Shown here: in pieces, positions 1 to 31,688 of the stretch | Layout: each line of letters opens with the position of its first letter | Numbering within the stretch: position 1 is the stretch's first letter | IMG/VR virus record: IMGVR_UViG_3300009174_000252 | Location: 1 to 31,688 of that record | Reading direction: 5' to 3' (one strand) | DNA: 31,688 nucleotides | From: a virus | Translations under genes and position numbers: made by a program | Notes under the pieces: model-generated | What the model was told of the DNA's origin: nothing | Seen by the model: the letters and a program-made list of their open reading frames with translations, nothing else | Database searches by the model: none

Positions 1-810
1 GACCCCGACGAGGGCGCCGGACACGAGCGGGGCCTTCTCCCCCAAGAACTTGAGCGTGTTCGCGTACGCAAAGACCGCCTGCGTGTATTGCGGCAAGAAG
101 GCCTCGGCCACCTTGACCCGCATGTCTTCCAGGTACCGCTCGGTCGACTTGATTTGCTTGCCGGCCGTCCCCATCGCCGCCTCGTACGTGCCGGCGATTG
201 CCGCTCCCGACGCCAGGACCACATTCGCCCGCGCTTGCGCTTTCTGTGTCTCGGTCAACGACTCCGCGCTCAGGCCCAGCTGTCGCGCGAGCTTGCGGTA
301 GCTCGCTTCGAAGTCCACGTTGATGCCGATCGTGCGGAGCACTTCAGTCCGGCCGCTCTCGATCCCGTGGATCAGGGTATCGAAGGCTTCCGAGGAGTTG
401 AGATTGCCGATGACTGCGGCGTCTTGCGCAACACGAGCCAGTTTGGTCGCCTGACTCAAGTCCAAATGGGCCTGCGCCATGCGAATAATATTTTCGCGCG
501 CCTCGATCGCGCTGATGCCGGTCTTCATCAACGCGCCTTGCAGGGCAGACAGCTGGGCGCCGGTTTGTCCGGCGGTTCGCCCGACGACATCCAAGACCAC
601 GCCCAACGTTTCGTAGCGCGCACCAAGGTCGACGGTCTCTCTGGCCCATTTGGCGGCTTCGTAGAGACCGAAGAGCTCGGCGAGGCGCTTGACCGTTTCG
701 CCGAGCTCGTCGCCCTTTTTGCCCGTCTTCTCCATTTCCTGGCCGAGGAGCCGAACCTGCGAGACGGCGCCGGTGGCATCGACCGTGATGCCGAGAGTGA
801 CCACGTCCAT
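1..810 (-). CDS. Tail tape measure protein, N-terminal part (cut by window edge)
   Basis: The reading frame opens at ATG 810 and stays open to base 1, giving 270 residues with no stop, so the gene continues outside the window. The start overlaps the stop of the frameshifted chaperone as TAATG. Residues 1-60 contain a short amphipathic stretch rich in Glu, Lys and Leu; the rest is alpha-helical and Ala-rich, with a segment around 150-210 (GRTEVLRTIGINVDFE, then LARQLGLSAESLTETQ) of the kind found at the N-terminus of many siphovirus tape measures. Tape measures set tail length and form the core of the tail tube during assembly. The position directly after the G/GT-type chaperone is the canonical one. 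The call rests on context plus N-terminal similarity. Confidence 0.88.
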   Translation of the reverse strand, partial: MDVVTLGITVDATGAVSQVRLLGQEMEKTGKKGDELGETVKRLAELFGLYEAAKWARETVDLGARYETLGVVLDVVGRTAGQTGAQLSALQGALMKTGISAIEARENIIRMAQAHLDLSQATKLARVAQDAAVIGNLNSSEAFDTLIHGIESGRTEVLRTIGINVDFEASYRKLARQLGLSAESLTETQKAQARANVVLASGAAIAGTYEAAMGTAGKQIKSTERYLEDMRVKVAEAFLPQYTQAVFAYANTLKFLGEKAPLVSGALVGV

Positions 811-1657
811 TAGCCACGCTCCGGATTCGGCAGCGGCCATGCCGCGCCCGCATCGACCACCGTCGTCCCGTGGCCAGCCGTGGCACTCTCATCGTCACGC
901 AAGGCCGCGCGCCACGCGGCGTCGAGCGCGAGGAGCGCGCGGACCTCATGCGGCGCGGGATCACAGTGCGTCAAACTCGCCCACGCGGCGATGTCCTGAT
1001 GCGTGAGTGGTGCTGGCCCGCTCATCCCTTCGCCGCGTGCGGCCGCGAGCTCGCCGAACCAGTGGTGGAGATACCGGAGCGGTTCGGGATACGGAGGGGC
1101 GTGTAATCGTGCGAGCGCCTCCGCGCTTCCGCGCTTGGCGGCGAGTTCCCAATGCGCACGCTGCGCCGCCCCGTCTGGTCCGAGACGGGCACCGCGTGCG
1201 TCACAGGTCACGACGTCCATCAGCTCGCCGAGCGCGTGGAGAAAAAACGTTCGTGATTGCTCATCGCGCGCTCCACCTGCGTGCGAATATGCTGCGCCTT
1301 GGGCGACGACAGCACGGCGCTGACATTGGTTGTGGTGCACGGGAGTGGTTTGCCCGAGGCGAAAAACCCATCCCACGCGAGTACGCAGCCCGCCACCCGC
1401 TCGAGCGCGTCCTCCTCGGCGAATTCGAGGAAATCGCCGCCATGTCCGATCCGCTTCCCCACGCGCCGCGATTGCGTTTTGACAATGTCGCGGTACGTGT
1501 TGGAGTACGTTCCGGCCACAGTCACCGTGACCGGCTTGCGGTCATCGCCCTCGCCGTAATACATCAAATCGTCACGTGCGTCGCGGAGGTGGATGACCTG
1601 TCCCTCCTCTTCGATAGATGCGATGTCCGGCGCGGTGTTGATGTCAAATCCCTGCAT
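810..1657 (-). CDS. Tail assembly chaperone fusion made by -1 frameshift (GT-like)
   Basis: Reading 1657 to 1241 in the first frame and then 1241 to 810 in the -1 frame gives one protein of about 282 residues. The downstream half has no convincing start of its own (its ATG at 1376 lies inside the upstream gene in another frame). It begins after the slip with LHALGELMDVV and ends in an Ala/Asp-rich tail at the TAATG junction with the tape measure. In lambda-like phages the G and GT products chaperone tape-measure and tail-tube assembly and are absent from mature virions. The order tail tube, chaperone, frameshift, tape measure is the classic arrangement. The ratio of the two products is unknown. 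Confidence 0.8.
1220..1657 (-). CDS. Tail assembly chaperone, unshifted product (G-like)
   Basis: A protein of 145 residues starts at ATG 1657 behind a good ribosome site (GAGGAG, 7 bases upstream). The N-terminal half looks beta-rich (for example KPVTVTVAGTYSNTYRDIV); the C-terminal half has the pattern typical of this group, with a Trp-Asp-Gly-Phe motif near residue 95 followed by a terminal helix. The last codons before the stop run through the slippery run of six T, so ribosomes that do not slip end six codons later. Neighbours and size match lambda gpG-like proteins. Sequence identity within this family is low, so the function is assigned from synteny and the frameshift. Confidence 0.8.
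   Translation of the reverse strand: MQGFDINTAPDIASIEEEGQVIHLRDARDDLMYYGEGDDRKPVTVTVAGTYSNTYRDIVKTQSRRVGKRIGHGGDFLEFAEEDALERVAGCVLAWDGFFASGKPLPCTTTNVSAVLSSPKAQHIRTQVERAMSNHERFFSTRSAS
1241..1247 (-). promoter_or_regulatory. -1 programmed frameshift slippery heptamer T TTT TTC
   Basis: On the minus strand the codons CGT TTT TTC of the chaperone gene give the heptamer T TTT TTC, a perfect X XXY YYZ site in the zero frame. Slipping back one base re-pairs TTT and TTT and continues as CTC CAC GCG, entering the 143-codon open frame that ends exactly at the tape-measure start. The zero frame stops at 1220. Confidence 0.85.
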
Positions 1658-1748
1658 GTGCGTGCTCCTCAGTAATGTTCTGCACCCCCAGCCACTGGCA
1701 CGCCCGGGACAAGACCGGCAGTGGACTTACGGGGATGCAGAACGTCAT
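1644..1748 (-). CDS. Possible 34-residue ORF between tail genes
   Basis: The stretch 1658-1818 between the tail protein stop and the chaperone start has no confident gene. The best candidate is an ATG at 1748 encoding 34 residues that begin MTFCIPVSPLPVLS and end 14 bases inside the chaperone gene. No strong ribosome site precedes it. A still shorter GTG frame of 15 codons ends in an ATGA overlap with it. The tight spacing argues weakly for translation; the short length argues against it. Confidence 0.25.
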   Translation of the reverse strand: MTFCIPVSPLPVLSRACQWLGVQNITEEHAHAGI

Positions 1749-1818
1749 GGCGTACGTGGTGTTCGGTCCTGCAGCTCGACGGCGGCGTGCACGGCGACGA
1801 GCCTTCTGTGGTGCGAGA

Positions 1819-2121
1819 CTACGCGTCGTTCTCGTCGAGATGCTCCGGGATCGGCAGCGCTTCTGCGGCATCCAGCCTATCAGCGACATCCACGCGAGGT
1901 GTGATCGATGGACTGACCGCATCCAGCGTCCACCAGCCGCTCCCGTCGGACTGATCGCTCTGGTGCGGCGCATCCTCGACCACGACGCGACTATCGCCGA
2001 CGGTGTACACGAGATCGAGGCGCTTCAGCCCCAGTGGTCCCGCGCCGACAATGTCGAGCACGGTCGCGGTGTGCGACATTCCCCACGCATCGCAATACCG
2101 CACCTGTTGACCGATGCGCAT
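1819..2121 (-). CDS. Small hypothetical tail-region protein
   Basis: The protein has 100 residues; ATG 2121 lies two bases beyond the tail-tube stop. The N-terminal half reads as a small beta-barrel (MRIGQQVRYCDAWGM, then ATVLDIVGAG and LDLVYTVGD), like the short SH3-like proteins found near phage tail genes. The C-terminal half is Asp/Pro-rich and ends in an acidic tail. It sits between tail tube and tail chaperone, a slot that often holds minor tail or assembly proteins. I do not recognise the family. Confidence 0.7.
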   Translation of the reverse strand: MRIGQQVRYCDAWGMSHTATVLDIVGAGPLGLKRLDLVYTVGDSRVVVEDAPHQSDQSDGSGWWTLDAVSPSITPRVDVADRLDAAEALPIPEHLDENDA

Positions 2122-2123
2122 GG

Positions 2124-3329
2124 CTATGCTCCCGAGCTGCAAATGTTGGCAATCGTACCGTCGTAGCCGGTGGCGGCCGCCTTCGGGCCCACCATGAGCT
2201 GCAACGTTTCGATCTTGGCGCCGTCGCCCCCACCGACCGGCGCGGAGAGCGCGCTGATCTTGACGCGCGGAATAAAGAAGGACACGCACGCCGGCGGGGA
2301 TCCCGTCGGCTCTTGGAGCAGGATCGAGATTTCGAATTCGGTCTCGGCGTCATACAGCGTGAGGTTCGCGAAGTCGGACCGAAGCCCCGTCACCGATCCC
2401 GACACCTTCAAGTCGTTGTCGAAAATGTCCGCCGTGACGAGGGACCCGATCGTCGGTTCGCCTTTCGCCGTAATCTCGAAGGTGAGATCAAACCCCGTGA
2501 ACGTCGCGACCGCCGCGCCGTTCTTGCGGATCGAGCTGTCGTCGGCGATCAGCCCGAGGCTCGTCGTCAGCGTTGGTGACGTGAACCATGGCGATGATCC
2601 GCTCGCCAAGACCGTGCGGTCCATCCCCAAGAACGCCCATGTCGCCGTTGCCATGGCACCAGGTTTGAACGAGAGCGCCAGGCTGATCGCGCGGCACCCG
2701 AGAAAGAGTTCTGAGAGATCTGTGTCGACGTCGTACTGTTCGATCGTATGCGCATAGCGCGTCGGTGTCGCCCCGTTGATCACCTTTTTGAGGCGTGTCA
2801 GCGTGCCGGTCGCGTCGGGGCTGGCGTCTGCCGTGAGCGATCCATCCGGCAGGAGTAGCGTCAGTGACGTCGCGGCGATCACACGCAGATTCTTGCCGTT
2901 GTTTGCTGCGGTCGAGTGGTTCGACAACGTCAAGATGTCGCCCACGCGGATGCCCTGCGCGCCAACCCAGTCCCCGCCATTCGCGATGATCTGATTGGTG
3001 CCCGTGGTGATCGACGTCATTGAGGCAAACGAAATGTTCGTGAGCGTCGCCCAGGTCGATCGCATAATAGCTTCCACGATCATGTCGAACGCCCCGCCGA
3101 CGCTGATCTCCGTCGCGTAGTTACCTTCGACGGATTTGTACCCGAGGCGACCCATGGTCATGAGCCCGTCGGTGCGCTTCTCCGTGGATTGCACTTGCGC
3201 GCGCTTGAGCTCGAGGCCAGGCGAGCTGATGATGCGCATTTGTGTGGCGCCCGTCGTGGTGGCGGCGGTTCCGGCCGTCGTTTCGCGCTTCAACGCGACG
3301 AGGACGCGGGAGGAAGTTTGATACGTCAT
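2124..3329 (-). CDS. Major tail tube protein
   Basis: The protein has 401 residues, with a ribosome site AGAGGA seven bases before ATG 3329. The N-terminus (SSRVLVALKRETTAGTAA) followed by RIISSPGLELKRAQVQS is characteristic of siphovirus tail tube proteins, which polymerise as stacked hexameric rings. Near residues 115-185 lies an extra beta-rich segment (GDWVGAQGIRVGDILTL, then NNGKNLRVIAATSLTLL) that resembles accessory domains inserted in virion proteins. The end includes ETEFEISILLQEPTG and FFIPRVKISALSAPVGG, again typical. It sits between the tail terminator and the tail chaperones. Confidence 0.88.
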   Translation of the reverse strand: MTYQTSSRVLVALKRETTAGTAATTTGATQMRIISSPGLELKRAQVQSTEKRTDGLMTMGRLGYKSVEGNYATEISVGGAFDMIVEAIMRSTWATLTNISFASMTSITTGTNQIIANGGDWVGAQGIRVGDILTLSNHSTAANNGKNLRVIAATSLTLLLPDGSLTADASPDATGTLTRLKKVINGATPTRYAHTIEQYDVDTDLSELFLGCRAISLALSFKPGAMATATWAFLGMDRTVLASGSSPWFTSPTLTTSLGLIADDSSIRKNGAAVATFTGFDLTFEITAKGEPTIGSLVTADIFDNDLKVSGSVTGLRSDFANLTLYDAETEFEISILLQEPTGSPPACVSFFIPRVKISALSAPVGGGDGAKIETLQLMVGPKAAATGYDGTIANICSSGA

Positions 3330-3341
3330 ACTGAAGTCCTC

Positions 3342-3995
3342 TTAGAGAGCGTTGGGAGTGCGGTAACGAAGGGGGATGGTGATCGGGATCACCGCGAATC
3401 CCGCGTCCAGATTGAGCAGTTGCCCGAGGAACGGTGCGACATCGCCACGGACGCGAAGACTGTCTGCGCCAACGGTGATCGTCGTTTCTGGGGCAAACAG
3501 GGCGAGCACGGCGTCGGCGTACTGACTCACGGCCGCGCGTCCCGTATTGCTGGGCACGAAGATGCGCGGCAGGTATATCGGCAGCGCTTCAATCTCCCCG
3601 AAGGGACCGATCGTAATTTTCTGCGCCGCGCCCGGCAGGTACTCTTCCGTCACGTAGGGCGATCCCGTCGTCGGCGTGAAGTCGACATTCTCCCACGCGC
3701 GCTGCGTGGGCAGGGTGACACTGAGTGATCGACCACCGGCGGCGCTCTGGGCTGTGACGGCGCCACTCACGGTCATGATGGTGGCAGTCACCGCCGTAAT
3801 CGTCCGCGGCGTGGTGTCGGTAAAGCCTGCGGGGACCACTTCAGCTCCCACAACAAAGCCATCGGTGACGAACGACCCAACCGTGCGCGTGTACCCTGTC
3901 GCCGTGGCGGCCAGCGACGCGCTGCCCGTCGAGCAGACCGAGAGGGTGAGCAGGTGAGCGCGTAAGGCCAGCACCGCCGCGGTGTGGTTGAACAT
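3342..3995 (-). CDS. Tail terminator / tail completion protein (DUF4128-like)
   Basis: The protein has 217 residues and starts in a TGATG overlap with the preceding gene. The part after residue 95 (TLPTQRAWENVDFTP, then YVTEEYLPG, then IGPFGEIEALPIYLPRIF) is the pattern of the DUF4128-type tail terminator, which caps the tail tube at the head-proximal end. Residues 22-93 form an additional Thr/Ala/Val-rich beta segment (YTRTVGSFVTDGFVVGAEVV, then ITAVTATIMTVSGAVTA) absent from the short family members I know, placed between the first helix and the core. It follows the gp10-like protein and precedes the tail tube, the usual place. Confidence 0.82.
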   Translation of the reverse strand: MFNHTAAVLALRAHLLTLSVCSTGSASLAATATGYTRTVGSFVTDGFVVGAEVVPAGFTDTTPRTITAVTATIMTVSGAVTAQSAAGGRSLSVTLPTQRAWENVDFTPTTGSPYVTEEYLPGAAQKITIGPFGEIEALPIYLPRIFVPSNTGRAAVSQYADAVLALFAPETTITVGADSLRVRGDVAPFLGQLLNLDAGFAVIPITIPLRYRTPNAL

Positions 3996-4369
3996 CAGGC
4001 GTCACCTCCCGTCACATCGCGCGTGGCTTGGGCAATGAGGCGCGGCATCCCCGCAATTGTTTGCTTGACGCTATGGCGCCCACCCACCGGGGAACGCTGT
4101 ACGTACGGTCCACCGTCCTCGCGGATCCCCTCTTCGTTGGGGATCGCATACGCGGACTTGGTCGCGATGAGCGCCTGCGTGCGGCTCTCGAACGTGGTTT
4201 GCCACGACGCTTTGAGTGCGCCGGTGTCAACAGGTTGACCTGGCGCGCCCGTCACCGGCGACCCGTTGACAATCGAGTCCGCAGCGGCCGCGACGGTGGC
4301 GACGAAGATGTCGTGGGTGCGCGTCTCCGCTTTGACGGCCACGCGCCGGAGCTCCGACGAGAAACTCAT
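3995..4369 (-). CDS. HK97 gp10-like head-tail joining / minor tail protein
   Basis: The protein has 124 residues. The start at ATG 4369 is chosen because it overlaps the previous stop as TGATG; longer in-frame starts lie wholly inside the upstream gene. The features of the HK97 gp10 family are present: a helical N-terminus, then VDTGALKASW, then a YAIPNEEG segment, and a conserved Gly-Arg-His turn before the last helix (SVKQTIAGMPRLIAQA). These proteins act at head-tail joining or tail completion. Gene order supports the call. Confidence 0.82.
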   Translation of the reverse strand: MSFSSELRRVAVKAETRTHDIFVATVAAAADSIVNGSPVTGAPGQPVDTGALKASWQTTFESRTQALIATKSAYAIPNEEGIREDGGPYVQRSPVGGRHSVKQTIAGMPRLIAQATRDVTGGDA

Positions 4370-4695
4370 CAGGCGCTCACGATGATCCGCGCGACGATCA
4401 CGAGCCCGTCGGGTGCGACCGGGTCGATGTCCTTCGCGGTATAGGTGACGCCGTTCCACACCACGGTGTCCCCCGGCAACACGAATTCCGTCGTGAAGGC
4501 GCGCAAGCCGTAGGCGACCGGCGTAAACAAAAGCGTCGGCATGGTCGCGAGGATCAACCCGAGTGCCGCATAGCGCTGCGGATTGCCGCGCACCTGAATC
4601 GCAGACCCGTCGATGGTGGACGTCACCGGCGAGGTCCACGTATCCGTCGTCGGATCGTACGTCCCGGGCGACGTCCGCGTAAACGTGGTGGCCAT
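4369..4695 (-). CDS. Head-tail connector / head closure-like protein
   Basis: The protein has 108 residues and is beta-rich, beginning MATTFTRTSPGTYDPTTDTW. The Val-Leu-Pro-Gly-Asp followed by WNGVTYTAKDIDPVAPDG is the pattern of short head-completion or stopper proteins, which have an SH3-like barrel and a hydrophobic tail (here LVIVARIIVSA). It lies directly upstream of the gp10-like gene, the place where head-closure proteins are found. Start and stop abut or overlap neighbours by one base. The function comes from size, fold pattern and context. Confidence 0.7.
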   Translation of the reverse strand: MATTFTRTSPGTYDPTTDTWTSPVTSTIDGSAIQVRGNPQRYAALGLILATMPTLLFTPVAYGLRAFTTEFVLPGDTVVWNGVTYTAKDIDPVAPDGLVIVARIIVSA

Positions 4696-4913
4696 CAGAC
4701 CCCCGCATCGCGCAGATCCTGAGATGCACTGGCGTGCTCCGTCTGAAATCCAGTCGCAAGGGCTAAGTCACGAAGCGCGGTCGCATGCTCAGGCGCATAC
4801 TTCCCGGCGTGCGTGATGGGAGCCGTGGAGACGACCCGATCTGCCCAACTTCCGTCGGCCCAGACATCGTCCGCCCAACTGCCAGCCGCCCACACAGATC
4901 CGATCGCAGCCAT
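4695..4913 (-). CDS. Small Trp-repeat protein in the head-tail cluster
   Basis: The protein has 72 residues; ATG 4913 overlaps the upstream stop as TGATG. The N-terminal third is a short tandem pattern built from Trp-Ala-Asp/Ala-Gly-Ser-Trp units (VWAAGSWADDVWADGSWAD). The rest is an ordinary Ala-rich helix (HATALRDLALATGFQTEHA). Similar tiny proteins with WADGSW-like repeats occur next to phage structural genes, but I know of no assigned function. It may be a minor virion component. Confidence 0.65.
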   Translation of the reverse strand: MAAIGSVWAAGSWADDVWADGSWADRVVSTAPITHAGKYAPEHATALRDLALATGFQTEHASASQDLRDAGV

Positions 4914-6235
4914 CAGGGCCCCCACGGCGTCGATGCGCCGTCACCATTCACCGTCACGTCATTGACTTGCTTGATATTTGCGGCGATCGGACTTGCCGCT
5001 GCCGCTACGGCGACGGCGACGGCGGTTTCGCTCGCGGTGGGTAACCCGTCGAGTTGGGTGTCAAGATTGGCGCTCGCCAATCCAATCGCGGCGCGCACGT
5101 CCGCGGCATTCAAATCGTTGAGTCCGGACAACGCGGTCGCGAGATCGGCGTTTGTCGGGATCGCATCGAGTTGTGTATCGAGGTTCGCGCTCGCGAGCCC
5201 GATCGCGGTGCGCGTGCCAGCAGCACTGAGCGGCGCCGTGTATCCCGACGTCGCGAGCCGCGACGAGACGGTGGCGTCGATGCGACCGAGCTCCGTCGTC
5301 AGCTCGGTGCGCACACCCGAGGCGATGGCGCTAATGGTCAGCCCCGAGAGCGATGGGTTGACCGCCGCGATCTTGTCGGTAATCGCCGTGAGTACCTTCT
5401 CGCTATCCGTGTCGTCGACGATTTGCGCTTCGACCTCATTCGCGATCGCAGTGCGCTCACCCGACGTCAAGGCGTACCCGGTTTTGTCGTTGTTCGTTGT
5501 CACGGTGACGCCGGCGGTGACACTCGCGACGCTGCCGGCCACATTCCCGGCAAGATTGCCCCCGACGTTGCCGGCGACCGATCCCGCGGTCGTGGCCGTA
5601 TCGACCAACACTAGGTGATCCATCGTGGAGGTCGGCGTGCCGATGTTGAAGAATTTCTTGAATGCCGCCGCAATCTGGCCGGCTGTTTCGGTCAGGGCAG
5701 TTCCAAGGATCTGCGCGAGATTCGCCTTGATGACGCCGCTCGTCACGTCAAGCTGGCCTGTTCCGGACCCCGCCGAGATCAACACGCTGGCCCCAACGTC
5801 GCGTGCCGTCTGTGCTGTTCCCGATCCACTGGGCCCCATCTTCACGGCGTTCGCGTCGACAAGTCCCGCCGCATCAACAACCATGCTCCGCCCGCTCGTT
5901 GCGGGGTACGCGAGATCATCGATCTGTCGCGCGGTCGTCGGGATGTTCAGGATCACGTCCATCCACTCCGCACCAGCCGCGTCCGAGCAGACGACGGTGA
6001 TATTGCTGCCCGTCATCTCCGCGGCGGTTAACGAGATCTGCACCATCTTGCTTGAGGCCGGAGTGACCGTGGGTAAGTTGGTCAGATTTGCCAATGATCC
6101 ACCGTCGATCGAGACCTTGAAGTCTCCGGATGCGATCGTTGGATTGCTCTTGAACGTCGTCGAATCCGCTTGCGAGCGGAGTCCAATGTACGTGATGAAC
6201 GCGACGCCATTTTTTGCCGGAACGTAGGTCGCCAT
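4913..6235 (-). CDS. Repetitive virion structural protein
   Basis: The protein has 440 residues. Residues 1-100 look like an Ig-like or BppU-type beta-sandwich (DFKVSIDGGSLANLTNLPTV, then MVQISLTAAEMTGSNITVVC). Next comes a Gly/Asn/Val repeat (SVAGNVGGNLAGNVAGSVAS) that could fold as a trimeric stalk. The C-terminal part has two copies of an Ala-Ile-Gly-Leu-Ala-Ser-Ala-Asn-Leu-Asp-Thr-Gln-Leu-Asp motif, near residues 345 and 385. This design suits an appendage, collar fibre or decoration protein. It lies between the LamG protein and the connector genes, so it may be attached at the neck or capsid. The exact role is unknown. Confidence 0.75.
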   Translation of the reverse strand: MATYVPAKNGVAFITYIGLRSQADSTTFKSNPTIASGDFKVSIDGGSLANLTNLPTVTPASSKMVQISLTAAEMTGSNITVVCSDAAGAEWMDVILNIPTTARQIDDLAYPATSGRSMVVDAAGLVDANAVKMGPSGSGTAQTARDVGASVLISAGSGTGQLDVTSGVIKANLAQILGTALTETAGQIAAAFKKFFNIGTPTSTMDHLVLVDTATTAGSVAGNVGGNLAGNVAGSVASVTAGVTVTTNNDKTGYALTSGERTAIANEVEAQIVDDTDSEKVLTAITDKIAAVNPSLSGLTISAIASGVRTELTTELGRIDATVSSRLATSGYTAPLSAAGTRTAIGLASANLDTQLDAIPTNADLATALSGLNDLNAADVRAAIGLASANLDTQLDGLPTASETAVAVAVAAAASPIAANIKQVNDVTVNGDGASTPWGP

Positions 6236-6238
6236 GGG

Positions 6239-6997
6239 TTACGCCGCCATGAGCAGAAGGCCGTTGGCGGGGTCGCGCTGCCACAGGAGATCGCCTTGGT
6301 CGATCGGTGCGCCATCGCTTTGCGTCGCGCCCGTCACGGTGCCAGACACGCCGCTCCCCGCGTAATCTTGTTGGGCGCCGGTGCCTTCGTTCCCGAGGCG
6401 ATAGAATCGCGACGCGGTATTCGCTCCCACCGTGACGCGCGGACGTTTTTGCCAACTCTGGCAGTCGGCGAGCGAGAGGACGGCGCCAAAGAGCGCACAG
6501 GTATGAATGCGGCCATTGAATGACGCGCCAATCGCTGACCCGGAGGTTCGCGCGCCCCAGAAGTTCGGGTTGCTACCGTCTTGTGTGGTGACCGCGCCGC
6601 TCCCGTTCGTCGTCGTGCCGTAGGTCGTTTCCGCGAGCGCAGACGCCAGCGTTCCCGCGTAGATGTGCGTGACAGGATTGGCCGAGCTGTCGAATGTTGC
6701 GGCCAAGCACGTCCAGGTATTGGTGCCGATCGGGGTCGAGCTCGTGATATAACTGGACGCGGTCGTCACCCGCTGGACCCGTAATTCAATGTTGCCCGTG
6801 GTGCCACTGAGGCGGAATTGCACCACCGACAGTCCTCCCGCGACGTTGTCGCGACTGCCGAACACCGTGGCGACGTTGACGAGCGAGGTCGCATAGATCC
6901 ACGCGAGCAGGGTGAACGGCGTCGAAATGATCGTCGTGGCGCCAATCGCGACGCGATCCGTCGAAGTACCACCGAAGGTGAGCGACCCGTTCGCCAT
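6239..6997 (-). CDS. LamG/concanavalin-like domain virion protein
   Basis: The protein has 252 residues from ATG 6997, which overlaps the connector stop as TAATG; earlier in-frame ATGs would extend far into the connector gene. It has the jelly-roll signature of Laminin_G_3 domains: FTLLAWIYATSL near residue 30, then NTWTCLAATFDSSANPV, then GRIHTCALFGAVLSLADCQSW. Such domains bind glycans or proteins and occur in phage decoration proteins, fibres and receptor-binding proteins. The position in the head-connector cluster rather than after the tape measure favours a capsid or neck decoration. Which ligand it binds cannot be read from the sequence. Confidence 0.8.
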   Translation of the reverse strand: MANGSLTFGGTSTDRVAIGATTIISTPFTLLAWIYATSLVNVATVFGSRDNVAGGLSVVQFRLSGTTGNIELRVQRVTTASSYITSSTPIGTNTWTCLAATFDSSANPVTHIYAGTLASALAETTYGTTTNGSGAVTTQDGSNPNFWGARTSGSAIGASFNGRIHTCALFGAVLSLADCQSWQKRPRVTVGANTASRFYRLGNEGTGAQQDYAGSGVSGTVTGATQSDGAPIDQGDLLWQRDPANGLLLMAA

Positions 6998-7533
6998 TAG
7001 CCGCGCATGACCGGAACGGTGTTGCCGGCGCCCATCAGGAGCGGGCGAATTAACGCCCACACGCGCGGGTAGCGTTGCAGGCCTTGCGCGCGCAACGATG
7101 GATCGACGTACTCGGTTTCGAGAACGTCGACTTTCTTGCGCTTGATCCCGATACTCGTATCGAGCGACGCGATGTCCGTGGTCCCGGCGTTCAGAAACTG
7201 GAACGCCAATTCCATCGTCGCGTCCTTCACGCGCTGCGGGACGGTAGTGGTTTGATAGTAGAACGTGTTCGGGGAGTCAGGATTGATGACATCCCACCGA
7301 GGCCACGCGAGCGCCTGCGTCTCCGTGGCGCGGCATCCCTGCCAATTCCGATTGGAGAGCTCGCGTGTGGCCTCGATCATCGCGGCTTTCTCGGTCTCGG
7401 TGCAGGTCGTGCCTGACACAGTGGTCCATGCCGACGCATTGAGTCGCGTCGCCATATAGGCAATTTGCTCCGCCTCGGTGACGAAGCTGTTCGCGGTGGA
7501 GGCGCCAGCCGTAGCCACGATCGTGATCGACAT
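6997..7533 (-). CDS. Head-tail adaptor protein (DnaT-like family of phage connectors)
   Basis: The protein has 178 residues with a good ribosome site (GGAGG, seven bases before ATG 7533). The pattern ANSFVTEAEQIAYM, then AAMIEATRELSNRNWQG, then ATETQALAWPRWDV, then VKDATMELAFQFL is that of the phage family often labelled DnaT-like ssDNA-binding protein. In head gene clusters this family is better explained as the helical adaptor between portal and tail. It follows the major coat gene directly, as expected for an adaptor. The label DnaT-like should not be read as a replication role here. Confidence 0.8.
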   Translation of the reverse strand: MSITIVATAGASTANSFVTEAEQIAYMATRLNASAWTTVSGTTCTETEKAAMIEATRELSNRNWQGCRATETQALAWPRWDVINPDSPNTFYYQTTTVPQRVKDATMELAFQFLNAGTTDIASLDTSIGIKRKKVDVLETEYVDPSLRAQGLQRYPRVWALIRPLLMGAGNTVPVMRG

Positions 7534-7562
7534 GCGTGCGCCTCCGAAGGAAAGCGGTGGAG

Positions 7563-7588
7563 CACGAGCCCGGGGTTCCGGGCTCGTG
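7563..7588 (-). terminator. Strong hairpin after the coat gene (possible terminator)
   Basis: An 11-base-pair perfect inverted repeat (CACGAGCCCGG and its complement) with a four-base loop lies eight bases beyond the coat stop. No T-run follows on the minus strand, so it may slow polymerase, stabilise the 3' end of coat mRNA, or act as a partial terminator rather than a full one. Confidence 0.55.
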
Positions 7589-7596
7589 GGGCCCTG

Positions 7597-8736
7597 TTAG
7601 CCGAACACCTTGGCGCCGAGCTCCGGCCGAATCACGTTCGCGCCGTACAGAATGTCGTACGACAACGTTTCCTGCTTGTACTGTCGCGACAACTCGAGTC
7701 GGAGCGCGATCCCGGAGATGGGATCGGTCGGGAGCTGGAAGATGTTCCCGGCCTGGAACGCTTGCTGCAACGGACGCGAGGCAAAGGCCCAGGCGTCACG
7801 ATGGAAGGCCATGTTGACCGTGTACGCCGATGCCACGACGGCCAGGGTTGCCCCGACGGCATACGCTTGCGCCAGAGGCGGGTACACGCTGATGTCGATG
7901 CCGACCGTGGACGAGGCCGTCGCCGCGGCCGTGACGACGTACTGCTTGCTGTCGGTCGACATCGTGAAGAGGTCGCCGACCTTGATCGTCCCAGACGCCG
8001 TCGCATTCAGGATGTGCAATGTCGATGCGCCTGCAACACCGGTCGTGGTGGACACGGCAAAGCCGGTGACCCATCCTGTCCCTGGGGTGAACGTCGTGAT
8101 GTTCTGGTTCATGTACCAATCGAACCCGAGCTTCGTCCCGATCGTCCCGGCCAAAATCCCGCCCTGATCGCCGCGGCCATCGAAGCGCAATACTTCGGGG
8201 ACCATGATGGCGTTGGCTTCGGCCGACGGATCGATGACCAACCGACGATTGTCGATCGGCGCCAAGTTCTGGCTCAAGACTTTCTTGGCGTTCGCGGCAT
8301 TCAACATCGAGCCGCTGAACGGTGTCGTTCCAGGCGTCCCCGTGTACCCGAAGAAGCCCGTATGCTTCCCCCAGATGAACAGGTCGACGTTATTCGCGAG
8401 CGACTTGATCGCTTCGCTCGCCTGCATCCCGAGGAACATCGGATCGACCGAGACGAGATCGTTGTCCGACAAATTGATCGGCGCCTCGTACCACTGGTCC
8501 AGTGTCACCGCTGCGTTGGTCGGTGATGCGTCGACGTTCGAGGCAAAGGTTACGGACGGGGTGACGGCGCGGGCCGCAATCGCCGACGGGATGGGGACGT
8601 TGACAACGTTGCCCTTGCGCTGCGCGTACTGCTGCAGGTCCCGATTGACGAGCTGCGGAAATACGGCTTGCTGTCGAAGCGCGCTCGCCCCTTCGGCGAG
8701 GATCTTCGGCAGGACATTGGTAATGGTGTTTGACAT
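7597..8736 (-). CDS. Major capsid protein (P22 coat-like)
   Basis: The protein has 379 residues. The ribosome site GGAG lies eight bases before ATG 8736. The N-terminus (MSNTITNVLPKILAEGASAL) followed by VNRDLQQYAQRKGNVVNVPI and WYEAPINLSDNDLVS is typical of the P22-type HK97-fold coat family. Residues 215-300 hold an insertion of small beta strands (for example TIKVGDLFTMSTDSKQYVV), comparable with the I-domain found in P22 coat. The C-terminus (LSRQYKQETLSYDILYGANV, then RPELGAKVFG) is also characteristic. The order scaffold, coat, adaptor confirms the assignment. Confidence 0.92.
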   Translation of the reverse strand: MSNTITNVLPKILAEGASALRQQAVFPQLVNRDLQQYAQRKGNVVNVPIPSAIAARAVTPSVTFASNVDASPTNAAVTLDQWYEAPINLSDNDLVSVDPMFLGMQASEAIKSLANNVDLFIWGKHTGFFGYTGTPGTTPFSGSMLNAANAKKVLSQNLAPIDNRRLVIDPSAEANAIMVPEVLRFDGRGDQGGILAGTIGTKLGFDWYMNQNITTFTPGTGWVTGFAVSTTTGVAGASTLHILNATASGTIKVGDLFTMSTDSKQYVVTAAATASSTVGIDISVYPPLAQAYAVGATLAVVASAYTVNMAFHRDAWAFASRPLQQAFQAGNIFQLPTDPISGIALRLELSRQYKQETLSYDILYGANVIRPELGAKVFG

Positions 8737-8781
8737 ATACGACTCCAGTCAGGAGCCCCTCGGCGGGGCGGGTGACCGGCC

Positions 8782-9480
8782 TTACGTCACAGGCACCGCG
8801 ATCTCTCCTTTCCTGACCTTGTCAAGATTCTGGAGGATCGACATGCCCATGTTGTCACCGGCCGGAAGAACTCCCGGGGCACCGCCGCCGGCGTGAGATT
8901 TGGTGGCACCACCACCACTGCTACCCGTGCCTAGAAAGGCTTTCGGGAACTTCGTCTTGAGCGTTTGGTCGACGAACGATTCCATGGTCATGGGCGTCGC
9001 CATTCCATCCGAAAACTGCTGATTGCCGCGCTCGTCCGTGATGTAGTGCTCGAAGTCGTCATCGGTTTCGCGCACCTTTACGAACTTGCTGCCATGCTCG
9101 ACAATCAATTCCGTCATATCCGGATCGACCTTGCCGTTGAGCGCTTTCCGCAGCTCGTCTTCCCGGAGCCGCTTTTCCAGCGCCTTGGTTAGCTTGCCGA
9201 TCTTTCCATCGCGGCCATCCAGTTCCTTCGTATGCCGCTCGATGAGCTGCTTTTCAAGGACCTTGAAGTCGCCTTCGGCGGTGGCCTTTTGGCGCTCCGC
9301 TTCTTCGGCCGCTGCCACCAACTGGCGAAACCGCTCCGGATCCACCCCTTCGTAATTCTTGAGCGCATCTTTCGAGCGCTTCGCTTCCTTGAGGATCTCG
9401 TCGCGGTTCGCTTTGAGGGCGTCCCGCTCGGCGATCATCGCGTTGTACTCGTCCTCGGTATACGTCTTCGGATCGGCCAC
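8782..9480 (-). CDS. Capsid scaffolding protein
   Basis: The protein has 232 residues. I chose the GTG at 9480 because AGGAG lies eight bases upstream, whereas the longer frame from 9579 crosses a terminator hairpin. Residues 15-105 are a highly charged coiled coil (for example EILKEAKRSKDALKNYEG, then EKQLIERHTKELDG). A Gly-rich linker around 190-210 joins it to a basic helix (SILQNLDKVRKGEI) of the type that binds coat subunits. Scaffolds guide procapsid assembly and then leave. Its place immediately before the coat gene is standard. Confidence 0.85.
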   Translation of the reverse strand: MADPKTYTEDEYNAMIAERDALKANRDEILKEAKRSKDALKNYEGVDPERFRQLVAAAEEAERQKATAEGDFKVLEKQLIERHTKELDGRDGKIGKLTKALEKRLREDELRKALNGKVDPDMTELIVEHGSKFVKVRETDDDFEHYITDERGNQQFSDGMATPMTMESFVDQTLKTKFPKAFLGTGSSGGGATKSHAGGGAPGVLPAGDNMGMSILQNLDKVRKGEIAVPVT

Positions 9481-9493
9481 CGGCCTACTCCTG

Positions 9494-9510
9494 GACGGGC
9501 ACGGCCCGTC
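9494..9510 (-). promoter_or_regulatory. Small perfect hairpin in the scaffold leader
   Basis: The inverted repeat GACGGGC-3 bases-GCCCGTC lies 14 bases upstream of the GTG start of the scaffold gene, just in front of its AGGAG ribosome site. In the mRNA it would form a 7-bp stem that could tune ribosome access or protect a processed 5' end. The role is inferred. Confidence 0.5.
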
Positions 9511-9522
9511 GATAGGGAATAC

Positions 9523-9557
9523 AAAAAGGCCCTGAAGCGCGCGTGCGCTGCAGGGCC
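9523..9557 (-). terminator. Intrinsic terminator upstream of the scaffold gene
   Basis: On the minus strand, GGCCCTG-C-AGCGC, a four-base loop, and the matching arm GCGCT-T-CAGGGCC form a 13-bp stem with one mismatch, followed at once by TTTTTGT. This is a textbook Rho-independent terminator. It separates the FmdB-like gene from the scaffold and coat genes and sits about 60 bases after a consensus promoter, so it may act as an attenuator. Confidence 0.85.
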
Positions 9558-9618
9558 AGGGAACGACCACATGGTGCAATGTCTGCGACCGCGCCGCGTG
9601 GGCGCGAATCTCTCCAGC

Positions 9619-9647
9619 AATATTGGGAGGGTACCTTACTCTGTCAA
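9619..9647 (-). promoter_or_regulatory. Sigma70-like promoter overlapping the end of the FmdB-like gene
   Basis: TTGACA (perfect -35, 9647-9642), a 17-base spacer, then AATATT (four of six -10 matches, 9624-9619) on the minus strand. Transcription would begin near 9612 and run toward the terminator at 9557-9523 and the scaffold gene. The -35 box overlaps the last codons of the upstream gene, so chance is possible, but the spacing is ideal. Confidence 0.55.
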
Positions 9648-9887
9648 GGATTCTTTTGCGATGACGCGCTCGCCGTTGCGCATCGCGATTAATCGTTTCT
9701 CGAACGCGGTCTCACTCCCGAGGTTTGGCGCGTAGCTATACATCCCGTCGGGCACGCAATGGGGGAGCGGCGCCGTCCGCGCCATCGCGTCCCCGCAGTG
9801 ACAGGTCACCGGCTCGTCGCGCGCAGCGTATTTGCGTAAGCGCTCCAGGCGATGCCCCGCAGGGCACTGGTAGTCGTAGAGTGGCAT
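9636..9887 (-). CDS. FmdB-like zinc ribbon protein
   Basis: The protein has 83 residues beginning MPLYDYQCPAGHRLERLRKY, the signature of the FmdB/putative regulatory zinc-ribbon family. The metal ligands appear as Cys8 and His12 (CPAGH in place of the usual CPxCG), then Cys29 and Cys31. The C-terminal half (SETAFEKRLIAMRNGERVI) is a charged helix. Short FmdB-like ribbons occur in phage head clusters without a known function. It lies between the Maf-like gene and the scaffold, three bases downstream of neither a clear ribosome site nor a gap, so it is probably translated by coupling. Confidence 0.75.
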   Translation of the reverse strand: MPLYDYQCPAGHRLERLRKYAARDEPVTCHCGDAMARTAPLPHCVPDGMYSYAPNLGSETAFEKRLIAMRNGERVIAKESLTE

Positions 9888-9890
9888 GGG

Positions 9891-11042
9891 CTAGACCGGG
9901 ATGTTCGCGACACGCCCCTGCGCATCGACAAAATTAGGAAGGCGATCGAGGAACGCGTTCGGCTTGTCGATCAGCGCATTGGGCAACGTGTCGCCGATCA
10001 GCGTGATCTTCCCCTGGCTCGCGCGAGCCATGTGCACCAGCCACCGCGCACTGATGACCAGATCCGCTTTCGTCATCCAGTATCGACCATCGATCACGCC
10101 GCCGAAGGTCAACGGACTCGCTTCTGACGCCAGGGCGTGTCCCCCATTGGCGTGCATGGTCGTGTGTTCGCGTAGCCAGGCGAGGTGCTCGGGAGAGTTG
10201 AACGTGAGGTCGTGGCGGGGCTCGCCCTGCACGCGAATGGAGCAGTCGGCGCCCAAGACGGTGATGCGCCCAAACCCCATATACGCCGCGACGTCCAACG
10301 CGCGAGTTACGGAACTGAGCCCGGATCCGGCCCGAACACAGGTCGGGTAGAGCAGGGCATACAGCCAGTCCTCGTACGCCATGATCGTCTTCTGTCCCGA
10401 GGCATCATCCCACGCGACGGGAGGCTTCCGAATGCCGACAAAGTTGTGGAACAAGCGCCACGGCCGCGACTTCGCTGTGAGCAAATCCGTGAGATGGGGA
10501 TGCACCGTCGACGCGACGAGATACTCCACATCTGGCGCGTTGAACCATTCCGTGCACATCTGGGGTGTTTGGTCGACCGTAAACCCATGGGTCACACGAT
10601 GCCCATGCTCCGCGAGCCAGGTGACCGCGGAATTGCAGCCCCACACTTGGTCGCCCTGTGGGCACCACTCGGCCGCATGCTCGGCGAGCGAGGGTCCGGC
10701 CCCGCACAACACGAGGTGCTGCCCTGCGGCGCTGCCCTCGACGACCATGTAGCGATCGCGCGCGAAGGGCTCAACTGTATCGTGGAACATGCGCGATTCG
10801 CCAAAGGCGACGGACGGCCGGAACCGATCGAATTCGGCGCACAGCTCCGCATAATCGTCGGGCGTCATAAAGTCTTCGAGTTCGACCATGGCCCGCACTT
10901 GCCACGCGACGGAGTTCCCGACGATCCACGTTTCGTAATGCTCCGCCACCGGATTGCAGAGCTGGACGGTATGATTGGCTGCGGCGTTCTTCTCGGCAGC
11001 CAGAGCATTCTGGCGTTTTCGCTTGTGCGCTTTCTGTGACAT
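9891..11042 (-). CDS. DUF115 / Maf-like putative glycosyltransferase
   Basis: The protein has 383 residues. The central region carries the pattern of the DUF115 (MptE-like, Maf flagellin glycosylation) family: LVLCGAGPSLAEHA at 110-123, WGCNSAVTWLAEHGH at 134-148, a DQTPQM acidic turn at 157-162, SGLSSVTRALDVAAYMGFG at 240-258 and ITVLGADCSI at 260-269. In Maf proteins this core resembles a sialyltransferase-like Rossmann fold that uses CMP-activated nonulosonic acids. A basic, Ala/Lys-rich N-terminus precedes it. It lies between the minor head protein and the FmdB-like gene, inside the virion gene cluster. Related phage proteins exist with unknown function. Transferase activity and substrate are inferred, mainly from the nonulosonic-acid genes at 16.4-21 kb. 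Confidence 0.65.
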   Translation of the reverse strand: MSQKAHKRKRQNALAAEKNAAANHTVQLCNPVAEHYETWIVGNSVAWQVRAMVELEDFMTPDDYAELCAEFDRFRPSVAFGESRMFHDTVEPFARDRYMVVEGSAAGQHLVLCGAGPSLAEHAAEWCPQGDQVWGCNSAVTWLAEHGHRVTHGFTVDQTPQMCTEWFNAPDVEYLVASTVHPHLTDLLTAKSRPWRLFHNFVGIRKPPVAWDDASGQKTIMAYEDWLYALLYPTCVRAGSGLSSVTRALDVAAYMGFGRITVLGADCSIRVQGEPRHDLTFNSPEHLAWLREHTTMHANGGHALASEASPLTFGGVIDGRYWMTKADLVISARWLVHMARASQGKITLIGDTLPNALIDKPNAFLDRLPNFVDAQGRVANIPV

Positions 11043-11045
11043 GAG

Positions 11046-12005
11046 TTATGGGCGTGCTTGGTAATATGCAGGAATGCAGCGGCAATTGTAGGTCGAATCG
11101 CCGGGGATCATCTCACCGTTGCTAAAGGGCTGGTCAAAGGGCACTGTCTCGCCTTCCATCGCCAGATGTTCCGGACGCTCGCGATCGTCTTTGACGCCGA
11201 TCCAGCGTTTGACGAGTCGTGCGCCGTCTACGATCCCCGCGTCGATCGCATCCTGCCACGACAGGCGCTGTCCCGCTTTCAAAGCATCCAGCGTTGCGGT
11301 TCTGGCGTTCGTCTCCGCATTGAACGCCAGCATCTTTTTGCGGTACGCTGCTACCATCGCGTCAATTGTGTCCGCGGGCAGCCCCTCACCGTCGGCGCCG
11401 AACGCGCGCGCGGTCGTACGGTCATATCGCTTGTCCCGAAGCTGTCGGCGTAATGCGGCAGAATCCCCAGTCTCCAGTAGTGTCCGATAGTTGTCGACGG
11501 CGCGGGCTTGATTGGGCGCGAGGCCAATGACGTCTCGGAGGTCGCGCGCCACCGTTCGTGGCCCGACCCCGTCACGCACCGCATTCTCGACATAGGCGCG
11601 TACCGTTTCGCGCACGTCGTCCTTGAGTGTCTGAATGACCTTCGTGTCGAGCGCTCGGATGGCGTCGATAACGCGGGGGTTGAGGACATCGAATGACACC
11701 GCGATCCCCCCGTCGACGCGACCTCCGCGTGGAAGATCCCGGGCGAAATACCGGACGGCGTCCGCGGTGATGCTACGGAGGCGGTCACGCACCGGCAAAA
11801 ACGCACGATCCAAGACCGCGTCCGCGAACGCCGCCTGTAGCAGTGTTTCGAAGTGGCCGCTGTCGATAATGCGGGCAAGCTCCGTTTGTGGGACGGCGTC
11901 GCGGATGATCTGAAAGGCGCGGAGGAGCGCCCGCGAGAGCTCGGGCTCGAGCGCCGCCGCGCGACGTTGCGCGCGAAGCCAGAAGGTGCGCGCGGCGTCA
12001 GTCAC
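11046..12005 (-). CDS. Minor head protein, Mu gpF / SPP1 gp7-like
   Basis: The protein has 319 residues. It is mostly helical, and the C-terminal part holds the family signature: a Lys-Arg-Trp before VKDDRERPEHLAMEGETVPF, then a PGDSTYNCRC motif near the end. These proteins bind the portal and help initiate head assembly or DNA ejection. The gene follows the portal with one small gene between, the usual place. ATG 12005 overlaps the preceding stop by eight bases. Confidence 0.88.
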   Translation of the reverse strand: MTDAARTFWLRAQRRAAALEPELSRALLRAFQIIRDAVPQTELARIIDSGHFETLLQAAFADAVLDRAFLPVRDRLRSITADAVRYFARDLPRGGRVDGGIAVSFDVLNPRVIDAIRALDTKVIQTLKDDVRETVRAYVENAVRDGVGPRTVARDLRDVIGLAPNQARAVDNYRTLLETGDSAALRRQLRDKRYDRTTARAFGADGEGLPADTIDAMVAAYRKKMLAFNAETNARTATLDALKAGQRLSWQDAIDAGIVDGARLVKRWIGVKDDRERPEHLAMEGETVPFDQPFSNGEMIPGDSTYNCRCIPAYYQARP

Positions 12006-12270
12006 TGTCCCCCGACGTGAGCTTGCGCCGCTGCTCCTCCTCGCGCTCCGCCTCGAGTTCCTCCAGGACGTCGGCCGTGTTCAACGCGGTCCCGGTGATG
12101 TCGGCGAGCTTGATCGCGACGCGGGCGCCTCGGGCACTGAGCCCGATCCAGAAGGCTTTGCCGGCCATCCACGCCGCCTCGAATGACTCCTGTTCGCTGA
12201 TGTTGAGGAGCCAACTGGAGCCATCGCGACAGTTCGCGACCAGGTGCGGTCGTTCGTTGACGAGCTTCAT
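11998..12270 (-). CDS. Small hypothetical protein after the portal
   Basis: The protein has 90 residues starting in an ATGA overlap with the portal stop. The N-terminal half is beta-rich with Trp and Cys (HLVANCRDGSSWLLNISEQ), the middle reads GLSARGARVAIKLADITGTA, and the end is a charged helix (VLEELEAEREEEQRRKL). Position between portal and minor head protein suggests a small head-assembly factor. I do not recognise the family. Confidence 0.7.
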   Translation of the reverse strand: MKLVNERPHLVANCRDGSSWLLNISEQESFEAAWMAGKAFWIGLSARGARVAIKLADITGTALNTADVLEELEAEREEEQRRKLTSGDSD

Positions 12271-13844
12271 GCGGCCGTCCCGCCGGACGCCCCTGCTGTC
12301 GCCGCGTCAAGTTGGGCCTGTCGCTCGATTTGCTGCTGCGCGGCAGCCGCGGCAAGATTCGCCTCCATTTGAGCTGCGAGCGTGTCGATGTCGACGTCGG
12401 GGCCGATGCGTCCGCCCGCTTGCCATTCTCGCAATAGGATGTCGACCGGGAAGCCGGCATCTTTGGCGGCCTGCACATAGGCGAGCATGACCTGCGGGTC
12501 CATCATGAGCGCGTCGAAGTCGCGGTTGATTTTGATGCTCCCGCCGTCGCCCAGGCGGAGATACTTCGCGTGAAAGCCGAGCGCCCGCTCGATGCCGTCC
12601 TGGAGGCCACGCGCCGTCACGCCGAGCGAGGAGTCTGACGCCGACTTGTCGATCTGCTTCGCCTTGGCGGTTTCCGCCGCGCGTTTCGACGGCGCGAGCA
12701 TGGCGATACCAAGGACCGCCATGTCACTCTTGATCTCCTCGATCGCCTTGGTGCACTCCCCGAGGGCCGCGCCATCGTGGGTGACATACATCGCTTTGGC
12801 GTTCGGATTCGAAAAGCGGCGCGCGCTGTTCGGACCGAGGACGACCGGCGCGGCGCCTTCCGGCTCCGGATCAATGCCCGTCTCGACGTAGATTGGGACG
12901 CACGTCTTGTGGATCGATGTGGCGCGATCACTCCACTGCTGATAGTGCGCAATATTGAGATACGCGAGATCAAGCAGCGGGGGGTCCGACTCGAACAGGC
13001 TTTTGCGGCCGGAGGTGACAATTTCCGCGATCGGGATCTCCTCCTGTGTGGGGTATGTGCCTTCGTCGACCACGGAGACCATCTTGCGGTCATCCACCTT
13101 GAGGAGTCGATAGCCCACGACGCCGTTACTGGGGTCGCGGTAGAATACCCGATAGCGCACGTCGTCCGTCTCTCCGAACGCGCCATCGGCCACCGACGTA
13201 CATTCGCGCACCACGAGTTGCGTCAACACCGTCCGCCCATCAATCACGGCGGTTCGCCAACTCAGCATCTGCTCTTTGCTGATCGGTACCCAGTAGGGCC
13301 GAAGACGCTGCTCGTCGGCAATACTGAGACGTGCCGCGCCGGTGTTGGGGTAGTCGACGAGAATCGCATTGTGCCCCGTCGCGAGCGCGTCCTGGAGGCG
13401 CTCGCGACAGAACACATCGCCGTGTGTTCCCGCGAGATCGATGTTCTCCCAGTGCCCTACGTCCGTGTCGCTGCCGCGAATTTGGACCGGCACGTCATTG
13501 CCCAGCACGGGGTCTTTCTGAAAGACGAACCCAACCAGCCCCTCGACGGCCTGCTTGAACGCGTTGAAGAACACCGAGCGATTCAACCGGATCGCATAAT
13601 TTCTCGGATCCTCACCCGGGGCTTGCGGCAGATACGTTGGCCCGGCGGCGCGAATGCGTTGCGTGCCCCCCAGGACGTCGCGGATCAGCGCGACGGCGGG
13701 TGCCTGCGCTCTCGCGCAGGGGGAGGGCGTTGACGGGAGATCGCGTTCGTCGCGCGGCCTTTCGGCAGAGACGCCGCCAATGCGGAGCGGGCCGTCGCCG
13801 GGACGGTTACCGTAGTTCGTGGGGTCGTAGCTGGGTGCAGTCAT
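12267..13844 (-). CDS. Portal protein (DUF4055 family)
   Basis: The protein has 525 residues. Family features include TYLPQAPGEDPRNYAIRLNR near 70-88, the FFNAFKQAVEGLVGFVFQ helix, and LLDLAYLNIAHYQQWSD in the stem region, all typical of DUF4055 portals. The C-terminus is a long Gln/Ala-rich helix (AAAAAQQQIERQAQLDAA). Portals form the dodecameric channel for DNA packaging and exit. A GAGG ribosome site lies six bases before ATG 13844. The 69-base gap to the terminase holds only this site and a short GAATG-type repeat. Confidence 0.92.
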   Translation of the reverse strand: MTAPSYDPTNYGNRPGDGPLRIGGVSAERPRDERDLPSTPSPCARAQAPAVALIRDVLGGTQRIRAAGPTYLPQAPGEDPRNYAIRLNRSVFFNAFKQAVEGLVGFVFQKDPVLGNDVPVQIRGSDTDVGHWENIDLAGTHGDVFCRERLQDALATGHNAILVDYPNTGAARLSIADEQRLRPYWVPISKEQMLSWRTAVIDGRTVLTQLVVRECTSVADGAFGETDDVRYRVFYRDPSNGVVGYRLLKVDDRKMVSVVDEGTYPTQEEIPIAEIVTSGRKSLFESDPPLLDLAYLNIAHYQQWSDRATSIHKTCVPIYVETGIDPEPEGAAPVVLGPNSARRFSNPNAKAMYVTHDGAALGECTKAIEEIKSDMAVLGIAMLAPSKRAAETAKAKQIDKSASDSSLGVTARGLQDGIERALGFHAKYLRLGDGGSIKINRDFDALMMDPQVMLAYVQAAKDAGFPVDILLREWQAGGRIGPDVDIDTLAAQMEANLAAAAAQQQIERQAQLDAATAGASGGTAA

Positions 13845-13913
13845 GACGGCCTCGAGGAGAAAATCCAGAGGCCAGGCTGCGACCAGGAGAATGCGAATGA
13901 GAATGCATGGGTG

Positions 13914-15287
13914 TTACATGTACACGGTTTGCGTGACGGCCGTGTTGCGCACGACGGGGAACTGGTAATCGATGTAATAACCGAGCGCGTCGCTAATGTG
14001 CGTTAACTTCGGATCCGCTTTCTTATCGATCTCTCCAGAGCCGCCTTTAAGCGTGCGCACACCTTCGAGATCACGCACCACATGCGGTGCAGCGATCGGA
14101 TCCACCAGCAAATGGATCGTGTCGTCCGCGGCGCGGATCCGGGAATTGACCGCATTGACCCGCGTGCGCTCGGCCGGGTTCGCTGCCTTGAGATAGAACG
14201 TCACGCGATCCCCGAAGCCGGCGAGGCCATGCGCCGGATCGCCGTTGCGGAGGCGATCTCTGGCGATGTCCCAGTCGGAGCCTTGGACTTGCGACGTCCC
14301 GCGCGCGCCGCCCGTAGCATCGCCATACACCTCGACGCTGCCGGTATGCCCTTTCCAGTCCGTGAGGATCTTCCGACACACGGCCGGGGTGTTGGAATTG
14401 TTGTCGATCCACACCTCCCCAATCACCGCCGTGCCCACGACGCTTGTGCCTGGAAATTCCAGTTCTTGGGCGATCGCGGCGACACCGGGTGCCACGTTAA
14501 AATCGAGGCAGACTTTCAGCGGACGCTGCGGATTGTAGCGATCGCGCAGCTTCGCGCGATTGGCGTCGCTGAACGCATAGTAGGCGCGGCCCTCGAAGTT
14601 GACGAAGCTGGCTTCATATTCTTGTTGAAACGTCAACAGGTCGAGATCGCGCCGGGCGGCCTCAATTTCGCTCGCGGGGAGGATGTCGGCACTGGCCCAG
14701 TGGAAGTAGCCCCACTCGCTCGCGTTTCCATGCTCCAACAGGAACGCCTGCGCTTCCTGCGCGCGATCGTAGTAGTGATTGCGCCCCTCGGGCACGCCGA
14801 TCAGGTCGCACCACGCCAATCGATCCGAGAGCGCGGGGCGAATATTGGCGCCCCACGCCTCGGGCTTCATGTTCCCATATTCGTCGAGGATGCCGCCGTC
14901 CACCGGCGCCCCTTCGATCCGCGCCGGTTGATCCATGCCGACGAGAAAGATTTCCCCGCCATGCCAGAGGGGGATGGTGAGATCGCTCTCGGACGGCCGG
15001 CCGCGCATGGCGTCTTTAGGGACCAGACGTTTGAGATCGTCCCAGGCGATCCGCTTGACCTGTCCGTAGGTCGGCGCGGCGTAGAAGTATCGCGGGCGGT
15101 CGAAGGAGGAGCCACGAATGGCGCGACGCACGAGCCGTCGTTTGGCAATTTCGCTTTTCCCGGATCGACGCCCAGCGGGAACGACATTGAAGCGATGGGG
15201 GCTCGCATAGAACGCCGCCTGCTTCTCATGCGGTCGCAGGGGTTGCCACCGCGCATGCAGCGCGGGTGGTGTCTGGAGCACCGTCAC
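13914..15287 (-). CDS. Terminase large subunit
   Basis: The protein has 457 residues. The ATPase shows Walker A GRRSGKSE at 39-46 and Walker B GGILDEYG at 131-138 with Asp135-Glu136. The nuclease half begins at CLDFNVAP near 260 (first metal Asp262) with YGDATGG around 318 and HISDALGYYIDYQFP near the end. The enzyme cuts concatemeric DNA and drives it into the procapsid through the portal. It overlaps the small subunit stop by the ATGA-type junction and directly precedes the portal. Confidence 0.95.
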   Translation of the reverse strand: MTVLQTPPALHARWQPLRPHEKQAAFYASPHRFNVVPAGRRSGKSEIAKRRLVRRAIRGSSFDRPRYFYAAPTYGQVKRIAWDDLKRLVPKDAMRGRPSESDLTIPLWHGGEIFLVGMDQPARIEGAPVDGGILDEYGNMKPEAWGANIRPALSDRLAWCDLIGVPEGRNHYYDRAQEAQAFLLEHGNASEWGYFHWASADILPASEIEAARRDLDLLTFQQEYEASFVNFEGRAYYAFSDANRAKLRDRYNPQRPLKVCLDFNVAPGVAAIAQELEFPGTSVVGTAVIGEVWIDNNSNTPAVCRKILTDWKGHTGSVEVYGDATGGARGTSQVQGSDWDIARDRLRNGDPAHGLAGFGDRVTFYLKAANPAERTRVNAVNSRIRAADDTIHLLVDPIAAPHVVRDLEGVRTLKGGSGEIDKKADPKLTHISDALGYYIDYQFPVVRNTAVTQTVYM

Positions 15288-16096
15288 GCCGCCACCTCGG
15301 GTTGCGGGGTCGTCCCAATCGTGGCGGCGTCCATCGCGTCGAGCGTGGCCCGCAGTTTGGCCGCGCGATCCTCGTCGGTTTCGGCGGAGGATGGCGCCTT
15401 CGGGTCAAACATCCCGAAGTGACGGCCCACGTTGACGAGTGCGGCATGCTGGTCGTGCAGCTTCGCTTCCAAGCCGTCCTTGGTTTGCTTCACGCCGGCA
15501 TATAAGCAGAGCGCCGAGCGAGAGAGTCGTCGGGTATCATGCACGTACACGCGCTCGACGCCTTCGCCGAAACACTCAGGACACTTGGGATTGGGGGGCA
15601 GCGTGCCGTTGTAGCCAATGCCGCCCTCCTCGTCAAACACGGCGACACTGTTTTTTGTCTGCACCGCCTCCCAGGCGGTGCGCTTCCGTGCGATCTCTTG
15701 GGTGGTGTGTTGATACCGGAAGTCCGTCCCATGGCAATAGCGACAGCAGGTGCGGCGATACTCGACGATTTCGCGCGGGTCCGCCGTGGCGATCATCCAG
15801 AGTCGCTCGAGGACCAGGTCGGCCGTGATTTGCAGGCGTTCCGCGCGCGCGGCGTTGAGGCGCGCAATTTCGGCCTGCACCTCTGGGTCCGCCAGGAGCC
15901 GGCTTCCTTCCTGGCGTGCACGACTCTCGGCGTAGCCGACTTTGCGCGCGGCGTCGGTCGCGTTGAATGTCTCGGACGCGATGATTTCCGCCGCGAACAG
16001 CAATTTCTTGCGGCGGGTCTTCTCGCGCGCGGCCGGACTACGACCGTCGGAGGGATGCGGAGGAGCGGAATCGCTGCGACGCCGACGTGAGGTCAC
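15284..16096 (-). CDS. Terminase small subunit with zinc motif
   Basis: The protein has 270 residues. The N-terminal third is the DNA-binding helix-turn-helix of Terminase_2 proteins (ETFNATDAARKVGYAESRAR, then GSRLLADPEVQAEI). A zinc site is formed by CCRYC near 117-121 and CPEC near 168-171, followed by GEGVERVYVHDTRRLS and LYAGVKQTKDGLEAKLHDQ, a pattern shared by many small terminases with this insertion. The protein recognises the packaging site and recruits the large subunit, whose gene overlaps its end. Confidence 0.92.
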   Translation of the reverse strand: MTSRRRRSDSAPPHPSDGRSPAAREKTRRKKLLFAAEIIASETFNATDAARKVGYAESRARQEGSRLLADPEVQAEIARLNAARAERLQITADLVLERLWMIATADPREIVEYRRTCCRYCHGTDFRYQHTTQEIARKRTAWEAVQTKNSVAVFDEEGGIGYNGTLPPNPKCPECFGEGVERVYVHDTRRLSRSALCLYAGVKQTKDGLEAKLHDQHAALVNVGRHFGMFDPKAPSSAETDEDRAAKLRATLDAMDAATIGTTPQPEVAA

Positions 16097-16380
16097 GGGT
16101 GCTCGATCACCTCACACATCGTCCCACACCCGCGATGCTTGCCCCCGCAGGTGACGACGCGGCCACGCCCACTGCGGGCCTGGTTGGATGCCACTGCCAC
16201 GACTTCGAGACGCACGGAGCCGGGGATTGCCATGACGCGTCGGTTGCACACAGGGCAGATCGCATAAGAAAAGACAATGGCCCGCGTCTCGGTAACGGTT
16301 ACCGTGACGTGGGCCAGGATGCGACCACTCGGGGATGTTGCGGTTACGTGGAAGATTGGGGTCGGGCGCTGGTTCGTCAA
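16093..16380 (-). CDS. Small Cys-rich zinc-binding-like protein
   Basis: The protein has 95 residues. I place the start at TTG 16380 because it overlaps the aminotransferase stop as TTGA and has GGAGAG eight bases upstream. A beta-rich first half (RILAHVTVTVTETRAIVF) precedes CPVC at 42-45, and later CGGKHRGCGTMC supplies further Cys and His, so one treble-clef or ribbon zinc site is likely. It lies between the sugar block and the terminase. I do not recognise the family; it may be a phage head or packaging accessory rather than part of the sugar pathway. Confidence 0.65.
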   Translation of the reverse strand: MTNQRPTPIFHVTATSPSGRILAHVTVTVTETRAIVFSYAICPVCNRRVMAIPGSVRLEVVAVASNQARSGRGRVVTCGGKHRGCGTMCEVIEHP

Positions 16381-17471
16381 TGGGGAAGCTCTCCAAGGTC
16401 GTGGATGGCGCGGCGAATGGCCTCGGCGTTCCGCTCCGCCGATCGGATGTCGTTGGTTTGGAACTGGACCAGGCGCGGCTGCAGGTCTTCGGCGACGGGG
16501 CAGCCTTTTGTGAACTCGCTGTAGAAGTGGACTTCGTTGCCGACGCGATGCGTCACGGCCTTGCGTGGATCAAGGTACACGAAGGCCGGTTCCTCATACG
16601 TCAACTTCCACGCGGCATAGGGTCGCTCGCCGCCATGCCGCACAATCGCGTCGACAAAAGGATGCCAGAGGTCGGCGGATGCGAGTGCGACGGTGTAGCA
16701 CCAGTAGTCGTGCGTCCAGCCATCCGGGACATGCTGGGGTGTAATCCAGGAACAACCGGCGACGGATTGGCGGTAGAGTGCGGCGGCGGCTCGCCGATTG
16801 TGCAGCGCAGCATCGGCGAGCGCCATCTTCCCGTAGCGCTCAAGATTTCGGAGACCAAAGTCCGCCGTGACGTCGTTCATGCGGTAGTTATACCCCATCG
16901 AGTGGTGCCGTTCGTACGTCGGCGACTTGAGCACTGCAGGGTCGATGCGTGGCTGATCGGCACGCATGCGGTAGCCGAGCGACGAGAATTCGCGGGCACA
17001 TGTGGCGAGCTCCTCGTCGTTCGTGACGAGCATTCCACCCTCCCCAAGCGGGAGAATCTTCGATGCCTGAAACGAGTACGAGAGAAACGCCGGGGGATGC
17101 TCCATCTGCGTCCCACCAACCCGCAAGGTCTGCGCTGCGTCGACGATGGTGCGCCCGCCACTCCACGGAAGATTGAGCCCGTAGAGGCTGACCGGCAGAA
17201 ATGCTGCTGCGTCCGGCGGAAATTGATTCATCAGCCACGTTCGCTTGTCTATGTCGCAGAACACAGGGACAGCCCCGGCATGCAACACCGCGATCGTTGT
17301 CGCGCTCATGGTGAGCGGCGGGACTGGCACGCGATCACCCGGCTTCACGCCAAGTGCGATCAGTGCTGTGTGAAGCGTTGCAGTCCCATTGCAGAGCGCA
17401 ATGGCGTATTTCGCGCCGACGTACGCAGCGAACTCACGCTCGAAGGCGGCGACAGTTGAGCCGTTTTTCAC
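16377..17471 (-). CDS. DegT/DnrJ/EryC1 aminotransferase, PseC/SpsC-like
   Basis: The protein has 364 residues from GTG 17471. This start is chosen because GGAGG sits seven bases upstream and GTGA overlaps the previous stop; an ATG at 17528 would overlap that gene by 60 bases. PLP features are clear: NGTATLH at 28-34 for phosphate binding, Asp111 in IVDAAQTL for the ring nitrogen, and Lys138 in SYSFQASK followed by EGGMLVTND. Such enzymes aminate 4-keto sugars on UDP or GDP carriers. Beside a PseB-like dehydratase, the likely reaction is amination of the UDP-4-keto-6-deoxy sugar at C4 (PseC step). The exact substrate is not provable from sequence. Confidence 0.85.
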   Translation of the reverse strand: MKNGSTVAAFEREFAAYVGAKYAIALCNGTATLHTALIALGVKPGDRVPVPPLTMSATTIAVLHAGAVPVFCDIDKRTWLMNQFPPDAAAFLPVSLYGLNLPWSGGRTIVDAAQTLRVGGTQMEHPPAFLSYSFQASKILPLGEGGMLVTNDEELATCAREFSSLGYRMRADQPRIDPAVLKSPTYERHHSMGYNYRMNDVTADFGLRNLERYGKMALADAALHNRRAAAALYRQSVAGCSWITPQHVPDGWTHDYWCYTVALASADLWHPFVDAIVRHGGERPYAAWKLTYEEPAFVYLDPRKAVTHRVGNEVHFYSEFTKGCPVAEDLQPRLVQFQTNDIRSAERNAEAIRRAIHDLGELPH

Positions 17472-18079
17472 AGTGGGCCTCCAACGCACTGGTATCCGCG
17501 AATACTCACGCTCTCCACCCTCACGCATGCCTCGATATAGTCCACCTCTGTATCAATGGTCCAGACGCCGGGTGGGGCTGGGGGTGGTGGTGCGCCCGGA
17601 AATAGTGCGTGGGTAATGTGTTCGCGCGGAAATGCGCCATCGCAGTTCTGCTGCGCGGCATCCAACATCGCCAGCGTGAAGGCTTCTCCTCCAATCTCGA
17701 CCGGAAGGCGCTCGCCGAACGCGACGCGACGCATCTTCATGGGCGACTTGAACGGATCGTCCGGCGTATAGCGAAACACGACGCTCTCGGGGTTCCATCG
17801 GTACGTATGCGCGCAATGCCAAAAGCGTCCGAGTACATCGCGCTCGTCGCCATCGAACGCGAAAATCTTCGCGCCGATATGGCACAATTCATCACCAAAA
17901 GCGCTGTGGAGATCGTCGCGAGGGATGGCTATCACACAGTTCTTCCGGTCAAACGCTTCACACGCAATGCGCCATGCACGGGCGATCAGCGTTTCGTCGC
18001 CGAGCTTCAACAGCATCTTCCCGGGCAGACGGGTGCTGTTATATCGAGCCTGGATGATACACAGGGGGCTCACGTCCAT
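17468..18079 (-). CDS. SpsF/PseF-like nucleotidyltransferase (CMP-sugar synthetase)
   Basis: The protein has 203 residues from ATG 18079, with GGGGAG eight bases upstream. Residues 7-23 (CIIQARYNSTRLPGKML) are the nucleotide-binding signature of the CTP_transf_3 family, which includes NeuA, PseF and SpsF. VIAIPRDD at 49-56 and RYTPDDPF at 103-110 match the IATxxxxxD and RxTGDxP positions of the family. Related enzymes activate nonulosonic acids as CMP sugars. At 203 residues it is near the short end for the family. It overlaps the aminotransferase by GTGA. CTP use is inferred from family and neighbours. Confidence 0.8.
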   Translation of the reverse strand: MDVSPLCIIQARYNSTRLPGKMLLKLGDETLIARAWRIACEAFDRKNCVIAIPRDDLHSAFGDELCHIGAKIFAFDGDERDVLGRFWHCAHTYRWNPESVVFRYTPDDPFKSPMKMRRVAFGERLPVEIGGEAFTLAMLDAAQQNCDGAFPREHITHALFPGAPPPPAPPGVWTIDTEVDYIEACVRVESVSIRGYQCVGGPL

Positions 18080-18420
18080 GACAACACTCCCCACCGTTCG
18101 GTGATTACAAGATTTCTATGCACCTCGAAGCCGCGTCCGTTGGCCGTTCCGCCGACGTACACGCGCTGCCCTTCGGCGTCCACGTCGACGCACCAGAGAT
18201 AATCGCGCCAAATCGGATCGTTGGGTGAATGGACGTAGAGGTGCGCCAAGTCAGCCGCCCGCGGCAAGTACTCCCGCGCTGACGGCGCGCGCGGTTCGGA
18301 GCGTGTCGGCATGACGTAGATGGGTGTGGCATCGCGGTGCGCAAACGCCTCCTGTTCAAACCACACCTGACCGGGACAGAATAGCTCAGGATGTTCGCGG
18401 CGAATGTCGAGGAGATTCAT
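18070..18420 (-). CDS. Unknown protein in the sugar operon (116 aa)
   Basis: The protein has 116 residues starting ATG 18420 in an ATGA overlap with the gene before. It begins NLLDIRREHPELFCPGQVWF and ends with VYVGGTANGRGFEVHRNLV. Trp and aromatic residues are frequent (WFEQEAF, IWRDYLWCVDVD), suggesting a small globular beta-rich domain. I cannot assign a family. Its conserved overlap inside the nonulosonic-acid block makes a role there possible, including one of the missing steps, but generic phage accessory function is equally possible. Confidence 0.65.
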   Translation of the reverse strand: MNLLDIRREHPELFCPGQVWFEQEAFAHRDATPIYVMPTRSEPRAPSAREYLPRAADLAHLYVHSPNDPIWRDYLWCVDVDAEGQRVYVGGTANGRGFEVHRNLVITERWGVLSWT

Positions 18421-18659
18421 GGAAACCCAACCTGGAGGTAATGTGGCGTGAGTGGAATTCCGGCCGGTGTTCCGAAATACACATCCTCCCCGTCCGCAAT
18501 CCGTCGCCGCTCCTCGGGTGAAAACGTCCATCGGCAGACGCGATGCACCTGACCGTCCCGGTATCGAACCAACGCGGCAACGATCGGCGCATATTCGAGT
18601 TGTTCTTCGGCGATAGTTATCTCGTCCGACCCGTCAATACGTGGCGCGATAGCTCTCAT
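18417..18659 (-). CDS. Unknown small protein in the sugar operon (80 aa)
   Basis: The protein has 80 residues; ATG 18659 forms ATGA with the YdcF-like stop. It starts MRAIAPRIDGSDEITIAEEQ and continues with YAPIVAALVRYRDGQVHRV and WTFSPEERRRIADGEDVYFG. The last segment resembles small phage proteins in which a short helix is followed by a DGEDVYF-type turn. It has no catalytic motif I can see, so an accessory phage role is as likely as a sugar role. Confidence 0.65.
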   Translation of the reverse strand: MRAIAPRIDGSDEITIAEEQLEYAPIVAALVRYRDGQVHRVCRWTFSPEERRRIADGEDVYFGTPAGIPLTPHYLQVGFP

Positions 18660-19249
18660 CGTCCCTCCCATTGCGCGAGATAGGCCACTCCGTCAGCGTA
18701 GCTAGCAACGTCGCCCTGGGCACAATAGCGGTCGATCTTGTACAACTCATCCTCGAGCAGTTCCGCGCGGCTGCGATCCATGCCGGCCGGCGGTCGATGC
18801 CAGAGCGTCTGATTCGCGCCTAGTGGTGCGATACGGATCGTGTCATGTTGACCAGCGTCGCGCAGTGCCTGGACGAACGTCAGCACGACGCGCGGCATGT
18901 GATACGGCGACCCGACGAGCAGCATCTGTCGCCACTGATGCTCGATCGCCATCGCCACAATCGCGACGGCCTGTTCGCGCGTGTTCTGCGAACTGCCCTC
19001 GATGAGGATGCGATCATGGGCAATGCCCATCCCCATCAGCGCCCCGGCGCACGCGTCCCCGCCCAGCCACCGCGGCGGGGCGTGCTTTCCGCCAGACACC
19101 ACAAGCAGCGGTGCGGCCCCCTCATGAAAGGCCCGGGCGGCGAAGGTCAGCCGCGGGGCTGCGTCTTCGCCACAGAGGACAACGATGGCGTCCGCGGCGA
19201 CTGGGGGTGCGCTGTGCACGAGGGCACACAACCGATCTTGGTAGGTCAT
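18656..19249 (-). CDS. YdcF-like (DUF218) protein
   Basis: The protein has 197 residues. DUF218 features are present: DAIVVLCGEDAAPRLTFAAR at 20-39, LLVVSGGKHAPP around 48-59, ILIEGSSQNTREQAVAI around 81-97 and MLLVGSPYHMPRVVLTF near 109-125. DUF218 proteins (YdcF, SanA, ElyC) have a Rossmann-like fold; E. coli YdcF binds S-adenosylmethionine, and membrane-bound members act in envelope carbohydrate metabolism. This one lacks a membrane anchor. It is coupled by ATGA to the synthase gene, so a role with a sugar or nucleotide-sugar is suggested, perhaps filling the hydrolase step, but this is inference. Confidence 0.75.
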   Translation of the reverse strand: MTYQDRLCALVHSAPPVAADAIVVLCGEDAAPRLTFAARAFHEGAAPLLVVSGGKHAPPRWLGGDACAGALMGMGIAHDRILIEGSSQNTREQAVAIVAMAIEHQWRQMLLVGSPYHMPRVVLTFVQALRDAGQHDTIRIAPLGANQTLWHRPPAGMDRSRAELLEDELYKIDRYCAQGDVASYADGVAYLAQWEGR

Positions 19250-20040
19250 GCCATCATCGCCTCGGTGCGCCGAACGTCGTGCACCATTTGGTTGAACTGG
19301 AATTCATTCATGGACACGTTGGCCTCAAGCTCAGACGGTTCGTTGCAGAGGTGGAAGTGGTATTCGAGGAGCTTCGCGCCACGCGCGACTGCGGCGATCG
19401 GGAGTGCAGGGTCAAGGCAGTGGGATGACAGGCCAAGCCATCCACTCTCAGGCTTTTGCCAGGGGTCGGCGCCGAAGAACTTGGGCAGCTTCACATCTTC
19501 CGCCGGCGTCGGATAGCCAGGTGGACAATACAACGGATGCACCGGCGGACATCCAGCGATCCCCATCAGGTGCAACAGATCGGAATGACTGACCAACACT
19601 GGCTTGCCAACCTCGCACGCCACGGTAAGCAGATTCACGTCATGATTGTCAAGTCGTGCGATTTTATAGGCGGGGCAATCGACGGATTGCAAGACGGCGA
19701 GGGATTCAGCACCGAAGACCGATGCGAATGGCACAATACCGATCCGACGGGCGCGTTGGAATAGGGACGGGAACCAGTCGAGCGGCGTCCGCGCCTTCTC
19801 ATACAAGGTGCGCATGGACCATCCCTGCGAGCCCCAGGGCTCCGGCGCTGGACCGTCGCCGCGGAGTGCCAGCAGCTCGTCTGGGGTATAGCACTGCATT
19901 TTAACCATATCCGCGCCCGCCGATTTCGCAGCCTCGATTAGACGTAGTGCGCGCTGGAATGAGCCGTTGTGGTTATTGCTGATCTCGGCCACAAAACGGC
20001 ATGGATGGTTCTCGCCAATCTCGATACCTTCGATGTTCAT
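19246..20040 (-). CDS. PseI/NeuB-like nonulosonic acid synthase, short form
   Basis: The protein has 264 residues and starts in an ATGA overlap with the dehydratase. The TIM-barrel signatures of the NeuB family are visible: FVAEISNNHNGSFQRALRLI at 16-35, ADMVKMQCYTPDEL at 43-56, AYKIARLDNHDVNLL at 124-138, GLSSHCLDP at 203-211 and a metal-site His at 228 (LEYHFHL, usually EKHF). Such enzymes condense phosphoenolpyruvate with a six-carbon amino sugar to make sialic, legionaminic or pseudaminic acid. Family members are usually about 340-350 residues with a C-terminal SAF (antifreeze-like) domain; that domain is absent here. Lys of EKH is replaced by Tyr. Activity is likely but unproven. Confidence 0.82.
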   Translation of the reverse strand: MNIEGIEIGENHPCRFVAEISNNHNGSFQRALRLIEAAKSAGADMVKMQCYTPDELLALRGDGPAPEPWGSQGWSMRTLYEKARTPLDWFPSLFQRARRIGIVPFASVFGAESLAVLQSVDCPAYKIARLDNHDVNLLTVACEVGKPVLVSHSDLLHLMGIAGCPPVHPLYCPPGYPTPAEDVKLPKFFGADPWQKPESGWLGLSSHCLDPALPIAAVARGAKLLEYHFHLCNEPSELEANVSMNEFQFNQMVHDVRRTEAMMA

Positions 20041-21017
20041 GCGATCATCTCCCGCAATTGTGGAATGGTGTACCGTGGCGCGGTGTCGCTGCGGTACGTG
20101 AAGTTGTCAGGCATCAATCGCCCCTCTGGTTCCGGCAGTTCGCCCCAGGGCCGAGCCGGCGGCTCGATGACGTAATGATTGTCGACGCGGTATGTTGTCG
20201 CGGCTTCATCCGACGTGATGAGCGTCTCGTGCAACTTCTCTCCGGGACGTAACCCGATATGTTGGAGCGGCGCCCCTGGAGCGATCGCTTCGGCGAGCTG
20301 ACTGATACTGCTGGCCCCAATACGCGGAATGAAGATTTCCCCGCCGCGCATGTTGCGCAGGGCCAGGAGCACCAGGTCAACAGCGTCGTCCATGTGCATC
20401 CAAAAGCGCGTGCATCGTTCGTCGGTGACGGTGAGGATGCGACCGGCAGCAGCCTGTGCGCGCCAAATGGGCACCACGGACCCCGTCGAGCCCAGCACAT
20501 TGCCGTAGCGCGTGGCGCTGAACCGCGTCGGCGTGCCCGCCGCGTAGACATTTGCTCCCAGCCAGAGCCGCTCTGCCGCGAGCTTGCCAGTGCCGTAGAT
20601 CGTGTTCGGCGCCGCGGCTTTGTCCGTGGAGAGAAGTACGGCCTGCGTGATGCCGCGTTCGATACACGCCCGCGCGACATGCTGCGTGCCGATGACGTTG
20701 GTTTGGATGGATTCCCAGGGATCCGCTTCGCAGGATTCGACACGCTTCTGCGCGGCCGCATGAATCACGACGTCGACACCGCGACACGCGTCTGAGATGC
20801 GCGTCGCATCCCGGACGTCGCCCAGCGCGAATCGAATTCTGGCGTCGTGGAACTCCGCACGCATGGCGGCTTGTGCCGCCTCGCCGCGCGAGAAGACGAC
20901 AACGCGTCGTGCGCCATCCTTGAGCGCACGACGCACGAAGGCACGACCGAATGCGCCTGTGCCACCCGTGACGAGCACGGATTGTTGTGTGAGCGGTGTC
21001 GTTGGCGCCAGTGTCAT
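20037..21017 (-). CDS. PseB-like UDP-GlcNAc 4,6-dehydratase (inverting type)
   Basis: The protein has 326 residues from ATG 21017, where GGAGG lies seven bases upstream; the GTG/ATG at 21035 adds only six residues and lacks such a site. NAD(P) binding appears as TGGTGAFG at 17-24. The catalytic set Thr131-Asp132-Lys133 with Tyr141 and Lys145 falls in STDKAAAPNTIYGTGK, the arrangement known for FlaA1/PseB of Helicobacter. RYGNVLGSTGSVVPIW and RFWMHMDDAVDLV are further family marks. The reaction makes the UDP-4-keto-6-deoxy-AltNAc that starts pseudaminic acid synthesis. It heads the operon with the synthase, cytidylyltransferase and aminotransferase. Confidence 0.88.
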   Translation of the reverse strand: MTLAPTTPLTQQSVLVTGGTGAFGRAFVRRALKDGARRVVVFSRGEAAQAAMRAEFHDARIRFALGDVRDATRISDACRGVDVVIHAAAQKRVESCEADPWESIQTNVIGTQHVARACIERGITQAVLLSTDKAAAPNTIYGTGKLAAERLWLGANVYAAGTPTRFSATRYGNVLGSTGSVVPIWRAQAAAGRILTVTDERCTRFWMHMDDAVDLVLLALRNMRGGEIFIPRIGASSISQLAEAIAPGAPLQHIGLRPGEKLHETLITSDEAATTYRVDNHYVIEPPARPWGELPEPEGRLMPDNFTYRSDTAPRYTIPQLREMIA

Positions 21018-21059
21018 TGGACGCCTCCGGCCCACGCCTTAGCTATGCACGCATCGCGC

Positions 21060-21353
21060 TCACGGCTTGAGGTATTCCATCCCGAAATACTCGCCCGGTG
21101 GTGGCAATGGATGTCGTCGGACCTCTTCGACGCGATACACCACGTCGGCATACATCGCCGTACGAATGGCGCGACAGTACTGATCGCCCTCGTCGATGAC
21201 GCGCCACTGAAGTTCGACGCCGGCGTGCGCGTTTGCGGGGTGCCAGAGCTGCCAGTTGAGGTGGCTACTGATCGCGCGGACGATGCCGTCCACCCGCAGG
21301 CGATAGCAGAGGAGGCCCGGGTCGTCGTTAGGCGGTGGTGTGTAGCGACGCAT
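21060..21353 (-). CDS. Hypothetical protein upstream of the sugar operon
   Basis: The protein has 97 residues, beginning MRRYTPPPNDDPGLLCYRLR and including WQLWHPANAHAGVELQWRV and VVYRVEEVRRHPLPPPGEYF. The latter ends in a proline-rich turn. No family recognised. It lies three bases from the small gene before it and 42 bases before the dehydratase, so it is probably on the same transcript. Confidence 0.7.
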   Translation of the reverse strand: MRRYTPPPNDDPGLLCYRLRVDGIVRAISSHLNWQLWHPANAHAGVELQWRVIDEGDQYCRAIRTAMYADVVYRVEEVRRHPLPPPGEYFGMEYLKP

Positions 21354-21356
21354 GGG

Positions 21357-21563
21357 TTACTGGTCCCGGGCCCCGACGTCGTGCGGATCGTCTGAGAGGA
21401 AAAACCATTCGCCCGATTCGCCCTGGATGAGGCGATAGGGCGCCTCGACGAGGTCGAGGTAATACACGTCGTCGCTGCGGTAACATACGGGGTAGCAGCG
21501 TCCCACCAGGGGGCCGTTGACACACAGGACGTCCAAGTCTGGGAGAGCAAGGGAGGTCTGCAT
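21357..21563 (-). CDS. Small hypothetical protein
   Basis: The protein has 68 residues: MQTSLALPDLDVLCVNGPL, then VGRCYPVCYRSDDVYYLDLV and GESGEWFFLSDDP. It is beta-rich with an aromatic-acidic end. A TGAGGT sequence sits immediately before the ATG, closer than usual, so initiation may be inefficient. It is the first minus-strand gene after a 208-base gap, so it may be the first gene of the sugar transcript. No family recognised. Confidence 0.6.
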   Translation of the reverse strand: MQTSLALPDLDVLCVNGPLVGRCYPVCYRSDDVYYLDLVEAPYRLIQGESGEWFFLSDDPHDVGARDQ

Positions 21564-21605
21564 ACCTCAACAGATGCCGAGGGGTTACACAGGGTCCGTG
21601 ACGCG

Positions 21606-21803
21606 GTGGTGACGCCCCGGGATAGACTCTGGTCCATGGAATATCCAACGGAGATGGAATTGCTCGAGGTGGTGGCGAAGCTCTTTGCGTGCGCGGTCAC
21701 CCGGGACTGGGGTGGGCTGGAATGCTGGGCGGAGCTCCTCGTGTGGGGACTACAGCTTCGGAGAGAGGCCCTCATCTCTCCTCCTTGGCCATCTCAGTGG
21801 TGA
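21606..21803 (+). CDS. Possible plus-strand ORF in the 208-base gap
   Basis: The gap 21564-21771 has no confident minus-strand gene. Its plus strand encodes 65 residues from GTG 21606 or 55 from ATG 21636, reading MEYPTEMELLEVVAKLFACA and then GGLECWAELLVWGLQLRREA, which looks like a real helical protein. Ribosome-site support is weak. A minus-strand frame over the same DNA starts in an ATGA overlap but is Ser/Thr-rich and looks like a shadow. It would be the only plus-strand gene here, so chance remains likely. Confidence 0.28.
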   Translation: MVTPRDRLWSMEYPTEMELLEVVAKLFACAVTRDWGGLECWAELLVWGLQLRREALISPPWPSQW

Positions 21804-22212
21804 CGAAATACCGCTCCACTTGCCTGCACACTTCGTCGAGCGCGACATTCCAACCGTTCACCCGCTCGTGGCTGCCACCAGATAAGCCAACGGGAGGCTG
21901 ATGCATTCCATGCAGCAGGTCACGTAATGCGTCAAGATCCTTGTTCCGGGCCTCTTGGACGGCGGTAGAGACGTAGGCAACTACGGCGGCTCGCTTATCC
22001 TCGACATCACCGCCGTCGTGATAGGCTGCGTCTATCAGCAAGTCCAATGACGTGCCGATTGCTCCCTCCGTTGCTTCGCCCCGACGCAGTTGGGATCGCA
22101 CCATGGCCGTGACTTGCATCGTCGCCTGCGTCGCCATCTGCCGCCGAATCTGTTGCCGTACATGATCGCGTTCTCCGTCCCCGGTGGCGGGGATCTGTGT
22201 CGTGTCAGACAT
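21772..22212 (-). CDS. Hypothetical early protein
   Basis: The protein has 146 residues, mostly helical, with a hydrophilic start (TTQIPATGDGERDHVRQQI) and a central AATQ/MQVTAM pattern (MATQATMQVTAMVRSQLRR). The C-terminal part reads GWNVALDEVCRQVERYFV. It overlaps the previous gene by eight bases. It is the last gene of the early cluster before the gap. Nothing in it points to a function. Confidence 0.65.
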   Translation of the reverse strand: MSDTTQIPATGDGERDHVRQQIRRQMATQATMQVTAMVRSQLRRGEATEGAIGTSLDLLIDAAYHDGGDVEDKRAAVVAYVSTAVQEARNKDLDALRDLLHGMHQPPVGLSGGSHERVNGWNVALDEVCRQVERYFVTTEMAKEER

Positions 22213-22459
22213 TGTCGTCGCCCTCCTCGTCCGGCGGCATCCCGAACCAACTGGGTTTCGCCCGCTGCATATTCCTCAGCATGGCGCGGTCCGCCAGGAT
22301 CTTCTGGAATGCCGGATCGGTCCAGTGAATCCGCTGGCCAGAAAAGGTGGTCAGGTGTGGGCCAACGGTGGGCTCCTCGTTTTCTGGACAGGGCACGGCG
22401 GAAGTGTCGAGAGAGTCGGGATGTGTCGACATGATGGGATCGTCAGCGTCCATGGTCAT
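22205..22459 (-). CDS. Small acidic hypothetical protein
   Basis: The protein has 84 residues from ATG 22459, chosen for the ATGA overlap. It has an acidic N-terminus (MTMDADDPIMSTHPDSLDTS), then HLTTFSGQRIHWTDPAFQKI, then helix KILADRAMLRNMQRAKPSWF and a short acidic end. No recognised family. Confidence 0.6.
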   Translation of the reverse strand: MTMDADDPIMSTHPDSLDTSAVPCPENEEPTVGPHLTTFSGQRIHWTDPAFQKILADRAMLRNMQRAKPSWFGMPPDEEGDDNV

Positions 22460-22629
22460 TGGGGAGGGGCCTCGGTTTTGTCGCAAATGAAATTGACTTC
22501 GCCGGGGCGCGCGAAGCCCTCGCCATCAACGCCGACAACGGTATCCGTATGCATCGCGAGACAGCGGACAGGCGAGTGCGTCGAGGAGCACGCCGTCAAA
22601 CCAAGGAGGAGTATGAACAGCTTTCGCAT
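22456..22629 (-). CDS. Tiny predicted lipoprotein
   Basis: The protein has 57 residues, starting MRKLFILLLGLTACSSTHSP: two basic residues, nine hydrophobic residues and a lipobox LTAC with Cys14. The signal is short for a lipoprotein. After it come SPVRCLAMHTDTVVGVDGEG and FICDKTEAPPQ. It would be a small membrane-anchored protein; phages use such proteins for superinfection exclusion (Cor) or as outer-membrane spanins (Rz1). No partner spanin or proline-rich tail is evident, so exclusion or unknown envelope action is favoured. It begins four bases after the previous stop and has a weak ribosome site. Confidence 0.6.
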   Translation of the reverse strand: MRKLFILLLGLTACSSTHSPVRCLAMHTDTVVGVDGEGFARPGEVNFICDKTEAPPQ

Positions 22630-22633
22630 GGGC

Positions 22634-23326
22634 TCACGCTCTGGAGGTGGGAGACGGTATCTTCGCGCGCGCCGTCGCGATCCACGCGGCCAAGTGGTCA
22701 ATCACACGGCGTCGGTCGATCATGGATTGCTCGCCAACGCGCAGACCCTTCACGAAGAGTTCGAGCATGTCCAGTTCTTCCCGTTGCACTGCGAGGGAGG
22801 ACTGGAGAGACCGGATCTCGCGGCGTGCATCATCAAGTTGGACATCGAGCTCCGCCAGTTCTTTACGCCACCAGTTGATCATCTTCACATCCATTTCGTG
22901 CTTCTGAGTCATCTGTTCCAGCGCCTCGACGAGTCGGGCGTGGTCAATCTTCCAGTTATCAGTTTCTAGCTGAGCGTCACGTAATGCGTCAGCGAGCAAC
23001 AACCATCCTTGCATGGTGCGGTTGAGTTGCGCCCCTGCCGCGCGTTCTACGCTGAGGCGTCGGATCGTCTCATGGATCCACTGGCCTTCCTCTCCTTCGA
23101 GCGTCTGTGGGATCTCTCCGGTGGGCTCCGTGGGCGTAGCGAATGGCTTGTGCTCGTCATGCAGCATGAGGAGCGCGAGAGCGAGTTGCACGAAGAGCGG
23201 GTCTCGAATTGCGTGCTGATTGACCAAACACTCCGCTGTCGTGACGGCGTCCGAATATTCGAAGCGGTCGAGGCGACGAAGCTGATGGTCGTAATGCATC
23301 GCTCCGGTGGGCTCCTGGGTGTCCAT
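22634..23326 (-). CDS. Coiled-coil hypothetical protein
   Basis: The protein has 230 residues from ATG 23326, which shares a base with the previous stop (TAATG) and has AGAGG eight bases upstream. The first 100 residues are ordinary (YDHQLRRLDRFEYSDAVTTA and LLMLHDEHKPFATPTEPTG). Residues 115-215 form a long charged coiled coil (for example WWRKELAELDVQLDDARREI and SLAVQREELDMLELFVKGL). A role in complex formation is likely. I cannot assign a family. Confidence 0.65.
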   Translation of the reverse strand: MDTQEPTGAMHYDHQLRRLDRFEYSDAVTTAECLVNQHAIRDPLFVQLALALLMLHDEHKPFATPTEPTGEIPQTLEGEEGQWIHETIRRLSVERAAGAQLNRTMQGWLLLADALRDAQLETDNWKIDHARLVEALEQMTQKHEMDVKMINWWRKELAELDVQLDDARREIRSLQSSLAVQREELDMLELFVKGLRVGEQSMIDRRRVIDHLAAWIATARAKIPSPTSRA

Positions 23327-23607
23327 TATCCAATCCTCTGCGAACATGCGGTCCGTCGATCGAGCTGAGACAGTCGATCCTCCAGAGCAATGAGACGTCG
23401 CGCGATCACCTCCCATCGATCGGCCTCAGGCATGGCGAGCAGTTCGTTCGCGAGTCGTGTCGCGCGAGTCTCTGGGGTCATCGCGGCGCGGTGCTGCGCT
23501 TCACGGGCCACCCGATCGCGTTCGAGGGCGTCAAACCGGCGTTTGATCTCGGCGTCGTCCAAGAGACTTGTGGGTCTGGTGGGCTCCTGGGGGCGGGGAT
23601 TCGTCAT
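23326..23607 (-). CDS. Small helical hypothetical protein
   Basis: The protein has 93 residues starting ATG 23607 (ATGA overlap). It is Arg/Glu-rich and helical: LLDDAEIKRRFDALERDRVA, RAAMTPETRATRLANELLAM and EVIARRLIALEDRLSQLDRR. It resembles regulatory or assembly helices, but no family is recognised. It sits in the run of small early genes. Confidence 0.6.
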   Translation of the reverse strand: MTNPRPQEPTRPTSLLDDAEIKRRFDALERDRVAREAQHRAAMTPETRATRLANELLAMPEADRWEVIARRLIALEDRLSQLDRRTACSQRIG

Positions 23608-23825
23608 GCGCAGTTTCCTCGGTGTGTTCGGAGGACTGGCAGGCTTCGACGCTCGTAGCAGGGATACCCTCCAACCTGTGGGCTTGTCGCCCCGTCGTCG
23701 CTCTTCCTGTTGACGCAGTAGCCAGCCTCCTCTGTTTCGGACACTTCGTTCGCCGCGAGATCCCACGTCATATCACTCGGCACCGAACCATCTAACACCC
23801 AACCGCTGTCGTTGTCGGTCATCAT
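23604..23825 (-). CDS. Small hypothetical protein
   Basis: The protein has 73 residues beginning with two Met (MMTDNDSGWVLDGSVPSDMT) and ending with a basic, Arg-rich segment. Start ATG 23825 forms ATGA with the previous stop; ATG 23822 is equally possible. It is acidic in the first half, and no motif is visible. Confidence 0.55.
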   Translation of the reverse strand: MMTDNDSGWVLDGSVPSDMTWDLAANEVSETEEAGYCVNRKSDDGATSPQVGGYPCYERRSLPVLRTHRGNCA

Positions 23826-24040
23826 GCTCTCGGAGAGGGAGGGGTGGAGGAATGCAACGAACACGCCTCCGCATGGATCAGGGGGGCGTAGACGTCGTCG
23901 GCACCACATTCGGTGCAGCGATGGAACTCGGCGGTGACGTTGTCCTGCAATCCGTTGCAGAGTCCTTCGCAACAATCCAAGCAGCCGGGATCGCCGGTCC
24001 TCGAGCAGACAGACACATCAAACGCTTCGATCTTACCCAT
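23822..24040 (-). CDS. Small Cys-rich protein, probably metal-binding
   Basis: The protein has 72 residues from ATG 24040, with GGGAG about nine bases upstream. Cys residues are at roughly 12, 20, 23, 24 and 28 (VCSRTGDPGCLDCCEGLC) and 42 and 45 (CTECGADDVYAP), with another at 60. Pairs such as CxxC suggest a zinc or iron-sulphur site. Overlaps neighbours as others do. No family recognised. Confidence 0.55.
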   Translation of the reverse strand: MGKIEAFDVSVCSRTGDPGCLDCCEGLCNGLQDNVTAEFHRCTECGADDVYAPLIHAEACSLHSSTPPSPRA

Positions 24041-25031
24041 GGATAGTGTCTCCCGCTGGGCGACTCGGGGAGGGATCGGAACGGAGAATCTGCGCTTTCG
24101 CCCCGCGCTCTTCGCACAGTCGGATGATGTGCGGGACGAGATCGAGGCTTTGATTGCGTCGAATCCGATGGGCGAGTAGGAACACGTCATCGCGAAGTTG
24201 TTCGAGGTGTGCGACCCGGTCAGCGAGGTAGACGACAACACTTTCATAGGAGTCCAGCGGCTTACCGCGTGTACCGATAATGTCCTTCGCTCGATTGATT
24301 AGCCGTCGAACATCGTGTGGCATCTCGACCGCCTGGGCGACGGCGGGGGAGGCACAGGTACAGGCGTCGGGTTCGTCCCAGGCTTGGAGCGCCATGCAGC
24401 CGGGCTGATGTCGTTGGGAGTCCTGGCGGGTGGGAGTGGAGTCGGCGGGAAGGCTCTCGTACAAAGCGGTGATCCACGCATTGGCTTTGGCGACACGCTC
24501 CTTTTCTTCGCCCAAGGACTGCGCTGCGAGATCGCAGCCGAGGCGAGCTTTCTCGCGCTCCTCGGCCAGATACTTTTCAGCCGAACGCGGGACAGGGTAG
24601 GCGCTGGAGTAGTCGCAATCGAACTGGCGCGAGTCGGTGAGCTGCTGAACCATGAGGTCTTTCAACCCTTGATGATCGGGCGTCGGGGGTTGCCAGGCGA
24701 TGACGGCACTCAGCATGGCATTGTAGCGATTCCGCGTCTCCGTACGCGCACCCTCGTATTCGGCATGTTCACGGCAGAGGCGATCGTATTCTTCCGTCGC
24801 GGCTGCCTGCGCGTCCGAGAGCGACATCTGAGTCAGCTCGACGGCGCGTGCCTGTGCTTTCGCCAGGTTCTCGGCGTAGAAGGGCGACTCCTCTCGAAGC
24901 TTCGGAGGATCCTTTGCCGCGTCGTCGCGTTGCATGATGCACGCACCGAGCGCCCGAGCACACCGAAGCGCGAACGTCCGAAAGTCGGTGACGGCGCCAT
25001 TCGCCACTTGGGCGGTATATCCAGTGGGCAT
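24033..25031 (-). CDS. Phage-conserved hypothetical protein (MPTGYTA family)
   Basis: The protein has 332 residues. The N-terminus MPTGYTAQVANGAVTDFRTF followed by ALRCARALGACIMQRDD matches a protein common in phages and prophages. The middle is a long charged helix (YAENLAKAQARAVELTQMSL, then REHAEYEGARTETRNRYNAM). A Cys-containing patch (CMALQAWDEPDACTC) and a second helical domain follow. It resides between RusA and the small early genes, where the family usually occurs. Function is unknown. Confidence 0.8.
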   Translation of the reverse strand: MPTGYTAQVANGAVTDFRTFALRCARALGACIMQRDDAAKDPPKLREESPFYAENLAKAQARAVELTQMSLSDAQAAATEEYDRLCREHAEYEGARTETRNRYNAMLSAVIAWQPPTPDHQGLKDLMVQQLTDSRQFDCDYSSAYPVPRSAEKYLAEEREKARLGCDLAAQSLGEEKERVAKANAWITALYESLPADSTPTRQDSQRHQPGCMALQAWDEPDACTCASPAVAQAVEMPHDVRRLINRAKDIIGTRGKPLDSYESVVVYLADRVAHLEQLRDDVFLLAHRIRRNQSLDLVPHIIRLCEERGAKAQILRSDPSPSRPAGDTIHG

Positions 25032-25034
25032 TCC

Positions 25035-25475
25035 TTACGTCTCCTGCGCCGGGCTGGGCGCGAGTGGGGAATGAGAAACGGCTTTTGTGTAGCCGAAGGT
25101 GATCGCGGCAGTATCGGCCCACCGTTTTTCGAGCTTGTCGAGCGACCAGATCACCGAGTCGTCTGGAACGAGGGCGTCGAGCACGGCCTTCGTCAGGTTG
25201 TCGATGTCCGGCTTCTGTTGGTGTGGCTGGCCCCGCATTTCGCGTTTGCGGCGCTGGCTCCACGAGGCCGGCATGGCGATATGGAACGTCAGCGATAAGC
25301 CCGCGTGGGGGATCGTGATGCGACTGGCGGCACACGCCAGACGGAGCTTGTCCGCAAATGCGCGGTACTCGGCCACGCATGGACGCGGCGGATCGAGCCA
25401 CTTATCCCGCCGCGTCTGGCGAGGTTTACTCACGGGCGCAATGCAAATCGTGTGTGTGAGTTCGATGGGACTCAT
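25035..25475 (-). CDS. rusA: RusA-like Holliday junction resolvase
   Basis: The protein has 146 residues from ATG 25475, in an ATGA overlap with the membrane-protein gene; a longer frame from 25532 is less likely. The acidic metal residues are in KPDIDNLTKAVLDALVPDDS at 88-107 (Asp90, Asp92, Asp100 and Asp105-106). Basic residues before it (QRRKREMRG) suit DNA binding. RusA enzymes cut four-way junctions and help resolve branched replication or recombination intermediates before packaging. Its location among replication genes fits. Confidence 0.9.
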   Translation of the reverse strand: MSPIELTHTICIAPVSKPRQTRRDKWLDPPRPCVAEYRAFADKLRLACAASRITIPHAGLSLTFHIAMPASWSQRRKREMRGQPHQQKPDIDNLTKAVLDALVPDDSVIWSLDKLEKRWADTAAITFGYTKAVSHSPLAPSPAQET

Positions 25476-25666
25476 GCGGACGGCCTCTGGAGGGAGCAAA
25501 AGGCCTCCCACAGGACTGCGAGCAACCCCCACAACACCGCCACGGGCCAGAGAAGCGTGCCAACGGCACGATCCAGGCGGGTCTCATCTCCAGACGCGAG
25601 TTCACTCACCAGGATGCACCCGAAGATGTAGAGGACTAACGCCAAGAGTGCGAATAGAACCGTCAT
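25472..25666 (-). CDS. Small protein with two membrane segments
   Basis: The protein has 64 residues: VLFALLALVLYIFGCILVSE forms one hydrophobic segment at 3-22 and LLWPVAVLWGLLAVLWEAFC a second at about 38-57, with a charged loop (SGDETRLDRAVGT) between. It overlaps its neighbours by ATGA on both sides. Size and topology resemble holin-like or small inner-membrane phage proteins, but no endolysin neighbours it here. Family unknown. Confidence 0.65.
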   Translation of the reverse strand: MTVLFALLALVLYIFGCILVSELASGDETRLDRAVGTLLWPVAVLWGLLAVLWEAFCSLQRPSA

Positions 25667-25929
25667 GGGGTGTGCGTCTCCTTGCTGGACAGCGCAGCGT
25701 CAAGCAATTCACGGAGCGACTCACTGCCAGTCTTCAGTGGCAAGTGGATCATCACATAGCCCTCGTGCGAGTTGACCCATTGTACGCGCGTTTCGGCATA
25801 ATCCAGACGCTTTGTATCCGCCTCTCTGGCGTCATACGCGGTGAGGAGAACATTTGTGGCCACGTCACGGTCGGTGATGTTGGCGGGGAAATTCTCTTTT
25901 AGATATGCGACTGCTTCTTCGATGGTCAT
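25663..25929 (-). CDS. Small phage hypothetical protein
   Basis: The protein has 88 residues. The first half (MTIEEAVAYLKENFPANITD) is helical, followed by DYAETRVQWVNSHEGYVMIH and a helix ESLRELLDAALSSKET. The combination of a RLDYAE-type motif with a LRELLDAAL end is often seen in small phage proteins of unknown function. The gene overlaps its neighbours on both sides by four bases, so it is translated with them. Confidence 0.65.
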   Translation of the reverse strand: MTIEEAVAYLKENFPANITDRDVATNVLLTAYDAREADTKRLDYAETRVQWVNSHEGYVMIHLPLKTGSESLRELLDAALSSKETHTP

Positions 25930-26726
25930 GATCCTGACTCCGGTGGGAGGGCGTCGAGCGCACTATCGGCTAGCAACGGTCCGAATGTTTCCCGGATTGC
26001 GTCACGGACGCTGGGGCGGTTTTTCGCATCTCCCCAGGTCTCGACCTGCCAGCGATAGCACTTCTTCGGCGTTCCCTCATTAAACCGGAGGTCGATCTGA
26101 CGACACGCATTGTCGAGCGCATCGAGCAGCGCCGTATCTAATCCTGCCCCCGTTGAGCCGTTGAGACGATTTGCGAGGAATACAATCGTGGCCAGGACGC
26201 CGAATTCCTGTCCAGGCGTATCGTAGATGCTGCTTTCATGGCGCGCGCTGGCGATTTCTTTCTGTACCCACTCTGGCAGCGGCTCGCTGGCGGGGGTGGA
26301 CACGTCCGGCGTCGGGACGCTCACGGGGGCGGTTAAAATGCTGTGCAGTACGACGTCGAGGTCGTCCATGAGCGCGTGCTCCTTGCTGGGCGCGTCTTCA
26401 TAGTCAGCGACGTAGCTGAATGCGATGTATGGCCGCAACTCCCGTCGCGCAGGACGACCCGCGTAGATCGCGATCGACAGTCGGTCGATGGCGTCCGCTA
26501 GCTTTTCGTCCCGCTCTGCGTGTGGGAGAGATGGGCCTTGAGGTGCCGTGGCGAGTACCGCAGCGACCCGAATGGCAGCACAGCCCGCGCATGATTCCGG
26601 GGACCTGTCATATACGTCCATTGCCTCGCACTGAATACACAGCGGTGCCAGAAGATCCGCCTGTATCGCCGCCTCAAGCTGTATGCGGTCCATCTGTTCG
26701 TCTCGTTCGTCGCGGTGGGTGGTCAT
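25926..26726 (-). CDS. Hypothetical protein with a CxxC pair motif
   Basis: The protein has 266 residues. CIQCEAMDVYDRSPESCAGC at 30-49 gives two Cys-x2-Cys pairs, likely a zinc ribbon. Later segments are PYIAFSYVADYEDAPSKEHA and a helical C-terminus including DNACRQIDLRFNEGTP. A Pro/Thr-rich linker near 132-150 separates two parts. Start ATG 26726 overlaps the XF1762-like stop by ATGA. Function unknown. Confidence 0.65.
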   Translation of the reverse strand: MTTHRDERDEQMDRIQLEAAIQADLLAPLCIQCEAMDVYDRSPESCAGCAAIRVAAVLATAPQGPSLPHAERDEKLADAIDRLSIAIYAGRPARRELRPYIAFSYVADYEDAPSKEHALMDDLDVVLHSILTAPVSVPTPDVSTPASEPLPEWVQKEIASARHESSIYDTPGQEFGVLATIVFLANRLNGSTGAGLDTALLDALDNACRQIDLRFNEGTPKKCYRWQVETWGDAKNRPSVRDAIRETFGPLLADSALDALPPESGS

Positions 26727-27193
26727 ACAGCACTCACTTGTGGGATCAGTTCCCAGCGATACTTCGTGGTGTAATCCGTCGCCTTGAGGGTGCGAGGGCG
26801 TTTCACGCGGCCCCAGGCTTCGGCGCGGGTGGTGTGCTCGGGCTCAGGAACGCCAGCAGCTCGCAGCGATGTGCCGGGTTCGCTCGTCAGAGTGTAGGTC
26901 TTGAGCGATGTACCGCCCATCGACTGCCACACTCGACGAGCTGCGCCATAGAGGAACGAGCAAGCGTTCGCCGTCCCGTCTGTGGCGAGCCGCGTCACTT
27001 CCGCACGACCCAAAGCGTTCAGCATCCGCGCCTTCGGTTGACCCACGACGACAACGCCCACGAGCTTATCTCCCAGCCACGCACCGAGCGCGAAATAGCC
27101 GCCAACGAGTTGTGGAGCGTGACGATGCTCGGTGCCCACGAACAGCTTTGCCCGCTTCATTGGGAGGAAGCCGTGTCTGAGTTTACTTGCCAT
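26723..27193 (-). CDS. XF1762-family protein (GNAT-like fold)
   Basis: The protein has 156 residues. The pattern EHRHAPQLVGGYFALGAWLG, DKLVGVVVVGQPKARML, EVTRLATDGTANACSFLYGA and LKTYTLTSEPGTSLRAAGV is that of the XF1762 family, which is common in phages and has an acetyltransferase-like fold. A GGGGGA ribosome site lies about five bases before ATG 27193. Its substrate is unknown. Related genes occur without nonulosonic-acid pathways, so there is no reason to link it to the sugar block. Confidence 0.8.
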   Translation of the reverse strand: MASKLRHGFLPMKRAKLFVGTEHRHAPQLVGGYFALGAWLGDKLVGVVVVGQPKARMLNALGRAEVTRLATDGTANACSFLYGAARRVWQSMGGTSLKTYTLTSEPGTSLRAAGVPEPEHTTRAEAWGRVKRPRTLKATDYTTKYRWELIPQVSAV

Positions 27194-27232
27194 GGCTTCC
27201 CCCAGACAGCAGAGCGGGATGGGAGAGAGGAG

Positions 27233-27928
27233 TCATGCGACCATCCGGTGTTGGAGATGGGAGAGGAGTTGCGTGCCGAGGTATTCGGTGTAGGATGGTG
27301 GGATGGCTTGTGCGAGCTCGTCGCAGGTCATCCAGTTGATGCCAAGGGCGCGCTCACCGTCCGCCTTTTTGAACTGACCACCGGCGACGGTCACGATTCC
27401 TGAGACACCCCACGCGCCCTTGCCCGAACTCGCGTTGAGTGTCCCTTTGCGCCGGTCATTGATGCGGCGTCCGTTCCCAATGACCTGGTCGTGCTTGACG
27501 TGCTCGGGACTCATCAGCAACATCGAGCTTTCAAACCGGCGATGGCGGTAACACGGAAGCCCGAACATGCGACCGCACAACACCACGCCGCCAAGCGGAG
27601 CATCCTCCACGTTCTCGATGATCCACGGCTTGCCAATCGAGTTCAGCAATTCACGCGTCGGATCGATGAGGAGCGGCCACGTTCGCCCTTTGAGCCACGG
27701 AAGGTGCCGAAGACGGCTATATCCCTGGCACGGCGGCGATGCATGGATGGCATCGTACTCATGGCCATGCGCCGCTAGATATTCGAGCGCGTCACCCTGC
27801 ACGAATTCAAACGGGTACCGCGGCTGGGGCTTGATGTCCACACCGACCACGTCGAAGCCCGCGCGGTGATAGCCCATCCCAGCACCTCCCGCTCCGCAGA
27901 AGAGATCCAATAACCTAGGCTTCCCCAT
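27233..27928 (-). CDS. Cytosine-C5 DNA methyltransferase, compact phage type
   Basis: The protein has 231 residues from ATG 27928, with GGAGG six bases upstream; the longer frame from 28075 lies inside the gene before. Motif I is LLDLFCGAGGAGMGY at 6-20, motif IV is SPPCQGYSR with nucleophile Cys67, motif VI is ENVEDAP at 105-111, motif VIII lies near YRHRRFE at 127-133 and motif X near IPPSYTEYLGTQLL at the end. It adds a methyl group to cytosine C5, probably to protect phage DNA from restriction. It is shorter than typical enzymes, so the target-recognition region is small. No partner endonuclease is visible. Confidence 0.88.
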   Translation of the reverse strand: MGKPRLLDLFCGAGGAGMGYHRAGFDVVGVDIKPQPRYPFEFVQGDALEYLAAHGHEYDAIHASPPCQGYSRLRHLPWLKGRTWPLLIDPTRELLNSIGKPWIIENVEDAPLGGVVLCGRMFGLPCYRHRRFESSMLLMSPEHVKHDQVIGNGRRINDRRKGTLNASSGKGAWGVSGIVTVAGGQFKKADGERALGINWMTCDELAQAIPPSYTEYLGTQLLSHLQHRMVA

Positions 27929-28388
27929 GACGTCCTCCAGGGGCTGCTGAGAGAGTGGGAGGAGTGGGTTTGTGCATCCAGTGCGTGATGACGCCCATGT
28001 GTCCGAGCGGAACCCATTCCCCAGGCATCCAGCGACCGGATTCGGGATCGTCGATTTCGTCCTCCCAGAATCCAACGGCGACTGCGGTGCCGTCCGTGAC
28101 GAGGATTTCGTCTGACTTTGGCGCTGTGTCGATTGGTTGCCACTGATTGCGTTCGACTTCCGCGATCAGCATCGGCATGGCGGTTCGAGCGGCGGCGATG
28201 AATTCCCCGTCAATCGTACGGTTCGCATTGATCGTCCCGCCTTCACTGTCCACTCCGTTGGGAATCCATTCCATCTCGAAGGTCCGATCGTGCCAGTTTG
28301 TAAGGCTGCATCCGTCATAGTTCCACGGTCCCGGCGTCGCGTCGTCACACAGCTTTTTCAGTCCTTCGAGGAAAGACTTATCCAACAT
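27915..28388 (-). CDS. DUF551-containing phage protein (Ea22-like N-terminus)
   Basis: The protein has 157 residues from ATG 28388, with GGGAGG six bases upstream. Residues 1-75 contain DDATPGPWNYDGCSL, followed by FIAAARTAMPMLIAEVE, typical of Ead/Ea22-type proteins. The C-terminal part WQPIDTAPKSDEILVTDGTA, GHMGVITHWMHKPTPP matches DUF551. Both domains are frequent in early phage regions and their function is unknown. The gene overlaps its neighbours by 11 and 14 bases. Confidence 0.82.
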   Translation of the reverse strand: MLDKSFLEGLKKLCDDATPGPWNYDGCSLTNWHDRTFEMEWIPNGVDSEGGTINANRTIDGEFIAAARTAMPMLIAEVERNQWQPIDTAPKSDEILVTDGTAVAVGFWEDEIDDPESGRWMPGEWVPLGHMGVITHWMHKPTPPTLSAAPGGRHGEA

Positions 28389-28662
28389 GGGAGACCTCCC
28401 GAGATGACTTGGCTGCCTTCGGTTTCTTTGTCGGAGTGACTGTGATTCGGACTTGCTCGACGTAGTATTCGCCGTCGAGTTTGAGGTGTTGCACGACGGC
28501 CTTCCGGTAGCCCAAGTCGCGCACATGCTTGGTCGCCAGTTCTAAGGCGAGCGCGCCGTCAACAAACAGTGTTCCGCCGTTCAGGGTCAGTATGCACGCC
28601 TTGCCGCGCTTATAGAGGTGCACGACACTTCGGCTTTGTTCCTGCTCTGGTATGTCTCTCAT
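28378..28662 (-). CDS. Hypothetical early protein
   Basis: The protein has 94 residues: HLYKRGKACILTLNGGTLFV, then LATKHVRDLGYRKAVVQHLK and YYVEQVRITVTPTKKPKAAK. A compact beta-rich domain is followed by a basic tail. The gap before it (33 bases) lacks an obvious ribosome site, so initiation may use another start. No family recognised. Confidence 0.6.
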   Translation of the reverse strand: MRDIPEQEQSRSVVHLYKRGKACILTLNGGTLFVDGALALELATKHVRDLGYRKAVVQHLKLDGEYYVEQVRITVTPTKKPKAAKSSREVSHVG

Positions 28663-28695
28663 GCGTGATCACGAGTGGGGGAGGGGGTAGCAGGA

Positions 28696-28944
28696 CTAGA
28701 CGACACTTGCCGCGTGCTTCCGTAGTAAGTCGGCGATGTCGTTCGCTTGGGCTGGCGTGAATCCAATCCACGCCGTGGGCTTGCCGAAGTCGATCACGAC
28801 CTTGCCGTCTTTACTGCCAACGGCGATCGCGATTTCCCCTTCGTCGCTGTCGGTGAGCTTCCCGTCCGGAAACTTGCCTGTCGGCCCAAGCATCGACCGG
28901 AGGAATTCGGGCGGGAAGGAAGTATCTGCGCTGTGGTGTGCCAT
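28696..28944 (-). CDS. Small hypothetical protein
   Basis: The protein has 82 residues from ATG 28944, with GAGG nine bases upstream; an ATG at 28980 is in frame but would overlap the kinase by 32 bases. The C-terminus reads IGFTPAQANDIADLLRKHAA, a pattern found in several small phage proteins. The middle (DEGEIAIAVGSKDGKVVIDF) is beta-rich. Unknown function. Confidence 0.62.
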   Translation of the reverse strand: MAHHSADTSFPPEFLRSMLGPTGKFPDGKLTDSDEGEIAIAVGSKDGKVVIDFGKPTAWIGFTPAQANDIADLLRKHAASVV

Positions 28945-28948
28945 GGTA

Positions 28949-29356
28949 TTAAGCCTCTGTGTGTAAGGGGGTTGGTACATCCCACTGCGCCGCCATGCGG
29001 TCGATCACAGGAAGGATTTCGGTGTCTCCGAGCACGGTGGCGCGGCGACGGCATTCCTGCGGGGATGTCGGAATGACATGTACCGACGTGCCCCACTCGC
29101 CGCTGTACCACTCCGCGCGGCGCTTTTCGGTAGTGTTGGTGGCGTCCACGATCACGCGCGTGTGACCGGCCAAGAACAGTGATCGCACCATGTACTTGGC
29201 GATGACCCACACCATGGGCTCTGCCTCGGCCACAAACCGCTGTCCGTGTAACGCGCGACGGATCGCGTCGGGATTCACCATGGGCAGTCCCTGCGCACGC
29301 GCCCACGTCGTCTTGCCGCTGCGCGGGAGTCCAACGGTTAAAATCAGTTCGTTCAT
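28949..29356 (-). CDS. Small P-loop kinase-like protein (AAA_33, polynucleotide kinase type)
   Basis: The protein has 135 residues from ATG 29356, which overlaps the previous stop as ATGA; the longer frame from 29536 begins with low-complexity Arg-rich sequence and is unlikely. Walker A is GLPRSGKTTWA at 9-19. Later segments VIVDATNTTEKRRAEW and SPQECRRRATVLGD fit the kinase half of T4 Pnkp-like AAA_33 proteins. Such proteins phosphorylate nucleic-acid 5' ends or nucleotides, often in phage RNA or DNA repair, but the substrate here is not determinable. Confidence 0.8.
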   Translation of the reverse strand: MNELILTVGLPRSGKTTWARAQGLPMVNPDAIRRALHGQRFVAEAEPMVWVIAKYMVRSLFLAGHTRVIVDATNTTEKRRAEWYSGEWGTSVHVIPTSPQECRRRATVLGDTEILPVIDRMAAQWDVPTPLHTEA

Positions 29357-29694
29357 GTCTTGGTCTCCTCTACAGGGGATGATCTGAGTGCGGTTTTGGC
29401 GTGGGTGCGCGCGCGTCTCGTGTGGCGCTTTGTGTCGGGGATCGGTGTGGACTCGGCGGTGGCACCGAATGCCGCGATCTCTTTCGCGATCTTGAGTGCT
29501 TTTCGTCCGAGTGGATGCCCAACGATATGCTCCCACGTGTCGCGCGGGCGTCCACTTGTCTCCGCCACGAGGGTGATCGCGACTTCGAGCGGGGCGACGC
29601 CGTCGGTGTACGCGAGGATACGATTCAGTCGTGCGCGATGGTGATGGCGCTGCTGCATGGCGTGCGCGCGTGCGGTGTCGCGGGACATCGTCAT
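29353..29694 (-). CDS. Hypothetical protein
   Basis: The protein has 113 residues. A basic N-terminus (ARAHAMQQRHHHRARLNRIL) precedes EVAITLVAETSGRPRDTWEH and the end is Arg/Thr-rich. It overlaps the next gene by ATGA. A nucleic-acid-binding role is plausible from the basic composition, but I recognise no family. Confidence 0.55.
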   Translation of the reverse strand: MTMSRDTARAHAMQQRHHHRARLNRILAYTDGVAPLEVAITLVAETSGRPRDTWEHIVGHPLGRKALKIAKEIAAFGATAESTPIPDTKRHTRRARTHAKTALRSSPVEETKT

Positions 29695-29867
29695 AACGCG
29701 GTCATGGTGCAGGTCGCGTCGGCCGTCAGATGCGGCAACGCGGCCACCAACTGCGTGGCATGGTGCGCACAGCGGCGATACTGCAACACGTTCCGGCCGT
29801 CATTGACGGTCACGACGGTATCCGCGAGCAGTCCGCAGTGTGGACACGTCGTGTCGGCGAACGCCAT
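29691..29867 (-). CDS. 58-residue Cys/His protein
   Basis: ATG 29867 shares a base with the previous stop (TAATG); GAGG lies seven bases upstream. The product is 58 residues, beginning MAFADTTCPHCGLLADTVVT and continuing VNDGRNVLQYRRCAHHATQL. CPHC and CAHH suggest a single zinc-binding knuckle. The stop overlaps the next start by ATGA. The tight overlaps on both sides and good ribosome site support real translation. Function unknown. Confidence 0.65.
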   Translation of the reverse strand: MAFADTTCPHCGLLADTVVTVNDGRNVLQYRRCAHHATQLVAALPHLTADATCTMTAL

Positions 29868-30481
29868 TAGCGCACCTCGTCGACGAGTGACGCGAGTGCG
29901 TTGCCAACATCGTCACCGATGCGCGTGGGGCCTGCAATGCGCTTCGTCTCGTCGCGGGTGAGGCGATGGTGCTGCGTGCGATGGCTCTGGGCAGCAACGC
30001 GCGCCTCGTGCGCCTGCGCCAGTGCCAGGTCGACCCGATGGCGTTCGTCGGCGTCTCGCTTCGCCTCGACGTATCGCGCAATGAATTCCTTCCGTGCCCA
30101 TAGTTCCTCGTCGACCGTGAGTCGACGAAAGCGCGCGGGACCACCGACGGCGAGGAAGGCGCGCAATCCGACATCGGTCATTCGGGACCGCGCTTCTGCC
30201 ATGAGGTTGTCCTTGCCGTTCCACGTGAGGATGTCTCGGAACACATCCGCGGCCTCGATTGCAGGATCCCCCTGCGGCTTCGCCTGATCGATGATCTCCT
30301 TCGGCGAGGGGAAGAACTGGTTGTCCCGGTACACCAGCCGCGCACCGGCGACGAATTCTTCGGTCGTGAGCTCCGCATTCAGGATGTCATAAAACACCAG
30401 CTGTGATGGGGCAGACAGCGGTTTGTTAAACTTCTCTCCGAGCAGTGTGATCCACTGCTTAAACTGCTCCTTGTTGATCAT
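29867..30481 (-). CDS. Helicase-loader-like replication protein
   Basis: The protein has 204 residues. MINKEQFKQWITLLGEKFNK, then LVFYDILNAELTTEEFVAGA and YRDNQFFPSPKEIIDQAK form a small helical domain found in phage proteins that act as replicative helicase loader or inhibitor (as in SPP1 G39P-type proteins). The remainder is a charged helix (YVEAKRDADERHRVDLALAQ). It follows the DUF1376 organizer in an ATGA overlap, the typical order. Family similarity is partial, so the exact role is inferred. Confidence 0.65.
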   Translation of the reverse strand: MINKEQFKQWITLLGEKFNKPLSAPSQLVFYDILNAELTTEEFVAGARLVYRDNQFFPSPKEIIDQAKPQGDPAIEAADVFRDILTWNGKDNLMAEARSRMTDVGLRAFLAVGGPARFRRLTVDEELWARKEFIARYVEAKRDADERHRVDLALAQAHEARVAAQSHRTQHHRLTRDETKRIAGPTRIGDDVGNALASLVDEVR

Positions 30482-31377
30482 GTGACGTCTCCGTCGTCGG
30501 GGATCATCTCCATCGCCGCGGTGGCGTTGGCGTAGGTCTCTTCGAGCACGGATGGCTTGCGTCCGCGGGTGTCATTCGTAGCGCGTGGCGGGCGAGTCGC
30601 ATCGCGGAGGTATCCGCGGAAGTGACGGAGTGATGGCTCCGCACCGTTGGCGTTGTAGTCGCGCATAGCAACCCCGAGCTGTTCTGGGGTGACTGTGACA
30701 CCATGCATCCCATCCAAGGCGCCCAGACACTCCGCAGCCCAGGCTTGGGGACTCGGGACGCGTGCGAGGAGCTGGACGGCATCAACGACGTATGCCGCAG
30801 GGAGCTTTTCAGAGAGCGGTGCTATAGCTTCGACAGCCTCCGCTTCACGCGCCTGCGCGGATGCTGCTGATGTAGTAGTAGTTCTTTGACTATGACTATG
30901 ACTATGACTATGACTGCTAGGGTTTTGTTGCCCGTTTGCTAGAGGCGATACGGTAGCATTGCCAGTAGCATTGCTTGAGCATTGCTCGTCGACGTGACTC
31001 GCATTGGTCCCGCCGCGCTGTGCCCGAGCCTGCGCGCCGAGGCGCCCCGCGTTGGCACGCCGCTCGTGCTTGGCGAGGCTGTCCTGGTACACCGCCCAGA
31101 GTTTGCGATTGCGAAGCCGCCCATCCACGAGTTCGAACTGCTGCTTCACAAAGGGACCGAGTTTCTTCCAGTGCGCGCCGAGCCGAGACATCTGCGCGAG
31201 CGCGACGTCGTCGTTAGGCAGCGTGCATGGCGCCGTCTTGCTCTGCCATGAAATAGCGAGCAGGCGGATGAATGCGCCTTCCTGGGCCGGCGTCATCTGC
31301 GAGGTCGCCTCGCCGCCGAGCCAGTCGTTCACGATAAACGGGAAGTAGAAAAGGTCGGCCACTATTCCGCAGTCCAT
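30478..31377 (-). CDS. DUF1376 phage replication organizer-like protein
   Basis: The protein has 299 residues from ATG 31377. The DUF1376 pattern appears at 8-55: LFYFPFIVNDWLGGEATSQM and PAQEGAFIRLLAISWQSKTA. This family, including YdaU, acts as a replication or DnaA/DnaB-related organizer. A central low-complexity linker (SHSHSHSHSQ) is encoded by a hexamer repeat. The C-terminal part has GVTVTPEQLGVAMRDYNANG and a Pro/Arg-rich end. A GTG at 31362 overlaps the upstream stop by one base and would remove five residues; it fits the operon style and is a credible alternative start. Confidence 0.8.
   Translation of the reverse strand: MDCGIVADLFYFPFIVNDWLGGEATSQMTPAQEGAFIRLLAISWQSKTAPCTLPNDDVALAQMSRLGAHWKKLGPFVKQQFELVDGRLRNRKLWAVYQDSLAKHERRANAGRLGAQARAQRGGTNASHVDEQCSSNATGNATVSPLANGQQNPSSHSHSHSHSQRTTTTSAASAQAREAEAVEAIAPLSEKLPAAYVVDAVQLLARVPSPQAWAAECLGALDGMHGVTVTPEQLGVAMRDYNANGAEPSLRHFRGYLRDATRPPRATNDTRGRKPSVLEETYANATAAMEMIPDDGDVT
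30885..30914. repeat. Hexanucleotide microsatellite within the DUF1376 gene
   Basis: Four perfect TATGAC units follow one TTTGAC unit (five units, plus strand). Read on the minus strand they encode alternating Ser and His. Changes in unit number would keep the reading frame and alter linker length only. Confidence 0.85.
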
Positions 31378-31688
31378 GGACGCGCGCGGAGGATCGCCGG
31401 ATGTTTTCCGGTCGTGGGATTCGTGATCGTGTCGGTCGTCTCTTCGATCTCGCCGCGTTTCTTCAGCGCATCAACGCTCGAGGTGATCCAATGTTCCGGC
31501 ACGCCGAGTTGCGCGGCGATCTCGAACCGTGCAAGTCCATGCGACGACGCGCGCAAGACCATCAGCACCTGGCGCCGACGTCGGGTGGCAGCCGTGTCTT
31601 TCACCTGCACGGCCGCAGTCCGCGATGTGGCGCTCCGGGTTGATGGCACCGGCGCAGCGAACACGTCGAGTTGGTCCGCGAACTTCAT
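31362..31688 (-). CDS. Winged-helix DNA-binding protein
   Basis: The protein has 108 residues, with its ATG exactly at the window edge, so an upstream start cannot be excluded. The C-terminal half has a winged-helix pattern: RRQVLMVLRASSHGLARFEI, then AAQLGVPEHWITSSVDALKK and GEIEETTDTITNP, resembling small MarR/IclR-like phage regulators or replication initiators. The N-terminal 30 residues are Ala/Ser/Thr-rich and look disordered. It precedes the DUF1376 gene with 16 bases overlap. Regulatory role likely; target unknown. Confidence 0.7.
   Translation of the reverse strand: MKFADQLDVFAAPVPSTRSATSRTAAVQVKDTAATRRRRQVLMVLRASSHGLARFEIAAQLGVPEHWITSSVDALKKRGEIEETTDTITNPTTGKHPAILRARPWTAE

What the first reader, a model, noticed from the sequence alone, without database searches (positions are those of the whole stretch)
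16377..21017. Phage-borne nonulosonic-acid (pseudaminic/legionaminic-type) pathway
Inside a phage gene order, between early genes and the terminase, are a PseB-like dehydratase (TDK-Tyr-Lys catalytic set), a NeuB/PseI-type synthase (EISNNHNG, GLSSH), an SpsF/PseF-type nucleotidyltransferase (ARYNSTRLPGKML) and a DegT/PseC-like aminotransferase (Lys138). They overlap by ATGA or GTGA, so they form one transcription unit. Together they cover four of the six known pseudaminic acid steps. Such a set is unusual for a phage and suggests decoration of virions, alteration of host glycans, or receptor masking.
Basis: partly seen in the sequence, partly recalled or inferred. Interest (0 to 1): 0.88.

Follow-up and report, generated by a model that had tools for sequence, protein, structure and literature searches.

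The report
Phage sugar-making and virion-sugar-coating genes
A group of uncultured tailed phages carries, as conserved core genes, its own pathway for a sialic-acid-like sugar plus an enzyme related to the one that sticks such sugars onto bacterial flagella, which suggests that these phages sugar-coat their own particles.

Summary
Window 16377-21017 (minus strand) encodes PseB-, PseI/NeuB-, SpsF- and PseC/LegC-type proteins with catalytic residues intact. (1) The block has six genes: a DUF218 protein and a 116-aa unknown lie between NeuB and SpsF. (2) The same six genes, in the same order, occur in 16 other IMG/VR contigs (some cut at contig ends), under purifying selection where measurable, while the neighbouring terminase is swapped. 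The block is a core feature of a phage clade, not an assembly join. (3) A seventh gene, 9891-11042, belongs to the Maf/MptE family (PF01973). Its AlphaFold model best matches Maf flagellin glycosyltransferase 5MU5 (E 5.7e-8), then archaeal MptE, then CMP-sialyltransferases. It sits between the MuF-like head gene and scaffold/capsid genes, in all ten members long enough to show it and in none of 11 terminase-related contigs lacking the cassette. Most likely the phage makes a CMP-nonulosonic acid and the Maf-like enzyme attaches it to a virion protein. PseH and PseG were found in no member searched and the synthase always lacks the SAF domain, so 'pseudaminic acid' is unproven. No chemistry was tested; host and acceptor are unknown.

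The parts
20037..21017 (-). PseB-like NAD-dependent UDP-sugar 4,6-dehydratase (326 aa), first gene of the six-gene cassette
   Evidence: TIGR03589 E 2.5e-106 (355 bits, cut-off 407.75), FnlA 219, LegB 46; TDK/Y/K invariant in 14 homologues
19246..20040 (-). PseI/NeuB-type synthase (264 aa), catalytic barrel only, no SAF domain; ATGA overlap with PseB
   Evidence: PF03102 E 1.7e-38; PseI 170 bits > NeuB 114; PDB profile best = PseI 8h2c; E19, K47, Q49, K126, S205, H207, E226, H228 invariant in 14; complete homologues are 234-257 aa
18656..19249 (-). DUF218 protein (197 aa), conserved gene of the cassette, function unknown; ATGA overlap with NeuB
   Evidence: PF02698 in 13 of 13 members
18070..18420 (-). 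conserved unknown (116 aa) of the cassette
   Evidence: 12 homologues in the same slot; no Pfam family above chance; model pLDDT 89 with no PDB match, best E 1.9; overlaps the SpsF start
17468..18079 (-). SpsF-type cytidylyltransferase, presumed CMP-sugar synthetase
   Evidence: PF02348 E 3.5e-13; in L047 a divergent protein of the same type (35% in A11) fills the same slot
16377..17471 (-). DegT/DnrJ aminotransferase, PseC/LegC-like, GTG start, GTGA overlap with SpsF; match starts only at about profile position 28 of PseC
   Evidence: PF01041 E 1.7e-49; PseC 139 and LegC 133 bits; K138 and D111 invariant in 15
16093..16380 (-). small Cys-containing protein, conserved next to the aminotransferase
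   Evidence: homologues in the same place in L046, L047, L063, L072, L088, L103
9891..11042 (-). Maf/MptE-family (PF01973) protein, predicted CMP-nonulosonate:protein glycosyltransferase, between the MuF-like head gene and scaffold/capsid genes
   Evidence: 15 of 15 members match PF01973; AlphaFold pLDDT 86; Foldseek top = Maf 5mu5 E 5.7e-8, then MptE 8sd5, then ST8SiaIII 5bo6
9636..9887 (-). small CxxC zinc-ribbon-like protein next to the Maf-like gene; homologues sit next to the aminotransferase in other members
   Evidence: after the aminotransferase in L063, L072, L088; after the Maf-like gene in L046, L055, L056, L103
13914..15287 (-). terminase large subunit (phage context)
   Evidence: phrog_2 E 1.4e-31
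12267..13844 (-). portal protein (DUF4055)
   Evidence: PF13264 E 1.8e-31
11046..12005 (-). MuF-like minor head protein
   Evidence: PF04233 E 1.9e-10
7597..8736 (-). P22-type major capsid protein, candidate acceptor
   Evidence: PF11651 E 1e-17

Best explanation
This is a self-encoded virion-glycosylation system. During infection the cassette makes a nonulosonic acid: the PseB-like enzyme turns UDP-GlcNAc into a 4-keto-6-deoxy sugar, the DegT enzyme aminates it, the NeuB/PseI-like enzyme condenses the freed hexose with PEP into a nine-carbon acid, and the SpsF-like enzyme activates it as a CMP sugar. The Maf/MptE-family protein, made from the head operon, then transfers it to Ser/Thr of a phage structural protein in the cytoplasm, as bacterial Maf does with flagellin. 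N-acylation and UDP removal (the work of PseH and PseG) come either from the host or from DUF218 and the 116-aa unknown. Shown here: families, residues, fold, conserved order, co-occurrence, purifying selection. Inferred: substrates, product, acceptor, timing and benefit.
For: Six-gene order fixed in 16 further contigs plus two partial ones. dN/dS 0.03-0.20 in all six genes and the Maf-like gene within close subgroups; only the L044/L045 pair, with dS 0.01-0.21, gives higher and noisy values. Phage synthases form one clade, support 100/100, on a long stem. Cassette and capsid proteins are about equally conserved while TerL is replaced. Maf-like gene in 10 of 10 members that reach it, window included; PF01973 in 0 of 11 TerL-related contigs or phages without the cassette. 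Fold: Maf first, CMP-sialyltransferases among the best. PF01973 is Maf_flag10, similar to sialyltransferase Cst-II, and Maf puts nonulosonic acids on flagellin Ser/Thr (PMC11339370). Sugar-modifying genes share the slots: sugar O-methyltransferase TIGR04371 inside the cassette of L084 and next to the Maf-like gene of L103, both above cut-off. The zinc-ribbon gene is beside the aminotransferase in some members and beside the Maf-like gene in others. Capsid glycosylation is reported for mycobacteriophages (PMC11256854).
Against: PseH and PseG families not found. The synthase lacks the SAF domain. The PseB-, PseI- and PseC-like proteins fall below their equivalog cut-offs. PF01973 also contains archaeal pterin pyrophosphokinases, which match by fold too; TM-scores are modest (0.41 of query for Maf). 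The Maf-like gene is 5 kb from the cassette and may be transcribed separately. No acceptor site, host or product has been measured.
Confidence: 0.66

Rival explanations
1. The cassette makes a nonulosonic acid, but for the host surface: it adds to or alters flagellin, capsule or LPS, for example to block superinfection, and the Maf-like protein glycosylates host flagellin.
For: Known phage sugar genes can change host glycans (phage-encoded O-acetyltransferases acting on Acinetobacter nonulosonates, PMC6586298). Bacterial Maf acts on flagellin (PMC11339370).
Against: The Maf-like gene lies inside the head operon in every member that shows it; no lipid-linked-sugar transferase, flippase or polymerase was seen; no cassette was found in an integrated prophage (one search found one phage-only contig in a MAG).
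Confidence: 0.15
2. The product is not a nonulosonic acid: a SAF-less NeuB relative without PseG or PseH makes another activated sugar acid.
For: PseG/PseH not found; SAF domain absent in all members; the SpsF-like protein scores best against KDO cytidylyltransferases among NCBIfam models, weakly; the phage synthase clade is on a long stem.
Against: Metal, PEP and lysine positions of the synthase are invariant; PseB-like identity is clear; a bacterial locus with PseG-, PseH- and PseI-type genes (L108) uses an SpsF-type enzyme with the same KDO-like scores.
Confidence: 0.12
3. The Maf-like protein is unrelated to the cassette in function (for example a pterin or nucleotide pyrophosphokinase), and only rides in the same phages.
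For: Same Pfam family as archaeal MptE; MptE structures are the second-best fold match; the genes are 5 kb apart.
Against: Full co-occurrence within the clade; PF01973 also occurs in 4 of 12 other phages that carry a distant NeuB and in 0 of 11 TerL-related records without the cassette; Maf is the best fold match.
Confidence: 0.07

Closest known systems
Bacterial pseudaminic/legionaminic acid pathway with Maf flagellin glycosyltransferase (Campylobacter, Aeromonas, Clostridium)
   Same: PseB-, PseC/LegC-, PseI-type enzymes, a cytidylyltransferase and a PF01973 transferase in one genome
   Different: Phage-borne and core; no PseH or PseG found; synthase without SAF; DUF218 and an unknown gene inside the block; short PF01973 protein (about 330-410 aa against 632 for 5mu5) placed in a head operon; no flagellin
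Bacillus subtilis sps legionaminic acid pathway (spsC, D, E, F, G, M; PMC7439481)
   Same: SpsF-type putative cytidylyltransferase, NeuB-type SpsE
   Different: sps has an acetyltransferase (SpsD) and SpsG; the phage block has neither by family search
Mycobacteriophage capsid glycosylation (Che8, Rita; reported in PMC11256854)
   Same: Phage-encoded glycosyltransferases with glycan on the major capsid protein
   Different: That report concerns glycosyltransferases; here the phage also encodes nonulosonate-type sugar synthesis and the transferase is of the Maf family
Other phages with sugar genes (Marine virus AG-345-L05; IMGVR_UViG_3300018063_000018 = L002)
   Same: NeuB plus aminotransferase, or PseB, SpsF and N-acetyl sugar amidotransferase
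   Different: Different gene sets and order, NeuB 24-35% identical, not the six-gene cassette

Membership tests
Pseudaminic acid pathway (PseB, C, H, G, I, F) | PseB-type inverting UDP-GlcNAc dehydratase | tested here: inconclusive
   TIGR03589 far ahead of other models, but 355 bits under the 407.75 cut-off; catalytic residues invariant
Pseudaminic acid pathway (PseB, C, H, G, I, F) | PseC aminotransferase | tested here: inconclusive
   PseC and LegC models about equal across 15 members
Pseudaminic acid pathway (PseB, C, H, G, I, F) | PseH acetyltransferase | tested here: not met
   TIGR03585 no match in window or 12 cassette contigs
Pseudaminic acid pathway (PseB, C, H, G, I, F) | PseG UDP-sugar hydrolase | tested here: not met
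   TIGR03590 no match in window or 12 cassette contigs; the same model finds the bacterial L108 protein at 8.3e-14
Pseudaminic acid pathway (PseB, C, H, G, I, F) | PseI synthase with barrel and SAF domain | tested here: not met
   Barrel met with catalytic positions but SAF absent in all members, whereas bacterial homologues are 347-354 aa
Pseudaminic acid pathway (PseB, C, H, G, I, F) | PseF cytidylyltransferase | tested here: not met
   Window protein is SpsF/CTP_transf_3 type with no PseF match; an SpsF-type enzyme serves in sps (PMC7439481)
Pseudaminic acid pathway (PseB, C, H, G, I, F) | Product is CMP-pseudaminic acid | not testable with these tools
   needs enzymology
Maf glycosyltransferase family | PF01973 (Maf_flag10) domain | tested here: met
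   15 of 15 members match, best 1e-13; window protein 33.2 bits against cut-off 34.6 alone, 35.8 with its neighbours in the frame in the genome search
Maf glycosyltransferase family | Fold closest to Maf | tested here: met
   5mu5 first, E 5.7e-8, prob 1.00, TM 0.41 of query
Maf glycosyltransferase family | Three-domain architecture with C-terminal helical domain | tested here: inconclusive
   383 aa against 632 aa in 5mu5; not compared domain by domain
Maf glycosyltransferase family | Transfers nonulosonic acid to protein Ser/Thr | not testable with these tools
   needs assay
Tailed phage genome (not a join of bacterial and phage DNA) | Terminase, portal, capsid and tail genes collinear with the cassette in independent contigs | tested here: met

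The most novel reading that the evidence does not exclude
The cassette is a complete, streamlined nonulosonic-acid pathway with new enzymes: DUF218 and the 116-aa unknown replace PseG and PseH (or make them unnecessary), a SAF-less synthase makes a new CMP-sugar, and a minimal Maf decorates the capsid, so that this phage clade coats its virions independently of host sugars.
Probability: 0.2. Interest if true: 0.88.

Novelty: new variant of a known kind. Interest (0 to 1): 0.74.

Why it matters
Phage sugar genes are usually read as occasional cargo. Here synthesis and a Maf-type transferase travel together as core genes of a whole phage clade, as conserved as its capsid protein. If right, it is a ready-made small system for nonulosonic acid O-glycosylation of a non-flagellin protein. 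It would explain why some phages carry sialic-acid-like genes and would let one test what a sialic-acid-like coat does for a phage (stability, adsorption, grazing, immune recognition). It also gives a conserved DUF218 protein and a 116-aa protein of unknown fold with a concrete pathway in which to test them.

Tried and rejected
Single-protein scan of viral contigs with the Maf-like protein found nothing; a three-member alignment found 22 loci. tblastn of the Maf-like protein against named phages: none. Profile search of the Maf-like alignment against PDB sequences gave only spurious myosin-binding hits; fold comparison was needed. Fold of the 116-aa unknown: no match. Identity correlations between cassette and structural genes are mostly flat because all members are about equally distant, so they neither support nor exclude co-inheritance. 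Host: the Maf-like profile found one contig in a Gemmatimonadetes MAG (L103), itself all phage genes, and none in 394 other genomes of that phylum; binning of a phage contig is weak evidence, so no host is claimed. Frame 21014-21775 rejected as a gene. DNA hypermodification considered and set aside: no hydroxymethyl-pyrimidine-making gene was seen in the window. Literature searches found no phage nonulosonic cassette with a Maf-like gene; only open-licence papers are held, so absence is not proof.
Full report
WHAT IS THERE. The window is a whole IMG/VR virus record, 31,688 bases. The conserved genes all read on the minus strand. The region 21017-16377 encodes, in transcription order, a PseB-like dehydratase, a NeuB/PseI-like synthase, a DUF218 protein, a 116-aa unknown, an SpsF-like cytidylyltransferase and a DegT-family aminotransferase. 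It is followed by a small Cys-containing gene, TerS, TerL (phrog_2), portal (DUF4055), a MuF-like head protein, a PF01973 protein, a small zinc-ribbon-like gene, a scaffold-like gene, a P22-type major capsid protein and a tail tube.

IT IS CONSERVED AND PHAGE-BORNE. An IMG/VR scan with the aminotransferase found five contigs at 54-64% identity, and scans with NeuB and Maf-like alignments and with the portal found more. The order PseB, NeuB, DUF218, unknown, SpsF, aminotransferase is the same in 16 other contigs (L044, L046, L047, L063, L072, L077, L078, L079, L080, L081, L082, L083, L084, L085, L088, L117), some cut at contig ends, and in two partial ones, L045 and L067. In L047 the SpsF slot holds a divergent SpsF-type protein together with GroES- and sulfotransferase-like genes, so the activity, not the particular gene, is kept. 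TerL is replaced between members (29-66% identity to the window's where detected), and in L088 the cassette lies between TerL and portal, while cassette proteins stay about as similar to each other (means 0.43-0.66) as portal and capsid proteins (0.55 and 0.59). In the close L077-L082 group dN/dS is 0.06-0.20 for the six genes, and 0.03-0.07 for the Maf-like gene in L060-L062; the very close pair L044/L045 gives 0.27-0.64 with few changes. An assembly join is excluded.

A LESS BIASED TEST. The portal was used as query, without reference to the cassette. Contigs with portal at least 50% identical carry the cassette and the Maf-like gene wherever they extend far enough; of those with portal 42% or less, none shows the cassette or the Maf-like gene, but L123 (42%) has a different SAF-less NeuB next to its portal.

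THE ENZYMES. Catalytic positions are invariant across members: PseB S-T-D-K, Y141, K145; synthase E19, K47, Q49, K126, S205, H207, E226, H228, which align with the corresponding motifs of PseI and SpsE (that these are the PEP, metal and lysine positions is from established knowledge of NeuB); aminotransferase D111 and K138. Best-scoring names are PseB (355 bits, next FnlA 219), PseI (170, NeuB 114), and PseC 139/LegC 133, all below equivalog cut-offs. All complete phage synthases are 234-264 aa, without the SAF domain that the closest homologues in the Gemmatimonadota search group (347-354 aa) have room for. In the tree the 14 phage synthases form one group, 100/100, on a long stem, distinct from other phage NeuB and from the bacterial ones. 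PseG and PseH models find nothing in the window or 12 cassette contigs; a bacterial locus (L108) by contrast has PseG-, PseH-, full-length PseI- and SpsF-type genes side by side. Two steps are therefore missing, or done by the host, or done by DUF218 and the unknown. I cannot decide between these.

THE TRANSFERASE. All 15 homologues match PF01973. The model (pLDDT 86) matches Maf glycosyltransferase 5mu5 first (E 5.7e-8), archaeal MptE second (2.8e-5), and CMP-sialyltransferases ST8SiaIII and ST6GalNAc2 further down. pfam01973 is the Maf_flag10 domain, similar to sialyltransferase Cst-II, and Maf enzymes put nonulosonic acids on flagellin Ser/Thr (PMC11339370). The gene is present at the same place in all ten members that reach it: the window, L046, L047, L060/L077, L063, L067, L072, L083, L117 and L103 (of which L067 shows only the last three cassette genes and L103 only the aminotransferase). 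PF01973 is absent from 11 TerL-related contigs or phages without the cassette. It also occurs in 4 of 12 other phages with a distant NeuB, which is suggestive but small. L065, L070 and L117 carry extra copies.

LINKS BETWEEN CASSETTE AND TRANSFERASE. Sugar O-methyltransferase TIGR04371, above cut-off, lies inside the cassette of L084 and beside the Maf-like gene of L103. The zinc-ribbon gene lies after the Maf-like gene in the window, L046, L055, L056 and L103 but after the aminotransferase in L063, L072 and L088.

MECHANISM. UDP-GlcNAc to a 4-keto-6-deoxy sugar (PseB-like), amination (DegT), acylation and UDP release (unassigned), condensation with PEP (NeuB/PseI-like), activation with CTP (SpsF-like), transfer to a virion protein (Maf-like). 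Families, residues, fold, order and co-occurrence are shown; chemistry, acceptor and benefit are inferred. Capsid glycosylation has been reported in mycobacteriophages (PMC11256854), so the idea has a precedent; the combination of own nonulosonic-acid-type synthesis and a Maf-type transferase as core genes was not found in the literature held here.

LIMITS. All members are metagenomic; no host is known (one Gemmatimonadetes MAG contig is weak evidence); the window is a fragment; only open papers could be searched.

Noticed in passing
L002:8156-16377 (IMGVR_UViG_3300018063_000018): A different phage carries PseB-like, aminotransferase-like, full-length (340 aa) NeuB, N-acetyl sugar amidotransferase (TIGR03573, above cut-off), HisF-like, SpsF-like, methyltransferase-like and GNAT-like genes in a row, and two PF01973 genes elsewhere in the contig.
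   Followed up: partly
L123:6264-7094: A SAF-less NeuB relative and a methyltransferase-like gene directly follow a 42%-identical portal; the close relative L124 shows no such gene there.
   Followed up: partly
L099, L101, L102: Another set of phages with a distant NeuB and a PF01973 gene 10-15 kb upstream; in L101 NeuB (222 aa) is near a cytidylyltransferase-glycosyltransferase 2 fusion and epimerase-like and radical-SAM-like genes.
   Followed up: partly
window 13914-16096: TerS and TerL are exchanged for distant or undetectable versions among members whose cassette, portal and capsid genes stay put.
   Followed up: partly
L117:12679 and L117:16519; L065; L070: More than one copy of the Maf-like gene in one phage, which might mean two acceptors.
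   Followed up: no
L047:5074-5370 and L077:4545-4904: A GroES (Cpn10) gene sits inside the cassette of L047 between the unknown and SpsF; L077 has a small gene in the same slot with no Pfam match.
   Followed up: partly
window 21060-21563: Two small genes (68 and 97 aa) precede PseB; the long frame 21014-21775 over them is spurious.
   Followed up: partly
window 27233-28075: C5-cytosine methyltransferase-like gene (PF00145 E 1.1e-5) in the early region.
   Followed up: no
L108:506-3696: A bacterial locus (Gemmatimonadota search group) with PseG-, PseH-, PseI- and SpsF-type genes side by side, the closest bacterial counterpart found.
   Followed up: yes
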